64,000 bases of DNA, taken from NCBI RefSeq assembly GCF_000526335.1, contig NZ_JAFW01000001.1:3162001-3226000 (forward strand), read 5' to 3'. Positions 1 to 64,000 of the stretch are shown in pieces. The first letter of the stretch is position 1. Each line of letters starts with the position of its first letter. This stretch comes from Arthrobacter sp. 31Y. Its GTDB lineage: Bacteria; Actinomycetota; Actinomycetes; Actinomycetales; Micrococcaceae. A program made the position numbers and the translations under genes. The notes below the pieces were generated by a model. That model saw only the letters and a program-made list of their open reading frames with translations. It did not search any database and had not been told where the DNA came from.

Positions 1-157
1 GGTTGAAGGAGACAATGCAGGTGAGGTTGGCGATGCCGAACACTCCGAGTTCCTGGAAGGTCTTGAGGTCGGCCTGCGCGCCGGCGCCACCGGTCGCTTC
101 GGAACCGGCGATGGTCAGGGCGATGGCAGGGGCAACAGCTGAAGTCATGGTTTCCAT
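1..157 (-). CDS. ThiD/PdxK-type kinase, N-terminal fragment
   Basis: The first 52 codons of a ribokinase-fold kinase run off the left edge of the window. The visible protein begins [20 protein letters not shown] and carries the nucleotide-fold opening [20 protein letters not shown], which is typical of hydroxymethylpyrimidine/phosphomethylpyrimidine kinases (ThiD) and the related pyridoxal kinases (PdxK). The product would phosphorylate HMP in thiamine synthesis or pyridoxal in B6 salvage. The fragment cannot separate the two, although the wording [15 protein letters not shown] leans towards Gram-positive PdxK-like members. A second in-frame ATG lies at 148. It follows the TAXI gene on the same strand after a gap of 67 bases, so it may be co-transcribed. 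The rest of the gene is outside the window. Confidence 0.85.
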
Positions 158-224
158 TTTGCCAGTTGCCCGGCCGTACGCCGATTCCGGCCCGTGACAC
201 TCCCCGTGCACTTACTCGTGAGGC

Positions 225-1211
225 CTAGCCGTGCAGCGCCCTGTAAGCATCTTCGGCGGCCGGATGGAGCGGGATACCCGCGGTGTTGATGAGGGTTTCC
301 GGGCTGAGGAACTGCACTCCGGTGCTCGACGTCGGAACCAGATCCTGAGCCTGGTTCACCAGCAACTCCACCGTCTGCCGAACAACATGGTCGGCCAGGT
401 CCCTGCGGCACAGGAGCAGGTTGGCAACGCCCACCGTCCACACAGCGGGTGCGTTCCCGTAGCTGTTGGCGGGGATCAGCACGCGGTCGTAGAAGAATCC
501 CGACTGCGCCCGTGTCGCCGGGATGAGTTCGGAAATGTCCAACAGCCGAAGGCCGACATCCTTCGCTGCGGCAGCGATGGGAGCGGTGGGCACGCCTCCC
601 GATTGGATCATCACGTCAATCGAACCGTCCTGCAGCGAGGCCAGCGCCTGGTTCAAACCGAGGTTCACTTGCTTCACGGTGCGGGGCGGTTCAGAAAGTC
701 CCGCCGCTGTGATGATCCGTCCAGCGGTCAGGGTGGTCCCTGAGCCCACTTCACCCACGCCGGCAGTCTTCCCGGCGAGGTCTGCGAGGGTCCGTATCCC
801 GCTGTCCTCCCGCACAATGCAGTGGACATAGTTCTGGTAAACCTTTCCCAGCGCCACAAGGTCGCCGGGCTGCGCGGGATTCCCGGCGGGCGCTGCGGCC
901 CGCGCTGCGGCATCGGCCAGCGCGACGGCGAAGGTCGCCTCGCCGGACACAACCCGCTGGATGTTCTCAAGGCTCCCGCCGGTGGTCAGCGCGACGGCCT
1001 TCGCGGCCACGCCTTCGCGCTGAAGCAATGCCGCGAGTAGGGTGGCGAACTCCAGGTAGAAGCCGCCGGATTCGCCACCGGCAACCGTGAGTTCTCTTGG
1101 CTGTTCGTCGGGCGTGCAGGCGGTGGTCGACGCAAGCAGGCCTCCGCTCAGGCCAATCGCGACGGCGCTTTTGAGGACGCTCCGCCGGGAGAACGCGAGG
1201 GAATCAGGCAT
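225..1211 (-). CDS. TAXI-family solute-binding lipoprotein
   Basis: This 328-residue protein has a twin-arginine-like signal (SRRSVLKS, residues 8-15), a hydrophobic stretch and Cys32 as the likely lipidation site. The mature part opens LTVAGGESGGFYLEFATLLA and contains TTGGSLENI, the pattern of TAXI substrate-binding proteins of TRAP transporters. Characterised relatives bind glutamate or other small carboxylates. No TRAP membrane subunit lies nearby. Instead the gene is the last of a regulator-kinase-TAXI operon and overlaps the kinase stop by 8 bases. That context suggests it may present a ligand to the sensor kinase rather than feed a transporter. The family is clear; the sensing role is inferred. 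Confidence 0.85.
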   Translation of the reverse strand: MPDSLAFSRRSVLKSAVAIGLSGGLLASTTACTPDEQPRELTVAGGESGGFYLEFATLLAALLQREGVAAKAVALTTGGSLENIQRVVSGEATFAVALADAAARAAAPAGNPAQPGDLVALGKVYQNYVHCIVREDSGIRTLADLAGKTAGVGEVGSGTTLTAGRIITAAGLSEPPRTVKQVNLGLNQALASLQDGSIDVMIQSGGVPTAPIAAAAKDVGLRLLDISELIPATRAQSGFFYDRVLIPANSYGNAPAVWTVGVANLLLCRRDLADHVVRQTVELLVNQAQDLVPTSSTGVQFLSPETLINTAGIPLHPAAEDAYRALHG

Positions 1212-2616
1212 GCGTGTCCTCCTCCGGTTTTACGAACTCGAGGCGTGCCGTCAGGCCGTGGGGCTCGCGGGGCTCAAGCACGAGTCGCCCACCGTTCGCC
1301 TGCGCCAGCCGCTCCACGATGGTCATGCCCAAGCCATTGCCGGGGATCTTGCCATGCTGCGGCGCCCGCCAGAACCTGGTGGTGGACGCAGCGCGCTGTT
1401 CGGCTGGGAGGCCCGGGCCGTCGTCGGAAATCTCGACGGCGGTGCCTCCTTGCGTCGGTTGGGTCGCCACCGTGATGTGGGAGCCGGGGGCGTACTTCAT
1501 GGCGTTGGTGAGGAGTTCGCCCACCATGTGCGCGAGTTCGTCGGGGTCGCACACGATGTGGCTTCCGGACGTTGGGTCCTCCAAAGTCAGCTGTGATCCG
1601 GCAAGGTGAGCGGCCGGCGTCGCCCTTTCCACTTCGCCCTGCAGGATCGGGTAGGGATCGATGACGGCCAGACGCTTGTGCTCTGCTTCGTTCGGGCGGG
1701 AAGACCCCTCGAAGGCGCGGTGTTCCGCCGCAGCCAGCTTCAGCACGCCGTCGAGCATTTCCTCAACCCGCTCAAGTTCCGCGACGACGCCGGCTGCCGC
1801 CTCCTTCTCCGGTTCTGAGCGCAACGCCAGCTGCAGCAAATCGATGCGCAAGCGCAGCGCGCCAACAGGGTTCCGGAGCTGGTGCGAGGTATCGGCGATG
1901 AGCCGGCGTTGGGACTCCATGCTTTCCGTCACGGTGTCGGCCATGGCCGTGAAGGAACGGCTCAATGCGCGAAGTTCCGGCGGGCCCGCCTCCGGGAGCT
2001 GGCTGGTTTTACCAGTGGTTTCCAGTTCGTGGACTGCCTTGCTCAGCCGGTGGACCGGGCGAAGGACCCAGCCGGTAATGCGCCACGCGGCCAGGAGGAG
2101 CAGCGCACCCAGCGCCACCGCAGCCATTCCGACCACGAGCCAGCGCTCCCGTAGCTTTTGCCGGGCGGGGTCGAGGTCCACTTCAAGGACCACCTCGCCG
2201 AGAACCTGGCTGGCGGTGCCGAAGGACCGGGAGATGATGTCCGTGCCAGACCCGAAGGCGCGGATGGGGTTGAGCGTGGTGTCGCTGAGGTTGAGGCTCG
2301 CCCGGTTCAGCGCGTCCCGGGCCTCGGGCCGGTCCTCGATGAGACCGCCGGAATGGAGGGTGTTTTGTTGGAGCCGGATCAGGATTCCTTCCCCATACAG
2401 CTCGGAGTATCGGTCCATTTCGCGCTGGAGTTGGGTGGTGTCGTTGTCCTCCGCGGCATCGCTGGCCAGTTGCGCGAAGCGGTTGAGGGCTGCCACGCGG
2501 TTGATCTGCAGTTCCTGAGTGAGTTCCCGGCTGGCCGATGTCAGGATCACGCTGGACACCGTCACCACGATGATCACCACCAGCAGGCTCAGGATGCCGA
2601 GGACGCGGACTTTCAC
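1204..2616 (-). CDS. Sensor histidine kinase (TctE-like)
   Basis: A 470-residue membrane histidine kinase. Transmembrane helices at about 7-27 and 159-178 enclose a sensor domain of roughly 130 residues outside the membrane. A HAMP linker (about 180-232) follows, then the H-box DTSHQLRNPVGALR with His245 as phosphoacceptor, the N-box NELLTNAMKY-like segment and the ATP-lid motif EISDDGPGLP. The GTG start at 2616 is chosen because it overlaps the response-regulator stop (GTGA), which implies translational coupling. An upstream reading extension would run into the regulator gene. The downstream TAXI lipoprotein overlaps by 8 bases. TctE-type kinases commonly control carboxylate uptake, which agrees with the nearby KgtP-like permease. 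The ligand is not known. Confidence 0.92.
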   Translation of the reverse strand: MKVRVLGILSLLVVIIVVTVSSVILTSASRELTQELQINRVAALNRFAQLASDAAEDNDTTQLQREMDRYSELYGEGILIRLQQNTLHSGGLIEDRPEARDALNRASLNLSDTTLNPIRAFGSGTDIISRSFGTASQVLGEVVLEVDLDPARQKLRERWLVVGMAAVALGALLLLAAWRITGWVLRPVHRLSKAVHELETTGKTSQLPEAGPPELRALSRSFTAMADTVTESMESQRRLIADTSHQLRNPVGALRLRIDLLQLALRSEPEKEAAAGVVAELERVEEMLDGVLKLAAAEHRAFEGSSRPNEAEHKRLAVIDPYPILQGEVERATPAAHLAGSQLTLEDPTSGSHIVCDPDELAHMVGELLTNAMKYAPGSHITVATQPTQGGTAVEISDDGPGLPAEQRAASTTRFWRAPQHGKIPGNGLGMTIVERLAQANGGRLVLEPREPHGLTARLEFVKPEEDTHA

Positions 2617-3275
2617 GGTTGCTCGACGCGATAGCCGACGCCGCGGACATTGATGATGAATCCCGGAAGCTGCAGCTTGGACCTTAGCCCTGTCAGGTGC
2701 ACATCCAAGGACCGCGAGTGGGCCAGGAAGGCGTCGCCCCACAGCGCGTCCAGGATCTGTTCCCGGGTGACCACCGAGCCGGCGTTCCTGACAAGAAGGC
2801 TGAGGAGGTCGAACTCCGTGGCTGTCAGGGCCAGTTGCCGTTCCCCGACGGCGGCCACGCGGCGATCGAGATCTACCTCCAGTTTTCCAAGGACGATGTT
2901 GTGCGGGGCTTGCTGGCCGGACCGGTTGGTTCGCCGCGTCACAGCTTCGATCCTGGCGAGCAATTCGACGAGCTTCACGGGTTTGACCAGGTAGTCATCG
3001 GCCCCGGATCGAAGGCCCAGGACCACGCTTCGCTCGTCATCGCGGGCCGTCAGGATAAGGATGGGGATCTGGGTGACTTGCCGGAGTTTCCTCAGGACTT
3101 CCAGGCCGTCCAAGTCCGGAAGGCCAAGGTCCAGCAGGATGACCTCGTGCTGCCGGTGGGCCAGGAGTGCGTCCTCGCCGCGGGATACCCGGGTGTGCTT
3201 GTGCCCGGCGGAGGCGACGGCTGCGCTCAGGGCCGACGCCATGGCGTCGTCATCCTCGACGATGAGCACGTGCAC
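2613..3275 (-). CDS. OmpR/TctD-family response regulator
   Basis: A 220-residue response regulator. The receiver domain (1-115) has the acidic pocket VEDDD near residue 7, the phosphoacceptor Asp49 in LLDLGLPD, and the conserved lysine in DDYLVKPVKL. The C-terminal half is a winged-helix OmpR/PhoB DNA-binding domain ending in VRGVGYRVEQP. Its stop overlaps the kinase GTG, so regulator, kinase and TAXI protein form one operon. A strong hairpin (3352-3410) separates it from the upstream KgtP-like permease gene. Direct targets cannot be read from the sequence. The permease and the operon itself are the obvious candidates. Confidence 0.95.
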   Translation of the reverse strand: MHVLIVEDDDAMASALSAAVASAGHKHTRVSRGEDALLAHRQHEVILLDLGLPDLDGLEVLRKLRQVTQIPILILTARDDERSVVLGLRSGADDYLVKPVKLVELLARIEAVTRRTNRSGQQAPHNIVLGKLEVDLDRRVAAVGERQLALTATEFDLLSLLVRNAGSVVTREQILDALWGDAFLAHSRSLDVHLTGLRSKLQLPGFIINVRGVGYRVEQP

Positions 3276-3283
3276 TGGCTGGG

Positions 3284-3336
3284 TCCTTTGGCTTGCTGGC
3301 TGGTTCGCTACGCTGGTTCGCTACGGTCTGGTTCGC
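3284..3336. repeat. Short tandem repeat GGTTCGCTACG
   Basis: Three closely spaced copies of GGTTCGCTAC, separated by G-CT and GGTCT spacers, lie just upstream of the response-regulator start, preceded by GCTTGCTGGCT. The stretch lies in the likely leader or promoter region of the regulator operon. Its function is unknown. Confidence 0.6.
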
Positions 3337-3351
3337 TACTAGAGCTTAACG

Positions 3352-3410
3352 TTGTGAGGCCCGCTCTGCGCCCTTAGGAGTATCCAAAGTGCGCAGAACG
3401 GGCCTCACAA
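3352..3410. terminator. Strong hairpin between kgtP-like gene and response regulator
   Basis: Two 20-base arms (TTGTGAGGCCCGCTCTGCGC at 3352-3371 and its complement at 3391-3410) pair with a single mismatch around a 19-base loop. It lies 11 bases beyond the permease stop and could end permease transcription before the regulator operon. There is no clear T-tract. The left arm is nearly identical to a second hairpin at 47828, so it may be a mobile intergenic hairpin rather than an ordinary terminator. Confidence 0.6.
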
Positions 3411-3420
3411 GGCAGGCAGG

Positions 3421-4824
3421 TCAGGCGTTGACGCGATCCTTCGTGCCGTCGTCGTCGGTTTCCTTTGCAGAGACCTTGGCTACGAAAGCGTTGCCCTGCT
3501 CCGCATCCAGGTGCGTGGGCTTCTTGTTCTTCAGCGCGAAGATGTACACCAGCAGCGAGATGAAAATGGCGGCCGTGACGTAGGTAAAGAACATATCCAC
3601 TTGGCCCGACTTCTGCAGCGCAGCACCAATCAGCGGGACGGTGCCACCGAACAGTGAGTTGGCAATCGCGTAGCCGAGGCCGACGCCGAGGGCGCGGATG
3701 GATGCCGGGAACAGTTCAGCCTTCACCAGCGCGTTGATGGAAGTGTAGCCACCCACCATCAGCAAGCCGCCGAACATCAGGAGGAACGCCACAAACGGAT
3801 CCTTGGTTCCAGCAAGCGCGGAGAGCAGCGGCCAGGTGAACAGCACACCGGTCACACCAAACCAGATCAGCAGCGGCTTCCGGCCGATCTTGTCCGAGAG
3901 CATGCCGTACACAGGCTGCAGCAGCATGAAGATGAAGAGCGCCCAGAAGTTGATGACGGAGGTGTCGGTCTTGGCGATGCCGGACGTATCGTTCATGAAC
4001 TTCAGGATGAAGTTGGTGTACGTGTAGAACGCCACGGTGCCGCCCAGAGTGATGCCGATGCAGATCAGCAGCGGCTTCCAGTGCTTGGTGAACAGCAGCT
4101 TCATGGTGCCAGGCTGCGCTTCACCCTCAACCTTGACGTGTGCAGCGCGGAGCTGATCCGCGGAAAGAGTCTCTTCCATGGAACGGCGAAGCCAGAGAAC
4201 CACCAGTGCGGCAACGCCACCCAGAGCGAACGGAATCCGCCAACCCCACGCCGTCAGGTCTTCCTTGCTCATGGTGTTCTGCAGTATCACCAGCACCAGG
4301 AGGGCCAGCATCTGGCCGCCGATCAGCGTCACATACTGGAAGCTGGAGAAGAAGCCGCGGCGCTTGGCCGTTGCAGCCTCAGACATGTACGTGGCGCTGG
4401 TACCGTACTCGCCACCCACCGAGAAGCCCTGGATCATGCGGATAAACACCAGCAGGATCAGAGCCCAGAGGCCGATGACGTCCTGCGTTGGCAGGATCGC
4501 GATGGCGAAAGATCCGGCCGACATCATGGTCACACTGAGTGTCAGCGCGGCTTTGCGGCCCTTACGGTCGGCGTAACGGCCGAAGAACCAGCTGCCGATG
4601 GGGCGCATGAGGAACGACGTCGAGAAGACCGCCATCGCCTCAAGGCCTGCCTGCAGATCGTCCGAGGAGTTGAAGAAGTGCGACTGGAAATACGCAGCAA
4701 AAGCGGTATAGACGTAAACGTCGAACCACTCCACGAGGTTGCCCGCGGAGCCCTTGAGGATGTTGCTCACGGCCTTGCGTGTCTGGGCGCCTTCGCTCAG
4801 AGGTGCAGCTTGTTGGGTGCTCAT
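3421..4824 (-). CDS. MHS-family MFS permease, KgtP-like
   Basis: A 467-residue major-facilitator permease with about 12 membrane helices. It closely follows the alpha-ketoglutarate permease pattern of the metabolite:H+ symporter family: GNLVEWFDVYVYTAFAAYF near the start, SFLMRPIGSWFFGRYADRKG in loop 2-3, VGGEYGTSATYMSE, FQYVTLIGGQMLAL and KAELFPASIRALGVGLGYA. The expected role is proton-driven uptake of 2-oxoglutarate or a similar carboxylate. The ATG at 4824 is chosen because AGGAAGG lies 7 bases upstream. The reading frame stays open for 47 further codons, but that part has no permease-like sequence. The downstream two-component system and TAXI protein may regulate it. The substrate is inferred from similarity. 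Confidence 0.88.
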   Translation of the reverse strand: MSTQQAAPLSEGAQTRKAVSNILKGSAGNLVEWFDVYVYTAFAAYFQSHFFNSSDDLQAGLEAMAVFSTSFLMRPIGSWFFGRYADRKGRKAALTLSVTMMSAGSFAIAILPTQDVIGLWALILLVFIRMIQGFSVGGEYGTSATYMSEAATAKRRGFFSSFQYVTLIGGQMLALLVLVILQNTMSKEDLTAWGWRIPFALGGVAALVVLWLRRSMEETLSADQLRAAHVKVEGEAQPGTMKLLFTKHWKPLLICIGITLGGTVAFYTYTNFILKFMNDTSGIAKTDTSVINFWALFIFMLLQPVYGMLSDKIGRKPLLIWFGVTGVLFTWPLLSALAGTKDPFVAFLLMFGGLLMVGGYTSINALVKAELFPASIRALGVGLGYAIANSLFGGTVPLIGAALQKSGQVDMFFTYVTAAIFISLLVYIFALKNKKPTHLDAEQGNAFVAKVSAKETDDDGTKDRVNA

Positions 4825-5251
4825 CAATGAACCTTCCTGGACGGCAGCGTTTTGCAGCGGCCGTGTCTTGCATGAGTTCGTTCTGTCCATGAAGCTCGTG
4901 CTCATGGCGTCCTTGCGCATGGCTCTTCGTCGACTAAGAAAGGCCCTCCAGGGTGAAGAGGGCATGATCCAAACTATGGGTGATGCACGGCACAGCCCTA
5001 GTCCGCGGGGGATTTCCTAACACTTCCTTAGGTTTCGACTTGCCTTTGATGCGGGCCCGACGGCGGTTGGGTCCCGACGGCGGTCGGCGGGCTCTGTCTG
5101 GACGGCGGGCACTGTCTGGACGGCGGGTGTGCGGCCGGGCATCTGTTGACGCGCCCGGACGCACCCTCTCTCACGTCCCGCGTGCTTGAACGCGTCGCTC
5201 TCTCAGGTCCCGCGTGCTTGAGCGCGTCGCTCTCTCAGGTCCCGCGGCGAA
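4825..5251. other. Gene-free 427-base region
   Basis: I see no convincing gene here. The region holds the promoter area of the KgtP-like permease, a small inverted repeat CCTAA/TTAGG at 5016-5032, a duplicated CTGTCTGGACGGCGGG (5094-5109 and 5112-5127) and the 32-base tandem repeat at 5165-5247. No clear sigma-70 promoter could be assigned. Confidence 0.5.
5165..5247. repeat. 32-bp tandem repeat, GTGAGAGAG family
   Basis: TCCCGCG recurs at 5176, 5208 and 5240, giving a strict 32-base period over two and a half units. Read on the minus strand each unit is CGCGGGACCTGAGAGAGCG followed by ACGCG(C/T)TCAAGCA. The same building blocks occur at 7502-7550 and on both sides of the IS3 element (41952-41965 and 43278-43316), so this is the local tandem form of a dispersed intergenic repeat. 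Confidence 0.85.
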
Positions 5252-5707
5252 CTACTCGGTGAGCGCGCCGGCGTCGTTGGTGCGCACCAGCTTCCATGCG
5301 GCGAGTCGGCCAATACCAGCGGCCAAGGCAATCGACGACGAGAAAAGTAGCGGACCGGTCGCTGAGAGTCCTCCAAACGGCGCACGCATGAGCAAACCCC
5401 CGGCCAAAAACGCGGCAACGTGAAGCCATTGATTTCGAACGCGACGCAGGACCAAACCGAGAAGTGACCCCACTGCTGCACCGATGGCCCACACCGGGAG
5501 CAGGCTGTAAACGAAGAAGATGATGGCCCATCCCGGTGCTTGGATGCCCCATATAGCGCAGAATGTCAGATGCGCTACGGCAATTCCCATAGCCAGCCCC
5601 TTGCCACCCAGCACCACCCGGTCCTTCGGACCATAGCGCCACACAGTGGACGGGCTCCGCTCTGCCAAGGAGTACTCATCCTGGTCAGTCCATGGTTCCT
5701 GGCTCAT
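5252..5707 (-). CDS. Small four-helix membrane protein, unknown
   Basis: I do not recognise the family. The 151-residue product has a hydrophilic N-terminus of about 30 residues (MSQEPWTDQDEYSLAERSPS), then roughly four hydrophobic segments (about 34-52, 57-84, 94-110 and 118-138) with arginines between them, as in a small integral membrane protein. The start is well supported by GGAGG five bases upstream. It stands alone between two repeat arrays: the 32-base array after its stop and the 64-base-period array just upstream of its start. No neighbour indicates a function. Confidence 0.7.
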   Translation of the reverse strand: MSQEPWTDQDEYSLAERSPSTVWRYGPKDRVVLGGKGLAMGIAVAHLTFCAIWGIQAPGWAIIFFVYSLLPVWAIGAAVGSLLGLVLRRVRNQWLHVAAFLAGGLLMRAPFGGLSATGPLLFSSSIALAAGIGRLAAWKLVRTNDAGALTE

Positions 5708-5715
5708 AAATACCT

Positions 5716-5857
5716 CCGAGGGATGTGAAAGAGCGTTCGGCTGAAGGGGCGGTTAGGTGAGCGAGCGTCCGCCGGAAACCCGAGGGATGTGAAAGAGCGT
5801 TCGGCTGAAGGGGCGGTTAGGTGAGCGAGCGTCCGGCTGAAGGGGCGGTTAGGTGAG
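5716..5857. repeat. Perfect 56-bp direct repeat with 64-bp period
   Basis: The segments 5716-5771 and 5780-5835 are identical over 56 bases, beginning CCGAGGGATGTGAAAGAGCG. A third partial copy starting GCTGAAGGGGCGGTTAGG covers 5836-5857 and runs into the last codons and stop of the TIGR01777 gene (stop at 5849). It contains GTGAAAGAGCG and GTGAGCGAGCG, which are variants of the GTGAGAGAG motif in the other arrays. Confidence 0.9.
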
Positions 5858-6766
5858 AGACGGTGCGGGGCGCGCTTTGGCGATCTGGTTCAGGGCGCCG
5901 GCAAGCGATGGGTGCTGAAACGCGAATCCGGCGTCGAGCAGTTTCCGAGGTTCTACCCATCTGCTCTTGAGGACCAACTCGGTCTGCGTCCGGATCAGGA
6001 CGGCTCCGGCCTCAAGCAGCCAGGCCGGTGTCGGAATACCAAACGGCATACCCATGCTTTGTCGGACCAGTGACATCAGTTCACGGTTGTCTACGGGGTA
6101 AGGTGTCGCGGCATTCACCGGACCAGCGAGCTCACCATGTTCGTGGATAAACACCACCGAGCGGAACAAGTCCTCCACATGGATCCAGCTGAACTTCTGC
6201 GTGCCCGGTCCCATGCGCCCGCCCAATCCGAGGCAGGCGAGGTTCCGGAACGGACCCATCACGCCACCGCCCGGGCCCAGCACAATCGCAATGCGGAGTG
6301 GCACCTTACGGGTATCAGGCACATCAGCCGCCGTCAGTTCGTCTTCCCAGGCGCGGGCCACGTCCACGGAGAATCCATGGCCCAGTTCGCCTGAGGCCTC
6401 ACTCTGCGGGTGGTCTTCCGCGTGCCGGTAGATGGTGCCGGTACTTGAGTTGATCCACGTCCTGGGAGGTTCGGCGCAGGCAGCAACAGCCCGGCCCAAC
6501 GTCCGTGTGGTCAGAACCCGGGAGTCCAGAATCTCCCGCCGGTGCCGTTCGTCGTAGCGGCAATTCACGGACCGTCCGGCGAGGTTCACCAGCAGTTCGG
6601 CGCCGTTCAACGCTTTGGTGATGGCGCCGTCGTCGTTCCACTGCGCGTCAGCTGAAGCATCACGCCCAACGGTCCGGACCTGCCAGCCCTCCTCAAGAAA
6701 CCGCCGCTTGAAGTAGCTGCCTATAAAGCCGCTCGCACCCGCGAGAACCACGGTCCGCGGCTTCAC
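5849..6766 (-). CDS. TIGR01777-family NAD(P)-dependent epimerase
   Basis: A 305-residue short-chain dehydrogenase/epimerase-like protein. The N-terminus has the dinucleotide-binding motif GASGFIGSYFKRRF, followed by LVNLAGRSVNCRYDERHRRE and the STGTIYRHAEDHPQSE segment seen in the TIGR01777 (YfcH/SulA-like) family. These proteins are extended SDRs, usually of unknown substrate. The GTG at 6766 is the best start because it overlaps the TetR stop in a GTGA coupling. A longer open frame reaches back into the regulator but lacks family sequence. Co-transcription with the TetR regulator implies autoregulation of both. The enzymatic reaction is not known. Confidence 0.88.
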   Translation of the reverse strand: MKPRTVVLAGASGFIGSYFKRRFLEEGWQVRTVGRDASADAQWNDDGAITKALNGAELLVNLAGRSVNCRYDERHRREILDSRVLTTRTLGRAVAACAEPPRTWINSSTGTIYRHAEDHPQSEASGELGHGFSVDVARAWEDELTAADVPDTRKVPLRIAIVLGPGGGVMGPFRNLACLGLGGRMGPGTQKFSWIHVEDLFRSVVFIHEHGELAGPVNAATPYPVDNRELMSLVRQSMGMPFGIPTPAWLLEAGAVLIRTQTELVLKSRWVEPRKLLDAGFAFQHPSLAGALNQIAKARPAPSLT

Positions 6767-7425
6767 GAGTCTTCCTTGACGCTGCGCACGAGTCCCAGGA
6801 CGTCGTCGAAAACCTTGCTCACGCCGGGAATCTTCGCCAGCGACAAACCGCGCGCCACCAGCGGAGCCGCCCCGTCGATCAGCTTGCGCGTACGGCGTTG
6901 GCCCTCGGATCGGTCGTAAACCCAGAACAGCGCGACGCCCATGTACGCCAGCCACAGTAGCTCGGGCAGGTCACCGCGCAGCTTCTTCGCGACGGTGGGC
7001 GAGGAACCTTCGACGGCGGACCGGAAGATCGCGAGCGAAGCCTCACGGGCGGCGGTGGACGCCTCGCCGAACGGGTTGACGGGCGACGACGGCCGGATCG
7101 CCGTGGCAATGAAATCGGAACCGAACTGGTGGTACGGCGCCATGACGTCGACGCCGGTGTGCAGCACGGCTTTCAGGCGGCCCGCGAGATCCTGAACCCC
7201 TTCCAGGGCTTGAGCAGCGACCACCGCGTGTTCATCCTGGACCTGGATGTACAGCTCCTGCACGAGATCGTCTTTGGAAGCGAAGTAGTAGTAGGCGTTC
7301 CCCACCGACACCCCGGCTTCCTGCGCAATGGCGCGCATGGTGGTCTTTTCGAAGCCGATTTCGCGGAACATCTTCAGTGCGACGTCGGCCACCAGTTGGC
7401 GGGTCTGTTCACTCTTTGCGGCCAT
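6763..7425 (-). CDS. TetR-family transcriptional repressor
   Basis: A 220-residue TetR-type regulator. The N-terminal DNA-binding domain (about 1-55) reads VALKMFREIGFEKTTMRAIAQ then EAGVSVGNAYYYFASKDDLV, the standard helix-turn-helix with YYYF. The rest is a ligand or dimer domain of no specific match. The ATG at 7425 is chosen for its AAGGAG six bases upstream; the open frame upstream would cross the operators. Two palindromes (7448-7461 and 7483-7494) sit just in front of the gene, so it probably represses itself and the coupled epimerase gene. The inducer is unknown. Confidence 0.92.
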   Translation of the reverse strand: MAAKSEQTRQLVADVALKMFREIGFEKTTMRAIAQEAGVSVGNAYYYFASKDDLVQELYIQVQDEHAVVAAQALEGVQDLAGRLKAVLHTGVDVMAPYHQFGSDFIATAIRPSSPVNPFGEASTAAREASLAIFRSAVEGSSPTVAKKLRGDLPELLWLAYMGVALFWVYDRSEGQRRTRKLIDGAAPLVARGLSLAKIPGVSKVFDDVLGLVRSVKEDS

Positions 7426-7447
7426 GTCATGCTCCTTGTGGAATGTT

Positions 7448-7494
7448 TTGAACGCGTTCAAGAATGAGTATGCCACTATTTCTGAACGTGTTCA
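7448..7494. promoter_or_regulatory. Twin palindromic TetR operators
   Basis: TTGAACGCGTTCAA (7448-7461) and TGAACGTGTTCA (7483-7494) share the core TGAACGYGTTCA and are centred 34 bases apart, about three helical turns. They lie directly upstream of the TetR start and form the likely autoregulatory operators. They lie over 170 bases from yhhQ, so control of that gene is less likely. Confidence 0.8.
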
Positions 7495-7501
7495 AAAATG
7501 G

Positions 7502-7550
7502 AGGTGAGAGAGGGAACGGTTTAAGCACGCGGGAAGTGAGAGAGGGTTTG
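7502..7550. repeat. Dispersed GTGAGAGAG repeat, second copy
   Basis: The stretch reads GGTGAGAGAGGGAACGGTTT then AAGCACGCGGGAAGTGAGAG and AGGGTTTGGGG. It matches the reconstructed site flanking the IS3 element almost base for base and shares units with 5165-5247. Confidence 0.8.
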
Positions 7551-7574
7551 GGGAAGGGGTGGGACAATGGAACC

Positions 7575-7625
7575 GGTGCCGGGCCGGATGCCCCACCAAC
7601 CACAGTGCTAATACAGCGGGGCACC
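7575..7625 (+). promoter_or_regulatory. Possible structured leader before yhhQ
   Basis: Two stems compete for the same 3' segment: GGTGCC (7575-7580) can pair with GGCACC (7620-7625), while TGCCCC (7589-7594) can pair with GGGGCA (7618-7623). Mutually exclusive stems upstream of a queuosine-precursor transporter suggest a regulatory leader. I could not fit it to a known preQ1 riboswitch class, so this is only a candidate. Confidence 0.3.
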
Positions 7626-7668
7626 ACAACGTGGGAGCCTGCGCGAACCACTACGAAATGGATGACCC

Positions 7669-8379
7669 ATGCCCTCGCCCTCAGGCTCCAGTACCTTGAG
7701 CAAGCCCGCGCCGCGCTTCGCGTCGATCGGCTCCCCGTATTTCGGCATCATGCTGGCCATCATGGCCGTGGTGCTGATCCTGTCCAACATTGGCGCTTCC
7801 AAAGGCGTTGTGCTCGGACCGATCATCACAGATGGCGGGTTCTTCCTCTTCCCGTTGGCCTACATCCTGGGCGACGTCATGAGCGAGGTTTACGGCTTCA
7901 AGGTGGCGCGCAAGGCCATCATCACCTCGTTCGCACTCTCGGTGTTCGCCTCCCTCTGCTACTGGATCATCATTGTGCTGCCCGGCTTCAATGACGAGTA
8001 CGGCACCGCCAAGCAGGCTGCGATCGAAGGTGCACTTGGACCCGTCCCGCAAATCGTCCTCGCCTCGCTGCTGGCCTTCCTTGCCGGGCAGACCATCAAC
8101 TCCTGGATCCTGGTGAAGATGAAGGCCCGCACGGGTGAGAAGTCCCTCTGGGCACGCCTGATGGGCTCGTCCGTGGTGGGCGAATTTGTGGACACCCTGA
8201 TCTTCTGCAGCATCGCAGCATCGGTCATTGGCATCACAGATGCGGGCTCGTTCCTGAACTACGTCCTTGTTGGTTTCGTCTACAAGACCGCCGTGGAGTT
8301 CCTGTTCGTCCCGGTCACCGTGCTGGTTGTCGGTTGGATCAAGAAGCGCGAGCCCAGCTACGGGGTAGCCGCAGCCTAA
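7669..8379 (+). CDS. yhhQ: Queuosine precursor transporter (YhhQ/VUT family)
   Basis: A 236-residue membrane protein of about six helices. The segments SNIGASKGVVLGPIITDGGF, FPLAYILGDVMSEVYGFK, GQTINSWILVKMK and GSSVVGEFVDTLIFCSIA are the signature blocks of the YhhQ/vitamin uptake transporter family. Members import the queuosine precursors preQ0 or preQ1. The convergent neighbour is tgt, the enzyme that inserts such bases into tRNA, while no preQ1 synthesis genes are seen here, so the pair fits a salvage route. The ribosome-binding site is weak (GGATG), and the leader may be structured. Confidence 0.9.
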   Translation: MPSPSGSSTLSKPAPRFASIGSPYFGIMLAIMAVVLILSNIGASKGVVLGPIITDGGFFLFPLAYILGDVMSEVYGFKVARKAIITSFALSVFASLCYWIIIVLPGFNDEYGTAKQAAIEGALGPVPQIVLASLLAFLAGQTINSWILVKMKARTGEKSLWARLMGSSVVGEFVDTLIFCSIAASVIGITDAGSFLNYVLVGFVYKTAVEFLFVPVTVLVVGWIKKREPSYGVAAA

Positions 8380-8397
8380 GCCCTCGCGCAACTGGCC

Positions 8398-8464
8398 GAG
8401 TTCGCCGGAAGCGTGTGAGTTCGCCGGAAGTTTCCGCACGCTCACGCACGCTTCCGGCGAACTC
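8398..8464. terminator. Bidirectional hairpin between yhhQ and tgt
   Basis: Perfect 18-base arms, GAGTTCGCCGGAAGCGTG (8398-8415) and its complement (8447-8464), with further pairing GTGAG/CTCAC inside the loop. It lies between two convergent stop codons, so it probably terminates both transcripts. The loop holds an extra direct copy of GAGTTCGCCGGAAG. Confidence 0.8.
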
Positions 8465-8478
8465 GCCGCGAGAAGCGC

Positions 8479-10547
<2,069 letters not shown>

Positions 10548-10619
10548 GGCCCCGAATCTACCGCCGTTGGCGCCCACATAACAGGTCTTGATCTTCCGGA
10601 AATAAACCCAACAGGAATC

Positions 10620-11612
10620 CTAGGCGCGCACCGATTCCAGTTCATTGCCGATCCGACGCGCCAGCTCATCTTCGCCGATGGTCTTCGAACCGCCGTGGGC
10701 ACGCAGGAACATCAGCGCTTCGAGGCGCAGGAACCGCCATTCGCGCTCGGCCTCGTGGTTGCCGTTGTCGATCGCGCGGAAGATTTCCTTGTCGTAAAGG
10801 TTGGGTTCGTTGAGCGAGCGCTGACGTACCCGCGCATTGATCCGGGCCTTGAACGGATCCTCTTCCTGGGACTCAGGGGCGCGCAGCAGTTTCTCGTAGA
10901 CCGCGGCACGGTCGCTTTGTCCGGCTTCGCGGCAGATGAAACTGGACAGCGCGAGTGCCCGTTCAATGGACGCCCACCGGTCCAGGTTGCCGTCAAACGG
11001 CAGCACGTTCAGCAGGTCAGCAACGGCCAACGCGTGGTCCGGGTCCCGCAGCACAATGCACAGATCGAAGGCGAGGTCGCTGAGGTCCCTGAGGCAGCTT
11101 CCGGACTTGGTATTGATGCCCTTTGCCAGCCGTTCCGACAACACCTGAACGCCGTTCTTACCCTTGTGGTCGGCAGCAGCCGCGCGCACAACGGCTTCCG
11201 GGGTGCCGCCCGGCTCGGGGATGAGGGCCAGCTCTTCGGCGCTGGGTCCGGTATGCGCCGGGGGTACCTCCGGGCGGGGAGGCACGACGTCGGCGGGCCC
11301 GGCGGGAGCCTCGGCGTCGGATTCGGCGGAGGTGCTTGAGTCGGGTGTGCTTGAGGCGGAGGTACTGGCGTCGTAAGCACCCACGTCAGAGCCCTCGCCC
11401 ACAGGAACACTGGACCCGACAGCGATCCGCACCGTGCCGCCGTCGACCATTGTCACCAGCAGCAGCGCGGCCACCCCGTAGTCGTCGTTCTGCACCTCGA
11501 TGGTGCTGATTTCCTCGGCCGGCCCGTCACCGGGCGGGAACACAAAATCTCCGGGCTGCAGGTCCCCAGCCTGCTTTTCTGTGTACTGCTGTGTGGCTGG
11601 GCTGTGAGTCAT
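10620..11612 (-). CDS. Unknown protein with helical C-terminal domain
   Basis: I do not recognise a characterised family. The 330-residue product looks modular: an N-terminal beta-rich part (about 15-75, QAGDLQPGDFVFPPGDGPAE), a low-complexity Ser/Ala/Pro linker (about 80-130), then a helical region of about 190 residues containing LRDLSDLAFDLCIVLRDPDH and EREWRFLRLEALMFLRAHGG. No signal peptide or membrane helix is seen, so it is probably cytoplasmic. AAAGGA upstream supports the ATG at 11612. It precedes the SRPBCC gene on the same strand with a gap of 72 bases, which allows co-transcription. Confidence 0.75.
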   Translation of the reverse strand: MTHSPATQQYTEKQAGDLQPGDFVFPPGDGPAEEISTIEVQNDDYGVAALLLVTMVDGGTVRIAVGSSVPVGEGSDVGAYDASTSASSTPDSSTSAESDAEAPAGPADVVPPRPEVPPAHTGPSAEELALIPEPGGTPEAVVRAAAADHKGKNGVQVLSERLAKGINTKSGSCLRDLSDLAFDLCIVLRDPDHALAVADLLNVLPFDGNLDRWASIERALALSSFICREAGQSDRAAVYEKLLRAPESQEEDPFKARINARVRQRSLNEPNLYDKEIFRAIDNGNHEAEREWRFLRLEALMFLRAHGGSKTIGEDELARRIGNELESVRA

Positions 11613-11685
11613 CGGAAGTCCTTTGGTTCTCGTGGGGTCCGCCGTCCAGTCTACAAAGACCGGCTGGCGCGGGGGCGGGGACCCG

Positions 11686-12225
11686 CTAGAGGACGATGCC
11701 CGAGAAAGCCAGGGCCTGCCGCACGAGGTTCCCGCGGCCGCCGTCGAATTCCTGTTGGACGTTCTCGCTGAGCACTTCCTGGGGCGTCATCCACGTGAGT
11801 TCCAAAGCATCCTGGCGCGGTTCGCATTCACCGGTCACCGGGATGACGTAGGCCAGCGAGACGGCGTGCTGCCGGTCGTCGGTGAAGCCGGTCTGTGACG
11901 GGGCAGGGAAGTATTCGGCCACCGTGAAGGGGACGGGGCTGATGGGCAGCTGCGGGAACGCCAGGGGACCGAGGTCCTTTTCCATGTGCCGCAGAAGCGC
12001 TGCGCGGATGGTCTCGCGGTAGAGAACGCGGCCGGAGACGAGGTAGCGCACCATGTTGCCGTCGGCGTCGCCCTGCAGGAGGGTGCCAACTTCGTTCACG
12101 TACCCGAGCGGATCCAGCCGGACCGGGACAGCCTCCACATAGACCATGGGGAGTCGGCCGCGGGCTTCGAAGAGGTCTTCATCTGAAAGCCAGCCTGGAT
12201 ACGGGTCGGGTGTACGTACGCTCAT
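11686..12225 (-). CDS. Nudix-like protein with degenerate Nudix box
   Basis: A 179-residue protein with the Nudix fold order: a substrate strand VEAVPVRLDPLGYVNEVGTL, then SGRVLYRETIRAALLRHMEK at the Nudix box, and PVTGECEPRQDALELTWMTP as the closing element. It resembles the DUF4916-type Nudix relatives of actinobacteria. The catalytic REUXEE signature is replaced by RHMEKD, so the usual metal-binding glutamates are largely missing and hydrolase activity is doubtful. It is separated by 73 bases from the unknown gene on the same strand. A binding or regulatory role is an alternative. Confidence 0.75.
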   Translation of the reverse strand: MSVRTPDPYPGWLSDEDLFEARGRLPMVYVEAVPVRLDPLGYVNEVGTLLQGDADGNMVRYLVSGRVLYRETIRAALLRHMEKDLGPLAFPQLPISPVPFTVAEYFPAPSQTGFTDDRQHAVSLAYVIPVTGECEPRQDALELTWMTPQEVLSENVQQEFDGGRGNLVRQALAFSGIVL

Positions 12226-12302
12226 GGTTAAGTTCTACCCCATCCCCAGCCGAAGTTCCTTGGTGGCGTTCCGGTGGCTGCGTGGTTACGCTCTCGGCGG
12301 TA

Positions 12303-12911
12303 TTAGAGGGCCAGAATGGACGCGAGCGGCTCCCCGGATGTTATGCGGTCAAGGATGGCGGGCTCCGCCGCGTCCGAGGCGAGGGCCTTCCCCAGCACGT
12401 CGCGTGCAGCTTCCGGGGAGAGGACGATCAGCCCGTTGTCGTCGCCCAGGACCAGGTCTCCGGGGTTGACCTGCACGCCTCCGCAGTGCACCGGGACATT
12501 GACGGCGGAGCCGGTCCCGTACAGGCGTTTGGTGGTCAGGCAGGACGTCCCGCGGGCGAATACCGGCAGGCCGGTTTCCCGTAGTTCCAGGACGTCGGTG
12601 GCCACGCCATCAACCACGACGCCGGCCGCACCTTGAGCGAGCGCCGCGGCTGCCGTGACGGCCCCCACGGGCGCATGCCGGTGGTCGCCGCCCATGTCCA
12701 CCACCAGCACATCGCCTGGACGGAGCGCGAGGAGTGCGTGGTTCATGGCAATGGCGTCGTGGTCAGCGATCCGGACTGTGACGGCCGGCCCGGCAATTTT
12801 CACGTTTGCCAGCAGCGACTGGATGGCGGGGGAGACGAAGCCGTCCTCAAGGAAATGCCCGATGGTGGGGTAGCTGACATCGCTCAGGTCTTGCAGGAGT
12901 GTTGGGCTCAC
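12303..12911 (-). CDS. RraA-like aldolase/decarboxylase
   Basis: A 202-residue RraA-fold protein. It contains GPAVTVRIADHDAIAMNHAL, LRPGDVLVVDMGGDHRHAPV, GAAGVVVDGVATDVLELRET, and the tail VNPGDLVLGDDNGLIVLSPE with the conserved GD-N-G metal and pyruvate site. Relatives are 4-hydroxy-4-methyl-2-oxoglutarate aldolases with oxaloacetate decarboxylase activity, or RNase E inhibitors. The aldolase reading fits the catabolic setting. The GTG start overlaps the RidA stop (GTGA), so it is the third gene of an MHS transporter-RidA-RraA operon. It probably processes a 2-oxo or hydroxy acid intermediate. The substrate is unknown. Confidence 0.85.
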   Translation of the reverse strand: MSPTLLQDLSDVSYPTIGHFLEDGFVSPAIQSLLANVKIAGPAVTVRIADHDAIAMNHALLALRPGDVLVVDMGGDHRHAPVGAVTAAAALAQGAAGVVVDGVATDVLELRETGLPVFARGTSCLTTKRLYGTGSAVNVPVHCGGVQVNPGDLVLGDDNGLIVLSPEAARDVLGKALASDAAEPAILDRITSGEPLASILAL

Positions 12912-13330
12912 GGGGTTACCTCCGGTTTATGAGCGAGGACCTTCTGGGCAAGAACAGCCACGCATTCGATTTCCAAGGACACGCCCCAAAGGCTCACGCA
13001 CACGGTGGTCCGGGCCGGTTTGGCGGTGCCGAAGTACTCCACGTACACGCGGTTGTACTCCTCAAGCTGGTCCTGGCTTGTCAGGTAGGTGTTGACCTTG
13101 ACCACGTGGTCGAGGCTGGACCCTGCGGCTTCCAACACGCCCGCGAGGTTTTGGATGGTTTGCCGGACTTGCCCTTCGAAGGTGTCCGGCTGGTCATCCA
13201 GGCCGGTGATCGCGGGGATCTGGCCGGAGGTGAAGACGAAACCGTTGGCAATGACCGCCGGGGAAAAGGGCCCGACGGCGGGCGCCTGGCCGGGGATGCC
13301 GGCCAGGCGCTCGATGGTGCTTGGATTCAC
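12908..13330 (-). CDS. RidA-family imine/enamine deaminase
   Basis: A 140-residue RidA/YjgF-family protein. Features include GPFSPAVIANGFVFTSGQIP, QVRQTIQNLAGVLEAAGSSL, VVKVNTYLTS and the C-terminal ARTTVCVSLWGVSLEIECVA, where the family has the substrate-binding arginine and glutamate. RidA proteins hydrolyse reactive enamines and imines to 2-oxo acids. Members inside catabolic operons often serve a pathway-specific imine. Its GTG start overlaps the transporter stop and its own stop overlaps RraA, so the three genes are translationally coupled. This points to a pathway that passes through an amine oxidation or deamination step. Confidence 0.9.
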   Translation of the reverse strand: MNPSTIERLAGIPGQAPAVGPFSPAVIANGFVFTSGQIPAITGLDDQPDTFEGQVRQTIQNLAGVLEAAGSSLDHVVKVNTYLTSQDQLEEYNRVYVEYFGTAKPARTTVCVSLWGVSLEIECVAVLAQKVLAHKPEVTP

Positions 13331-14715
13331 TGGGCTGCCGCGGTTTCTGTTGCGGAGGAACCGGTGGAGGAAGAGCCGGCAGCAGCCGGTGCCTCATCGA
13401 CGGCGTCGATGTTGCCGTACCGGGTTTCGGTCAGCAGGAAGAGGGCCACCAAGGACAGCCCCGCTGCAGCCATGATGTACCAGGCGATCGAGGAGCTCTG
13501 TCCCGTCATGCCCAGGAGCCACGTGGTGACGAACGGGGTGGCGGCGCTGCCCAGCAGGCCGGACAGCATGTAAGCCACGGACAGGCCGGAGTAGCGGACC
13601 TTGGATCCGAAGAGCTCGGCGAGGAACGTGGCGATGGGCCCGTAGTTGGCGCAGAACGCGGTCATCATGGCCAGGTAGGCGACGAAGAGCAGTGCCACCG
13701 ACTTGGTGTCCATTAGCCAGAACATGGGGAAGGCGAGGGCGGCCTCGGCAGCAACACCGGCGAAGATGATGGGTTTGCGGCCGAACTTATCGGAGAGCTT
13801 TCCGAAGAAGGGGATGAGGAACAGTCCCAGGATGCAGGAGGCCAGGACCACCCAGAGCATCAGGCTCTCCGAGTGGCCGAGTTCCTTCTTGCCGTAGGAG
13901 ACGCCGGAGGCCACCAGCAGGGTGAAGGTGCTGCCTGTGGACAGGGTGGCGACGCCGCCCAGGACAACCTGCTTCCAGTACTTGGCCATCAGTGCGGCGA
14001 ACGGCATTTTGGCCTTGGCGCCGGCGGTCTTGACTGCTTGGAAGGAGGGGGTTTCCTCGATGTGCAGCCTGATGTAGATGCCCACGGTGACCAGGAGGAC
14101 CGAGGCCAGGAACGGAATGCGCCAGCCCCACGAGTACAGGGCCTCGGTGCTGACCGTGGACGCCACAATAAGGAAGGCCACATTGGCGATCAGGGTGCCT
14201 GCGGGGACGCCAACCTGCACCAGTGAACCGTAGAAACCGCGACGGGCGGGAGGAGCGTGTTCAACCGTCATGAGCACGGCGCCGCCCCATTCGCCGCCGA
14301 GGGCCAGGCCCTGGATGACGCGGAGGAACAGCAACAGCAGTGGCGCCATGATGCCGATGCTGTTGTAGTCCGGCAGCAGGCCGATGGCGAACGTTGCCGC
14401 TCCCATGGTCAGGAGGGAGACCAGCAGCATGGATTTGCGGCCCAGACGGTCACCGAAGTGGCCGAAGATGATGGCGCCCACCATGCGGGCAATGTAGGCG
14501 GAAGCGAATGTACCGAAGGCCAGCATGGTGCCGACGATCGGATCGAAGCTGGGGAAGAAGATCTTGTTGAAGACGAGGGCCGACGCTGTTCCGAACACGA
14601 AAAGGTCGTACCACTCGACGGTGGTGCCAATAACGCTGGCAAGGGCAATCTTGCGCATCTTGGCCAGGTCCAGCCTGGATGTGGATGCGGAGGAAGTATC
14701 TACCGTGTGGGCCAT
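13327..14715 (-). CDS. MHS-family MFS transporter (RidA operon)
   Basis: A 462-residue transporter with about 12 helices and clear MHS-family blocks: ALASVIGTTVEWYDLFVFGT, ARMVGAIIFGHFGDRLGRKS, VIQGLALGGEWGGAVLM and a C-terminal acidic and Ser/Ala-rich tail. The family moves carboxylates, osmolytes or aromatic acids with protons. The ATG at 14715 has GGAGA five bases upstream; the 14 upstream in-frame codons add nothing family-like. It leads the transporter-RidA-RraA operon and lies next to the PucR regulator. An inverted repeat at 14771-14794 sits in its promoter region. The substrate is probably that of the divergent catabolic genes. Confidence 0.9.
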   Translation of the reverse strand: MAHTVDTSSASTSRLDLAKMRKIALASVIGTTVEWYDLFVFGTASALVFNKIFFPSFDPIVGTMLAFGTFASAYIARMVGAIIFGHFGDRLGRKSMLLVSLLTMGAATFAIGLLPDYNSIGIMAPLLLLFLRVIQGLALGGEWGGAVLMTVEHAPPARRGFYGSLVQVGVPAGTLIANVAFLIVASTVSTEALYSWGWRIPFLASVLLVTVGIYIRLHIEETPSFQAVKTAGAKAKMPFAALMAKYWKQVVLGGVATLSTGSTFTLLVASGVSYGKKELGHSESLMLWVVLASCILGLFLIPFFGKLSDKFGRKPIIFAGVAAEAALAFPMFWLMDTKSVALLFVAYLAMMTAFCANYGPIATFLAELFGSKVRYSGLSVAYMLSGLLGSAATPFVTTWLLGMTGQSSSIAWYIMAAAGLSLVALFLLTETRYGNIDAVDEAPAAAGSSSTGSSATETAAAQ

Positions 14716-14770
14716 CTGATTCTCCGGATGGGGTGCGGGGACGAATGTCCGGTGCAAGGTAGCTACAACT

Positions 14771-14794
14771 ATGGTGTGTGCCGGATCACACCAT
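14771..14794. promoter_or_regulatory. Inverted repeat operator ATGGTGTG-N8-CACACCAT
   Basis: A perfect 8-base inverted repeat with an 8-base spacer lies 56 bases upstream of the transporter start. It is a good candidate binding site for the adjacent PucR-family regulator. No equal site was found in the divergent region at 16084-16219, although GTCACACAAA there could be a half-site. Confidence 0.6.
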
Positions 14795-14871
14795 CAATGG
14801 CATAAACTCCAGCAATTCGGGGCCAGGAATGTGGAAACACACACCGAAGCGCGGCGGCCGCCACAAGAGCG

Positions 14872-16083
14872 CTAGGCCCAGGCCACCACCAGCCGTGCCG
14901 TCTTCGCTGGAACGGCGAGGTCGATTCCCGTCAGCTCCTGGAAACGGTTGAGCCGGTTGAGGATGGTGTTGCGGTGGCAAAACAACTGCTCCGACGTGAC
15001 GGTGACATTGCCGGTGGCCAGGTAGTTCCGGACCGTCTCCAGCAGGCGTTCGCGCTCGCCGCCCCGGCACTCGGCCAGGGCCTCTTCGAGTTCCGCGGCG
15101 AGGTCCAAGCCTGCGTCCTGCAGGTTTTGCTGGGCCAGCCGTGCCCACGCGGAATCGGCTGACAGCGGACCGGAATCTCGTGGCCGCAGCAGAGCGGCCA
15201 GGCTCTCGGCCGTGCGGGCGGCCCCGGGGAGGGCCCGCAGCCCAAGGACTTCGGGCACGTAGCCGCAGGGGATATTGACGACGCCGGGTGGCAGCTGCTG
15301 GCCTTCGGTTTCAGGGCTGCGCGTCTCGCCAAGGGGCTCAGGACCCCGCGTCCGAACAGCCGGCAGCGCCCAGAAAACGTAGGTGTTGCCGCCGGACTCG
15401 TGGAGGAACAAGCGCTGCCGGGTGTGCTGCCCCGCTCCGAACTGGGATGTGGCGGCGCGAAGCCGGGCGCCGGGTTCGCCGCTTGCTGCCACCAAGGCGA
15501 AGCGTTGCTCAGGGTTGATGCCCAGTGCCGCAGCTACTTGGGAGGACGTTTCCAGTGAGGGGCTGCTCTGGTTGAACAGGCGTGCAATGAACTCCCGTTG
15601 GATGCTGGACTCTTCCTGTGCCATCCTGACGCGCTCGGTCAGGTAGCTGGTGTGCGTCCGGGTAGCGAATTCGTCCACCACGCTCCACACCTGGTCCACC
15701 CGGGTGGCCAGCAATGCGGCGTCCTCGGTGTGGGCGATCTCCAGGAGCTCGGCCCAGAGAATGCTGAAGTCCAGCCGTACGGCAGAGGTGAGGGACTCCG
15801 GTGGAATGCCGGCCCGGGCGCGCTTGGAGCCAAGGTCCGAAGCGAAGTCGAGCAGGCCATCGCGGCTGTCCGTCCTGCCGTTCCTCAAGCCGCTGATCAG
15901 CCGCCGGAAAGTCTCCCGTGCAGTCTCCTGAATTTCCAGGACCGTCACTTGGCTTTCGCCGTACTCGGGGATCTCCCGGACCCTGGTGGTGAAGGCCTGG
16001 GCCAGGGTGTCCAGCCTGCCTTCGAGCTCATCCACTAACTCGGCCCAACGAACAGAATGCCCTGAAGTATCGGAATTGTGCAT
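14872..16083 (-). CDS. PucR-family transcriptional regulator
   Basis: A 403-residue regulator. The C-terminal 70 residues contain the PucR-type helix-turn-helix: LLETVRNYLATGNVTVTSEQ, LFCHRNTILNRLNRFQELTG. The N-terminal two thirds resemble the RsbRD-like and GGDEF-like sensory segments typical of the family (TSYLTERVRMAQEESSIQRE in the middle). PucR/CdaR regulators usually activate catabolic genes for purines, sugar acids and similar substrates. It lies between the RidA operon and the divergent ThDP-amidohydrolase operon and is the obvious regulator of both. A TAGAAT box six bases before its ATG and no ribosome site suggest a leaderless transcript. Confidence 0.88.
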   Translation of the reverse strand: MHNSDTSGHSVRWAELVDELEGRLDTLAQAFTTRVREIPEYGESQVTVLEIQETARETFRRLISGLRNGRTDSRDGLLDFASDLGSKRARAGIPPESLTSAVRLDFSILWAELLEIAHTEDAALLATRVDQVWSVVDEFATRTHTSYLTERVRMAQEESSIQREFIARLFNQSSPSLETSSQVAAALGINPEQRFALVAASGEPGARLRAATSQFGAGQHTRQRLFLHESGGNTYVFWALPAVRTRGPEPLGETRSPETEGQQLPPGVVNIPCGYVPEVLGLRALPGAARTAESLAALLRPRDSGPLSADSAWARLAQQNLQDAGLDLAAELEEALAECRGGERERLLETVRNYLATGNVTVTSEQLFCHRNTILNRLNRFQELTGIDLAVPAKTARLVVAWA

Positions 16084-16219
16084 TCACACATTCTAGCGCC
16101 CTGATTCCGTGGTGGATTGCTAGTCTTTTTGGGAAAAACTACTGGCACTATGGATTGAGTCACACAAATTTGCCCGGGCATCCCCAACGTCCGGTCCCGT
16201 TCGCACTCATGGAGCAACT
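16084..16219. promoter_or_regulatory. Divergent promoter region, pucR/catabolic operon
   Basis: This 136-base region must hold promoters for the regulator (minus) and for the plus-strand operon. On the minus strand TAGAAT (16090-16095) is placed for a start at or next to the pucR ATG. On the plus strand GGAG lies seven bases before the transporter ATG. No strong palindrome is evident. Confidence 0.5.
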
Positions 16220-17551
16220 ATGGCAAGCACGGTCAGCGGAGCCACGGACGCAAGTCCCACGGCAGTACGCGTCGTCGATGAAAGCGTTACCAAGAAGGTG
16301 GCCCTGGCTGCCCTCGTGGGCACTGCACTGGAATGGTACGACTTCTTCCTTTTCACCACAGCCGCTGCGCTGGTGTTCAACGCACAGTTCTTCGTTTCCC
16401 AGGACCCCTTCGTGGCGGCCATGGGATCCTTCGCCACACTCGCGGTCGGCTTCGTTGCCCGCCCGATCGGTGGCTTCATCTTCGGCGCCCTCGGGGACAA
16501 GGTTGGCCGCAAGAAGATCCTCATGGTCACCATCGTGGGCATCGGCATTGTCACCGGCCTCATCGGTCTCCTGCCGAACTACATGACCATCGGCTTGGCC
16601 GCCCCCATCTTGCTGGTAGCCCTGCGCATCGTCCAGGGCCTCGCCGTCGGCGGTGAGTGGAGCGGCGCGGTAATTATCGCCGTCGAGAATGCTCCGGTGG
16701 AGAAGCGCGCACGCTACGCCGCCCTGCCGCAGATCGGTTCGCCGATCGGCACCATCCTGTCCTCCGGTGGCTTCTTCGGCATGCTGTTCCTGGTGGGCCA
16801 GAGCAACTTTGACGCCTGGGGCTGGCGCATACCCTTCATCGCAGCCATCCCGCTGCTGGCTATCTCACTGTGGATCCGCAGCCGCCTCAGCGAATCGCCC
16901 GAATTCGAAGCCCTCATGGAGTCCGGCGAGACCGAACACGCTCCCATCCGCGGCGTCCTGAAGAACAGTTGGCGCCAGATCCTGGTGGGCATGTGCTCCG
17001 CGTTGCTGGGCATCGGCGGTTTCTACCTCATCACCAGCTTTGTGGTCTTCTACGGCACCAAGGTCCTCAAGCTGCCCTCTGAACTCCTGCTCATGGGCAC
17101 CCTGCTTGCTGCAGCCCTGGAGATCGGCGCCCTCATCTGGGCCGGCCGCCTGGGTGAAAAGTTCGGCGCCAGCAAGGTCATCCTGTGGGGCGGCGTGGCT
17201 TCGGCCATCATTGCCATCCCGGTGTTCCTCGCCATCGATAGCCGCGACCCCGTCCTGGTTGTCCTGGGCATGATGATCGGCGTCGCCGTCCTCTCCATCC
17301 CGTACGCCGTCTCCGGCACGGCCCTGACCGCGCTGTTCGCCACGAAGGTTCGTTATACCGGCGTCGCCATCACCTCCAACACTGCCGGCGTCATCTCCGG
17401 CTTCGTGCCGCTGATCGCCACCGCCTTGGTAGCAGCCAACAACTCCTTCTGGCCCGGCGCCATCATCCTGCTGGTGGTCTCCGTACTGACGGCACTCTCC
17501 GGATTGTTCCTCCCCGCCCTTTCCATCGAAGAAGAAGGAATGAAGCATTGA
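16220..17551 (+). CDS. MHS-family MFS transporter (ThDP operon)
   Basis: A 443-residue transporter and the first gene of the plus-strand catabolic operon. It shows the MHS pattern ALVGTALEWYDFFLFTTAAA, ARPIGGFIFGALGDKVGRKK, VQGLAVGGEWSGAVIIAVEN and SWRQILVGMCSALLGIGGFY, with about 12 membrane helices. It is clearly related to, but distinct from, the transporter of the divergent operon. Having two MHS permeases around one PucR gene suggests uptake of two related compounds, or uptake plus export. The stop overlaps the TTG start of the ThDP enzyme (TTGA). The start is supported by GGAG. The substrate is unknown. Confidence 0.92.
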   Translation: MASTVSGATDASPTAVRVVDESVTKKVALAALVGTALEWYDFFLFTTAAALVFNAQFFVSQDPFVAAMGSFATLAVGFVARPIGGFIFGALGDKVGRKKILMVTIVGIGIVTGLIGLLPNYMTIGLAAPILLVALRIVQGLAVGGEWSGAVIIAVENAPVEKRARYAALPQIGSPIGTILSSGGFFGMLFLVGQSNFDAWGWRIPFIAAIPLLAISLWIRSRLSESPEFEALMESGETEHAPIRGVLKNSWRQILVGMCSALLGIGGFYLITSFVVFYGTKVLKLPSELLLMGTLLAAALEIGALIWAGRLGEKFGASKVILWGGVASAIIAIPVFLAIDSRDPVLVVLGMMIGVAVLSIPYAVSGTALTALFATKVRYTGVAITSNTAGVISGFVPLIATALVAANNSFWPGAIILLVVSVLTALSGLFLPALSIEEEGMKH

Positions 17552-19182
17552 GCACAACCACCGCCGGCCACTTGATTGTTGGCCAACTCGAACGGGCAGG
17601 CGTCAAGCGTGTGTACACCGTCCCCGGCGAGAGCTTCCTCGATGTCCTTGACGGCCTGCACGGCTCGCCCATCCAGAACGTGGTGGCCCGCCAGGAAGGC
17701 GGTGCCGGGTTCATGGCACTGGCCGAAGGCCGCCTCACCGAACTGCCGGGCGTTGCTATGGTGACCCGTGGGCCGGGTGCGGCCAACGCCTTCATAGCCA
17801 TCCACACCGCCTACCAGGACGCCACTCCGCTCATCCTTTTCGTGGGCCTGATTCCGGTGGCCGACCGCGGGCGTGAGTCCTTCCAGGAATTCGATATCAA
17901 CGCATGGTTCGGCAGTACCGCCAAGAAGGTAGTGACTCTCGACGACGCCGCTTCCGCCGCCCGCGTGGTGGACGACGCCATCTTCACCGCCCTGAGCGGA
18001 CGCCCCGGCCCCGTGGTGATCGGCCTCCCGGAAGACGTGTTGGTGCACGTCGTGGAGAACGCCACTGTGGAACCCCGCAAGGTTGCCCGCCCTGAGCCTG
18101 CCGCGGCGGACCTGAACGAGCTGAACCGGAAGCTGACGGCGGCGCGCAAGCCGCTGGTCGTCGTCGGCGGAGAAGGCTGGACCCAGGAATCCGGCGAGCA
18201 GCTGGCCGCTTGGGCGAGTCGCCACAGCATTCCGGTGGTGGCCGATTTCCGCGCATACGACGCCGTCCCGCACCGCAGCGACGCCTACGCCGGCTTCCTT
18301 GGCTACGGCCGCAGCGACGCGAACGCCCAGCGCCTGGACGACGCCGATCTGATCGTTTTTGTTGGCTGCGTCCGCGGCGACGTCCTCTCCGACGGATACA
18401 AGCGCGGACTCGACGCCGAAACCGTCGTAGTCAACGCCGATGCCAATCTCCTGGGCCACTTCGGCCGCGTGGACCAGCACATGGTTGCGGACGTCACCGC
18501 GTTCGCCAACGCCCTGGCGACCGGCAACGCGACCACCAACGCAACCGGTAACCGCGAGGAAGGCTGGTTCGCCAGTGCCCGCGCCGATCATCTCAACTTC
18601 TCCACTCCGGCGCCCGACGGCGGCATCGGCGTCGATTTGGGCGTTGCCATGGAGGTCCTCAAAAAGGAAATGGCCGACGACGCCGTCCTCACCTTCGGTG
18701 CCGGAAACCATGCCCTGTGGCCCGCACGCTACCTTGACCACAACTCGGCCAATTCCCTGGCCGCTCCGCGCAACGGCGCCATGGGCATGGGTATCCCCGC
18801 AGCCGTGGCAGCCTCGCTCGCTTATCCCGGCCGTCAGGTCATCTCCGTGGCAGGCGACGGTTGTTTCATGATGAACGGCCAGGAGATCGCCACGGCCATG
18901 GGCTACGGCGCCGCATTCATCGTCCTGGTGGTGGACAACGGCATCTTTGCCACCATCCGCGAACATCAGGAAGCGCACTACCCGGACCGGCCCTCAGGCA
19001 CGCACATGACCAACCCGGACTTCGCCGCACTCGCCCGTTCCTACGGCGGTTTCGGCGAGCGCGTGGACCGCACGGAAGACTTCGCAGCCGCGTTCCGCCG
19101 CGCCGTCGACTCCGGCCTTCCGGCCTTGTTGCACCTGCCGCAGGACCCCACCACGCGTTCCCCCAAGACTTCAACAAACTGA
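17548..19182 (+). CDS. Thiamine diphosphate-dependent enzyme (ALS-like)
   Basis: A 544-residue ThDP enzyme of the acetolactate synthase/2-oxo acid decarboxylase class. The N-terminal PYR domain has VYTVPGESFLDVLDGL and VARQEGGAGFMA with the cofactor-activating glutamate. The C-terminal PP domain has VAGDGCFMMNGQEIATAMGY with DNGIF downstream, matching the GDG-N motif. The middle domain runs about 190-330. The TTG start overlaps the transporter stop and has AAGGA upstream. It could decarboxylate a 2-oxo acid to an aldehyde, which the next gene product would oxidise, or perform carboligation. Key active-site residues do not allow a firm choice of reaction. Confidence 0.9.
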   Translation: MSTTTAGHLIVGQLERAGVKRVYTVPGESFLDVLDGLHGSPIQNVVARQEGGAGFMALAEGRLTELPGVAMVTRGPGAANAFIAIHTAYQDATPLILFVGLIPVADRGRESFQEFDINAWFGSTAKKVVTLDDAASAARVVDDAIFTALSGRPGPVVIGLPEDVLVHVVENATVEPRKVARPEPAAADLNELNRKLTAARKPLVVVGGEGWTQESGEQLAAWASRHSIPVVADFRAYDAVPHRSDAYAGFLGYGRSDANAQRLDDADLIVFVGCVRGDVLSDGYKRGLDAETVVVNADANLLGHFGRVDQHMVADVTAFANALATGNATTNATGNREEGWFASARADHLNFSTPAPDGGIGVDLGVAMEVLKKEMADDAVLTFGAGNHALWPARYLDHNSANSLAAPRNGAMGMGIPAAVAASLAYPGRQVISVAGDGCFMMNGQEIATAMGYGAAFIVLVVDNGIFATIREHQEAHYPDRPSGTHMTNPDFAALARSYGGFGERVDRTEDFAAAFRRAVDSGLPALLHLPQDPTTRSPKTSTN

Positions 19183-19196
19183 CCGGAGCCCTCACC

Positions 19197-20603
19197 GTGA
19201 TCCAGCTTCAGAACATCATCAACGGCGAGTCCGTGGACGCCGCGGCCAGCCTGCCGTTCTTCGACCCCGCCACCGGCCAGCAGATCGGCACCGCGCCGGA
19301 CAGTGACGCTGCCGCCGTCGACGCCGCTTTCCAGGCCGCTGCCGCAGCTTTCAAGAGCTACAAGCGCACGACGCCGGGAACGCGCCAGTCGCTGCTGTTG
19401 CAGCTGGCTGACCTCATCGAGGCGAACGTTGACCGTCTGCTCGAGGCCGAGGTTGCCTGTACCGGCAAGCCTTCCGCCCTCACCAAAGAGCTCGAAATCC
19501 TGCGCGGCGCGGACCAACTGCGCTTCTTCGCCGGGGCGTGCCGGGTGGTTTCCGGAACTGCCCAGACGGAATACGTGGAGGGGTTCTCTTCCACCATCCG
19601 GCGCGAACCCATCGGCGTCGTCGCCCAGATTACGCCGTGGAACTACCCGTTCATGATGGCCATCTGGAAGATCGGTCCTGCCCTCGCTGCGGGCAACACT
19701 TTGGTCCTCAAGCCTGCCGACACCACCCCCTGGTCCACTCTGGTCCTGGGTGCGCTGGCGCAGCAGGTCTACCCGGCCGGCGTAGTGAACATCGTTTGCG
19801 GCGGCCGCGAAGCCGGCGCTGCGATGGTGGAGCATGACATCCCGGAGATGGTCTCCATTACGGGCTCCACCCGGGCCGGCGCGCAGGTCATGTCTGCGGC
19901 GTCCAAGACGCTGAAGGACGTTCACCTGGAGCTTGGCGGCAAGGCGCCCGCCGTGGTGTTTGCCGACGTCGATATCCAGCGGACCGCCAGCGAAATCGCT
20001 CTGGCTGCCTTCTTCAACGCCGGGCAGGACTGCACTGCCGTGACCCGCGTCCTGGTGCATCAGGACATTCATACGGAGTTCGCAGCAGCCCTGGCTGACG
20101 CCGCCTCCGCTTTGAAAGTTGGCGGAGAAGAAGCCGATCTTGGCCCGCTCAACAGCGCCGCGCAGTTGGAGCGAGTGGAGGGCTTTATGTCCCGCCTGCC
20201 CGCCAACGCCCGCGTCCTTTCCGGCGGCAAGCGCACCGGAACCGGCTTCCACTTTGAGCCAACGGTGATCGACGGCGTCTTCCAGACAGACGAGGTGGTG
20301 TGCGACGAAATTTTCGGCCCGGTGCTGACGGTCCAGCCGTTCGCCACCGAGGAAGAAGCGATCGAACTCGCCAACGGCACCAAGTACGCGCTGGCCTCCA
20401 GCGTGTGGTCCGAGAACCATGGCGTGGTGACCCGTGTATCCAACGAGCTGGACTTCGGGGCCGTCTGGATCAACTGTCACCAGGTGATCCCGGCCGAAGC
20501 ACCGCACGGCGGATTCAAGCATTCGGGCACGGGCAAGGACCTCTCCGTCTATGGACTTGAGGACTATACGCGCATCAAATCCGTCACCACCTCCCACCGC
20601 TAG
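19197..20603 (+). CDS. Aldehyde dehydrogenase (PatD/YdcW-like)
   Basis: A 468-residue NAD(P)-dependent aldehyde dehydrogenase. Hallmarks are ITPWNYPFMMAIWKIGPALA, GSTRAGAQVM, the general-base glutamate in LELGGKAPAVVF and the nucleophile in FFNAGQDCTAVTRV. The overall pattern (RFFAGACRVVSGTAQTEYVE, YGLEDYTRIKSV at the end) is closest to gamma-aminobutyraldehyde dehydrogenases. The GTG at 19197 is chosen because GGAG lies eight bases upstream, just after the ThDP stop. The frame is open far upstream, but that part overlaps the ThDP gene and has no family sequence. It likely oxidises the aldehyde formed by the ThDP enzyme or an amino-aldehyde. Confidence 0.92.
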   Translation: MIQLQNIINGESVDAAASLPFFDPATGQQIGTAPDSDAAAVDAAFQAAAAAFKSYKRTTPGTRQSLLLQLADLIEANVDRLLEAEVACTGKPSALTKELEILRGADQLRFFAGACRVVSGTAQTEYVEGFSSTIRREPIGVVAQITPWNYPFMMAIWKIGPALAAGNTLVLKPADTTPWSTLVLGALAQQVYPAGVVNIVCGGREAGAAMVEHDIPEMVSITGSTRAGAQVMSAASKTLKDVHLELGGKAPAVVFADVDIQRTASEIALAAFFNAGQDCTAVTRVLVHQDIHTEFAAALADAASALKVGGEEADLGPLNSAAQLERVEGFMSRLPANARVLSGGKRTGTGFHFEPTVIDGVFQTDEVVCDEIFGPVLTVQPFATEEEAIELANGTKYALASSVWSENHGVVTRVSNELDFGAVWINCHQVIPAEAPHGGFKHSGTGKDLSVYGLEDYTRIKSVTTSHR

Positions 20604-20611
20604 AACCGGAC

Positions 20612-22348
20612 ATGAAACTCGACCTCCTCCTGCGGAACGCAGACATCATCACCATGGATCCGGACCACCCGGTAGCCAGTTCCCTGGGCATCTGGAAGGG
20701 CCGCATCGTGGGCCTGGACGACGATCTGGATGGCTTGGACGCCGTTCAGGTACTCGATCTTGGCGGTGCCACCGTCACTCCAGGCTTCATCGATGCCCAC
20801 TGCCACACCACGTGGTTCGGGCTGGGCCTGGCGGAACTGGACGTGTCTGGTGCCCGCGGCCTGGAGGAGCTGTATGAGCTTCTCCGCGGTGCTGTTGCCC
20901 ACGCCGGGAGCGACGGCGAGGGCTGGCTCTTCGCTACCGGATTCAGCCAGACACAGCACGGCGGGGCCTTCCCGGACATCGCCGAGCTGGACCGCATCAC
21001 GGGGGAGCAGCCGCTGTTCATGCGCCACAACTCCGGGCATATGGCCGTGGTCAACACAGCCGCGTTGCGGCTGGCAGGTGCGGAGTCGCCGTCGTTCCCG
21101 GATCCCGACGGCGGAGCAATCGTCCGCGACGCAGCGGGACTTCCCACGGGACTCGTCCAGGAGACGGCCCAGGAACTGATCCAGCAGCTGATCCTGCCGT
21201 ATTCGTTGGAGGACATCGAAGACGCCCTTGAGAGGGCCACGTTGCACTACGCCTCCGAGGGCATCACGAGTTTCACCGAGGCCGGGGTGGGCGGCGGGTG
21301 GATCGGGCACAGCCCGGCTGAGCTTGCTGCCTACCAGAGCGCCTCCGCCAACGGCCGCTTGCATGCCCGTGCTCAGGTCATGCCGGTGCTGGATGTGCTG
21401 CATGGCCTCAACGGGCATGCTTCTGACAGTGTTGGTGCCGGTCCTGCCGGGCTGGATCTTGGCATCACCAGCGGATTCGGCAATGACTACCTGTCCCTCG
21501 GCCCCGCAAAGGTGTTCCTGGATGGCTCGCTCCTGGGCGAAACCGCAGCCGTGAGCCACGAGTTCTGCAGCCATGGCCACAAGGACAACAGGGGCAACAC
21601 CGGCTACTTCCAAGCGGACCCTGCCCAGCTGCGGGAACGCATCGAGGCCGCCTACGCCGCCGGGTGGTCCATTGCGGCCCACGCCATCGGGGACAGGGCC
21701 GTTGACCTCGCGGTGGATATCATCACCGACTGCCAAGCCGTGTACGGGCAGCGCCGCTTGCCCAACAGGATCGAGCACGCCTCCATGACGCGCCCCGAGC
21801 AGCTGGCAAGGCTCGCGGACGCAGGAATTGCCGTGACACCCCAGGCAAGCTTCTTCCGCGACGGTGGGGACGGCATGACCGCGTCCCTCGGGCCGGACCG
21901 TTTACCGTGGGCCTACCGGGCAGCAAGTTTCCTGGAAGCAGGAGTGGTGCTCGCGGGAAGCTCGGACCGGCCAGTAGCCGACGGGAACGTGCTTCGCGGC
22001 ATGCAGGCCTTCGTGGATCGCCGGACCGGGTCCGGGGCCGTCTTCGGGAACCCGGCCGAACGTCTCACCCCACACCAGGCACTCGCCGCCTACACGTCCG
22101 GAGCCGCTGCGGCAACGGGGTCTCTGGCCGAGAAGGGCACTCTGACACCTGGCAAACTTGCCGACTTCGCCGTCCTGTCCGATTCACCGTTGACGGCATC
22201 CAGCATCAGCGAACTGCACGTCCTGGCCACCGCCGTCGGAGGCCGCTTTACCCACCAATCAACCCACTTCCACACGGAACCTTCCTCGGAAAGTCCGTAC
22301 GCGTCCCGTGTTTCAGCGGGCCGTGTATCAGCAACCCAAAGCTCATAG
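20612..22348 (+). CDS. Metal-dependent amidohydrolase (YtcJ-like)
   Basis: A 578-residue amidohydrolase of the YtcJ type. The beta-sandwich start LLLRNADIITMDPDHPVASS leads to the metal motif GFIDAHCHTTWFG. Later metal and substrate segments are HAIGDRAVDLAVDII, RIEHASMTRP and AGSSDRPVADGNVLRGMQAF with the catalytic aspartate. The C-terminus (about 545-578) is Ser/Thr/His-rich and less conserved. The family hydrolyses cyclic or acyclic amides, formamides and carbamates. Here it would open or cleave an amide ahead of the M20 hydrolase encoded next. The gap to the aldehyde dehydrogenase stop is only 8 bases, so it is in the same operon. Confidence 0.9.
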   Translation: MKLDLLLRNADIITMDPDHPVASSLGIWKGRIVGLDDDLDGLDAVQVLDLGGATVTPGFIDAHCHTTWFGLGLAELDVSGARGLEELYELLRGAVAHAGSDGEGWLFATGFSQTQHGGAFPDIAELDRITGEQPLFMRHNSGHMAVVNTAALRLAGAESPSFPDPDGGAIVRDAAGLPTGLVQETAQELIQQLILPYSLEDIEDALERATLHYASEGITSFTEAGVGGGWIGHSPAELAAYQSASANGRLHARAQVMPVLDVLHGLNGHASDSVGAGPAGLDLGITSGFGNDYLSLGPAKVFLDGSLLGETAAVSHEFCSHGHKDNRGNTGYFQADPAQLRERIEAAYAAGWSIAAHAIGDRAVDLAVDIITDCQAVYGQRRLPNRIEHASMTRPEQLARLADAGIAVTPQASFFRDGGDGMTASLGPDRLPWAYRAASFLEAGVVLAGSSDRPVADGNVLRGMQAFVDRRTGSGAVFGNPAERLTPHQALAAYTSGAAAATGSLAEKGTLTPGKLADFAVLSDSPLTASSISELHVLATAVGGRFTHQSTHFHTEPSSESPYASRVSAGRVSATQSS

Positions 22349-22356
22349 GGGAGACC

Positions 22357-23613
22357 ATGACCATCACCACCAGTTTCACCACCCAGGACACCGCCTTCGT
22401 GCAGGACTTCCGGACCATGAGCGCTTTCGGTGCCACGGCGAACGGCGGCGTGGACCGGCAAGCCGCAACCATTCCCGACGGCGCACAGCGCCGCTGGCTC
22501 GCCGGCCTCCTGGAGGAACACGGCTTCACGGTGAAGTTCGATCACGCCGGCAACCAGTGGGGCCTCTACGAAGCCGTGCCCGGTGCTCCCTTCGTGGTGG
22601 TGGGCTCGCACATGGATTCGCAGCCGACGGCGGGACGTTACGACGGCGCGTATGGCGTCCTCGCTGCTGCCCACGCTGCGTTCCGCCTGGCAGCCCGCTG
22701 GGAAGCCGGCGCCACGGCACCCAAGTTCAACCTCGCCGTCGTCAACTGGTTCAACGAGGAAGGCAGCCGCTTCAAGCCGTCCATGATGGGCTCGTCCGTC
22801 TACACCGGCAAGCTGGAACTCGAGGACGCACTCAACACCCAGGATGCCGCCGGGGTCACCGTGCGCGATGCTTTGGACGCGATCGGCTGCCGTGGAACGT
22901 TTGAGGGGCCGGAGGCAGCGTACTGCGCCGAGATCCACATCGAGCAGGGCCGCAGCATGGAGCGCGAAGGCGTCACCATCGGGCTGGTCAGCTCCAACTG
23001 GGCCGCGAACAAGTACGAGTTCGTGGTTCATGGGGAGCAAGCACACACCGGTTCCACGGTGATTGCGGACCGCAAGGATGCCCTGCTCGGGGCCTCGATG
23101 CTGGTGGTTGCCGCGCGCGAACTCGCCGACCGCTTTCCCGGTGCCCTGCACACCTCGGTAGGTCAGCTCAACGTCTACCCGAACTCGCCCGTGGTGGTCC
23201 CGTCCCGCGTGAACCTGCTGCTGGACCTGCGCAGCGCCGACGAAGCCGTCCTGGCCGAGGCCGACGCCCTGCTGCACGCCCGCATCACGGAGATCGAACG
23301 GCTGGCCAACGTGTCCGTTGAGAAGCACCACTCACACTCGTGGGCCGTCACCCCGTATCAGCCCGAGGGCGTGGAGCTCGCGGCCAAGGTCGCGGCGGAC
23401 CTCGGGTTGTCCAATAAGGAAGTCATGACCCTCGCCGGGCACGACTCCACCAACATGAAGGACCTCGTCCCCACCGTGATGCTCTTCGTGCCCAGCGTGG
23501 ACGGCATCTCCCACAACGAACACGAGTACACCACGGACCAGGACATCGTGGCCGGCCTCACCATGCTCACCGAGGTCGTCGGCCGCCTGTGCGACGGGGC
23601 GCTGGAGGACTAG
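22357..23613 (+). CDS. M20 family carbamoylase/ureidohydrolase
   Basis: A 418-residue zinc-dependent hydrolase of the N-carbamoyl-amino acid amidohydrolase, allantoate amidohydrolase and beta-ureidopropionase group. Visible metal ligands and motifs are VVGSHMDSQPTAGRYDGAYG, NWFNEEGSRFKPSMMGS, EIHIEQGRSMEREG and the C-terminal LAGHDSTNM and SHNEHEYT. The dimerisation lid (about 210-330) is present. GGGGAG upstream fixes the ATG at 22357; a longer open frame overlapping the amidohydrolase is not used. It is the last gene of the operon. It most likely removes a carbamoyl or ureido group released by the preceding amidohydrolase step. The substrate is unknown. Confidence 0.92.
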   Translation: MTITTSFTTQDTAFVQDFRTMSAFGATANGGVDRQAATIPDGAQRRWLAGLLEEHGFTVKFDHAGNQWGLYEAVPGAPFVVVGSHMDSQPTAGRYDGAYGVLAAAHAAFRLAARWEAGATAPKFNLAVVNWFNEEGSRFKPSMMGSSVYTGKLELEDALNTQDAAGVTVRDALDAIGCRGTFEGPEAAYCAEIHIEQGRSMEREGVTIGLVSSNWAANKYEFVVHGEQAHTGSTVIADRKDALLGASMLVVAARELADRFPGALHTSVGQLNVYPNSPVVVPSRVNLLLDLRSADEAVLAEADALLHARITEIERLANVSVEKHHSHSWAVTPYQPEGVELAAKVAADLGLSNKEVMTLAGHDSTNMKDLVPTVMLFVPSVDGISHNEHEYTTDQDIVAGLTMLTEVVGRLCDGALED

Positions 23614-23627
23614 CTGTAACGGTAGGA

Positions 23628-24368
23628 CTAGCTGTACTGGCTTGCTTGCGGTGCCGGCGTTCGGTCAACCGGTGGGCTTTCCACCACGATCGACGCCGGC
23701 GCTGCGCCGCCCGAGGCATCAGGATTGGCGATGTACAGGACATCCTCGCTGATCCGGGCCTCGATTTTCGCTTCCTTGAGGCGTTCCAGCAGTGGTTCCA
23801 ACCCGTCGTCGTACTCGAACGCGAGATCGCCGTTGGCGCCATCCGCCCCGTGGATCACCCGCAGGATTCCGCCGTTCTTGGTGGTGAACGTGGCCGATTC
23901 GTCGTCCTCGTTCCGGGGCCGGGCGCCGATGTTACTGAGCGCGTTGGCCGCCAGGCCCGCCAAGGGGCTGATCCAGGTGGCCACCACTGTCAGTGCCGGG
24001 TGGGCGTTGCCAGATGTGGTCCAGGTGCCATCCGCTGCCCGTTCCGCAGGGAAAGCGAAGAACTCAAAGCCGTCGTCTGCGGAAATTCGCACCGTAATTC
24101 CGTCAGGGCCTTCGTGAAGCTCTGCCTGGGTGCCGGCTTCCTCGGTACGCCGGGCGAATTCCTCCAGATTTCCCACCTCGACGCCAAAGACCGTGGATCC
24201 GTCCAGCGGATGGCCGTGCTGCACGGCGGCGAGCGCGAGGCGACCCGAACCGGCGTCGAACTCCCGCCACTCGCCTTCGTCCACGGTTCTGTCGAGGCCC
24301 AGCGCTTGCAGGAGCGTGGACCACTCCTCGGGCCTGGACGTGTAGTGGATGGGGCGGGATCGCAACAT
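23628..24368 (-). CDS. Two-domain VOC (glyoxalase-like) protein
   Basis: A 246-residue protein made of two vicinal-oxygen-chelate halves. The first (about 5-115) has PIHYTSRPEEWSTLLQALGL, VFGVEVGNLEEFARRTEEAG and DDGFEFFAFP. The second (about 120-225) has VVATWISPLAGLAANALSNI, a degenerate repeat of the same fold. VOC proteins include glyoxalases, dioxygenases and resistance proteins, and no substrate can be assigned. The start has GGAGGAGC immediately upstream. It is convergent with the M20 gene and divergent from the YdeI-like gene, with a G-rich block in the shared upstream region. The C-terminal 20 residues are Pro/Ser-rich. Confidence 0.82.
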   Translation of the reverse strand: MLRSRPIHYTSRPEEWSTLLQALGLDRTVDEGEWREFDAGSGRLALAAVQHGHPLDGSTVFGVEVGNLEEFARRTEEAGTQAELHEGPDGITVRISADDGFEFFAFPAERAADGTWTTSGNAHPALTVVATWISPLAGLAANALSNIGARPRNEDDESATFTTKNGGILRVIHGADGANGDLAFEYDDGLEPLLERLKEAKIEARISEDVLYIANPDASGGAAPASIVVESPPVDRTPAPQASQYS

Positions 24369-24378
24369 TGCTCCTCCT

Positions 24379-24418
24379 GGGTTGGGTCTTGCCGGGGTGG
24401 GGTCTTGTCTGGGTTGGG
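24379..24418 (+). promoter_or_regulatory. G-rich block, possible G-quadruplex
   Basis: Six runs of three or four G lie within 40 bases on the plus strand (24379, 24384, 24394, 24399, 24411, 24416), built from repeats of GGGTTGGG and GGGGTGGGG. It sits 11 bases upstream of the VOC gene start and about 80 bases before the YdeI-like gene. It meets the loop spacing expected for a quadruplex, but folding is unproven. Confidence 0.5.
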
Positions 24419-24500
24419 TCCTGGCGATACTGCGGCGTCGCTTCCAGCCTATGCCGCGTGGCCTTCCCGGGGACCGTCGGTTTCACAGGAGAATGAACGC

Positions 24501-25094
24501 ATGGCAATTGAGCTTGAGGAACTACAGGTCAAAAACGGGGCCGCGTGGCGTGACTGGCTTTCGGCGAATGCCGCCCAGAGCCCCGGCGTGTGGCTGATCC
24601 TGCACAAGAAGGGCGGCGCGGTCACGGAGCTGGACTACGACGCCGCCTTGGACGAAGCCCTGTGCTTCGGCTGGATCGACGGACAGGCGAAGAGCCGTGA
24701 CGACGAAAGCTACATGCAGCGCATGACGCCACGAGGCCGCAAGAGCATCTGGTCAGCGCGCAACGTGGGCCATATTGCGCGGCTGGAGTCCGAGGGCAAA
24801 ATGACCGACGCCGGACGAGCCGCCGTCGAGGCCGCAAAAGCTGATGGACGCTGGGAAGCCGCCTACGCAGGCCCCGCCGACTCGGTTGTCCCGGAGGACC
24901 TCGCCGCAGCAATAGCAGCCGTTCCTGAAGCCCAAGCCATGTTTGACGTCCTGACCTCCCAGAACCGCTTCGCCCTCATTCACCGCACCAACGGGGTCAA
25001 ACGGGCAGAGACCCGGGCGCGCAAGATCGCCGGTTTCGTGGAGATGCTGGCCCGCCACGAAACCCCGTACCCGCAGAGGAAGCGTCCGGCCTAG
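24501..25094 (+). CDS. YdeI/OmpD-associated family protein
   Basis: A 197-residue protein of the YdeI-like (OmpD-associated, bacteriocin-protection) family. Recognisable segments are WRDWLSANAAQSPGVWLILH, LDEALCFGWIDGQAKSRDDE, MQRMTPRGRKSIWSARNVGH and the C-terminal NRFALIHRTNGVKRAETRAR. The molecular function in Gram-positive bacteria is not established. AGGAG nine bases upstream supports the ATG at 24501. It is convergent with the iron transporter ATPase gene, with only 15 bases between the stops. It appears to be a stand-alone gene. Confidence 0.82.
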   Translation: MAIELEELQVKNGAAWRDWLSANAAQSPGVWLILHKKGGAVTELDYDAALDEALCFGWIDGQAKSRDDESYMQRMTPRGRKSIWSARNVGHIARLESEGKMTDAGRAAVEAAKADGRWEAAYAGPADSVVPEDLAAAIAAVPEAQAMFDVLTSQNRFALIHRTNGVKRAETRARKIAGFVEMLARHETPYPQRKRPA

Positions 25095-25109
25095 TTTGAG
25101 CTGTGCCGC

Positions 25110-26276
25110 TCAGGCCTCGAAGGGGAATGCCACGCCCTCGCCCACAACACGAAGGCACAACTCGGTACCCGGCCTGGTGATGGAGGCGTTCCAATGCCTG
25201 ATGGTGATGATCTCGCCGCCACCCGGGTAGCGGTGGCTGTTGCCGGAAGCGCCGCCGTCGGGGGCCGTGTATTCGCCCAACTTGATACGAACCGTGGTTT
25301 CGGGACCGAAATAATCGGTGTCCACAACTACCCCTCGGATGGGCCCATCCGAGGCAATGCGAATTTGCTCTGGCCGTAGCATGAGCTGCACCTTTCCCTG
25401 CGCCGGCGGGCGCCGCACCGGAATTCCGCCAAGCGAGCACGTGGCCAGTGAGCCTTCCATCCAGGCGTCAAGAATCACGGCGTCGCCAAGGAATTCTGCC
25501 GTGGCGCGATCAGCCGGACGGGTGTAGACAACAAAGGGATTGCCAATCTGGGCCAACTTGCCGCCGCGCATGATGGCTACCTGGTCAGCGAAAGAGAGCG
25601 CTTCCGCTTGATCGTGGGTCACCAGGATGGTGGTCACACCGGCAGCATTGAGCACCTTGGCGACGGCCCTGCGCGTGGCTACCCGAAGTCCGGCGTCGAG
25701 CGCCGAAAACGGTTCATCAAGGAGCATGAGTTCAGGTTCCCGGGCCAGTGCGCGGGCCAAAGCGACCCGCTGCTGCTGCCCGCCGGACAATTGGTGCGGC
25801 CGGCGTTTGGCCATGGACGCATCCAAGGACACCATTTCGAGCAGATTCTGCACCCGCGACCTCACGGCGCCGCGACCGCCGTCGAGCTTTCCTGTATCCA
25901 AGCCGAACGCGACGTTCTGCCCCACCGTCAGGTGCGGAAACAGGGCCCCGTCCTGAGCGACGTAACCTACCTGCCGTTTGTGCGCAGGCACCCACTCGCC
26001 GTCTCCGGCTACCCGGGAACCGTTCAGGCTGATGGATCCGGTGTCCGGATGCTCAAAGCCCGCGATCAACCTCAAAAGCGTGGTCTTGCCTGAACCCGAA
26101 GGGCCCACGATGGCAGTGGTGCCGCCCTTGGCGACAGAAAGGTTTACGCCCTTCAGAACAGCCTGGGAACCGAAGTTCTTGGTGACCTCAGAGATATCCA
26201 GGTGCGCATTCGTGGTGGGCGCCACCGAGGGGGCCACCCGGGGTGCCGGAAGCCTGGAAGGGGATTGTTCGGTCAC
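25110..26276 (-). CDS. fbpC: Iron(III) ABC transporter ATP-binding protein
   Basis: A 388-residue ABC ATPase of the ferric/spermidine/sulfate class. Walker A is VGPSGSGKTTLLRL, the Q-loop is VGYVAQDGALFPHLTVGQNV, the signature is LSGGQQQRVALARALAREPE, and Walker B is LMLLDEPFSALD, followed by the switch histidine in LVTHDQAEAL. A TOBE domain occupies the C-terminal 90 residues. The first 25 residues are a Pro/Ala-rich extension. The GTG start overlaps the permease stop (GTGA). With the permease and binding protein it forms an FbpABC-type importer. The iron assignment rests on the binding protein and the iron box upstream. Confidence 0.92.
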   Translation of the reverse strand: MTEQSPSRLPAPRVAPSVAPTTNAHLDISEVTKNFGSQAVLKGVNLSVAKGGTTAIVGPSGSGKTTLLRLIAGFEHPDTGSISLNGSRVAGDGEWVPAHKRQVGYVAQDGALFPHLTVGQNVAFGLDTGKLDGGRGAVRSRVQNLLEMVSLDASMAKRRPHQLSGGQQQRVALARALAREPELMLLDEPFSALDAGLRVATRRAVAKVLNAAGVTTILVTHDQAEALSFADQVAIMRGGKLAQIGNPFVVYTRPADRATAEFLGDAVILDAWMEGSLATCSLGGIPVRRPPAQGKVQLMLRPEQIRIASDGPIRGVVVDTDYFGPETTVRIKLGEYTAPDGGASGNSHRYPGGGEIITIRHWNASITRPGTELCLRVVGEGVAFPFEA

Positions 26277-27874
26277 TGTCCGGCTACTTTCTTGGACTGT
26301 TGGAAGAGAAGGTATGTCATTGGGGCTGACAACAAAATCATCAGCAACGCGTACGGTGCGGCACCGGCGTAGTCGATCTCGCTGCTCTTGCTCCAGAACT
26401 CTGTGGCCAACGTGCGCGTGCCGTTGGGCGAGAGGAGCAAGGTGGCCGTCAGCTCGTTGACAATGGCGAGGAAAACCAAGGCAGCACCGCCGGCAGCGGC
26501 CGGGGCGGTGAGCCGCAACGTTACCTTGAAGAAGGACGACAAAGGGGTCTTGCCCAAGGACTGCGCTGCTTCATCGAGTTCTTTGGGTGCCTGTGCCAAG
26601 CCTGCGCGGATGTTCACCAGAGCCCGCGGAAGAAACAGCAGAACGTACGCAGCAATCAGGACTCCCGCAGTCTGATAAACCCCGGGGACAGCCCGAATAC
26701 TGACAGTGACAAAGGCCAAGCCCACCACGATTCCCGGCAGTGAACTGGTGACATAGTTGGAGAGTTCCAGCATCTTGCTGAACCAGCTCGGGTGCCTTAC
26801 GGCGAGGTACGCCATGGGGAACGCCACCACCGTGGTGACGATTGCCCCCGCCGCCCCGTACATGAGAGTTTGTGAGAGTGCCGGGATGAACTCCTCGGCG
26901 GCCCATACCTCCGAACCTCCCGCCATCACCCACTTCATGACGAACCAGAGTGGCAGCCCGAAAGCCAGGACCGTGAGGCCCAGGAGGGTCAGTTGCGCAG
27001 GCAACTGGTATCCCCCCAGCGGCAACCGCGTGGCCTTCGCTTGTGCTCCGGAGCCGATCCGCGCGTAGCGGGCAGTGCCGCGGCTCTTGACCTCGGCCAG
27101 CAGCAGGAGCAAACACAGGAACACCAAAACACTGGCCAGCATGTTGCCCGCGGTCCCGTTGAAGGTTGACTGGAACTGAACCATGATCGCCGTGGTGAAC
27201 GTGTCAAAGCGGATCATCGCGAAAGCGCCGTACTCGGCCAACAGATGCAGGGCCACGAGCAGGGCACCACCCGTCATGGCAATGCGGAGTTGCGGCAACA
27301 CCACCCGGAAGAAGACAGCCCAGGAGCCCAAGCCCAGCGATGCGGCGGACTGTTCAATGGCGGGGTCCAATCGACCAAGCGTCGCGGCCGCAGGAATGTA
27401 AACCAACGGAAAATAGGACAGTGTTGCAATCAGCACCCCTGACCACAGGCCTTCCAGCGAAGGAACCGCGGACACCCAGGAGTAGCTGTTGACGAACGCC
27501 GGAATGGCCAACGGTGCGGCAAGCGCCACGGCCCACCAACGTTGTCCACGCAGGGTGGTTCGTTCCACCAGCCACGCGCCGCCCACCCCGAGCACCAGGC
27601 AGAGCGGGACGGTAAAGACCATCAGCAAAACAGTGTTCAGCAGGAGTTCGCCCACACGTGGACGCACAATGAGATCAACGGCCGTGTCCCAGCCCGTCGC
27701 GGCTGTCATATACAGCACGTAGCCAAGCGGAATCAGTGAAAACAGCGCTATCAGCACCGCCAGCAAGGACACCGTGGAAACGCCGAAAGGCGGGCGGGGG
27801 CGCTTGCCCCGGCCCGCCGTCGTCGTGCTTCCCTCTGAACGTGGAACGTTGGGAGCCGATAGATCAGTGGTCAC
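26273..27874 (-). CDS. fbpB: Iron(III) ABC transporter permease
   Basis: A 533-residue fused permease with about 12 membrane helices in two homologous halves, as in FbpB/AfuB. Each half carries a binding-protein-dependent permease loop: the first includes ASLGLGSWAVFFRVVLPQLR, the second AQSLGKTPLSSFFKVTLRLT; both contact the ATPase. The N-terminal 35 residues are polar and lie in the cytoplasm. It is four bases downstream of the binding-protein stop and overlaps the ATPase gene, so the three genes are one operon. Its expected role is passage of ferric iron across the membrane. Confidence 0.93.
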   Translation of the reverse strand: MTTDLSAPNVPRSEGSTTTAGRGKRPRPPFGVSTVSLLAVLIALFSLIPLGYVLYMTAATGWDTAVDLIVRPRVGELLLNTVLLMVFTVPLCLVLGVGGAWLVERTTLRGQRWWAVALAAPLAIPAFVNSYSWVSAVPSLEGLWSGVLIATLSYFPLVYIPAAATLGRLDPAIEQSAASLGLGSWAVFFRVVLPQLRIAMTGGALLVALHLLAEYGAFAMIRFDTFTTAIMVQFQSTFNGTAGNMLASVLVFLCLLLLLAEVKSRGTARYARIGSGAQAKATRLPLGGYQLPAQLTLLGLTVLAFGLPLWFVMKWVMAGGSEVWAAEEFIPALSQTLMYGAAGAIVTTVVAFPMAYLAVRHPSWFSKMLELSNYVTSSLPGIVVGLAFVTVSIRAVPGVYQTAGVLIAAYVLLFLPRALVNIRAGLAQAPKELDEAAQSLGKTPLSSFFKVTLRLTAPAAAGGAALVFLAIVNELTATLLLSPNGTRTLATEFWSKSSEIDYAGAAPYALLMILLSAPMTYLLFQQSKKVAGQ

Positions 27875-27878
27875 AGAA

Positions 27879-28928
27879 TTACAGGAGTCCTGCCTTGGTC
27901 ATCAGATCGGTGACCTTGGTTGAGTTCAGCTTGGCCGGGTCCACTGTGGGTGCTTGCAGGTCCTTGATGGGAACGAGCTTCTCGTTTGCGTCCACCTGGG
28001 AAGCAATGGCGTACTCGAACGACGTTCCGGTCTTGAGGATCTCCTGGCCGGTCTTGCCCGTGATGAACTTCAGGAAAGCCTGTGCGTCAGCTGCCTTCTT
28101 GGACGATTTCAGGACGCCACCGCCTGAGACGGAAACGAAAGCACCCGGGTCCTGGTTCTTGAAGTAGTACGGTGTGACGTTCTTGGAGTTCTCACCCGTC
28201 TTGGCCTGGTCGCCATAGTAGTAGTAGTGGTAGATCAGGGCTGCGTCCACTTCGCCGGCGTTGACGGCCTTCATGGCGGTGCTGTTGCCCTTGTAGGCCT
28301 TGAAGTTTTCCTTCATGCCCTTGAGCCACTCTTCGGTTGCGGCTTCACCCTTGAGCTCGAGCAGCGCCGAAACGATCGCCTGGAAATCGGCGCCGGAGGG
28401 GGAAGCGGCCCACTTTCCCTTCCACTCGGGCTTGGCCAGATCCAGCATGGACGTGGGCAGCTGGTCATCGCTGATCTTGTTTTTGTCGTACACCAGGACG
28501 GTGGAGCGGGCGGCAATTCCGGTCCACTTGCCTGTGGACGGACGGAACTCGGCCGGAACCTGGTCGATGGTGGCTTTGTCGACGTCGGCAAACAGGCCCG
28601 CATTTTCGACCTGCGCCATTGCAGGGGAGTTCTCGGTGAGGAAAACGTCCGCAGGTGAAGCCGCGCCTTCCTGCACAATCTGGTTGGACATTTCAGTGTC
28701 CGAGCCCTGGCGCAGGGTGACCTTGATGCCGGTCTCCTTGGTGAAGGCGTCGATCCATTCCTTCGTCAGGCTCTCGTGCTGGGCGTTGTAGACCGTGATG
28801 CCATCGCCGGCAGCCGCGGTTTCGGAGGAATCCGGCGCAGTGGTGGCGTTGGAGCCGCAGGCGGAAAGGCCAAGAGCGGCGGTGGCGAGGAGTGCGATTC
28901 CGGCCAGAGCGTTTTTGGGGAGCTTCAT
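27879..28928 (-). CDS. fbpA: Iron(III)-binding lipoprotein
   Basis: A 349-residue extracellular solute-binding lipoprotein. The signal peptide MKLPKNALAGIALLATAALG ends at a lipobox LSAC. The mature chain has GITVYNAQHESLTKEWIDAF, TEMSNQIVQEGAASPADVFL, and IYHYYYYGDQ, where the tyrosine pair binds Fe(III) in FbpA-type proteins. It leads the importer operon, consistent with higher binding-protein expression. A DtxR/IdeR-type box lies about 95 bases upstream, so transcription should rise under iron limitation. The ribosome site is weak. Confidence 0.94.
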   Translation of the reverse strand: MKLPKNALAGIALLATAALGLSACGSNATTAPDSSETAAAGDGITVYNAQHESLTKEWIDAFTKETGIKVTLRQGSDTEMSNQIVQEGAASPADVFLTENSPAMAQVENAGLFADVDKATIDQVPAEFRPSTGKWTGIAARSTVLVYDKNKISDDQLPTSMLDLAKPEWKGKWAASPSGADFQAIVSALLELKGEAATEEWLKGMKENFKAYKGNSTAMKAVNAGEVDAALIYHYYYYGDQAKTGENSKNVTPYYFKNQDPGAFVSVSGGGVLKSSKKAADAQAFLKFITGKTGQEILKTGTSFEYAIASQVDANEKLVPIKDLQAPTVDPAKLNSTKVTDLMTKAGLL

Positions 28929-29022
28929 TGGGGGCTACTTTCTGGGAACAAGTACGGCAGCCCAAGGACGTGGGCTTGGGGCCGTGCTGGCGGGTAGGTT
29001 GGGGAGCCCGCTGAGAAAAGCG

Positions 29023-29039
29023 TAGGTTAGCCATACCTT
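29023..29039. promoter_or_regulatory. IdeR/DtxR-type iron box
   Basis: TAGGTTAGCCATACCTT matches the DtxR/IdeR consensus TTAGGTTAGSCTAACCTAA at nearly every position of its core. It lies between the iron importer and the GH76 gene, about 95 bases upstream of the binding-protein start. Iron-loaded IdeR would be expected to repress the importer here. Confidence 0.85.
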
Positions 29040-29103
29040 CGCTCAAAAGCCGAACGGACATTAAGTAACGAGGATCACTATAATTAAGTAAGTAATGCGT
29101 GTC

Positions 29104-30276
29104 CTAATTTCCGGAAATGCTAGCTGCCGCCTCCAGCGTCATCCACGCTTGCAGCTGCGTGGAAAGTTCGACGGCGGCGCCCTCCGGATACGTTTCACTC
29201 GCTGGCCGCTGAGGGTCGAAGGAGAACACAATCGCAGGAGTGTCCTTGCGGGCATTGTCCGGGGTTGGGTTCGCGCGGCGTCCTGACCAGAAAGCTTCTG
29301 CCGCGTTGTAAACCAAGGACCTGGCCGTCTCGCGGGTTTTGACTGAAAGCCTGACGTCACGGGCGGCCACTGCGAGATAGCGGACCAGGATTCCGGTAAA
29401 GAGGCCGCCATCGCCCGTGCCGTCGCCGCGGATCACCTGCGTGCCGGGAAGCGTCAGCTCGCGTCCCACAGCGTCCACCAAGAGGGCCGCCCTGCGCAGA
29501 TTGTCATCTCCACCCAATTCCAGCAGCGCGCCCAGGACCGGGCCCTGGTTGTAGGTGTAGATGGCCCCATCCACCACCACCTCGCCGTGGCTGATCCGAA
29601 GCCCGTCCTGATACAGGCCCCGTTCCGGGTGGAGTAGCTTGCTGTTGAGCCAGTCCACCAACTGCTGTGCACGTTCTGTGTGGCCGGTCCGGGCATAGTA
29701 GAGGGCCACCGGGGCGGTGGCAGGAGTGTTCTTGAAATCCCGTTTGGTGCTCCAGAAAGTGCCACCGCCAAGGTGGTCCGTGGAAGCAGAATCAAACTGC
29801 AAGGTCAGGCACTTTTGGACATACGCGTTCCGCCGGCGACCAAGTTTTTTGGTCTCCTCCGCCAGCTTCTCCAAGCGCAGGGTCGCGAGGGCCAGCCACG
29901 CCATATCGTCGTAGTAGTCGTTCACGAATCGCAGCATATTCCGCAAGCGGATGGTGGTGACCAGCCGCGAAGCGAGCCTGCCGGCGCTCGGCCGGGAGTC
30001 GCCGTCGAACTTTGACTTGCTGGCGAGTTCGCGGCGGCCGGCATCCACCAGGCAGTCGACGTAGTGCGCTTGCCACCAGTAATGCCAAGGGCCAGAGAGG
30101 CTCCTGCGCGTGGTTTTGGGTAGGCTCACGGCGCCGATGTGGGTACCGGGCAGGAATAGCAGGCGCCCGCCGAAGCTTCGGGTCACCGATCTGGCCGCCC
30201 GGTTGGCACGCGTTGCCCACTCGGCGGCATCTGTGGAGGGGGCCGGAATCCCTGCTGGCTCGATCTGGCTGGACAT
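29104..30276 (-). CDS. GH76-family glycoside hydrolase
   Basis: A 390-residue (alpha/alpha)6-type protein of glycoside hydrolase family 76, which contains endo-alpha-1,6-mannanases. The paired catalytic aspartates are in FVNDYYDDMAWLALATLRLE. Supporting segments are SGPWHYWWQAHYVDCLVDAG, GGGTFWSTKRDFKNTPATAP and AIYTYNQGPVLGALLEL. No signal peptide is visible, which is unusual for a secreted mannanase, so it may act inside the cell on mannan-derived oligosaccharides or on lipomannan-type material. It ends 176 bases before the iron operon start. The exact glycan is unknown. Confidence 0.85.
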   Translation of the reverse strand: MSSQIEPAGIPAPSTDAAEWATRANRAARSVTRSFGGRLLFLPGTHIGAVSLPKTTRRSLSGPWHYWWQAHYVDCLVDAGRRELASKSKFDGDSRPSAGRLASRLVTTIRLRNMLRFVNDYYDDMAWLALATLRLEKLAEETKKLGRRRNAYVQKCLTLQFDSASTDHLGGGTFWSTKRDFKNTPATAPVALYYARTGHTERAQQLVDWLNSKLLHPERGLYQDGLRISHGEVVVDGAIYTYNQGPVLGALLELGGDDNLRRAALLVDAVGRELTLPGTQVIRGDGTGDGGLFTGILVRYLAVAARDVRLSVKTRETARSLVYNAAEAFWSGRRANPTPDNARKDTPAIVFSFDPQRPASETYPEGAAVELSTQLQAWMTLEAAASISGN

Positions 30277-30412
30277 GGAAATAGCCTATCGGGGCTGGCG
30301 GATGGACCCAGCAGGGCCGGGAGATGGGCCCAGCGGGGCCGGGTAGTGTGCGCCGGGCCACAATTCCAGTTAACATGCATTAACGGATTTGGGTCTGCAT
30401 CAAGGAGGATGA

Positions 30413-31237
30413 ATGGACATCAAGGGTACGGTTGCGCTGATTACTGGTGGGGCGTCAGGTTTGGGCGCTGCCACCGCCAAACGACTGTTCGACGCCGGAG
30501 CTTCAGTGGTGCTGGTGGATCTGCCGCAGTCAGCCGGGGACGCCTACGCGGCGGAGCTAAATGCTTCGGGCCCGGGTTCGGGTTCGGGTTCGAGTGCGGG
30601 GGAGCCGGCCCCGAGGGCGGTCTTTGCTCCCGCGGACGTCACCAACGAATCCCAAGTCCAAGCCGCCGTCGACGCCGCCACCTCCCGGGGCCCGCTCCGG
30701 ATCGTGGTCAACTGCGCAGGCATTGCGACACCCGGAAAAGTCCTTGGCCGTGATGGGGTGCTGCCGCTGGAGAACTTCAACAAGGTCATTCAGATCAACC
30801 TCGTGGGAACCTTCAACGTGATTCGCTTGGCCGCCGCAGCCATGGTGGAAACCGAGCCCGTCTCCACGGAACTGGGTGGCCCCGAACGCGGCGTTATCAT
30901 CAACACAGCATCCGTCGCCGCCTTCGAAGGCCAGATCGGCCAGCCTGCCTACGCCGCCTCCAAAGGCGCCGTAGCAGCAATGACGCTGCCCTTGGCACGC
31001 GAGTTCGCCCGATCGTTGATCAGGGTAACCACCATTGCGCCCGGCATCTTTGAAACACCCATGATGGCCGGACTTCCCCAGTCAGCCCAAGACTCCCTTG
31101 GACAGCAGGTTCCGCATCCCGCCCGCCTCGGCCGTGCCGCGGAATACGCCAACCTTGCGGCCCACATCGTGGAGAACGCCATGCTCAACGGGGAAACCAT
31201 CCGGCTTGATGGCGCTATCCGCATGGGACTCAAATGA
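30413..31237 (+). CDS. SDR, 3-hydroxyacyl-CoA dehydrogenase type
   Basis: A 274-residue classical SDR. The Rossmann motif [16 protein letters not shown], the NAG segment [13 protein letters not shown], and the catalytic Ser plus YAASKG ([20 protein letters not shown]) are all present. [13 protein letters not shown] and the closing [15 protein letters not shown] resemble type-2 3-hydroxyacyl-CoA dehydrogenases. A Gly/Ser insertion encoded by three GGGTTC repeats (30574-30591) sits in the loop after the second beta-alpha unit. GGAGG lies before the ATG. The stop overlaps the acyl-CoA dehydrogenase start (ATGA), so the two probably act in one beta-oxidation-like pathway. Confidence 0.88.
30574..30591 (+). 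repeat. Three GGGTTC hexamers inside the SDR gene
   Basis: GGGTTC occurs three times in perfect tandem and encodes a Gly-Ser run in the SDR. Unit gain or loss would keep the frame, so length variation between strains would change only loop length. Confidence 0.85.
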
Positions 31238-32511
31238 TGGGCGACTACGGCAGCGCTCCAGGGTCAACGCCTGGCACAGTTGGGTCCGTTTCGTCATCCG
31301 TGGCAGACCTGCCCACTGCCGACTTCTTCGACTTCGAATCGCTGCTCAGTGTTCAGGAACAGCGGAAACTTAACGAACTCCGGGCATTCCTAGCCTCCGA
31401 GATCGCCCCCTACGCCGGGCACTGGTGGGAGAAGGCGGAGTTCCCGGAACACATCCTCCCCAAACTCGCGGCCCTCCGGCTCAGCGCCCCTGCCCAGCGC
31501 GGGTACACGCACCTGTTTGCCGGACTGGTGATCGCGGAAATGACACGCGTTGACACCTCGATAGCCACGTTCTTCATGGTCCACCACGATCTTTTTGTGG
31601 AATCGCTGTACGACTTCGGCAGCGATGTTCAACAGGACCGCTACCTCGACGACGCCTCCAACCTCCGCACCACCGGTGCTTTCGCGCTCACAGAACCGAA
31701 CCATGGGTCCGACGTCGCCGGCGGGATGGAAACCACTGCCCGCCGGGTTGAGCGGCCGGATTCCGACGGCGGCGATTACTGGGTGATTAACGGCGCCAAA
31801 CGCTGGATAGGGAACGGGACGTTCTGCGACTACATGCTGGTGTGGGCTAAGGATGAGAAAGACGGCGCAGTGCGTGCTTTCATTGTTGACGCTTCCCTGC
31901 CTGGCATCACCCGCAGCCGCATCGAGAACAAGATTGCTCTGCGCACGGTTCAGAACGCCGACATCCTCTTTGAGGACGTAGAGGTAGCTGAAGCGGATCG
32001 CTTCGCCGGCATCAGCAGCTTCGTGGACACCAACCATCTCCTCCGCGGATCCCGCATCATGGTGGCCTGGCAAGCTGTAGGCCAACAACTGGCAGCGTTC
32101 GACGTCGCCCGGCAGTACGCCGTCGAGCGCATGCAGTTCGGCAAGCCACTGGCCAAGTTCCAGCTCATCCAACAACACCTGGTGGACATGCTCGGCAACG
32201 CCGTGGCCAGCATGGGAATGATGGTTCGAATAGCGCAGTTGCAGGAGGACATTTTCACGGACGCCCAAGGAGTGCGACACGGTGGCGCCGACATGGCACA
32301 GGTGGCGCTCGCAAAGGCCTACTGCAGCGCCAGGATGCGGGAAACCGTGGCCTTGGGCCGTTCCATTCTGGGCGGCAACGGAATCGTCACCGATTACCGC
32401 ATTGCCAAAATCTTTGCCGATGCAGAGGCGATCTATACGTACGAAGGCTCCTACGAGATCAACTCGCTGATCGTTGGCCGTGCAGTGACAGGGGTTTCAG
32501 CCATCACCTAG
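31234..32511 (+). CDS. Acyl-CoA dehydrogenase
   Basis: A 425-residue flavin-dependent acyl-CoA dehydrogenase. The middle domain has [20 protein letters not shown] and [20 protein letters not shown]. The C-terminal domain has [20 protein letters not shown] and [20 protein letters not shown] with [14 protein letters not shown], where the catalytic glutamate is expected (YEGSYEI). The N-terminal 30 residues are Ser/Thr-rich and precede the family core. The sequence is closest to glutaryl-CoA-type and short-chain members, but substrate length cannot be read. It is translationally coupled to the SDR gene. Together they would oxidise a small or branched acyl-CoA. Confidence 0.92.
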
Positions 32512-32523
32512 CCCGCTCCCGCT

Positions 32524-33351
32524 TCATTCCTGTGGGAGCTTTTCTCCCGCTTCCACGCGGACGTCCAGTGAGTTTCCCCGGACAGGCATGGGGCAGGTGC
32601 CATACGGAGTGAAGGCACTGGGGTAGTTGATGGCACGGTTGAAATCGATCACCACGGTCCCATCAGGGCGGGGACGGGGAATGAAGACCTTACGCCATTC
32701 ATCGGTGGTCTCTCCGTTGCTTTCATCATGGAAGGTGACGTTGAGGGCTCCCAACTTCTCTTCTTCCGCGTGCAGCCGGATTTCGTGGGCAACACCCGGT
32801 ACCCGGAACGCGACCTCGCCCACTGACCGGTGGACGCCATCCACCAAGGGGTTGGCTGTGCCGATGGGTACGTCCACAGGCTCGGCGTAGGCTTCGAACC
32901 GGCCCTGGATAACCCAATCCGGGTTGTACTCATAGGTGGGGACACCATCGAACCGGGTCAAAACAGTGGAGCTGTTGTCCCGCGTGCGGACCGCGTATTT
33001 ATCTGCACGCATGGCAAGTTCCACCACAACCTGCTTGCCGTCGTCGCCTCCAAACTGCACCCACATGAGCGACTCTTCATCCTGCAGCGTCGCCGTGATG
33101 GTCCCCTCTACGGCCTGTCCTGTCTCGACCACGGTCAGTCCATCCTCGGCGCTCGCCGTGAGGAAAGCCGTGGTGCCGTCGGTGGACCAGAGCCCTGGAA
33201 CAAGTTCCACCCCGGACGGTTGGGACTCAAGCCATTGGAAAGAGGTGAGCGTCAACCAGCCGTGGTCAGTGGCAAGGGCTGCATTTCGACCTGCACGGAA
33301 CCGCTCCCAACGTGCGAGTTGGGCGTCGGTCGCGGTGGTGGGCGAGCTCAT
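32524..33351 (-). CDS. DUF1684 family protein
   Basis: A 275-residue protein with the DUF1684 pattern: WRKVFIPRPRPDGTVVIDFN and RAINYPSAFTPYGTCPMPVR near the C-terminus, and LARWERFRAGRNAALATDHG WLTL at the N-terminus. The fold is beta-rich and no signal peptide is seen, so it is probably cytoplasmic. The biochemical role of DUF1684 is not known. GAGGAGAA upstream supports the ATG at 33351. It is convergent with the acyl-CoA dehydrogenase gene, with only 12 bases between the stops. Confidence 0.88.
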   Translation of the reverse strand: MSSPTTATDAQLARWERFRAGRNAALATDHGWLTLTSFQWLESQPSGVELVPGLWSTDGTTAFLTASAEDGLTVVETGQAVEGTITATLQDEESLMWVQFGGDDGKQVVVELAMRADKYAVRTRDNSSTVLTRFDGVPTYEYNPDWVIQGRFEAYAEPVDVPIGTANPLVDGVHRSVGEVAFRVPGVAHEIRLHAEEEKLGALNVTFHDESNGETTDEWRKVFIPRPRPDGTVVIDFNRAINYPSAFTPYGTCPMPVRGNSLDVRVEAGEKLPQE

Positions 33352-33632
33352 GGTTCTCCTCAGCTGGTATTCGCGTCAGTTCGCGGCGGTTGCTCTTGCC
33401 TCAACTATGCGCCGGGCGTGGGCATTCCCGGAATCCGTCACCATGTGGGTCAGGACTCCACTGCTGTGGATCGGCTCTCCCTCTTAGATTGGCTCGCACT
33501 TTTGGATCGGCTCGCGCTGGCCCCGTACTCATGCCAGCGCGAGCCGGGATTGATGGACGGCACCGTTGGCCTGGCACCACATGCCCGGACCATCCTCGCC
33601 GTCTTGCCCCGGAGGGCGTTTTGATCGCGTGG
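33352..33632. other. Gene-poor 281-base region
   Basis: No convincing gene. A repeated phrase GGATCGGCTC followed by CTCGC- or GCGC-rich sequence recurs at about 33469-33510, which may form weak secondary structure at the 3' side of the LANTG protein gene. Confidence 0.4.
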
Positions 33633-34904
33633 CTAGTGCGAACGGTGCCTGCGCTTACGGGCGCCCGCAAAGGCGAGCAGGGATCCCACGGCCAGAAGCC
33701 CCGCAGCCAGGAAGATGAACGCTTGACCTTGTGCGCCCGTGTTGGCCAACTGTTCCGCAGTGGCAGACGGCGCCGGGGTATTCGTCGGTGCCGGTTCGGT
33801 TGGTTCTGCTGGAAGAACCACCACAGCTGGGCTGCTGGTGCTGGGGATGGGTGTTGCTGAGCTGGTGCTCGGTGTGGGGGTGGGGGTTGACGCGCTAGGT
33901 GTTGGTGTTGGTGTTGCTGTGGGGGTGGGTGTTGCTGCCGCTGTCCCCTGCCCGGTTCCGCTGGCATTGCTCCGGCGCGTTTGGGCCCCCACAGGGTGTT
34001 CCTCGCCTGAAATGGTCACTGACCCGTTGTTTTCGTAGACGTCCAGGGAAGGATCGGACACCTTGGTCATGACAAAGAGCTCCACGTGTTCGCCTTGGGG
34101 GAGGCCGGTCCAGCTGACCGTGAGCGACTGAGGGGTGCATTCGATGGTCGCTGGATATTGCTCGTTGTCGTAAGGCTCAACGATGTTGCCGGCGTCGCCT
34201 CGCATCTTGCCAACGCGGGGTGTTACTCGGCTGCAGTCGATGACCATTCCGGCTGCGGGGACATCGGTGACCACGACGTTGTTGTTTGCTGACGTCATGG
34301 GCGGCATGTAAAGGATCGATTGAAGTTCTGATTGTGCAGGGTCCGCCCACCACATCGACTTTCCCGCAGTTGTGGGTACATCCGGGAGGCAGTCTTCCGT
34401 GCATGGTTCGATGTTCACAGGGACGCGAACCACGCTGTCGCCGAATACGAAGCTAAGTTCCTGGGTTCCGCCGGTGGCCGGATCCACTGAGTACTGCGTG
34501 ACGAAAGAGCACGTTCCACCCACGTTCAGCGGATGCAAGGCGACGAAGTCAGTGAGCGTGAAGACCACCAGGCCGGCATCATTGGCCGTAGCTGTTGCTA
34601 CCGTCTGGCCATTGGGAGCATCCAGGTCAAAAGTTGCAGCGCCAAACCACCGCAGTTCGGGGGGAAGCTGCAAAGTGAACGTGTCCCCGGGTTGCGAGTT
34701 GTCCGGGACGGACCATTCGCAGGTCAGATCCACTTGGTCCCATTGTCCGGTGACTGTGGAGGCGGTGCTGAGGGTGATCTCAGCGTCCGGGATCTCCTCA
34801 GCACTGGCGGGCAGGGCCGAGAGTCCCAGGCCTAGGACAGCCATGACAACGGCCAGCAGGGCAGCCAGCAGTGACACGGGTTTTTGATGGATCTGGTTAT
34901 TCAT
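33633..34904 (-). CDS. LANTG-anchored cell-surface protein
   Basis: A 423-residue secreted, wall-anchored protein. Residues 1-35 form a signal peptide ending ASA. The mature region (about 36-300) is beta-rich and adhesin-like, with ITLSTASTVTGQWDQVDLTC and DTFTLQLPPELRWFGAATFD, similar in style to Ig-like fibrinogen-binding domains. A Thr/Pro linker (TPTPTATPTPTPS, about 308-350) precedes LANTG (386-390), a hydrophobic helix and RKRRHRSH, a standard sortase sorting signal. No sortase gene is in the window. It lies 102 bases downstream of a degenerate GGDEF-like gene and near a tethered sigma factor. The ligand is unknown. Confidence 0.88.
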   Translation of the reverse strand: MNNQIHQKPVSLLAALLAVVMAVLGLGLSALPASAEEIPDAEITLSTASTVTGQWDQVDLTCEWSVPDNSQPGDTFTLQLPPELRWFGAATFDLDAPNGQTVATATANDAGLVVFTLTDFVALHPLNVGGTCSFVTQYSVDPATGGTQELSFVFGDSVVRVPVNIEPCTEDCLPDVPTTAGKSMWWADPAQSELQSILYMPPMTSANNNVVVTDVPAAGMVIDCSRVTPRVGKMRGDAGNIVEPYDNEQYPATIECTPQSLTVSWTGLPQGEHVELFVMTKVSDPSLDVYENNGSVTISGEEHPVGAQTRRSNASGTGQGTAAATPTPTATPTPTPSASTPTPTPSTSSATPIPSTSSPAVVVLPAEPTEPAPTNTPAPSATAEQLANTGAQGQAFIFLAAGLLAVGSLLAFAGARKRRHRSH

Positions 34905-35006
34905 GATGGGAAGGTCCTTCTAATCCTTGGGATGTGTTCCGTCACAAGGTCAGTGTTCGCAGTGCGCGGTTCGTTACGCCGCAGAACGGGTTTCGGCCAA
35001 ATCCGG

Positions 35007-35765
35007 CTAACACGAGGAGTCCCGCGCGGCCGTTGTGGTGGTGGCGGCCGCTGCCGCAGCCCTGGAAAGCGGGTAGAAATTCATGTGCGCGGGGCAAAGC
35101 TGTCCCTCGCCGAGGGCCTCCAAGGCAGCCTTGCAGTCCACCAGCTGGGACAGGTTGCTTTCGCTGACGGAAAAGAGGATGTGGATGGCGGAATCTTGGT
35201 ACATTGCCGTCGCCCCGGTTCCTTGCAACTCACCGTTGACGGCATCCCCAAGCCGGGCCAACACGGTCCAGCAATGGCTGCGGCTGTCCCGGGGATGGGG
35301 CAGCGAGATGATTGCCAGCGCATGCGAGCCCGGCCACTGCGCGCCGAGTGTGGACACCTCATGAATTCGTCGTTGAAAGTGGGCCTGGGTGGCCAGCCCT
35401 GTATAGACGTCGGTGCACGAGATGGCGGGGGCTGTTTCCGCAACCTCGGCCCAGCCTTCCGCCATTGACAGCAGGGCATCGACGTCAAGGGCCTGCTCCG
35501 CTGCGGTGAACAAGGCACGGAAATCGTTCAGGGTTTCTCGGATGCTGACGCCATTCCTGGCACGCGCAGCACCCAGCAGTTTTGCTGCGGGGGCCGGAAC
35601 TACTGAGCTGCTGACGAGGGAAGTGGCCACTGTCCGGACTTCCGGCTGGAACCAGTCCGCCCGGAAGCGCCAACCCCTTTGGTAACTGGCGGTCCGCCAT
35701 CTGCTCAGCAAATGGTGCTGCAAGAATGTGGACTCGGCACCTGATTTTGTCCGGAACGATGTCAT
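35007..35765 (-). CDS. Degenerate GGDEF-like protein, unknown
   Basis: A 252-residue protein without a firm family match. The middle contains CTDVYTGLATQAHFQRRIHE, which imitates the D-x-LTGL-x-N-R-x-x-F entry of GGDEF domains, followed by ALAIISLPHPRDS where the active-site loop would be. The GGDEF signature is absent, so diguanylate cyclase activity is unlikely. The N-terminus (SFRTKSGAESTFLQHHLLSR) and the helical part around ETLNDFRALFTAAEQALDVD are unassigned. The ATG at 35765 is chosen because the longer frame crosses the divergent promoter. It is probably co-transcribed with the LANTG gene and divergent from the sigma factor gene. Confidence 0.65.
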   Translation of the reverse strand: MTSFRTKSGAESTFLQHHLLSRWRTASYQRGWRFRADWFQPEVRTVATSLVSSSVVPAPAAKLLGAARARNGVSIRETLNDFRALFTAAEQALDVDALLSMAEGWAEVAETAPAISCTDVYTGLATQAHFQRRIHEVSTLGAQWPGSHALAIISLPHPRDSRSHCWTVLARLGDAVNGELQGTGATAMYQDSAIHILFSVSESNLSQLVDCKAALEALGEGQLCPAHMNFYPLSRAAAAAATTTTAARDSSC

Positions 35766-35917
35766 ATCCCAACAGTGCGCAAAAGAGCCTATTCGTGACG
35801 GAGGCAGTCTGGAGAATCGATTGCTAAAGACTGTGTACAAAACTGGCGTCACGACTCGGACCGTACCCCCACTCCATATATATGGGCAGGGTTCTCTACG
35901 ATTTGGGGGTGCCGTAG
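35766..35917. promoter_or_regulatory. Divergent promoter region with CCATATATATGG palindrome
   Basis: The 152 bases between the GGDEF-like gene and the sigma factor gene carry a perfect 12-base palindrome at 35874-35885. Its AT-rich core is striking in this high-GC setting and could be a regulator site or part of the promoter. GGGGG lies eight bases before the sigma ATG and may act as its ribosome site. Confidence 0.5.
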
Positions 35918-37504
35918 ATGGTACGCACGTCACATGCGAGCAACAAATTCAGCGTCGACGACGGTCAACTCATTGAACTGGTCCGCAGCGGAGACATATC
36001 TGCCTTTGACGGACTCTACGAGCGGCATGTATCCGTTGCATCCAAAGTTGCCAGACGCAACGTGGACAACCAGAGTGACGCTGAGGATGTGGTGGCCGAG
36101 GCTTTCCAGTCTGTGCTGCAAAGCCTTATTGCCGGCAAAGGGCCGGACACGTTCTTTAGGGCGTACCTGTTGTCCACAGTTGCCCGGTTGTCCCATCATC
36201 GGAATCGCAAGGCCGGCAAAGTGGTGCCCAGCGGCGACGAATCCGTCCTGGATCAAGCCTTGTCAGACTCGGACCCAGCAATAGGCGCTTTCGAGTCGCG
36301 CACCATAGCCAAAGCTTTCCGTGCCCTTCCTGAACGGTGGCAGGCTGTGCTCTGGTACTTGGACGTGGAACGCATGAAACCCGCGGCCGTGGCGCCGATT
36401 CTAGGTCTTTCTGCCAACGCCGTTTCTGCACTCGCCCTTCGCGCCCGTGAAGGTCTAAGGAGGCAGTACCTGCAATGCCACATCTCGGAGCAAGCTGACA
36501 CTGGGTGTTCCCAGTACGTATCGAAGCTCGGCAACTACATCCGCGGTGGAGTGTCCACCGCCACTGAGCGCAAGATCCGCGAGCATCTGAACGGCTGCTC
36601 ATCGTGCACAGCGGCCCTTGCGGAACTGAAGGACGTTCAGGGGAGCATGAGGGCAGTCCTCCTGCCGTTGGTGACAGGAATTCCGGCCGCGCTGTGGGCG
36701 GGGAAGGGGGCCGGACTTGGCGTCATTGGTGGCATGGTTCCCACCAAGGCGGCCGTAGCCGTCCCCGCCCTGGCACAACCGGCCGTGATGGCGGTCATCG
36801 CCGCAGCTGCGGTGGGGCTCGTGCTGGGGGCTGTGGGCATCGTGGACCACTTGACTCCGGATGTCTACATGGAGCAGCGTGCGGTGGAATCTGCCATCGC
36901 TCCGCGGGAAAAGGCACCGGTGATGCCAGTGCCTTCACCAACCACCGTGCCAGCCCCTGTTACCCCCGTGCCGGCTGCGCCGCCGACCGTGGACGAGCAA
37001 CCCGTTGACGCGCCGCCCGTGCTCGAGGAAGAACCCGTGCCGGAGGCTCCGACGACACCGCCGATCGTGCCGGTCCCTGCTCCCTTACCAGTTACCACGC
37101 CATCTGCCGTGCCTTTGGTAAGTCCGCCGGCGACTACTCCGGCGGTTGTAGACGGCTCTGTGCGAGAGGCCGGGGACAGGCACTCCAACGGCACCGTCAT
37201 GGAAATCGACTTCAGGGTCTCTGGAGCCGCGCCTCTGAGCACGGGCAAAGCGGTGTTCTCCGTGGGGAAGAACTCGTGGATAGTGGAAGATTCCCTCCGG
37301 GCACCGGACGGATGGACCTGCAAGTTCGAGAGCCGGAGCGTGGTCAGCTGCTCCACCGACTCTGTGCAGCGCACTGATCTTAGCTTCCAGCTTGGAGCAG
37401 GCCGCAAGCGCGGCACGTCCGAGCCCAACAAGGATGAAAGGGTCCTCTCCTACACACTGAGTGGACCCGGACTGGCCTCGAAAAGGTTCTCTGCCGTGTA
37501 CTGA
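35918..37504 (+). CDS. Membrane-tethered ECF sigma factor with fused anti-sigma
   Basis: A 528-residue fusion. Region 2 (about 15-95) has LIELVRSGDISAFDGLYERH and DAEDVVAEAFQSVLQSL. Region 4 (about 125-190) has ALPERWQAVLWYLDVERMKP and LGLSANAVSALALRAREGLR. A zinc-binding anti-sigma motif follows (about 195-235, REHLNGCSSC, H-x3-C-x2-C). A membrane helix lies at about 283-310, then a Pro-rich spacer (335-410). The last 110 residues form an extracellular beta domain with LRAPDGWTCKFESRSVVSCS, like DUF11-type surface domains. ECF groups with C-terminal anti-sigma and membrane extensions are known in actinobacteria. Release would presumably need a conformational change or proteolysis. Targets may include the divergent LANTG operon. 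Confidence 0.88.
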   Translation: MVRTSHASNKFSVDDGQLIELVRSGDISAFDGLYERHVSVASKVARRNVDNQSDAEDVVAEAFQSVLQSLIAGKGPDTFFRAYLLSTVARLSHHRNRKAGKVVPSGDESVLDQALSDSDPAIGAFESRTIAKAFRALPERWQAVLWYLDVERMKPAAVAPILGLSANAVSALALRAREGLRRQYLQCHISEQADTGCSQYVSKLGNYIRGGVSTATERKIREHLNGCSSCTAALAELKDVQGSMRAVLLPLVTGIPAALWAGKGAGLGVIGGMVPTKAAVAVPALAQPAVMAVIAAAAVGLVLGAVGIVDHLTPDVYMEQRAVESAIAPREKAPVMPVPSPTTVPAPVTPVPAAPPTVDEQPVDAPPVLEEEPVPEAPTTPPIVPVPAPLPVTTPSAVPLVSPPATTPAVVDGSVREAGDRHSNGTVMEIDFRVSGAAPLSTGKAVFSVGKNSWIVEDSLRAPDGWTCKFESRSVVSCSTDSVQRTDLSFQLGAGRKRGTSEPNKDERVLSYTLSGPGLASKRFSAVY

Positions 37505-37609
37505 ATCCAATATCGAAGTGCGGGTTGCGTCATGATTCTCCACCCCGGTGCACTCATCCATCGGCACGGCCCGGTAGCGGGTGGCGTGCACTATCCATGA
37601 AGGTGAGAA

Positions 37610-37678
37610 ATGAAGACTAAAACCCACACCCGTGTGGTGGATCCTTCCGTTCCCGCCCTTGGCGTGAGAACGCTCTGA
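37610..37678 (+). CDS. 22-codon ORF coupled to ATP-grasp gene
   Basis: ATG at 37610 follows GAAGGTGAGAA, a good ribosome site, and the ORF (MKTKTHTRVVDPSVPALGVR plus two residues) ends in TGATG, so its stop shares a base with the ATP-grasp start at 37678. This arrangement implies translational coupling. The peptide is basic and has a single acidic residue. It could be a regulatory leader peptide or, less likely, a substrate peptide of the ATP-grasp ligase. No homology is known to me. Confidence 0.45.
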   Translation: MKTKTHTRVVDPSVPALGVRTL

Positions 37679-38607
37679 TGTCGCGTGTCTTGGTGACAGG
37701 GATTGCCAACCCGGCTGGCTCGTTCTTGGTCCGGCAGCTCAAGGCAAGGGGCCATTGGGTGCTTGGAGTGGACGAGATTCCCGCCCGTTGCGGGGCGGCC
37801 GATTGTGTGGCGGTCGTTTCACCTTCGAATACCCGCGGCTACCTTTGGGAGCTGAGGGGTCTGGTGGCGAGCTATGGGATTGAAATCCTCATTCCCACCA
37901 TGAGTGCCGAGCTTGTCGTCGTTTCTGAAGCCCGCGACGATTTCGCGCCGGGAGTTCATGTGGTGATCGCCGATCCTGCGCCGGTGAGGAGGGCACATGA
38001 CAAATACTTCACCATGACCTGCCTCGCGGGTGCGGGTGTGAGCGTTCCCCGATTTGGCCTGCCAAGCGCACTCGGGTCTGTGCATGATGCCATTGATATA
38101 TTGGGCGGCCCGCTGGTGGTGAAACCGCGCATTTCACGCAACGGACGCGGCATCCGGTTGCTGGGGCGAACGTCCGACGCCGGTGTGCGGGCTGCCCGTA
38201 TCTGGGCAAGCCTGGATGATTCGTGGATTGTCCAACGGTTTGCACCGGGTACCGAATACGCTTCACAAGGCTTTCGCCACGGACAACTCACCGAGCCGGA
38301 TGATGTCCTGGTTGTCTTGGAGAGAACGCTCAGAGAGTCCTTCAAGGAGGATGGTTCGCCCACAGTTCGTGTCCGGAAGGTTCAAGCGCCTGCGGACTCT
38401 GACGTTGCGGTGGCGGCGGTTTCCGCCGCTGCCGCCCTTGGGCTGACCGGACCATTCAGCGTGGATATCAAGCGCCTGCAGGACGGCAAGCCGGCCGTGT
38501 TGGAGGTGGAGGCGCGTTTTGGCGTGTTCAGTGCCCTTGCGCCTGGGGTCTTGGATAAGGTTTTGGAGCTATGCAAGCAGAACCACCCTCTGGAAAAGTC
38601 CGCGTGA
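37678..38607 (+). CDS. ATP-grasp ligase, CarB-like, unknown substrate
   Basis: A 309-residue ATP-grasp protein. The N-terminal domain (1-110) has VLVTGIANPAGSFLVRQLKA and reads like a pre-ATP-grasp Rossmann domain. The ATP-grasp core includes AHDKYFTMTCLAGAGVSVPR, GGPLVVKPRISRNGRGIRLL, DSWIVQRFAPGTEYASQGFR and GPFSVDIKRLQDGKPAVLEV followed by EARFG, where Mg-binding acid residues occur. The closest general pattern is the carbamoyl-phosphate synthase large-chain type. Such ligases join a carboxylate to an amine or thiol, and no substrate can be named. It has no ribosome site of its own, and its ATG is fused to the stop of the small ORF. Confidence 0.8.
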   Translation: MSRVLVTGIANPAGSFLVRQLKARGHWVLGVDEIPARCGAADCVAVVSPSNTRGYLWELRGLVASYGIEILIPTMSAELVVVSEARDDFAPGVHVVIADPAPVRRAHDKYFTMTCLAGAGVSVPRFGLPSALGSVHDAIDILGGPLVVKPRISRNGRGIRLLGRTSDAGVRAARIWASLDDSWIVQRFAPGTEYASQGFRHGQLTEPDDVLVVLERTLRESFKEDGSPTVRVRKVQAPADSDVAVAAVSAAAALGLTGPFSVDIKRLQDGKPAVLEVEARFGVFSALAPGVLDKVLELCKQNHPLEKSA

Positions 38608-38667
38608 CATTTGGTCTCTGTGAGGCGCGGGCTGTGTTCCCTTCCGCCCGGGGCGTACCCTGAGCCC

Positions 38668-38988
38668 ATGGGGATTGAGGCAGTGTTTTCGGCCATAGTC
38701 AGTCTGGCGCTCATTGTGGGTTCGATCTGGGCCGGCACGCGGCTGGTGCAGAAGGGCGTTCCTTCAAAAGGAGCAACCGGCACCCTGGGGAGTGTTCTCT
38801 CCATGATCGAGCCGGCCACGGGTGCGCCCACCAGGATGGAAGCGGCCGCAGCCATTGAGGAGATGAGGCAGCGCCGGCACGAGTCCCTGTCCGCGGGCCC
38901 GGGCACGGCGGGCCGGGAAGTGTTCGGTGGCAGAGTAGTGCTGCCACGGCCTTCCGGGCAGTCAGCAGATGGCCACGTCAAAATCTGA
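38668..38988 (+). CDS. Small single-helix membrane protein
   Basis: I do not recognise the family. From the ATG at 38668 the product has 106 residues: a membrane helix near the N-terminus (MGIEAVFSAIVSLALIVGSI), then a soluble tail with VLSMIEPATGAPTRMEAAAA IEEMRQRRHE that is probably helical, and a Gly/Pro-rich end. The start is placed at this ATG because the helix begins there; 19 further codons are open upstream. It lies between the ATP-grasp gene and ppc on the same strand. The function is unknown. Confidence 0.6.
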   Translation: MGIEAVFSAIVSLALIVGSIWAGTRLVQKGVPSKGATGTLGSVLSMIEPATGAPTRMEAAAAIEEMRQRRHESLSAGPGTAGREVFGGRVVLPRPSGQSADGHVKI

Positions 38989-39103
38989 GACGCATTCCTT
39001 GTGTTGAGTTAGGTGCGGGTAAGATCCCGTAGGAAACTAGTAATCCGGCTCACAGTATCCAGCGCAGTGTACGGGCCCAACCAGATCCCGAAGGTAAGTA
39101 TCT

Positions 39104-41902
39104 ATGGTTCACACTGCCCATCAAGACACCGATCTCGCTGCCGAACTGCGTGCCGACGTACGTCGCGTTTCCACACTTCTCGGTGAGTCCCTGGTACGAC
39201 AACACGGACCGGAGCTGCTTCAGCTCGTGGAGCAGGTGCGCTTGCTGACCAAGGAGTCCAAGGAAGCCGCCCGGGGCGGCGCCGATGCTACCGGCCCATG
39301 GAGCGCGCACGACGTCGTTGCCCAGGTCCGCGAGTTGCTCGCCTCCCTGCCGCTGGACCAGGCTACGGATTTGGTCCGTGCCTTTGCGTTCTATTTCCAC
39401 CTCAGCAACGCGGCCGAGCAGGTCCACCGTGTACGGGGGCTGCGCACCCGGCAGGAAAAGGACGGATGGCTGGCAAAAGCGGTTTCGGAGATCGCGGGCC
39501 AGGCCGGACCGCAGGTCCTGCAGGATGTGATCAACGAGCTCGATGTCCGCCCCATTTTTACGGCGCACCCCACCGAGGCCTCCCGCCGCTCTGTACTGGA
39601 CAAGGTCCGCAAGCTTTCGGACGTCCTCGCCGAGCCCACCACGGAGGGGACCTCAGCGCGGCGTCGCCAGGACCGTCAGCTCGCCGAAATCATTGATCAG
39701 ATGTGGCAGACCGACGAGCTCCGCCAGGTGCGCCCCACTCCCGTGGATGAGGCACGGAATGCCATCTATTACTTGAACAGCATCCTCACCGATGCCATGC
39801 CGGAGATGCTGACGGACCTTTCGGAGCTTTTGGCTGAGCACGGTGTCTCACTGCCGGCTGCTGCCGCACCCTTGAAGTTTGGTTCGTGGATCGGTGGTGA
39901 CCGCGATGGAAACCCGAACGTTACCGCCGCCGTCACCAGGGAAATCCTGCAGCTGCAGAACCAGAATGCTGTCCGCATCAGTATTGCCTTGATTGACGAG
40001 CTCATCTCGGTGCTCTCCAATTCGACGGCTCTTTTTGGGGCCGACCAGGAACTGCTGGACTCGATCGCTACAGACCTCAAGAACCTCCCCGGTCTGGACA
40101 AGCGCATCCTTGAACTGAATGCCCAAGAGCCGTACAGGCTCAAACTGACCTGCATCAAGGCCAAGCTCATCAACACCGGTCGCCGTATCTCAGCTTCGAC
40201 GTATCACGAGCATGGCCGCGACTACGCCACGACTCCCGAGTTGCTTGCCGAGTTTGGATTGCTTGAGACCTCGCTGCGGAACCACTCCGCCGGACTGGTG
40301 GCGGACGGTGCACTGGCCCGCGTCCGACGCGCAATCGCTGCTTTTGGTTTGCACCTGGCAACCTTGGACATCCGTGAACATGCTGATTACCATCACGATG
40401 CCGTGGGGCAGCTCGTGGACAGGCTCGGCACCGAAAAGCCCTACGGCGAGTTGACGCGTGAGGAACGCTTCACGTATCTGGGCGCAGAGTTGGCTTCCCG
40501 CCGACCCCTCTCCGGCCACCCGATCAAGCTCGAGGGAACTGCAGACGGAACCTACGACGTCTTCCGGAGTATCCGCCAGGCCCTGCACACCTACGGCCCG
40601 GACGTAGTGGAAACCTACATCATTTCCATGACCCGTGGCGCCGACGATGTTCTCGCTGCCGCAGTTCTTGCCCGCGAGGCTGGCCTGATTGATCTCTTCA
40701 GCGGCAAGCCCCACGCAAAGATCGGCTTCGCCCCGCTGCTGGAAACGGTGGAGGAACTCCGGGCTTCGGCTGAGATTGTGGACCAGTTGTTGTCCGACCC
40801 GTCCTACCGGGAACTTGTCCGTCTCCGCGGAGATATCCAGGAGGTCATGCTCGGTTACTCCGATTCCAATAAGGAATCCGGCGTGATGACCAGCCAGTGG
40901 GAGATCCACAAGACCCAGCGCAAGCTGCGCGATGTGGCTGCCAAGCATGGCGTCCGGGTTCGTCTCTTCCATGGTCGCGGTGGATCCGTTGGCCGTGGTG
41001 GCGGACCCACCTACGATGCCATCATGGCCCAGCCGAACGGCGTGCTTGAGGGTGAAATCAAGTTCACGGAGCAGGGCGAGGTTATCTCGGACAAGTACTC
41101 CCTGCCTGAACTCGCCCGTGAAAACCTGGAGCTTTCCTTGGCCGCGGTGATGCAGGGCTCGGCTCTGCACCGCACTCCGCGGACTTCGGAGGATGAGCGT
41201 GAGCGCTATGCCAACGTCATGGAAACCATCTCTGACGCAGCGTTCGCCCGTTACCGGACGCTGATTGACGACCCCCAGCTTCCGGCCTACTTCCTCGCCT
41301 CTACACCGGTGGAGCAGCTGGGTTCATTGAACATTGGCTCGCGTCCCTCCAAGCGTCCGGATTCAGGTGCTGGGCTCGGTGGCCTGCGGGCAATTCCGTG
41401 GGTTTTCGGCTGGACGCAATCCCGCCAGATTGTTCCGGGCTGGTTCGGTGTGGGCTCTGGCTTGAAGGCCGCCCGCGAGGCCGGAGACACGGACCAGTTG
41501 CTGGAAATGATGGACCGTTGGCACTTCTTCCGATCGGTCATCTCCAATGTGGAAATGACCTTGGCCAAGACGGACATGGAAATTGCGGGTCACTACGTTT
41601 CATCGCTGGTCCCGGAGGAACTGCACCGTCTATTCCACATGATTCGCGATGAGTACGAGCTCACTGTGGCCGAAATTGAGCGGCTTACCGGCGAGATCGA
41701 ACTCCTCGATGCCCAGCCGACGCTGAAGCGTTCACTGGAAATCCGCGATCAGTACCTGGACCCGATCAGCTACCTGCAGGTGGAGCTCCTTCGGCGCGTT
41801 CGCGAGGAACAGCTTTCCGGAGGAGAGATCGATGAACGGCTCCAGCGTGCCATGCTCATCACCGTCAACGGTGTAGCTGCCGGCCTTCGCAACACCGGCT
41901 AG
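39104..41902 (+). CDS. ppc: Phosphoenolpyruvate carboxylase
   Basis: A full-length 932-residue PEP carboxylase, which adds bicarbonate to PEP to form oxaloacetate for the citric acid cycle. Family landmarks are [16 protein letters not shown] with the catalytic histidine, [50 protein letters not shown] for PEP and bicarbonate binding, and [20 protein letters not shown]. The C-terminus ends [10 protein letters not shown], the usual QNTG/RNTG tail. GAAGGTA lies before the ATG. A perfect hairpin after the stop (41937-41965) should end transcription. Classic allosteric control by aspartate and acetyl-CoA may apply but cannot be confirmed here. Confidence 0.98.
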
Positions 41903-41936
41903 CAGACGCTCATTCAGATCCCTCGGGGTTATCCGG

Positions 41937-41965
41937 TTCCCTCTCTCACCCGGTGAGAGAGGGAA
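41937..41965. terminator. Hairpin after ppc, abutting the IS3 element
   Basis: TTCCCTCTCTCACC (41937-41950) and GGTGAGAGAGGGAA (41952-41965) form a perfect 14-base stem with one unpaired base. Its 3' arm belongs to the dispersed GTGAGAGAG repeat, and the last three bases, GAA, are the target duplication of the IS element that begins at 41966. Confidence 0.75.
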
Positions 41966-42009
41966 TGCGGTCGTCAACTTCTTGAGACAGGTTCGTTGTT
42001 TGTTTTGGG

Positions 42010-42879
42010 TTAGGCGGCCAGGGTTTGGTGGGCGCGGGTTTGGTATTGGGTGTGGGCTTTGGCTGGTGGGATGCCGCCTGCTCTGCGGTTGGGCCGGCGG
42101 CGGTTGTACCAGGCCTCGATGTAGTCCATGACTCCGGTGCGGGCAGCGAGCCGGGACGCGAAGCGTTGGTGGTGGTAGAACTCGGTTTTTAGGTGGGAGA
42201 AGAAGTTTTCCGCGACTGCGTTGTCCCAGCAGACCCCGACCTTGCCCATGGACTGGGTGAGCCCGTTATCGCCGCACCATCTCTGGAATTCATCAGAGGT
42301 GTATTGGGTTCCCCGGTCTGAATGGAACACCACCGAAGTCCCGGTCAGGTGGCCGTGGTTCCGGGCCATCTGCAGGGCCGAGGTGCACAGGCTCGCGCGC
42401 ATGTGTGCGGCCATGGACCAGCCGATCACCATGCCCGAGAACAGATCGATCACGGTGGCCAAGTACAGCCAGCCCTCACCGGTGCGCAGGTAGGTGATGT
42501 CACCAACGAGGCGGGTTCCGGGCACTGTTGAGGTGAAGTCCCGCTTGCCCTTTGCGTCGAGCATGTGGTTCTCAATATGAGCTGTTTTGGCCTGCGGGTC
42601 CTGGACCGTGGTGGCCTTCCAAGCCCGGGTGCGGACGGCCCGCAGCCCGTGCTCGCGCATGATCGCACCCACCGTCGGGGCTGAGACCTTCACCCCGCCC
42701 TCGTTCAAAAGCAGGGTGAGCTGGTCCCGGCCCGCCCGGCCTTCCTCTTTCGTGTAAAGCGTGGTCACCGCCGCAGCGAGCTGCTCGTGCCGTACTGCCC
42801 TTGGCGACGGGCCTGCGGGATTCAGCCACCGGTAAAACGAGGCCCGGGAAACCTTCAACACCCGGCACAGCCACACCAC
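42010..42879 (-). CDS. IS3-family transposase OrfB (DDE)
   Basis: This 289-residue segment is the catalytic part of the transposase. An HTH_21-like region (EGRAGRDQLTLLLNEGGVKV) precedes the rve/DDE domain with DITYLRTGEGWLYLATVIDL (first Asp), FHSDRGTQYTSDEFQRWCGD (second Asp) and CWDNAVAENFFSHLKTEFYH (Glu). The GTG at 42879 is only a possible internal start. The frame is open upstream to the orfA end, where GCAAAAGTAG could allow a -1 frameshift that yields the OrfAB transposase, as is established for IS3 elements. The frame shows no disruption. Confidence 0.93.
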   Translation of the reverse strand: MVWLCRVLKVSRASFYRWLNPAGPSPRAVRHEQLAAAVTTLYTKEEGRAGRDQLTLLLNEGGVKVSAPTVGAIMREHGLRAVRTRAWKATTVQDPQAKTAHIENHMLDAKGKRDFTSTVPGTRLVGDITYLRTGEGWLYLATVIDLFSGMVIGWSMAAHMRASLCTSALQMARNHGHLTGTSVVFHSDRGTQYTSDEFQRWCGDNGLTQSMGKVGVCWDNAVAENFFSHLKTEFYHHQRFASRLAARTGVMDYIEAWYNRRRPNRRAGGIPPAKAHTQYQTRAHQTLAA

Positions 42880-42923
42880 TGAATGGTTGGCCTTCTCCGC
42901 TTCGATGAACTCGTAGAAGTCCT

Positions 42924-43229
42924 CTACTTTTGCTTCGCGGCAAAGAAGGCGCTGACTTTTCCCAGGAACTCAACCTCAGCCTTCAACCGCGCGTTCTCGG
43001 CCAAAGCCTTCTGGTGCTCTTCCCATTCCACGGGCCCACGATCGGGCACCGGGACCAGTGCCGGACCACCAGGGGAACGCTGACGGGCCCGCGCAAGCCA
43101 GTTGCCCAACGTGCTTTCCTTCACCCCGATCTCCTCAGCTACCTGTTTCACCGAACGATCCGAGGACAAAACCAACTGCACTGCCTCCTCACGGAACGCA
43201 GCATCATATTTTCTTCTGGGCGTGGTCAT
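42924..43229 (-). CDS. IS3-family transposase OrfA
   Basis: OrfA has 101 residues from the ATG at 43229. The helix-turn-helix is MTTPRRKYDAAFREEAVQLV then VKQVAEEIGVKESTLGNWLA, followed by a leucine-rich coiled coil (EHQKALAENARLKAEVEFLG) for dimerisation. It binds the element ends and fuses to OrfB by frameshifting. TTG and ATG codons at 43250 and 43247 could extend it by 6-7 residues. GGGAGA lies 10 bases before the chosen ATG. The stop TAG lies within the probable slippery region GCAAAAGTAG. Confidence 0.9.
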   Translation of the reverse strand: MTTPRRKYDAAFREEAVQLVLSSDRSVKQVAEEIGVKESTLGNWLARARQRSPGGPALVPVPDRGPVEWEEHQKALAENARLKAEVEFLGKVSAFFAAKQK

Positions 43230-43277
43230 CTGCAGCGAATCTCCCATCAAGCTGTCTCAGAAAACCATACGACCGCA

Positions 43278-43316
43278 GAACCGCTCAAGGGCGCGGGATG
43301 TGAGAGAAGGTTAGGG
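43278..43316. repeat. Right half of the IS-split dispersed repeat
   Basis: GAACCGCTCAAGGGCGCGGG then ATGTGAGAGAAGGTTAGGG continues the repeat begun at 41952-41965. Joined without the IS element the site reads like the copy at 7502-7550 unit for unit. Confidence 0.8.
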
Positions 43317-43323
43317 TAGTGGG

Positions 43324-43629
43324 ATGCCGTCGTTCCAGACCAAGTTGAAGATCACTGGCCTCAAACCGGGCAACGCACCTGAATCGGTGATGGCCGCTGC
43401 GGTGGAAGCGCTGGAAACCCGCCACCACGTGGAATCGAACCAGCTGGACATCGTGGGCGGAGTACCCCAGCTCAGCCTCCGCTTCACAGTGGACGACCGC
43501 GATTACTCGGGCGAGAACCACGAGGCCCGAACGTCGGCAGCCATGATGCGTGACGCCGTCGAGCGCGTTGCTTTGACCGGAAGCCTTTACGTGCTGCGTC
43601 GTAGCCGCGGACGTTGGTCACCCGTCTAG
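43324..43629 (+). CDS. Conserved hypothetical protein, 101 residues
   Basis: I do not recognise a named family. The product is a compact 101-residue alpha/beta protein with QTKLKITGLKPGNAPESVMA, VEALETRHHVESNQLDIVGG and SLRFTVDDRDYSGENHEART, and a basic end (RRSRGRWSPV). No signal peptide or helix for the membrane is seen. The start codon lies at the right edge of the split repeat, with AGGTTAGGGTAGTGGG upstream, which holds a weak ribosome site. It stands alone, convergent with the DedA gene. Its good codon usage supports a real gene. Confidence 0.75.
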   Translation: MPSFQTKLKITGLKPGNAPESVMAAAVEALETRHHVESNQLDIVGGVPQLSLRFTVDDRDYSGENHEARTSAAMMRDAVERVALTGSLYVLRRSRGRWSPV

Positions 43630-43649
43630 AATCCGTCTGAACCCAAACG

Positions 43650-44294
43650 CTACTCGGGCTGCGGCACGTCGCCCGGCTTGTCGGCGTCGAACGGTTCGTC
43701 CACGGGGGATCGGCTGCCGCGGCGCCGGGTGACGATCAATCCCACCACCACGCCGATCACCAGGCCCAGTCCCACTCCAATGAGTGAGCTGGCCCAAAAA
43801 GGAAGCTTGGTGGTGGATCCGGTGAAGTATCCCAGGCCTACCTGCCACACGGCCCACAGCACTGCCCCGAGGCCGGCGCAGAGGCTGAACCCGCGCACCG
43901 AGACGTTGGCGATGCCTGCCGCGGATGACGTGGCGAGCCTGCCGCCGGGGATGAAGCGCGCGCCGATGATGGCGCCGTAGGTTGAGGAGCGGCCGGCTTT
44001 CGCGATGGCCTCGTGGATCCCGCGGTGGACGCGACGGCCCCAAGCCCACCTGTCCAGAACGTGGCTGATACGCCGTTTGAACAGCATGAACACCGCCATG
44101 TCACCTAACCAGGACGCGAACGCAGCCAGGAAAAGGACGAGCCAGAAGTTCGCGTGGCCGTCCGCTGCGAGCGCCCCGCCGGTGATGACCACCATTTCGG
44201 AGGGGATGGGCGGGAAGATGGCGTCGCCCAGCACAATGGGGACGATCCACAGGTAAATCGCGGATCCCCATGTTTCCGGGGCGGTGATGTCCAT
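43650..44294 (-). CDS. DedA-family membrane protein
   Basis: A 214-residue DedA/YohD-type protein with about five membrane helices. Recognisable segments are [40 protein letters not shown] and [20 protein letters not shown] with the conserved arginines and glycine of the SNARE-associated/DedA fold. Members help recycle undecaprenyl phosphate or phospholipids and maintain membrane potential. The ATG at 44294 is chosen because the frame upstream overlaps the divergent macrodomain gene and lacks family sequence. The C-terminus is a charged tail. The specific lipid is unknown. Confidence 0.88.
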
Positions 44295-44348
44295 GGGCAC
44301 AAGGTACCGCACTTGCCGTGTCCGCCGCTTCGGAGTGAGACTGGCGCC

Positions 44349-44900
44349 ATGCGAATCGATGTTTTGCAGGGTGATCTCACTACCCGCGCTGTTGATGCGA
44401 TCGTCAATGCCGCCAACTCCTCTTTGCTCGGTGGAGGGGGAGTGGACGGCGCTATCCACAGGGCCGCGGGCGGGGAGCTGCTTGAGGCGTGCCGCGAGCT
44501 AAGGCGGATGGAACTGCCGGACGGACTTCCGGTGGGTGCCGCCGTCGCAACACCCGCTTATCGGCTCCCTGCGCGCTGGGTGATCCATACTGTGGGACCC
44601 AACAGGCATGCCGGACAGATAGATCCGGCCCTGCTGGCCTCGTGCTTCCGCGAAAGCTTGATGGTGGCGGCGGGGCTTGGTGCGCGGTCAGTGGCGTTCC
44701 CTGCGATCAGCGCCGGAATTTACGGTTGGGATTCCCGTCAGGTGGCGGAGGTAGCGTTCGACGCCGTGAGGTCGTTTTCGTCGTCGTCTTCAGGGAGCGC
44801 CGCTTGGGAAAGCCCGCTTGAGTTGGTGGAGTTCGTGCTGTTTTCGGAGGAGACAACGTCGGTGTTCCGGGCTGCGTTTGAATCACCGGGGCTCGCCTGA
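44349..44900 (+). CDS. Macrodomain protein, O-acetyl-ADP-ribose deacetylase type
   Basis: A 183-residue macrodomain of the YmdB/MacroD type. Signature segments are [20 protein letters not shown] and [20 protein letters not shown] (catalytic Asn/Asp and the glycine loop), VIHTVGP and [20 protein letters not shown] (second loop). These enzymes hydrolyse O-acetyl-ADP-ribose or remove ADP-ribose from proteins. The ribosome site is weak. Its last 163 bases overlap the 3' end of the convergent amino acid permease gene, and both C-termini look genuine: the macrodomain retains the expected final strand [20 protein letters not shown]. Confidence 0.9.
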
Positions 44901-46261
44901 CGTTTGCGACGCTGCACTACGTAATAGAGGACTGTGACGAGCGCCAGGGACGGCAGACCGAAGATCAGGGTCATATTAAAGGCTTCGGTGCCGAGTGTGC
45001 TGATGGCGATGGCAAGCATGAGGACCGCGCCGAGGATGGTGCCTACCGGGTAGAAGCGGGTTTTGTAGGAGAGTTCGGTGCCGGTGCGTTTCATGCTGCG
45101 GCGGAAGAACCAGTGGGTCACAAAGATCATGAACCAGGTGAACATGGCGCCGAACATGGAGATGGCCATCATGAAGGTGAAGGCGGTCTCCGGGAACATG
45201 GCGTAGACCACGGTGGCAATCGCAATTCCGGCCGTGGACAAGATCAGTGCGTTCACGGGGGCGCCGTTGGAGCGCAGTTTTCCAAAAGCGGCAGGTGCGT
45301 CGCCGCTGCGGGAGAGGCTGAAGATCATTCGCGTGGAAATGTAGAGCTGGCTGTTCATGGCTGAAAGTGCGGCGATGATCACCACGAAGGTCAGCAGGCT
45401 GTCTGCGAAGGGGATGCCCAGATTTTGCATGACTGTGACGAACGGGCTGCCCCCGGCCAGGATCTGGCTGACTGGGGCTATTGCCAAAATCAGTGCCAAG
45501 GTGGCGATGTAAAACAGGAGCAGCCGGGCGATGGTGGTCCGGAAGGCCTTCTTGACGGCCGTTGCGGGATCCTTGGCCTCGCCAGCCGCGATGGCGATCA
45601 TTTCGATGCTGAGGTAGCTGAAGATGGACACGATCACGGCGAACCAGGTGCCGGACAAACCGTTGGGGAAGAAGCCCCCTTCGGCCGTGTAGTTCTGGAA
45701 GCCGGTGCCCTCAGTGCGGGCACCGAACACGATGTATGCGCCGAGCACAATGAGGGCGATGATTGCGAAGACTTTGATGCTGGAAAACCAGTATTCAAGC
45801 GTTCCGAACACCTTCACGTTCATGGTGTTCACGCCGATCAGCACCGCGGAGAAGAAGGCCACCCACAGCAGTGATGGCACGTCCGGGAACCACAATTTCA
45901 TGTATTCGCCCACCGCAGTAACTTCAGTTCCCACGGCCAGCACAATGCAGGACCAGTACATGTACTTGACCAGGAAGCCGGCCAGGGGGCTGACGTAGTG
46001 TTCGGCAAAAGCGCCGAAGGAGCCCGACGTTGGGTGTGCCACTGTCATCTCGGACAGACTGCCCATGAGGAGAATCGCGATCAGGCCGCCGATTGCGTAG
46101 CTGATGATGACACTGGGCCCGGCCAAGCCGATGGCAAACTTGCTCCCCAGGAACAGTCCGGTGCCGATCGCTCCGCCCAGGGCGATCATGGTCATTTGAC
46201 GGGAGGTGAGCTGCTTTTTGAGCCCGCCCTCACGTTCTTGGATCTTATCGAAACTACCCAC
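44738..46261 (-). CDS. APC-family amino acid permease
   Basis: A 507-residue permease of the AAT group with 12 membrane helices. It begins [26 protein letters not shown], the classic first helix, and has [40 protein letters not shown] and [20 protein letters not shown]. Such proteins take up amino acids with protons. The GTG start at 46261 has GAGGAGG six bases upstream. The C-terminal 60 residues are Ser/Asn/Asp-rich, not conserved, and antisense to the macrodomain gene. It is divergent from an Lrp/AsnC regulator, which probably controls it. The amino acid transported is unknown. Confidence 0.92.
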
Positions 46262-46276
46262 TTCGACCTCCTCGTC

Positions 46277-46339
46277 GATTCTGCAAATCGCTTCAAGATA
46301 GAATCCAGCTCAGAGTCTTGCCAAGTATTTTGAAGAATC
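46277..46339. promoter_or_regulatory. Repeated GATTCT/AGAATC sites between permease and Lrp genes
   Basis: GATTCT (46277-46282) is followed by AGAATC at 46300-46305 and again at 46334-46339. The first two form an inverted repeat and the two AGAATC copies lie 34 bases apart. Phased half-sites are typical of Lrp/AsnC octamer binding, so this is the likely operator for both divergent genes. Confidence 0.5.
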
Positions 46340-46362
46340 ACAAAAAGAAGTAAGGGGGATTA

Positions 46363-46857
46363 GTGTCTGATTCAAAAATTGCCCGTAATCAGGGCGGGCT
46401 TCCGAACACGGTTCGGCTTGACGATACGGACCGACTGATCCTCAGGGAACTCATGGCGGACGCCAGAATTCCCAACAACGTGCTCGCCTCAAAAGCGGGT
46501 ATTGCGCCTTCCACGTGCCTGGGGCGGGTGAGGGCGCTCCGGGATGCCGGGGTCATTCGGGGCTTCCATGCGTCGGTGGATCTTGAGGCGCTGGGTTTAT
46601 TGGTTTACGCGTTGATCTCGGTAAGGGTGAATTCCCAAGCGCGCAACAAAATGCTTGCCATCGGTCAGCGGTTGAGGGCACTGCCGAACGTCCAGAGCGT
46701 CTTCCTGCTGGCTGGTGACCAGGACTTTTTGGTGCACGTTGCCTGCGGGACGCCGAAGGAACTGCGGGACTTCATTGCCATCCACCTCGCATCGGATCCC
46801 GCAATAGCCAACACCCAGACGAACCTGGTGTTTGATCATCTGACGCCGGGGGACTGA
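46363..46857 (+). CDS. Lrp/AsnC-family transcriptional regulator
   Basis: A 164-residue Lrp/AsnC protein. The N-terminal HTH reads LDDTDRLILRELMADARIPN, NVLASKAGIAPSTCLGRVRA and LRDAGVIRGFHASVDLEALG. The C-terminal RAM domain contains VQSVFLLAGDQDFLVHVACG. These regulators sense amino acids and often control a neighbouring transporter. The GTG start at 46363 is backed by TAAGGGGG ten bases upstream. It is divergent from the APC permease and is most likely its regulator. The effector is unknown. Confidence 0.92.
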   Translation: MSDSKIARNQGGLPNTVRLDDTDRLILRELMADARIPNNVLASKAGIAPSTCLGRVRALRDAGVIRGFHASVDLEALGLLVYALISVRVNSQARNKMLAIGQRLRALPNVQSVFLLAGDQDFLVHVACGTPKELRDFIAIHLASDPAIANTQTNLVFDHLTPGD

Positions 46858-46873
46858 TTACTGGGGGGACAAA

Positions 46874-47806
46874 CTAGCCGTGGGCTTCGCTGAGCTCCAG
46901 TTGGCTGCGATATTCCACCCGTTGCCGGGTGATGGGGTCCACGAAAGTGATGCCTCGGGCCAGCAGCTGCAGGGGCTTGGCGTAGTCGTCCGGGGCTTTG
47001 TCCAGCAGGTCCGGGTAGAAGGCGTCGTTGACGATTCCCAACCCCAGCGAGGCCATGTGCACGCGGAGTTGGTGGGTCTTGCCGGTGTGTGGCTCCAAGC
47101 GGTACAGCGCGCGTTGGTGAGTTCCGGCGTCGAGCGTTTTTGTCTGTTCGATGCGCGTTTCAGCGTTCGGTTCACCGGGGATGACTTCGGCCAGGAGGTA
47201 ACTGCGGGACTTGGTCATGCGGTTGCGGACCACAGCGGGGAACTCGACGGCGGGAAAACCTGCGGCGGGCGTCGCGGCGGACACACACTCGTATTCCTTC
47301 TGGACCTGGCGCTTCTCGAAGAGGACCTGGTATTTGCCGCGGGTTTCCGGGTTGGTGGAGAGCAGCAGCAGGCCGGCTGTCATGCGGTCCAGCCGGTGCA
47401 TGGGGATGAGGTCTGGGAGGTCGAGGAGGTTCCGGAGCCGGACCAGCGCGGATTCCTGGATGTAGGTGCCGCCGGGCGTGGTGGGGAGGAAGTGCGGTTT
47501 GTCCACCACCAGGATGTGCTCGTCTTGGTGGAGGATGGTGATTTCCACGGGCAGCCGCGTTTCCGGCGGGAGCGTGCGGTAGTACCAAATGAAGGTGTGG
47601 TCCTCCAGTTTGGTGCTGCGGTCCAGGGGTACGCCGCCCTCGCCCACGATTTCGCCGGCGTCGAATCGGTCTTCGATGCCTTGGGGATCGATGTGTCCCC
47701 AGCGGTGCATCATGTAGTCCATGGCGGTGGTCCACGGGCCCTCGTCCGGCAGGCGCAGGCGGGTCGCGTTCACGCCGTCGCGCACGGGGAGGGGGGATTG
47801 CATCAC
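46874..47806 (-). CDS. RluA-family pseudouridine synthase
   Basis: A 310-residue RluA/RsuA-superfamily pseudouridine synthase. The catalytic aspartate lies in LIPMHRLDRMTAGLLLLSTN. Other motifs are LVVDKPHFLPTTPGGTYIQE and YRLEPHTGKTHQLRVHMASL. The N-terminal 75 residues, including GPWTTAMDYMMHRWGHIDPQ, resemble a degenerate S4-like RNA-binding part. It isomerises uridine in rRNA or tRNA; the target cannot be deduced. It is convergent with the Lrp gene (16 bases between stops), and the ArsR gene starts divergently beyond the hairpin at 47828-47890. Confidence 0.9.
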   Translation of the reverse strand: MMQSPLPVRDGVNATRLRLPDEGPWTTAMDYMMHRWGHIDPQGIEDRFDAGEIVGEGGVPLDRSTKLEDHTFIWYYRTLPPETRLPVEITILHQDEHILVVDKPHFLPTTPGGTYIQESALVRLRNLLDLPDLIPMHRLDRMTAGLLLLSTNPETRGKYQVLFEKRQVQKEYECVSAATPAAGFPAVEFPAVVRNRMTKSRSYLLAEVIPGEPNAETRIEQTKTLDAGTHQRALYRLEPHTGKTHQLRVHMASLGLGIVNDAFYPDLLDKAPDDYAKPLQLLARGITFVDPITRQRVEYRSQLELSEAHG

Positions 47807-47827
47807 CGGATAATTCTACCGGCCGTG

Positions 47828-47890
47828 CGTTGTGGGGCCCGTTCTGCGCCCCAATTCTCGCGCGAAGCACGCAAAGTGGGCCTCGCAACG
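47828..47890. repeat. Second copy of the GTTGTGRGGCCCG hairpin element
   Basis: Arms at 47828-47848 and 47870-47890 pair over 16 of 21 positions, with most mismatches being G-U compatible. The left arm (GTTGTGGGGCCCGTTCTGCG) agrees with the arm at 3351 in 21 of 23 bases when extended. It lies between the divergent RluA and ArsR genes, so it is not a terminator for either of them. Confidence 0.75.
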
Positions 47891-47917
47891 CAAGAGAAAC
47901 CGACGAGAAAAAAGTTC

Positions 47918-47947
47918 TTGACAATAAAAGTTGTCGGTAAGCATACT
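47918..47947 (+). promoter_or_regulatory. Sigma-70-type promoter with internal operator for arsR gene
   Basis: TTGACA (47918-47923) and CATACT (47942-47947) are 18 bases apart. The -10 ends six bases before the ATG at 47954, so the transcript is probably leaderless. GACAA-N6-TTGTC (47920-47935) overlaps the -35 and spacer and is a probable autorepression site. Confidence 0.75.
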
Positions 47948-47953
47948 TGAAGC

Positions 47954-48595
47954 ATGTTGGACATCGAAGTGATCGAGGACCCGGCCGCGGCGGAAGCCTC
48001 GCTGGACCCCATTCGCACCCGCATCCTGCGGGAGCTCGTGGAGCCAGCGTCCGCCACGCAACTGGCCGCGAAGGTCGGACTGCCCCGGCAGAAGGTGAAC
48101 TATCACCTCAAAGCCCTGGAGCGCCACGGGCTGGTGGAGTTGGTGGAAGAGCGACGCAAGGGCAACGTCACCGAGCGGGTGCTGCGTGCCACGGCGGCGT
48201 CCTACCTGATCTCGCCCGTCGCCCTCGCTTCCGTGGCGCCTGACCCCCGGCGCTTCTCTGACCGGTTTTCGGCATTCTGGCTGCTGGCACTGGCCTCCCG
48301 CACTGTGCAGGAGATGGGCAAACTCATCGCCGGTGCTGCAGTGGCCAAGAAGAAGTTGGCCAGCTTTGCGATCGACGGCGAGATCACTTTCCGCTCTGCT
48401 GCCGAACGGGCAGCGTTCGCGGAAGAGCTCGGCGTAGCGGTGACCCAACTTGTGGATAAGTACCACGACGGCGGTGCTGCCGCAGTGGCGGGCGGCGCGC
48501 GTAAGCACCGCCTCGTCGTCGTTCTTCACCCTGCACTTAAAAAAATCCAAGCCTCCCCGGAGCATTCAGCAGAAAAGGATCAAAGCAATGACTGA
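47954..48595 (+). CDS. ArsR-type winged-helix regulator
   Basis: A 213-residue regulator. The N-terminal winged helix has RTRILRELVEPASATQLAAK and VGLPRQKVNYHLKALERHGL with VEERRKGNVTER, as in ArsR/HTH_20 proteins. The helical C-terminal region (about 95-200) is longer than in metal sensors, so it belongs to the type paired with AHSA1-domain proteins. The start ATG lies six bases after the -10, without a ribosome site, so translation is probably leaderless. Its stop lies 8 bases inside the SRPBCC gene, which forms a two-gene operon. The signal sensed is unknown. Confidence 0.9.
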   Translation: MLDIEVIEDPAAAEASLDPIRTRILRELVEPASATQLAAKVGLPRQKVNYHLKALERHGLVELVEERRKGNVTERVLRATAASYLISPVALASVAPDPRRFSDRFSAFWLLALASRTVQEMGKLIAGAAVAKKKLASFAIDGEITFRSAAERAAFAEELGVAVTQLVDKYHDGGAAAVAGGARKHRLVVVLHPALKKIQASPEHSAEKDQSND

Positions 48596-49280
48596 CAACC
48601 GGAAATTCGAAATCGAAGCGGACGTCGAACTGCCCGGCACTCCCGAGCGGGTGTGGCAGGCGGTCACCAAGGACACGCCGGCTTGGATGTTCCCCACGGA
48701 TCAGTGGCCCGACGTCAAGACCACAGAGGAGTACCCCAGCCACCTGGTGTCCCGGATGGACGGCCCTGACGGATGGTTTAACCAGTTGGAGCACATCCTT
48801 GAGCCGCTGGAGGGTGACCGCGCCAAGCTGCACTACGTTCACAGCGGGATCTTCGCCGACAACTGGGACGAGCAGTACGACGGCGCCAGCAAGCACACCG
48901 AGTTCTACTTGCACACCCTCGGCCAGTACCTTCAGTACTTCGACGGCAAGCCGGTGGTCTTCACGGACATCCAGGCGCCGGCGTCATCGCAGGCTGCGGA
49001 CGGTTTCCTGCAGCTGAAGAAGGCCCTTGGTGTGGACGGAGCGGCCGCCGGCACTGCAGTGGATGTGGACGTCGACGGCGTGGGCCGACTGAACGGCGAA
49101 GTGGACTTTTCCAACGAGAACTTCCTGGGCCTGCGGACTGCCGACACCATGTACCGCTTCTTCGGCCGGAACGCTTTCGGTGCTCCGGTGGGCATGACGG
49201 TGCACGAGTTCAGCGGCTCCGGCGACTCGGAACTCACGGCCAAGACCTGGGGCGCATTCCTGGAGAAGGTGTACGCCTAA
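48588..49280 (+). CDS. AHSA1/SRPBCC-domain protein
   Basis: A 230-residue protein with an AHSA1-type SRPBCC domain: FEIEADVELPGTPERVWQAV, WFPTDQ-like segments, HILEPLEGDRAKLHYVHSGI and ADNWDEQYDGASKHTEFYLH. A second half (about 135-230) contains NENFLGLRTADTMYRFFGRN and may be another copy of the fold. The gene overlaps the ArsR-type regulator by 8 bases, a common ArsR-AHSA1 pairing in actinobacteria whose function is mostly undefined. Its stop overlaps the convergent TetR stop region by 4 bases. Ligand binding or stress response are possible roles. Confidence 0.88.
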   Translation: MTDNRKFEIEADVELPGTPERVWQAVTKDTPAWMFPTDQWPDVKTTEEYPSHLVSRMDGPDGWFNQLEHILEPLEGDRAKLHYVHSGIFADNWDEQYDGASKHTEFYLHTLGQYLQYFDGKPVVFTDIQAPASSQAADGFLQLKKALGVDGAAAGTAVDVDVDGVGRLNGEVDFSNENFLGLRTADTMYRFFGRNAFGAPVGMTVHEFSGSGDSELTAKTWGAFLEKVYA

Positions 49281-49864
49281 AACTCTGCTGAGGCCGCCCA
49301 GGCCCGAGCTACGGAATCCAGGGCGGCCTCATAAATGGAGGCCCAATCGGTGGCGGTATCGTTCATCTGCGCCAGCTCCAAACTGACGAGACCATGAACC
49401 TGCCCCCAGATGGACATGGCCACGAGTGCGGGATCGTCCTTGCGCAGTGCGCCCGCGGACTGGGCGGCGACCACCGCCTCCACCAAGGGGAGCATTGAAT
49501 CGGAGGCGACTTCCGGCGTCGGACTGCAATCAACGTAGGCGGCCAGCGCCCCTCCGAACATCAGGCGGTACAGTGCCGGGTGGTCCAGCGCCCAGGTCCG
49601 GTAGGCCCGGCCCAATCCCAGCAGCCCGTGCTTGGCGGCCTCGCGTTGGGACTCGCCAAAGGAGCGAAAACCGTCGTCGACGGCGGCAGTCAGCAGTTGC
49701 GCTTTCCCGCCGAAGAGCGAGTAGATCGCGGTGGTGGACGTTTCTGCGGCTGCGGCCACGTCGCGGAGGGTGACGCGGGCCGGACCTTCGCGGTCCACCA
49801 GTTCAGCGGTGACCGCGAGTAGGCGATCCTGAACCTGTTGATCATGAATTACGGGTCTTGCCAT
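49277..49864 (-). CDS. TetR-family repressor (DUF4188 neighbour)
   Basis: A 195-residue TetR protein. The HTH runs DRLLAVTAELVDREGPARVT, LRDVAAAAETSTTAIYSLFG GKAQLL. The C-terminal domain has YRTWALDHPALYRLMFGG, typical of the TetR_C_33/WHG group. The ATG at 49864 is chosen because it starts directly before the HTH and just downstream of the operators. The frame is open far upstream, but that would run through the divergent gene. The GTTTCATAAC sites at 49875-49910 are probably its operators, controlling itself and the divergent DUF4188 gene. The inducer is unknown. Confidence 0.9.
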   Translation of the reverse strand: MARPVIHDQQVQDRLLAVTAELVDREGPARVTLRDVAAAAETSTTAIYSLFGGKAQLLTAAVDDGFRSFGESQREAAKHGLLGLGRAYRTWALDHPALYRLMFGGALAAYVDCSPTPEVASDSMLPLVEAVVAAQSAGALRKDDPALVAMSIWGQVHGLVSLELAQMNDTATDWASIYEAALDSVARAWAASAEF

Positions 49865-49874
49865 ACCCTCAAGT

Positions 49875-49910
49875 GTTTCATAACATTGTTTCATAACAAC
49901 GTTACGAAAC
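49875..49910. promoter_or_regulatory. TetR operator array GTTTCATAAC
   Basis: GTTTCATAAC occurs at 49875-49884 and 49888-49897, and the inverted GTTACGAAAC at 49901-49910. The last two form a 23-base palindrome with 9 of 10 positions matched. The array starts 11 bases upstream of the TetR start and lies 43 bases before the divergent gene, so one protein could repress both promoters. Confidence 0.8.
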
Positions 49911-49952
49911 CCGTATCCGGGAACTCGACGTTTCCCCAACTGAAGGATTCTC

Positions 49953-50459
49953 ATGGCACAGGAGATCTTCCCCGGCCGCTTCACTGCGGATGTCGGGCGC
50001 GAAACGGTCACCGTTTTCCTTATCGGTATGCGGGCAAACCGATGGTGGAAACTGGCTAAGGTGGCCAAAGTTGCGTCCGCAATGCCCACCATGATGCAGC
50101 ATCTCGCTGCCAATCCGGAGGCAGGACTGCTTGGCAGCGAGCAATGGTTCGGGCGAACCACCATGCTGCTCAGCTATTGGGAAAGCCCGGAGCACTTGCG
50201 GCGTTTCGCCGCCGACAAAGATTCGCCGCACCTGGGCCCGTGGCGGAAGTTCATGAAGGAGATCGCAGGCAGCGGCGACATCGGCGTGTGGCACGAGACC
50301 TACCAGGTGCCGGCGTCGGGTATTGAAGTGGTGTACAACGGCATGCCGCTCTTCGGGTTGGCCAAAGCCACCACCCATGTTCCGGTGGGACCCGGCAGCA
50401 ACACGGCGAAGCAGCGCATGGGCGGGGCGGCTCGATTCGCAGGCCCGGCCCCCAACTGA
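49953..50459 (+). CDS. DUF4188 family protein
   Basis: A 168-residue protein of the DUF4188 (monooxygenase-like, dimeric alpha-beta barrel) type. Typical segments are FTADVGRETVTVFLIGMRAN RWWKLAK, GLLGSEQWFGRTTMLLSYWE SPEHLRRFAAD and IGVWHETYQVPASGIEVVYN GMP. Members have been linked to aldoxime dehydratase-like or stress roles, but the activity is not established. AAGGA is 11 bases upstream of the ATG. It is controlled, most likely, by the divergent TetR repressor. Its stop lies inside the arm of the palindrome at 50451-50516. Confidence 0.85.
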   Translation: MAQEIFPGRFTADVGRETVTVFLIGMRANRWWKLAKVAKVASAMPTMMQHLAANPEAGLLGSEQWFGRTTMLLSYWESPEHLRRFAADKDSPHLGPWRKFMKEIAGSGDIGVWHETYQVPASGIEVVYNGMPLFGLAKATTHVPVGPGSNTAKQRMGGAARFAGPAPN

Positions 50460-50516
50460 GTAACAGCACATGCTGTTTTGAGCCCTCAAAACAGCATTTA
50501 CTGTTACTCAGTTGGG
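50451..50516. terminator. Near-perfect 32-base-arm palindrome between convergent genes
   Basis: Arms at 50451-50482 and 50485-50516 match in 30 of 32 positions with only two bases between them. The stop of the DUF4188 gene lies in the left arm. It probably serves as a bidirectional terminator for that gene and the convergent MocR gene, but the arm length and minimal loop are well beyond what termination needs. Confidence 0.75.
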
Positions 50517-50550
50517 TCCGACGGCGGGTCCGACGGCTGGGACCGGCAGC

Positions 50551-52014
50551 CTAGGCAACCGCGACGGCGACTGGCCGTTCTGCCTTCAGGGTCCTGCGCA
50601 GGTGGGGCGAGGCGTCGAGCTTGTCCTGGGCGGCGCGGAGGGCACCGACGGCGAACTCCAACTGCGCAGCCGGCAAAGTGAACGGAACGCGGAGGTAGTG
50701 CTCGAACGCGCCACCCACCCCAAAACGGGGTCCGGCCGCCAAGCGGACGCCGAAGCCGGGAGCGAGTACGGTCAGCGCTGTGCTGCACGGCGTGGGAAGG
50801 CGGCACCATGCTGTGAGCCCGCCGCGTGGCCGTTCCACCTCCCACTCCGGCAAGCGCTCTGCAAGCAACCCCAGTAGCGATTCCCGCTGATGCCGAAGCT
50901 CCGCGAGCCGGGCATCAAGCGGTTCGGCGAAAGACCGGACCAGGCGCGCCGCCGCCAGTTGTTCCACCACCGGCCCGCCCAAATCCATCACTGTCCTCGT
51001 GGAAACAAAGCGGGCAATCAAGGCCTCGTCCGCCCGGATCCACCCGGTCCTCAGCCCCGCCCAATGCGACTTGCTGAGTGAGCCGATCGAAACCACCGTG
51101 GGACTGAAGGAGGACATCGGTGCGGTGCGGACGCCGTCGAGATTCAACCCGCGCAGCGTTTCATCCACCACCAACACGGTTCCGGAAGCGGCGGCGGCAC
51201 GCGCGAGGCGCCGACGTTGCAGGCCGGACATGATGCGCCCGGTGGGGTTGTGGAAGTCCGGTACCAAGTAGGCCATGGCGGGGCGCTGCTGGTTCATGGT
51301 GGCCACCATCGCGTCAATATCCCAGGCGGGCGAAGTGCTCGACTGCATGACAGGCAGCGCGACCGGAAGGGGCTTGCAGCCAGCGGTGCGGATGGCGTCC
51401 AGGGCGTTGGGGTACGTGGGGTGTTCAATCAGGACCCGGTCCTGCTTTCCGGCCAAGGTGCGCAGGACGATATTGAGTGCATGCTGCGCGCCGGAGGTAA
51501 CAAGGATCTGGCCAGGGGTGGTTGGTACTCCCTCGGAGGTGTACTTTTCTGCAATGGCTTCGCGAAGGGCCGGAACGCCCACGGCGTCGTACCCGAAGCC
51601 CGGCAGGAGGGCGGGCAGCTCGGTCAGCGCATCAGCGAAGGCGCGGTGCACTACCTCGCCGGCGGCCGGGAGCGATGCATAAGCCAGATCCAACAGGCCC
51701 TCGGGGACCGCGAGCCCGGGTGCGCTCACTGGCGCGGTGCGGTGGGGGATGCACGTCCGCCCGCGGCTGCCCTGACCCGCGGTGAGGAAGCCCTGTTCGC
51801 GCAGGCTCGCATATGCGGCAGTGACCGTGGTGCGGCTGAGACCCAGCGTCTGGGCCAGCGCCCGCTCGCTGGGCAGGGCGACGTCCAGCGGGATGCGGCC
51901 GTCCATCACCAATAAACGCACGACGTCGGCCAGCTCGCGGTAGGCGGGCAGGGCGCCGGAATTCCAAGAGCCGAGGAGGCGGACGAGTGCTGTGGGGTTC
52001 AGTGAGCCGGACAT
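50551..52014 (-). CDS. yczR: MocR-family regulator, YczR type
   Basis: A 487-residue MocR protein with a GntR winged helix fused to an aminotransferase-like domain. The DNA-binding part (about 20-90) has AYRELADVVRLLVMDGRIPL and LPSERALAQTLGLSRTTVTA AYASL. The type I PLP domain contains ILVTSGAQHALNIVLRTLAG, DFHNPTGRIMSGLQRR and the Schiff-base region SIGSLSKSHWAGLRTGWIRA with the PLP lysine. The divergent yczE-type gene is the known partner of the YczR subgroup. Operator-like sites lie between them at 52018-52056. The last 40 residues are Ala/Val-rich. The effector is unknown. Confidence 0.92.
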   Translation of the reverse strand: MSGSLNPTALVRLLGSWNSGALPAYRELADVVRLLVMDGRIPLDVALPSERALAQTLGLSRTTVTAAYASLREQGFLTAGQGSRGRTCIPHRTAPVSAPGLAVPEGLLDLAYASLPAAGEVVHRAFADALTELPALLPGFGYDAVGVPALREAIAEKYTSEGVPTTPGQILVTSGAQHALNIVLRTLAGKQDRVLIEHPTYPNALDAIRTAGCKPLPVALPVMQSSTSPAWDIDAMVATMNQQRPAMAYLVPDFHNPTGRIMSGLQRRRLARAAAASGTVLVVDETLRGLNLDGVRTAPMSSFSPTVVSIGSLSKSHWAGLRTGWIRADEALIARFVSTRTVMDLGGPVVEQLAAARLVRSFAEPLDARLAELRHQRESLLGLLAERLPEWEVERPRGGLTAWCRLPTPCSTALTVLAPGFGVRLAAGPRFGVGGAFEHYLRVPFTLPAAQLEFAVGALRAAQDKLDASPHLRRTLKAERPVAVAVA

Positions 52015-52017
52015 AAG

Positions 52018-52056
52018 ACCAGTATTCCAAACTGGCTATGGAATACAAGGCCAGTT
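52018..52056. promoter_or_regulatory. YczR-type operator between yczR and yczE
   Basis: GTATTCCA (52022-52029) and TGGAATAC (52039-52046) form a perfect inverted repeat, interleaved with CCAGT (52019-52023), ACTGG (52031-52035) and CCAGT (52051-52055). The nested repeats lie just upstream of the yczR start and before the yczE start, as expected for a MocR operator. Confidence 0.75.
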
Positions 52057-52063
52057 CTCTTGG

Positions 52064-52705
52064 ATGATGTATTTCATGATGACCCGAAGAATCACTCAAC
52101 TCCTGATCGGCCTCGCAATGTACGGCATCTCCTTGGCCATGTTCATTCGCGCCGGGCTCGGGTTGGACCCCTGGGATGTGTTCCACCAAGGCGTATCCGA
52201 AAAGACCGGTTTCAGCATTGGCGTTGTGGTCATCGCGGTCAGCTTCCTGGTCCTTCTCCTGTGGATCCCGCTCCGGCAGATGCCAGGGGTCGGAACCATC
52301 GCCAACGCCGTGCTTGTGGGGCTCTTCGCCGATCTTGGGCTCTGGCTCATTCCGGAGTTCTCACACCTGGGCGGACAGATCGCCATGCTCGCAGGTGCCG
52401 TGATCCTCAATGGCATCGCCTCTGCTTGCTACATCGGTGCCCGTCTTGGACCCGGCGCCCGCGATGGGCTGATGACTGGACTTGTCCGCCGGACCGGGTG
52501 GTCGGTGCGGCTTGTCCGCACGGGCATCGAAGTGGTTGTCCTCGCCGTGGGCTTCCTCCTGGGCGGTTCCGTCGGTGTTGGTACGGTGGTCTACGCCCTG
52601 GCTATCGGCCCGATTGTGCAGGTACTGCTTCCAAAGTTCATGGTGCCGGAACGTCCAAAGGCAACGGCCCCCACGGAAGCCGTGGAGGCCGCATCGGCTG
52701 CTTAG
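52064..52705 (+). CDS. yczE: YczE/YyaS/YitT-family membrane protein
   Basis: A 213-residue protein with about five membrane helices. The block MYGISLAMFIRAGLGLDPWD VFHQGVSEKTG, then FADLGLWLIPEF, RLGPGARDGLMTGLVRRTGW SVRLVRTGIEV and VGTVVYALAIGPIVQVLLPK are characteristic of the YczE family. The divergent YczR-type MocR gene supports the assignment; the pair is described for actinobacteria, but the transported compound is not known. Several ATG codons (52064, 52067, 52076, 52079) are possible starts; none has a strong ribosome site. The C-terminal 25 residues are Ala/Glu/Pro-rich and polar. Confidence 0.9.
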   Translation: MMYFMMTRRITQLLIGLAMYGISLAMFIRAGLGLDPWDVFHQGVSEKTGFSIGVVVIAVSFLVLLLWIPLRQMPGVGTIANAVLVGLFADLGLWLIPEFSHLGGQIAMLAGAVILNGIASACYIGARLGPGARDGLMTGLVRRTGWSVRLVRTGIEVVVLAVGFLLGGSVGVGTVVYALAIGPIVQVLLPKFMVPERPKATAPTEAVEAASAA

Positions 52706-52726
52706 CCCTTGCCTGAGATCGCCCGT

Positions 52727-53947
52727 CTAACGGCACGCCTCCAAATCCTCGCCGTACTCCAACCAGTCCGGCAGGTCCTCACTGAAGGCGTCGCGGATGG
52801 CGGGCGATCCCGCGCTCCGCCAGTCGACGTCGTCGTTAATCTCGATCTCGTACTTCTTCCACTCAAACCAATTGATCATCTTCAATTGCGGGTAATTTTG
52901 ATGGGTTTCAGCGGAGAATACCTGACGCCACCACGCCTGCTTCACGTCCACTTCGGAGGCACCGTCACGGGCCGGGGTGAAGATGGCAGCCGTCTCCGGA
53001 ATGGCCACCGGCTTGTTGTGGTCCACCCCGTACACCTGATAGAAATCCGGGACGGAACTGTCGTCGCCGGCGGTGCCGCTGTAAGTGCCGGTCAGCATGG
53101 CCAGGAACTTGCCCGGCTCCGAGACATCGTTGTTACCCCAGGGCCGCTGATTGCCCCAGTGATACAGGGAAACTCCCACCCAATCCACGGCGTCGTCCCC
53201 TGGGTAGTAGGGCGCGTAGGTGTCATCGGCCATGGTGAGGGCGCCATCATGGTCTGTGTCCAGCGCCGCGAAATCCGGACTGCCCGGACGCGCCGCAAAC
53301 TGGCCACCCGTAAACGGGTAGCCGCCACCGTAGTTCGGGGCCCACATCATGGACGTCCCCGGTGCCTGCGAATGCACGGCAGCGGCCACCCTCCGGAACA
53401 CCTCCACATAACGCAGCGGCTGCTGGCCCCAGGAATACCAGGAACCGTTCATCTCATGCGCCAAACGTACGACGACGGGCGTCCCCTGATCGTTGATGGC
53501 CCGTAAGTCGGTGGCGAGTTTGGCGATCACTTCCTCACTCAAAGTCTCCAAGCCGCCGTGCGGTTCGAGCGTCAGGAGCAACACGCCGCCCGTTGGGCGG
53601 ACCTGGGTGACGGCGTTGGTGGTGTGCGCCCACGTTTCGTCGTCGTAGGGGATATCCGAGAACTGCACTACCACCGCCGGATCATGGCCGAGATTTTCCC
53701 GGTGCTCGGACAAGGTCTCCGAGTCCCAATCCAGGTTCACGCCCAGAAGCACGCCATCCTTGGGGATCATGGTGGAAGCATCCCCGGCCCGGCAGAGGGA
53801 CAAAGCCTGGACTACCGGGACCACCTCCTGGGAAGCAAAACTCAAACCCGTGGCAGCCAGGGCAGTGACCACCAAAGGGATGAGCAGGCTGGCCCGCCGG
53901 CGTTTTGTGTTCGGGTGTCCCGTGAAAGTGGGAGGAGCCGGCGCCAC
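52727..53947 (-). CDS. GH26-like secreted glycanase with EF-hand loop
   Basis: A 406-residue protein with an N-terminal membrane or signal segment (SLLIPLVVTALAATGLSFAS after KRRR). The catalytic domain resembles glycoside hydrolase family 26: GVLLGVNLDWDSETLSEHRE, VVVRLAHEMNGSWYSWG with the acid/base Glu, MMWAPNYGGGYPFTGG and KPVAIPETAAIF with a probable nucleophile Glu. DTDHDGALTMAD (just before DAVDWVGVSLYHWG) is an EF-hand-type calcium loop inside the domain. GH26 enzymes cut beta-mannans or mixed-linkage glucans. The GTG at 53947 is preferred over a TTG 51 bases upstream because it follows the STAS stop and has GGGG six bases before it. Confidence 0.8.
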   Translation of the reverse strand: MAPAPPTFTGHPNTKRRRASLLIPLVVTALAATGLSFASQEVVPVVQALSLCRAGDASTMIPKDGVLLGVNLDWDSETLSEHRENLGHDPAVVVQFSDIPYDDETWAHTTNAVTQVRPTGGVLLLTLEPHGGLETLSEEVIAKLATDLRAINDQGTPVVVRLAHEMNGSWYSWGQQPLRYVEVFRRVAAAVHSQAPGTSMMWAPNYGGGYPFTGGQFAARPGSPDFAALDTDHDGALTMADDTYAPYYPGDDAVDWVGVSLYHWGNQRPWGNNDVSEPGKFLAMLTGTYSGTAGDDSSVPDFYQVYGVDHNKPVAIPETAAIFTPARDGASEVDVKQAWWRQVFSAETHQNYPQLKMINWFEWKKYEIEINDDVDWRSAGSPAIRDAFSEDLPDWLEYGEDLEACR

Positions 53948-53949
53948 GG

Positions 53950-54405
53950 TCAGCCCCAGCCCAGGGAACGACGGCGACGCCCGAAGAGGCTCCGCCAACT
54001 CAAGCGAGGCGCAAGCCCGCGTGGCCGCACAAGTGCTGTGCCGCCGTCGACCGCATCTTGACGGTTTGCATAGACGCGGGCCACGTGACCCAGATGGGCT
54101 TGGAGGCGGGTTTCCTGCAGCTCGCTGGAATGACCGAAAAGGCGGAGATCGCCGCCGCGCAACCGGAGAAGGTGCAACACCTCAAGCAGCCCTACGACGC
54201 CTGAGGCTCCCACGGATGTCACGGCACCGACATCCACCAGCACCAGGATGGGACCGTCCGCGGCGGCCTTGGCGGACGAGTGGCGAACGGCGAGAACGGT
54301 AGTGGCGTCCAAAGCGCCGGTAAGGGTCATCTCCAGACTCGTCAGATCCGCCGTCTTCTTCTGTGCGGAGTAAATGGTCATTGGGGCAGGGGAGAGCATG
54401 GACAT
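53950..54405 (-). CDS. STAS-domain (anti-anti-sigma-like) protein
   Basis: A 151-residue protein with a single STAS domain (about 20-120). LEMTLTGALDATTVLAVRHS SA and ILVLVDVGAVTSVGASGVVG LLEVLHLLRLRGGDLRLFGH match the SpoIIAA-like fold. The phosphorylatable serine is retained in GASGVV, but the preceding residue is not the usual aspartate. The basic tail SWRSLFGRRRRSLGWG is unusual. It lies between the GT2 synthase and the GH26 gene on the same strand, so it is probably part of their operon and could regulate polymer synthesis. AAGGAG eight bases upstream supports the ATG at 54405. Confidence 0.85.
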   Translation of the reverse strand: MSMLSPAPMTIYSAQKKTADLTSLEMTLTGALDATTVLAVRHSSAKAAADGPILVLVDVGAVTSVGASGVVGLLEVLHLLRLRGGDLRLFGHSSELQETRLQAHLGHVARVYANRQDAVDGGTALVRPRGLAPRLSWRSLFGRRRRSLGWG

Positions 54406-54449
54406 GGGGGTCGCTCCTTGCTGGGGGATGGAACGGCGTGTGATTGCTG

Positions 54450-56387
54450 TCAGTGTTTAGATGCGGAGGCAGTGCCAAGGACGCTGGTGAGCTCCTTCGG
54501 GGTGGGCATCGGTTCCTTCAGATTTTCGCCGGGACCCCGGTACCTTGCCGCGCCGATCACCACGCTCAACAGCGCCAGGTCCAATGCAACCCAGGCAAGC
54601 GTGATGAGGGTGGGATACAGCGGCGCTTCCCCGAACGTCACTCGGGCAATGCCGATGAGCGAGGACACAACGAGCAATGCCATGGCTGCCATTTGCAGCC
54701 TGACATGCTGAAAACCGCGTCCTGCAGCCTGCCTGCTCTTGGCCGTCACCGAGAACGTGAGGTGCTTGCCAAGGAAGACCGCCGCCGCACCGGAACACGT
54801 GGCCGCTATCCAGGTGGGAAACAGCGCGAAGGACCATTGCTGGCCCCGCCACAGCCCCTTGGACCCGTTGCCCGCTACCTGGAAAAGCAGCTGGCACGAA
54901 ACGAAAAAGGGCAGGAAAAGGCAGAAGAACACCACTGGACTGGCAGTCAGCGGATAGGTCCCAGCCACCAAGAACACCACAGGCGCTGCAATGTAGCTCA
55001 GGGCGGCGAAGCCATTCAGATAGCTCGTCATAGTGCCCAAATACATGAGCCGTTGGGCCACGGTGAGGCCCCGAAGCAAAACCGGATTATCACTAAAGAA
55101 CACCTGCATGGTGCCGGCCGCCCATCGCTGCCGCTGCGAAAGCATGGTGGACACGTCCTCAGGGGCCAGTCCGTGAACCAGGACCTCGTGGTGGTAAACA
55201 CTGCCCCACCCCATTGCGTGAAGGTGCATGGCCGTTGCCATGTCCTCGGTAATGGTGGTTGTATCCATGGGATGGATGGCCAAAGCCTGGTCCGTGTGCG
55301 CCACATCCACTGATTCCAGGACCGCGTCCAGTTCCGGCACCACATCGTCCATGGCATCGGGGAACGCCAACGCAGCCGTATGGAAGGCGACGCGGAGCTC
55401 GAAAGTGATCTCGGCGAGGACATCGCCCCTGCGCACCTGATGCTCCGCACGCGCCACTGCCTCCAAGGCCTGTTCTGCGACCGGCATGGCGGCAGGATGG
55501 CGCCTACCCAGTTCGCCATGGAGGTCCTGGAGCCTCGACCGGCCCCTGCGCAAAGCGCGCCACGTCTGCTCAGTGGCTGTCCGGGTGTACCGGGTCAGGC
55601 CCAGGGCCATCAGGGCTTCCCGGCGAAGGACAGCATTCGAACCGCAGAAGAACGCCGCGTCCCAACCGTCCTTGCCCTGCTGGATGGGGCCGTAGAAGAG
55701 TTCCGCCTGGCTTCCCAAGGGGTCCCGTTCTGGTACATTCCAAAAGTGCTGAGGGGTCTGGACAAAGGCCACTTCCCCGGCGTCGAAATAGCCCAGGACA
55801 CGGTCCAGGAAGCGGGGCTCAGGGACTTGGTCTGCGTCAAAGATGGCCACAAACTCGCCCGTTGTCACGGACAGGGCGTTGTTGACGTTCCCTGCCTTCG
55901 CGAAGCGCTGCCGGCCATCCCACTCCGGGCCGCGGGTGATGTACCCGACGCCGATCTGCCGGGCTGCGGCGGCAAACTCAGCGCGGTCGCCGTCGTCCAG
56001 GATCCAGGTTTCGTGCGGATACGTCATATCCCTGGCCGCAATGGCCGTTGTGAGCACCAGGTCCAGAGGTTCGTTGTAGGTGGCGATGAAAACGTCCACC
56101 GATCTGCCCGGCAGGGCAGGTGGGGGAGGGGGACGTCGTCGTGCGTTCCACATGGTCACGGCGTAAAGCGCTGATTCGCCAAGGCTGTAGGTCTCCGCCG
56201 CCACGAGGGGCAGCGAGATCCACCAAGCATCCCAGGCCACAGTGCTGGACCAACGCCAGCTGATATAGATCAATCCGAAGGAAACCACCAGAACTGCAAG
56301 GATCCTTACCAGTATTTGTCTGTAAATGCCCATCTTTAGCCTCCGGTAACTGCTGGGGAAAAGGCCAAGGCGCGCCAGTATGTCCAT
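54450..56387 (-). CDS. BcsA-like processive GT2 glycosyltransferase
   Basis: A membrane synthase of 645 residues (667 if a TTG at 56453 is used). Two N-terminal and about five C-terminal membrane helices enclose the catalytic domain. Motifs are ATYNEP, DDGD, FDADQVP, FFCGSNAVLRR, TEDMATAMHLH and QRQRWAAG, the D,D,D,Q(Q/R)xRW set of cellulose-synthase-type enzymes. About 110 extra residues (from ALGLTRYTRT to IHPMDTTT) lie between FFCGS and TED. No PilZ domain follows, so direct cyclic-di-GMP binding is not evident, and no BcsB gene is nearby. The ATG at 56387 is preferred since GAAGAG lies close upstream and the TTG has no ribosome site. The polymer is not known. Confidence 0.88.
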   Translation of the reverse strand: MDILARLGLFPSSYRRLKMGIYRQILVRILAVLVVSFGLIYISWRWSSTVAWDAWWISLPLVAAETYSLGESALYAVTMWNARRRPPPPPALPGRSVDVFIATYNEPLDLVLTTAIAARDMTYPHETWILDDGDRAEFAAAARQIGVGYITRGPEWDGRQRFAKAGNVNNALSVTTGEFVAIFDADQVPEPRFLDRVLGYFDAGEVAFVQTPQHFWNVPERDPLGSQAELFYGPIQQGKDGWDAAFFCGSNAVLRREALMALGLTRYTRTATEQTWRALRRGRSRLQDLHGELGRRHPAAMPVAEQALEAVARAEHQVRRGDVLAEITFELRVAFHTAALAFPDAMDDVVPELDAVLESVDVAHTDQALAIHPMDTTTITEDMATAMHLHAMGWGSVYHHEVLVHGLAPEDVSTMLSQRQRWAAGTMQVFFSDNPVLLRGLTVAQRLMYLGTMTSYLNGFAALSYIAAPVVFLVAGTYPLTASPVVFFCLFLPFFVSCQLLFQVAGNGSKGLWRGQQWSFALFPTWIAATCSGAAAVFLGKHLTFSVTAKSRQAAGRGFQHVRLQMAAMALLVVSSLIGIARVTFGEAPLYPTLITLAWVALDLALLSVVIGAARYRGPGENLKEPMPTPKELTSVLGTASASKH

Positions 56388-56453
56388 ACGCTCTTCAGAG
56401 CGAATTTGGGAGGACACGGCTGACGCGCCTGGAGCTGCATCGTCGATGCTCAA

Positions 56454-56673
56454 GGGAAGGAATTCGGCTGCGAACGGAATGTCCTTACTGCCAATGGGCT
56501 TGAAACTCTTGTCAAAGCCAATCGGTTCCTTATTCCACTTTCCCCCGCGGACATTTCATCCTCGTTACGGCATTGAAAAGAAGACCCGCGTTGATTATTT
56601 CCTTGCCGTGACGTTTCGCGTGTCGCATCGAAAAGGCTTGCGCACCACAGACAAAGGCCTTCAGAGTGGCACC
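56454..56673. other. Divergent region between GT2 and GH16 genes
   Basis: This 220-base region separates the synthase and the secreted GH16 enzyme. It is slightly less GC-rich than its surroundings and has AT-rich stretches (TTGATTATTTCC), but I could not assign a clear promoter or operator. The GH16 ATG has no strong ribosome site. Confidence 0.4.
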
Positions 56674-57936
56674 ATGAAGCGAAGACTCATGCCCCTGACG
56701 ATGCTTGTCGCCGGCCTGACCATCGCAGCTACCCTCATTGCCCCGGAGCCATCTGCTCTGGCAGCCGCTGGTATGCCCGCCCCCGGAACGCTGGTCTGGA
56801 GCGACGAATTCAACGCCCCCGCCAGCACGGCGCCCGACCCCGGAAAATGGACTCACGACACCGGAGGATCCGGATGGGGCAACGGCGAACTGCAGTACTA
56901 CACCAACAGCACCAGCAATGCTGCAACCGATGGTCAGGGAAACATGGCCATCACGGCCCGCAGGGAAAACCCCGCGGGATATGAGTGCCACTACGGAACG
57001 TGCAAGTACACCTCCGCCCGGCTGTTGACGGCGGGCAAGTTTAGCCGGACACAGGGCCGGTTCGAAGCCCGGCTTAAACTGCCCAAAGGCCAGGGCATGT
57101 GGCCCGCCTTCTGGATGCTCGGAGACAACGTCTTCACCGACGGTTGGCCTGCCAGCGGCGAACTGGATGTCATGGAAAATGTTGGCAAGGAACCCGGAAC
57201 GGTCTGGGGAAGCATCCATGCCCCCGGCTACTCCGGGCCAAATGCTTCAAATGCCAGCTACACACTGCCTGGGGGTCAGGCCCTGAGCGATGCTTTCCAC
57301 ACGTTCACCGTTGACTGGGGGCCCGACTCCATCACTTGGTACATCGACGGAATCTCTTACTCACGGAAAACCAAAGCCACAACTTCCGGACCGTGGGTCT
57401 TCGACCACAATTTCTTCCTTCTGCTGAATCTTGCCGTGGGCGGCCATTGGCCGGGAGCGCCGGATGCGGGCACGGCGTTTCCCCAGACCCTGCTGGTTGA
57501 TTACGTCCGCGTCTATGAGCTTGCTTCGGTTCCGGCGACGCCCGCTTCGCCCGCCAGCACGCGCATCCAGGGCTATGCCGGGAAGTGCCTTGATGTGGCC
57601 GGTCGGCAGGCCGCTGACGGCGCTCCACTGCAACTTTGGGACTGCGACACTTCCGCTTCCGAGCAGTGGACTTTGGCCGCCAACGGCACCATCCGCTCAC
57701 TGGGCAAGTGCATGGACGTGGCGTGGGGATCAACGGCCAACGGCGCACCAGTCCAACTCACCAGCTGCAACGGCAGCCCGGCACAGCAATTCGTTGTGAA
57801 CAGTGCCGGGGATCTGGTGAACCCGCAGGCCAACAAATGCGTGGACGTAGTCGACTGGAATTCATCCAACGGTGCGAGGATGCAACTGTGGGATTGCGCC
57901 GGTACCACCAACCAAAAGTGGTGGCGGATGGTGTAA
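56674..57936 (+). CDS. Secreted GH16 glucanase with CBM13 lectin domain
   Basis: A 420-residue secreted protein. A signal peptide (MKRRLMPLTMLVAGLTIAAT) ends near ALAAA. The GH16 domain (about 35-285) contains NGELQYYTNSTSNAATDGQG, GMWPAFWMLGDNV and the catalytic GELDVMENVG (E-x-D-x2-E). The C-terminal 130 residues are a ricin-B/CBM13 trefoil with repeated CLDVAG-QLWDCD-EQW units. It is closest to endo-beta-1,3-glucanases (laminarinases). It is divergent from the BcsA-like synthase locus and may trim its product or degrade fungal glucan. The start ATG fits the signal peptide; the frame is open upstream without one. Confidence 0.92.
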   Translation: MKRRLMPLTMLVAGLTIAATLIAPEPSALAAAGMPAPGTLVWSDEFNAPASTAPDPGKWTHDTGGSGWGNGELQYYTNSTSNAATDGQGNMAITARRENPAGYECHYGTCKYTSARLLTAGKFSRTQGRFEARLKLPKGQGMWPAFWMLGDNVFTDGWPASGELDVMENVGKEPGTVWGSIHAPGYSGPNASNASYTLPGGQALSDAFHTFTVDWGPDSITWYIDGISYSRKTKATTSGPWVFDHNFFLLLNLAVGGHWPGAPDAGTAFPQTLLVDYVRVYELASVPATPASPASTRIQGYAGKCLDVAGRQAADGAPLQLWDCDTSASEQWTLAANGTIRSLGKCMDVAWGSTANGAPVQLTSCNGSPAQQFVVNSAGDLVNPQANKCVDVVDWNSSNGARMQLWDCAGTTNQKWWRMV

Positions 57937-58059
57937 TAAAAGCGTCCGACGGCGGCGCGCAACTTTGCGGGGTCCGGCGGCTATTGCTGGGGCGGCTGGG
58001 GAGCTTCCTGGAGTAGCGGGCCGGGCTGGCAACTGTGCGCAGCCGTCGCGGCGGTTGGT

Positions 58060-58098
58060 GGCCGGACCTGGCTGGCTTTTGGGTGGCCGGGTCCGGCC
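58060..58098. terminator. Possible bidirectional hairpin between GH16 and nei genes
   Basis: GGCCGGACC (58060-58068) and GGTCCGGCC (58090-58098) form a nine-base stem with a 21-base loop in the 200-base convergent gap. Its place fits termination of one or both genes. There is no T-run, and the rest of the gap shows nothing clear. Confidence 0.4.
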
Positions 58099-58136
58099 GG
58101 TTGCTTGTGTTTCTTGAGCAGGGGGTTTCTGACCAG

Positions 58137-58967
58137 TCAGGGCGCTGGCTGGCAGCGCGGACAGAAGTAGATGTCCCGTTCCTCCGTGCCGTCCGGTCCG
58201 GCCAGGAGGCCGCGGCGGATGGTGGCACCACAGCGCCTGCAGGGTTGGCGTTCCCGGCCATACACCCAATACCCGGGACGCAGGGCGCGTGGCCCCAGAG
58301 TGGTCCGCCGCCCGGGGCCCAGATTTTCGCCGAGAAGGCGTTTGGCGTCCCTAACTGTTTTGGGAAGGTCCGGAACTTCTCCTACCGGCAGGGCAGGGTG
58401 TATGCCGGACAAGTAGCACGACTCGCACCGGTAGATATTGCCGATGCCTGCAAGCTTCCGTTGGTCCAGCAGCGCAAATCCCACGGTGACGTCCGGTTCG
58501 GCGCGAAGCCTGCGCAAAGCTTCTTCCTCGTCCCAGTCCGGACCGAGCAAGTCCGGCCCGAGGTGCCCAACAATCTTGTCTTCCTCAACGGTGGGCACCA
58601 CTTCCAGGATGCCGAGTGAGAACCCGACCGCGTCTGCGGAGTCCGTGCGGAGCACACACCGCGCAGTGTGGCCGGGTTTCGTCCAGCGGCCCCCGGGTGG
58701 GTAGATCATCCAGTTCCCTTCCATTTTGAGGTGGGAGTGGATGGTCAGTGCACGGGGCTTCCTGCTGGCGCCGGGTTCCTCGTCAACGGGTCCGGACAGG
58801 CGCATGAGAAGGTGCTTGCCCCTGGGAACAACCTCGGTCATGGTCCAGCCCGCCAGGTTCAGGGTGGCAAATCGGGGCACACGGAAGTCTGAGGCCTTGA
58901 TGATCTTCCCGGCCAACGCTTCGTTCAGGCGTGAGGCAGCCCGCCAAATGGAATCGCCTTCAGGCAC
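58137..58967 (-). CDS. nei: Endonuclease VIII-like DNA glycosylase
   Basis: A 276-residue Fpg/Nei-family DNA repair enzyme. It begins (V/M)PEGDSIWRAASRLNEALA; the processed Pro1 and Glu2 are the catalytic residues, so the GTG at 58967 must be the start although the frame stays open upstream. The lysine in VPRGKHLLMR and the H2TH block LLDQRKLAGIGNIYRCESCY are present. The zinc finger CRRCGATIRRGLLAG with a distal CPRC pair closes the protein. It excises oxidised pyrimidines and nicks the strand. Its start overlaps the lhr stop by 8 bases, the same gene order as in mycobacteria. Confidence 0.95.
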   Translation of the reverse strand: MPEGDSIWRAASRLNEALAGKIIKASDFRVPRFATLNLAGWTMTEVVPRGKHLLMRLSGPVDEEPGASRKPRALTIHSHLKMEGNWMIYPPGGRWTKPGHTARCVLRTDSADAVGFSLGILEVVPTVEEDKIVGHLGPDLLGPDWDEEEALRRLRAEPDVTVGFALLDQRKLAGIGNIYRCESCYLSGIHPALPVGEVPDLPKTVRDAKRLLGENLGPGRRTTLGPRALRPGYWVYGRERQPCRRCGATIRRGLLAGPDGTEERDIYFCPRCQPAP

Positions 58968-61900
58968 GGATCCGGAGTCCCTTCGGAGTGGAGTAAGCCC
59001 CCGCGGCGGCGAGAGCAACGGCTATGGGAGTTTCCAGGAGATCGTGGCCGTTGACCTTCTCCATGAAGAGTTTGTCCACGGCACCGCGGCGCACCACATC
59101 CACCAAGGCCTGCGCCGCAACTGTCAGCACGGCGTCGTCCTGGCTGAACGTGAGCAGAGTCTTGCCGCCGCGTTCGACGTAAAGGACCAACGCGCCGTCG
59201 ACCATCACTACCAGCGCTCCGGCCTTACGCCCGGGACGGTGACCGGAACCGGCGTCGACGGAAAGCGCGGGCCACGGAAGAGCAGCACCGTACGGGTTGG
59301 CGGGGTCGGTTGCGGCAAGGGCAAGCGCGGATGGCTCGGCTTTGGAGATGCGCGCGTCCTCGGTGAAGGACCTGAGACGGTCCACCGTGGCGGGGACGGC
59401 GAACTGGGCCGCCCCCAGATGCTCGATGAAGTAGCCGCGGCGGCATCGGCCGGCCTCCTCCAGGCGGGCCAGGACTTTGTACATGAGCCCGAAGCCGCCG
59501 ATGATGTTCTCTGCCATGACCGAGCCGCGGGTGACCACGCCGTAGCGGTCCAGCAAGAGCTCAGCGGTGCCGCGGGCGTGGATAGTGGGGTCCAGTTCCG
59601 GCGCGGGTAGCGCTGACCAGCGACCCACGGCCGACGGCGGGGCAGCCGCGACGCCGCCTGCCACCGAGCCATAGCGACCACCCGTTAGCCCGGGAGAACC
59701 CAACAATCCCGTCCCGTGGGAACGGCCCAACCTGCTCATGCGCGGGGCGCGGGCCCTCGGCGCCTTGGCCACTTGCCGGTGCGCGGTCCTTCCGCCCGCG
59801 ATCATGGCCCTCACCGGAGCGAAAGTATCGCCTGTCACCCGGCCGGCCCAGACGAGGTCCCACAGGGCAGAAACCACGGCGTCGTCGCTCAACACCGCAT
59901 CCATGCCCCCTGCTACGTCCGTGAGTTGCCGGAAGAAGTAGCCACCACCTGCGCTGAAGTGTTCCAGAAGCCGTTGCTGGGCGTCGCCTGGTTCGAACTC
60001 GGGGTCCGGGTTGAGCGTCAGCTCAGCGGAATCGGCTACATGGAGGCTGATCCAGCCGTCGTTCCCTGGCAAGGACCCTGCCCCGGACCAGAGGAGTTCG
60101 CCAGCTGCCATGAGTTCGTCCAGCATGGCCGGTTTGTAGTCCGCCACCCTGCTCGCGAGGACCAGGGGTTCCCACGCGGATGCCGGGATGGGCACACCGG
60201 ACAATTGGTCCACTGCCGTGATGATGCCGTCCAACCCCCGCAAAGCCTGGCTTCGGGACTTTCCTGGCGCGGTCACGTTCTGCCAGGCCGGCAGGAAACG
60301 ACCATAGGCGGCCGTGTCCACGGGCTCCACCTCGGCCCGCAACGCTGCGAGTGAACGACGCCGCAGCTTCCGCAGGACCTCGGCATCGCACCATTCACTG
60401 GACGGCGGGGCGTCCACGGTCATGAGTTCTGAGTCGGCTCGTTCCGCAGGCTGCTCGGCGACAGCGTGGGGCCGGAACTCGCCTTCCACCACGCGACCGT
60501 CGTCAGCGAGGCGCTTCAAAGCCGTATTGACCACCGCGACGCCAAGCCCCAGCCTGGCCGCAGCTTCTGAGGCAGTGAAGGGACCATGGGTGCGCGCGTA
60601 CCGGGAAACGAGATCGCCCAAAGGATCGTGGACAGGCTCAATGAAGGCGAGCGGCACACCCATGGGCAGCGGAACGCCGATTGCGTCACGGAGCCGCGCC
60701 GAGTCCTCAATGGCAGCAAAACGCTCGACGCCGCCGATGGTTACCTTCAGTGCGCGGTTGGCTTTCTGCAATGCCGCGAGGTGGGACCCGGCGTCCGCCA
60801 CGCTGCCATGAGCGGCCTGCGGGGTTTCTTCGAGCTGTTCCAGATCCTCGGTTTGCTCAGGCCCTTGGAGCCGCTCTGCGACTTCTTCGACGTTGAGCGG
60901 GCCCAGCAGCCGCAGGAGATCGGCCACGCCTTCCATGCCGCGAACACGACGGTCCGGCGCAAGCCGCTGTAGCTCCAGTTCTGTTGCGTCTATGACCTCG
61001 GCATCCAGAAGTTCGCGCAGTTCTACGCGGCCCAAGAGTTCGTTGAGGAGCGTGGAGTCCAAGGCCAGGGCGGCGGCCCGGCGTTCGGCCAAGGGGGAGT
61101 CGCCCTCGTAGAGGAACTGCGCCACGTACCCGAACAGCAGGGACTTCGCGAAGGGTGAGGGCTGCTGGGTGGTGGTCTCCACGATCCTGAGTTCCCGGCG
61201 CTCCACGGATGCCGCAATGTCTTTGAGCGCGGGGAGATCGTAAACATCCTGCAAGCATTCCCGCACTGTTTCGAGCACGATGGGGAATGAGGGATACTTC
61301 CTGGCGACATCAAGCAATTGGGCAGAGCGCTGACGTTGCTGCCACAGGGGCTGACGCTTGGCCGGATTTTGCCGGGGGAGGAGCAGTGCGCGGGCGGCGC
61401 ACTCGCGGAACCTTGAGGCAAACAGCGCACTGCCGCCCACTTCGGCGGTGACGATTTGTTCGAGTTCCTCCGGGTCGAAGAGAAATAGCTCAGCGCCGGG
61501 TGGCTCGTCTTCCATCATGGGCACCCTCAGGACAATGCCGTCGTCGGCTGCCATGGCCGAGCCGTCCAAGCCATAGCGTTGCTGCAGGCGTTGGCCCACG
61601 GCCAGTGCCCACGGGGCATGAACGGGCATGCCGAACGGGCTGTGGAGGACTACCCGCCAGTCGCCGAGTTCGTCATGGAACCGTTCCACCACCAAGGTTC
61701 GATCGCTGGGGACAATCTCCGTGGCTTCCTTTTGCTCCCTGAGGTACTGAAGCAGGTTACTGGCGGCGAAGGCGTCCAGTCCGCTGGCCTGGCAGCGTTC
61801 CATTGCCGGGGCTTCGTCCGCGGCCGAGAGTTCCCGGATGAAGGCGCCCAGCGCACGGCCCAGATCCACAGGCCTGCCAAGGGAGTCGCCTTTCCAGAAT

Positions 61901-63930
61901 GGAAGCTTGCCGGGTTGGCCGAACGCGGGGGAGACCAGCACGCGATCGTGGGTGATGTCCTCGATCTTCCAACTGGTGGCACCGAGCGCGAAGACATCTC
62001 CCACCCGGGATTCGTAGACCATCTCTTCGTCGAGCTCACCAACGCGGCGCCCACCCTTGGCAGCACGCGCCGAAGCCGTGGGTTCGGAGCCGTCCGCGCT
62101 GGCGGGAGAAGCCGAGCCCTCAACTTCCGTGCCGATGATGTACACGCCAAACAGGCCCCGGTCAGGGATGGTTCCGCCCGACGTGACGGCAAGGCGTTGC
62201 GCGCCGGGCCTGCCCTCGATGGTCCCGGCGTGCCGGTCCCAGATGATGCGGGGCCTGAGCTCGGCGAATTCGTCTGATGGGTACCGGCCGGCCAGGAGGT
62301 CCAGCGTGGCCTCGAATGCCGAGCGCGGCAAACTCGCAAACGGCGCTGACCGGCGGACCGTGCTGAACCAGTCCTCCACATCGATGCTGCCCAAGGCGGC
62401 AGCGGCCACTGTTTGCTGGGCCAGGATATCCAAGGGGTTGGCCGGAATGCTCAGGCGCTCAATCTGCCCGCTGAGCATGCGTTCAACGGTGACGCTGGTG
62501 TGGAGGAGGTCCGCCCGGTGTTTGGGGAACAGGACGCCCTCGGAGATCTCGCCAACTTGGTGTCCTGCACGCCCCACACGTTGCAGACCGCTGGCTACAG
62601 ATGGGGGAGATTCCACTTGGACCACCAGGTCCACAGCACCCATATCGATGCCGAGTTCCAGGGACGATGTTGCCACGACGCAGCGGAGCCTGCCGGATTT
62701 AAGGTCGTCCTCGATCATGGCCCGCTGGTCTTTGGAGACCGAGCCGTGGTGCGCGCGGGCCAGCACAGGATCGGCGCCTGTAGTGCTTCCGGCCTGAGCC
62801 ATCATGTGTGCCGGGGTGGCCGTGGAGGCCGGTGCTGTGACATCGGGTGTTCGGGGGTCGGCGTCCGGGGCCGCCCCGGATGCTGCCCACTCGTTACCGC
62901 CCACCGCCATCAACTGGCGTTCGGCGTAGATCTCGTTGAGCCGGGCTGTGAGGCGTTCAGAGAGCCGACGGGAGTTGGCGAAGACAATGGTGGATTGCTT
63001 TGACAGGACCAGATCCACGATCTGTTCCTCTACGTGCGGCCAGATGGATGCCTGGGGCTGCAGACCGGATGCCGGCCCGGAGTCGAATGCGCCGGCAGCA
63101 CCTTGCAGGTCCGACATGTCCTCCACAGGGACCGTGACTGTGAGGTTCCAGTTCTTTTTGGACGGTGGAGCCACAATTTCCACCGGAGCCTGGCCCGCCA
63201 GGAACTGGGCCACCAGTTCTCGCGGCTGGACTGTAGCGGAGAGCCCGATTCGCTGGGCAGGCTTCGGAAGCAGGGCATCCAGGCGTTCCAAGGAAACGGC
63301 CAAGTGTGCGCCACGCTTGGTACCTGCTACGGCGTGCACCTCATCGATGATGATGGTGTCCACTTCGCTGAGCGTTTCCCGGGCACGGGAGGTCAGCATG
63401 AGGAACAGGGACTCCGGCGTAGTGATGAGGATGTCCGGTGGGTTGGTCAACAGCGTGCGGCGATCCGCCGCCGTCGTATCTCCTGAACGGACGCCCACCG
63501 TCACCAAGGGTGCGGGAAGGCCCAAACGTTTTGCCGTTTGGGTGATGCCGATCAGGGGTGCGCGGAGGTTCCGCTCCACATCCACACCCAGCGCCTTCAG
63601 CGGCGAGATGTAGAGGACGCGGGTCTTGGTTTTAGGCCGCTTTGCCCGACCCTTGCCATTGGCTGGGACAGTCTCAAGACCTGGCAGCGTGTCACTGGGC
63701 GTGGAATGAAGGCGATCGAGCGCCCAGAGGAAAGCAGCAAGGGTTTTGCCGGAACCCGTAGGCGCCACTACCAGGGCATGGGAGCCCGAGGAGATCGCGT
63801 TCCATGCACCATCCTGCGCGGGTGTGGGCTCGGAAAAAGCGCCGAGGAACCATTCCCTGGTTGCCTGGCTGAAACGGCTGATAGCGCCATCCGACGCCTT
63901 CGGCTCCTGCATTCCTCCATCATGCCTCAC
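58960..63930 (-). CDS. lhr: Lhr-type ATP-dependent DNA helicase
   Basis: A 1656-residue superfamily 2 helicase, the full length of actinobacterial Lhr. Motifs include VVAPTGSGKTLAAFLWAL (Walker A), IIIDEVHAVAGTKRG (DEVH), GLSATVQPRELVAQF (motif III), VVATSSLELGIDMGAVDLVV (motif V) and LQRVGRAGHQVG (motif VI). The C-terminal half contains winged-helix and Lhr-specific domains. It unwinds DNA and RNA-DNA hybrids and is linked to mitomycin damage repair. Two starts are possible: GTG at 63930, inside a hairpin, and ATG at 63912, with GGAGG one base before it. It is coupled to nei downstream. Confidence 0.97.
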   Translation of the reverse strand: MRHDGGMQEPKASDGAISRFSQATREWFLGAFSEPTPAQDGAWNAISSGSHALVVAPTGSGKTLAAFLWALDRLHSTPSDTLPGLETVPANGKGRAKRPKTKTRVLYISPLKALGVDVERNLRAPLIGITQTAKRLGLPAPLVTVGVRSGDTTAADRRTLLTNPPDILITTPESLFLMLTSRARETLSEVDTIIIDEVHAVAGTKRGAHLAVSLERLDALLPKPAQRIGLSATVQPRELVAQFLAGQAPVEIVAPPSKKNWNLTVTVPVEDMSDLQGAAGAFDSGPASGLQPQASIWPHVEEQIVDLVLSKQSTIVFANSRRLSERLTARLNEIYAERQLMAVGGNEWAASGAAPDADPRTPDVTAPASTATPAHMMAQAGSTTGADPVLARAHHGSVSKDQRAMIEDDLKSGRLRCVVATSSLELGIDMGAVDLVVQVESPPSVASGLQRVGRAGHQVGEISEGVLFPKHRADLLHTSVTVERMLSGQIERLSIPANPLDILAQQTVAAAALGSIDVEDWFSTVRRSAPFASLPRSAFEATLDLLAGRYPSDEFAELRPRIIWDRHAGTIEGRPGAQRLAVTSGGTIPDRGLFGVYIIGTEVEGSASPASADGSEPTASARAAKGGRRVGELDEEMVYESRVGDVFALGATSWKIEDITHDRVLVSPAFGQPGKLPFWKGDSLGRPVDLGRALGAFIRELSAADEAPAMERCQASGLDAFAASNLLQYLREQKEATEIVPSDRTLVVERFHDELGDWRVVLHSPFGMPVHAPWALAVGQRLQQRYGLDGSAMAADDGIVLRVPMMEDEPPGAELFLFDPEELEQIVTAEVGGSALFASRFRECAARALLLPRQNPAKRQPLWQQRQRSAQLLDVARKYPSFPIVLETVRECLQDVYDLPALKDIAASVERRELRIVETTTQQPSPFAKSLLFGYVAQFLYEGDSPLAERRAAALALDSTLLNELLGRVELRELLDAEVIDATELELQRLAPDRRVRGMEGVADLLRLLGPLNVEEVAERLQGPEQTEDLEQLEETPQAAHGSVADAGSHLAALQKANRALKVTIGGVERFAAIEDSARLRDAIGVPLPMGVPLAFIEPVHDPLGDLVSRYARTHGPFTASEAAARLGLGVAVVNTALKRLADDGRVVEGEFRPHAVAEQPAERADSELMTVDAPPSSEWCDAEVLRKLRRRSLAALRAEVEPVDTAAYGRFLPAWQNVTAPGKSRSQALRGLDGIITAVDQLSGVPIPASAWEPLVLASRVADYKPAMLDELMAAGELLWSGAGSLPGNDGWISLHVADSAELTLNPDPEFEPGDAQQRLLEHFSAGGGYFFRQLTDVAGGMDAVLSDDAVVSALWDLVWAGRVTGDTFAPVRAMIAGGRTAHRQVAKAPRARAPRMSRLGRSHGTGLLGSPGLTGGRYGSVAGGVAAAPPSAVGRWSALPAPELDPTIHARGTAELLLDRYGVVTRGSVMAENIIGGFGLMYKVLARLEEAGRCRRGYFIEHLGAAQFAVPATVDRLRSFTEDARISKAEPSALALAATDPANPYGAALPWPALSVDAGSGHRPGRKAGALVVMVDGALVLYVERGGKTLLTFSQDDAVLTVAAQALVDVVRRGAVDKLFMEKVNGHDLLETPIAVALAAAGAYSTPKGLRIRA

Positions 63931-63961
63931 GGCTCCGACAGAATAAGCCGGAGCCGTGAGG
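63925..63961. terminator. Perfect 13-base hairpin at the lhr start
   Basis: CCTCACGGCTCCG (63925-63937) and CGGAGCCGTGAGG (63949-63961) pair perfectly around an 11-base loop. It lies just after the stop of the upstream minus-strand gene and overlaps the GTG start of lhr, so it may end the upstream transcript or hide that start codon. Confidence 0.6.
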
Positions 63962-63967
63962 AGACGG

Positions 63968-64000
63968 TCAGACTGCCTGGAAAGCGGTGATGGTCAGGAG
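63968..64000 (-). CDS. C-terminal end of an unidentified gene
   Basis: The last ten codons of a minus-strand frame are visible, reading LLTITAFQAV and a TGA at 63968-63970. Its position upstream of lhr, in front of a hairpin, fits the end of a real gene. Ten residues are too few to name it. Confidence 0.35.
   Translation of the reverse strand, partial: LLTITAFQAV

Follow-up and report, generated by a model that had tools for sequence, protein, structure and literature searches.

What a compact group of catabolic genes in Arthrobacter sp. 31Y acts on, and whether its two operons serve one pathway, is the question raised by positions 12303..23613 of the window, the whole 64,000-nucleotide stretch of DNA that was analysed and to which all coordinates refer. 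Nine adjacent genes make up this catabolic island. The minus strand carries an RraA-like protein (12303..12911; PF03737), a RidA-family protein predicted to be a 2-imino acid hydrolase (12908..13330; PF01042), MHS transporter 1 (MHS1; 13327..14757; PF07690/PF00083) and a PucR-family regulator (14872..16083; PF13556). On the plus strand lie MHS transporter 2 (MHS2; 16220..17551; PF07690/PF00083), a ThDP enzyme predicted to be a 2-oxo acid decarboxylase (17548..19182; PF02775/PF02776/PF00205; PRK08199), an aldehyde dehydrogenase (ALDH; about 19197..20603; PF00171, nearest PRK13473), a YtcJ-type amidohydrolase (Amidohydro_3) that may be an optional entry step (20612..22348; PF07969) and an M20 hydrolase from the hydantoinase/carbamoylase family whose predicted role is carbamoyl removal (about 22357..23613; PF01546; PRK09290.2-1, TIGR01879); the starts of the YtcJ and M20 genes are our choice. 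Every gene family named in the earlier note was found with Pfam and NCBIfam profiles, and the RraA, RidA, MHS and PucR proteins fall below every specific NCBIfam cut-off shown. The gene coordinates give 4-base overlaps at the RraA-RidA and RidA-MHS1 joints, in agreement with the tight coupling described for the minus-strand genes, and a further 4-base overlap at the MHS2-ThDP joint on the plus strand. The description of two divergent operons around PucR is correct as to the two operons, but PucR is itself a minus-strand gene upstream of MHS1, so that the plus operon alone runs divergently from it.

All nine genes occur together in 32 of the 44 genus loci examined, so the island exceeds chance; the plus operon with PucR is found at 39 of these loci and the trio RraA-RidA-MHS1 at 33, and YtcJ matches (E up to 1e-150) are present in 67 of 206 genus genomes. 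Among 295 family genomes, RraA lies within 8 kb of the ThDP enzyme at 14 of 15 ThDP places (at least 69 percent identity), and the ThDP enzyme lies within 8 kb of RraA in 15 of the 16 RraA-bearing family genomes. RraA served as the search query and is hence present throughout; beside it, MHS1 relatives (45 to 100 percent) were found at 25/28 Arthrobacter-group, 34/34 Pseudomonas, 10/10 Burkholderiales and 8/8 other actinobacterial named loci. The earlier expectation that all eight genes would co-occur in other actinobacteria was borne out within the genus only, and elsewhere two smaller modules were found instead. PucR adjoins the island or its modules at 9/9 module-A loci and 30/37 family YtcJ loci, 31 of the latter also having MHS2. 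YtcJ, MHS2 and the island type of ALDH are absent from all nine module-A loci of other genera; they are optional parts, and not obligatory steps as had been supposed. In addition, the ThDP enzyme is found at none of the 34 Pseudomonas loci, where a class II aldolase and a GhrA-like dehydrogenase occur instead, and RidA at none of the 10 Burkholderiales loci; both gaps count against the pathway proposed below. The set recurs in Cupriavidus/Burkholderiaceae with diverged members (ThDP about 40, M20 38 to 40 and ALDH 37 to 38 percent), and a Klebsiella plasmid carries it in the order ALDH-M20-ThDP-RraA-MFS-RidA.

It is very improbable that two unrelated pathways simply lie side by side here, even though the plus operon occurs without RraA-RidA-MHS1 at two loci (L004 and L062), and MHS2-YtcJ-M20 and the RraA module are separate in other genera. 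In Cryobacterium, Agrococcus and Agromyces (L178, L180 and L181; Microbacteriaceae), a single co-directional operon, MHS1-RidA-RraA-ThDP-M20-ALDH, unites core genes from both sides of the divide; the ThDP enzyme and M20 of the window lie outside the YtcJ-only clade, with M20 inside the RraA-linked set (99/93 support); and a palindrome is common to both operons. Together with the co-localisation across several genera, this supports the idea of a single pathway for both operons. The predicted operator upstream of MHS1 is the palindrome TGTGTGNNNNCACA (14827..14843, minus strand), and TGTGNNTTNNCACATTC has two occurrences in the genome; a palindrome that overlaps the start of PucR and precedes MHS2 is likewise a predicted operator (16077..16093, plus strand). 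A second palindrome upstream of MHS1, of the form TGTG-N6-CACA (14777..14790, no strand assigned), appears in the alignment as the conserved block TGTGaTc....ACACA. One palindrome precedes both transporters, 2 of 76 sites being located elsewhere; the strict operator upstream of MHS2 is missing at 36 of 60 loci (MHS2 over 80 percent), which counts against the pathway proposed below. The nine genes look like one jointly switched, PucR-linked pathway.

The reading we favour, tentatively and with slightly less than even confidence, is that this pathway would shorten an omega-ureido (omega-N-carbamoyl) amino acid of the citrulline/homocitrulline class to an omega-amino acid; each reaction, the reaction order and the substrate we infer. 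Uptake would proceed through the two MHS transporters, and YtcJ in 31Y, or an ArgE/DapE deacylase in relatives, would free the substrate where it is acylated or cyclised. The amino acid would then be oxidised to the 2-imino acid by an enzyme outside the island, in some relatives an adjacent flavin amino-acid oxidase/monooxygenase; RidA would hydrolyse the imine, the resulting 2-oxo acid would lose its carboxyl group through the ThDP enzyme to give the omega-ureido aldehyde, ALDH would oxidise the aldehyde to the omega-ureido acid, and M20 would take off the carbamoyl group, giving GABA or 5-aminovalerate. The order given earlier, with carbamoyl removal before amine oxidation, is possible, but removal at the omega end fits better with the neighbours seen in relatives, namely GABA transaminase, an Asn-type monooxygenase with an amidase, and pyrroline-2-carboxylate reductase.

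The earlier proposal that RidA, the ThDP enzyme, ALDH and M20 act as one chain is supported. The PAR-motif Arg of RidA is present in 48 of 49 aligned copies, the other row reading PAL. The ThDP enzyme scores 594.6 with PRK08199 (NCBIfam cut-off 539), and 5-guanidino-2-oxopentanoate decarboxylase was rejected as its function (207.4 versus the PRK07524 cut-off of 500). In glyoxylate carboligase, Val replaces the catalytic Glu; the alignment of the island enzyme retains the Glu of acetolactate synthase, and glyoxylate carboligase was rejected on this ground. The same residue weighs against a ureide/purine pathway that takes allantoate to glyoxylate, in which PucR would be the purine regulator and the ThDP enzyme a glyoxylate carboligase, as do scores far under the cut-offs for AllC (183.9 versus 597.75) and allantoate deiminase (226.8 versus 532) and the absence of any further ureide gene family among those named in the island. 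We consider such a pathway scarcely credible, notwithstanding the presence of PucR, the name allantoate amidohydrolase attached to M20, the GhrA-like reductase in Pseudomonas, and Methylobacterium nodulans, in which RraA-RidA lies about 1.2 kb from genes for ureidoglycine aminohydrolase and ureidoglycolate lyase. The resemblance of ALDH to aminobutyraldehyde dehydrogenases was confirmed in that PRK13473 is its nearest model, but the score is under the cut-off (592.5 versus 615 bits); its best solved relatives are 1wnb and 6c43, of which 6c43 bears the name gamma-aminobutyraldehyde dehydrogenase, and the Achromobacter ALDH is nearest to PuuC. These resemblances, and the position of GABA transaminase in some relatives, speak for an omega-amino product. 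GABA transaminase is the first gene of a GabT-ThDP-M20-ALDH operon at three Burkholderiaceae loci (L138, L143 and L151) and adjoins the Klebsiella plasmid operon; it is not near 77 of the 80 named loci, which counts against the ureido reading.

No amine-oxidising gene is present in the island, as had been noted earlier. In some relatives a DavB-like flavin amino-acid oxidase/monooxygenase and an amidase adjoin the island, and this flavin enzyme is a candidate for the missing oxidation. The M20-linked enzyme is a full-length relative of 3we0 (791.9 bits). It has been reported (PMC5832979) that Asp238 binds the charged terminus of Lys, Orn and Arg, and that enzymes of this type yield both keto acid and amide, which would account for RidA/ThDP/ALDH and an amidase occurring together. 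The Asp238 position is Asn in 16/16 M20-linked rows and Asp in 34/38 unlinked rows; those among them that were retrieved after the Asn prediction had been recorded all agree (9/9 linked, 32/32 unlinked). The M20-linked enzyme was therefore rejected as an L-amino acid oxidase/monooxygenase for cationic substrates; the Asn points to a neutral, ureido-like end group on the substrate. In line with the ureido reading, a Rhodococcus enzyme oxidises L-citrulline to 2-oxo-5-ureidovalerate (PMC2962901). The Asn rows all belong to a single similarity group, and the association of Asn with M20 may therefore go back to one event. The Asn type (at least 75 percent identity) occupies 11 places in 204 genus genomes, three of them beside the island (L153/L188, L190 and L191), others elsewhere in island-bearing genomes, and two genomes (G302 and G344) carry it without a YtcJ match at E up to 1e-150. 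Also against the ureido reading, the 31Y genome has no Asn-type enzyme; its sole strong relative, unlinked and roughly 580 kb from the island, is of the Asp type.

The M20 hydrolase exceeds the cut-offs of PRK09290.2-1 (450.4 versus 424) and of the hydantase model TIGR01879 (273.5 versus 204), its best scores being with allantoate amidohydrolase/carbamoylase models. The carboxylate-binding Arg (Arg291 of the R. radiobacter enzyme; PMC10952681) is conserved in 139/139 M20 copies, as expected of an L-carbamoylase or beta-ureidopropionase. The Asn of the PNSxN motif, present in the three solved relatives with alignments shown (of 18), is Val in the window M20 and in 102/102 actinobacterial copies (at least 50 percent identity); since usual carbamoylases carry Asn here, M20 may not be a carbamoylase. 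This replacement favours a pathway of the same logic acting on an omega-nitrogen with another neutral group (acyl, amide or polar side chain) and M20 as an unusual amidase, as do the Asn at the Asp238 position, which suits any neutral end group, and the ArgE/DapE-type deacylase (PRK06837; 644.7 bits, cut-off 376) at 5/9 module-A loci. The M20 model scores and the usual Asn in 36/36 proteobacterial M20 partners of the same context argue against it, and we hold it unlikely; Gly occurs in three alphaproteobacterial copies.

About equally doubtful is a route that starts with the opening of a hydantoin- or lactam-like ring by YtcJ; M20 would then take off an alpha-N-carbamoyl group and the free alpha-amino acid would be oxidised elsewhere, before RidA, ThDP enzyme and ALDH act. 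In a set of family loci (L031-L037) MHS2, PucR, YtcJ and M20 stand together without a ThDP enzyme, as a hydantoinase-carbamoylase pair would, and the M20 family score and conserved Arg agree with this. Module A, however, dispenses with YtcJ, making ring opening unnecessary; YtcJ belongs to PF07969 and was rejected as a hyu-type cyclic amidase, its best score in the dihydropyrimidinase/allantoinase group being 38.8 bits for allantoinase (cut-off 357.85); and the contexts with Asn-type monooxygenase and GABA transaminase indicate the omega end. Returning to the omega-ureido reading, M20 in the alphaproteobacterial version adjoins a pyrroline-/piperideine-2-carboxylate reductase (385 versus cut-off 322); a 2-oxo-5-ureido or 2-oxo-6-ureido acid, once decarbamoylated, would be expected to end up with such an enzyme. 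Ornithine cyclodeaminase-family neighbours were also seen in alphaproteobacteria.

The RraA-like protein has no step in the proposed scheme, which counts against the ureido reading. The HMG/CHA aldolase motif is D-x20-R-D. In the P. putida aldolase, R123 is catalytic and R123K lowers kcat/Km from 8.3e4 to 27 (PMC5065237). In the island family, the motif DGVATD has Thr in place of this Arg in 50/50 copies, and the aldolase cleavage proposed earlier is unsupported, HMG/CHA aldolase being rejected. Thr was likewise found in 130/130 copies, 80 of those loci having been found by a pattern including Thr, and in 10/10 plasmid copies. Across the 130 copies, the first Asp position, before the Arg, is Ala in 122, Thr in 5, Ser in 2 and Asp in 1, and the second, metal-site Asp, after it, is kept in all.

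Several known systems resemble the island in part. Hydantoin utilisation (hyu) in Arthrobacter uses a hydantoinase and an L-carbamoylase, and likewise unites a transporter, an amidohydrolase-superfamily enzyme and an M20 carbamoylase-family enzyme; unlike hyu, the island has a YtcJ/Amidohydro_3 amidohydrolase, an M20 with Val for the usual Asn, and RidA, RraA, ThDP enzyme and ALDH as extras, and module A lacks an amidohydrolase altogether. The arginine transaminase route, with a 2-oxo-5-guanidinopentanoate decarboxylase and a guanidinobutyraldehyde dehydrogenase, shares with the predicted island route a 2-oxo acid, a ThDP decarboxylase, an aminobutyraldehyde-type ALDH, a C4 omega-N acid and GABA; the island differs in the low score of its ThDP enzyme for that decarboxylase, in M20 instead of guanidinobutyrase, and in the additional RidA and RraA. 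An amidohydrolase with an M20 N-carbamoyl hydrolase also occurs in ergothioneine breakdown (ErtD/ErtE), which was rejected for the island as the equivalog cut-offs are missed (27.3 versus 650 and 239.8 versus 520). Arginoketide producers have an arginine monooxygenase paired with a 4-guanidinobutyramide hydrolase (PMC10322714); this pair and the DavB/DavA lysine 2-monooxygenase/amidase route are matched by the flavin monooxygenase and carbon-nitrogen hydrolase that adjoin the island in some relatives. The M20-linked copies differ in Asn for Asp238 and in M20 as a third gene, and nothing of the pair is in the window. In the CtlX citrullinase route, an Asp to Asn change was interpreted as suiting an amide-like end group (PMC9007349); an Asp to Asn change and, in alphaproteobacteria, ornithine cyclodeaminase-family neighbours were seen here too, whereas CtlX is kin to arginine deiminase, a family of which no member was identified in the island.

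A broader proposal, which we regard as possible but less likely than not, is an undescribed type of aerobic pathway in actinobacteria and proteobacteria, in which omega-ureido amino acids of the citrulline/homocitrulline class would be oxidatively shortened to omega-amino acids with the carbamoyl group removed last; Asp to Asn would have shifted a clade of amino-acid 2-monooxygenases from cationic substrates to ureido ones, Asn to Val would have re-tuned an M20 clade, and a new, non-aldolase reaction would have arisen in an RraA clade. If true, it would give a function to common co-travelling "hypothetical" partners (the PRK08199 ThDP enzyme, the PRK09290.2-1 M20 and RraA-like proteins without the aldolase Arg), a concrete catabolic job to a RidA protein, and a prediction for a single residue, namely that amino-acid monooxygenases linked to M20 have Asn for Asp238.

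All nine genes that the earlier note listed for the island at 12303–23613 were found in the window. The minus-strand genes of the trio (RraA-like protein, RidA and the transporter MHS1) overlap one another by four bases each, with PucR upstream of MHS1 on the same strand, and the plus-strand genes (transporter MHS2, ThDP enzyme, aldehyde dehydrogenase (ALDH), YtcJ-type amidohydrolase and M20 hydrolase) overlap or lie a few bases apart. The host genome comprises 5.08 Mb in two contigs, and the protein relatives closest to its own carry the names Arthrobacter or Paenarthrobacter. Beside the island, ABC transporter genes of the 2-aminoethylphosphonate/iron type occupy 25110–28928 on the minus strand, and the open reading frame at 23589–25094, in which a YdeI/OmpD-associated domain covers the final 70 residues only, is probably longer than the true gene.

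YtcJ matches (E up to 1e-150) occur in 67 of 206 genus genomes. The co-occurrence of both operons, on which the single-pathway idea of the earlier note depended, holds within the genus, where the complete island is present at 32 of 44 loci (YtcJ places of at least 77% identity from the 45 listed, the host genome and G233 being outside the count), but other genera show smaller modules, A and B. PucR with the entire plus operon is found at 39 of the 44 loci and the trio at 33; at L004 and L062 the plus operon is kept without the trio. At L067, the window-type ThDP/ALDH pair is replaced by diverged counterparts (47 and 33 percent) with the remaining genes all present, and at L096 and L097 it is likewise a diverged ThDP/ALDH pair that accompanies the trio, MHS2, YtcJ and M20. 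At L048, which lacks the ThDP and M20 genes, a TnpB-type gene adjoins a shortened PucR match. In Arthrobacter sp. StoSoilB13 (L201), a 1.0-Mb record labelled plasmid bears the entire island and the chromosomal flank as far as tgt.

Module B, PucR|MHS2-ThDP-YtcJ-M20, was seen at 37 family loci selected by YtcJ, with MHS2 at 31, PucR at 30, M20 at 30, ThDP at 20 and the window-type ALDH at none. Module A, RraA-RidA-MHS1-PucR|ThDP-M20, occurs at nine loci of other genera (RraA and PucR 9; RidA, MHS1, ThDP and M20 8 each; an ArgE/DapE deacylase 5), and MHS2, YtcJ and the window-type ALDH were found at none of these nine; at three of them (L051–L053), a different ALDH adjoins RraA on the opposite strand. 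Two genomes, G122 and G062, hold both modules in separate places. In the M20 tree, the window's M20 clusters with 17 RraA-linked rows (support 99/93), and a YtcJ-only clade (15 rows, 99/93) excludes it; likewise, a YtcJ-only clade of the ThDP tree (16 rows, 98/93) excludes the window's ThDP enzyme, which groups with RraA-linked rows at weaker support (81/77). These placements suggest that the island is built on module A, to which MHS2, YtcJ and an ALDH were added.

The linkage of RraA and the ThDP enzyme appears from both sides. Among 295 family genomes, the RraA-like protein is present in 16, with a ThDP enzyme within 8 kb in 15 (exception G360), and in the same genomes ThDP places of at least 69% identity have RraA within 8 kb in 14 of 15 cases (exception G137). 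A search with two peptide patterns, one including the RraA Thr, supplied L103–L182, the best 80 of 167 RraA relatives, in which genes were counted within 10 kb of RraA. Among these best 80, the Arthrobacter group (n = 28) has RidA at 25, MHS1 at 25, ThDP at 27, ALDH at 23, YtcJ at 20 and M20 at only 16, the flank being shorter than the island; other actinobacteria (n = 8) have RidA, MHS1 and M20 at 8 and ThDP and ALDH at 7; Pseudomonas (n = 34) has RidA, MHS1, a class II aldolase and a GhrA-like gene at all 34, M20 at 26 and the ThDP enzyme at none; and Burkholderiales (n = 10) have MHS1 at 10, M20 at 9, ThDP and ALDH at 5, GabT at 3 and RidA at none. In Pseudomonas, the class II aldolase and the GhrA-like protein might take the place of the ThDP enzyme and ALDH. 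Locus counts do not equal independent events, because near-copies are frequent and L103–L182 partly repeat the G-numbered genomes. MHS1-RidA-RraA-ThDP-M20-ALDH all run in one direction in Cryobacterium, Agrococcus and Agromyces (L178, L180, L181). At seven Burkholderiales loci (L137, L138, L139, L143, L151, L166, L174), a CitE/RipC-like C-C lyase gene follows RraA.

A palindrome, TGTGTGNNNNCACA, is visible in the alignment of the gap upstream of MHS1 (31 loci), and its pattern was derived from the MHS1 side alone. Together with its reverse complement it has 76 sites in 3.31 Mb of loci, of which 42 lie in the PucR-MHS1 gap, 25 in the PucR|MHS2 gap, 7 at further positions before one of the two transporter genes and 2 elsewhere, counts that are inflated by kinship of the loci. 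In the window, the sites are at 14830 (MHS1) and 16077 (MHS2), with a looser site at 14777; the 17-base pattern TGTGNNTTNNCACATTC, composed after its two window sites had been seen, has no third site in the whole genome. It speaks against a palindrome shared by both operons that the strict site before MHS2 is absent from 36 of 60 loci with MHS2 above 80% identity and that loci of other genera are mostly without such a site.

The aldolase cleavage that the earlier note had assigned to RraA does not agree with its residues, since Thr stands at the aldolase arginine position in 50 of 50 copies, in 10 of 10 plasmid copies and in 130 of 130 of a larger set partly selected for Thr. It has been reported (PMC5065237) that R123K lowers kcat/Km of the P. 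putida aldolase from 8.3e4 to 27. In M20, the Arg whose carboxylate-binding role is described in PMC10952681 is present in 139 of 139 copies; where the usual motif has Asn, Val stands in the window and in 102 of 102 further copies of at least 50% identity, and Asn in all 36 copies more distant than that.

For the missing amine oxidation, six loci in Rhodococcus (L150), Streptomyces (L176, L179) and Arthrobacter (L153, L190, L191) have next to the module an operon that encodes an additional M20 (about 64 percent) together with a carbon-nitrogen hydrolase and an amine-oxidase-family flavin enzyme, most with an amino-acid permease; at L186 and L187, PucR has the permease, the hydrolase and the flavin enzyme as neighbours. 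Along its full length, the flavin enzyme aligns with 3we0 (791.9 bits). According to PMC5832979, the 3we0 enzyme converts lysine to the keto acid and also to the amide, its Asp238 binds Lys, Orn and Arg by their charged end, and D238N of the Pseudomonas enzyme has no activity on any substrate tried. This inactivity fits an altered substrate and does not demonstrate one. In the citrullinase CtlX, a change of Asp to Asn was interpreted as suiting an amide-like end group (PMC9007349).

The Asp238 position corresponds to chain index 258, with Trp235 and Cys254 as reference points. The first rows had Asn in M20-linked flavin enzymes and Asp in the unlinked copy of the host genome; with this pattern as the prior prediction, 40 more regions were examined, giving Asn in 9 of 9 M20-linked and Asp in 32 of 32 unlinked rows. 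Over all rows, the M20-linked enzymes have Asn in 16 of 16, and the unlinked ones have Asp in 34 and Ser in 4 of 38; the Ser rows are the copies beside PucR (L062/L186 and L084/L187), and these two pairs, like L153/L188 and L183/L185, are probably the same genes twice. At class level, 64 of 394 genomes contain the flavin enzyme, at 66 places, and 20 of these places were examined; among the genus matches listed, a further 8 places of at least 75% identity and 13 of the many at 65–69% were examined. The M20-linked Asn clade of DavB-like flavin amino-acid monooxygenases (L208, L228–L234, L150, L153, L176, L179, L190, L191) comprises candidate citrulline-type 2-monooxygenases. In the host genome, the Asp type is the only one present, about 580 kb from the island; at L185 (C1:3752000-3771900) of this genome, a lysine-monooxygenase-type flavin gene is accompanied by a permease and by a gene that, judged by eye, begins like an alanine racemase.

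GabT-ThDP-M20-ALDH run in one direction at L138, L143 and L151, divergent from MHS1-RraA-CitE-like, and a Klebsiella pneumoniae conjugative plasmid (L204, NZ_CP065834.1) carries the operon ALDH-M20-ThDP-RraA-MFS-RidA, with a 4-aminobutyrate transaminase gene two genes beyond. At L016, L041, L098, L099 and L100, YtcJ has weaker GabT relatives (41 to 46 percent) in its vicinity; as GabT-type enzymes occur widely, some of these neighbours may be there by chance. M20 adjoins an ornithine cyclodeaminase-family gene in plasmid loci of Sulfitobacter, Agrobacterium and Methylobacterium, and the Sulfitobacter protein exceeds the cut-off for pyrroline-/piperideine-2-carboxylate reductase.

An omega-ureido amino acid would be the simplest chemistry covering the RidA, ThDP, ALDH, M20, flavin enzyme, GabT and reductase contexts. 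The substrate would first be oxidised to a 2-imino acid, which RidA would convert to the 2-oxo acid; the ThDP enzyme would decarboxylate this, ALDH would act next, and M20 would come last, giving GABA or 5-aminovalerate. Monooxygenase and amidase would form a bypass reaching the same acid, and in alphaproteobacteria the 2-oxo acid would be decarbamoylated to a cyclic imine used by the reductase. A Rhodococcus oxidase is reported to convert L-citrulline to 2-oxo-5-ureidovalerate (PMC2962901), and this together with the fit of the model favours a citrulline- or homocitrulline-like substrate. The omega end group may instead be acyl or amide. The omega-ureido model leaves RraA without a step and does not suit Pseudomonas without ThDP, Burkholderiales without RidA or an M20 without the usual Asn; a further misfit is that the Asn-type flavin enzyme adjoins the island at only 3 of 11 genus places among the matches listed, most lying elsewhere.

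A glyoxylate carboligase/allantoin reading was rejected, as the catalytic Glu of the ThDP enzyme is retained and the AllC score is far under the cut-off; membership of the ergothioneine pathway and of the arginine-transaminase route was likewise rejected on missed cut-offs, and a possible relation to the iprodione hydantoinase brought nothing further. A published account of this gene combination was not found in the open-licence PubMed Central literature, which is weak evidence of absence. The island may be regarded as a catabolic operon in which known enzyme families occur in an undescribed combination.
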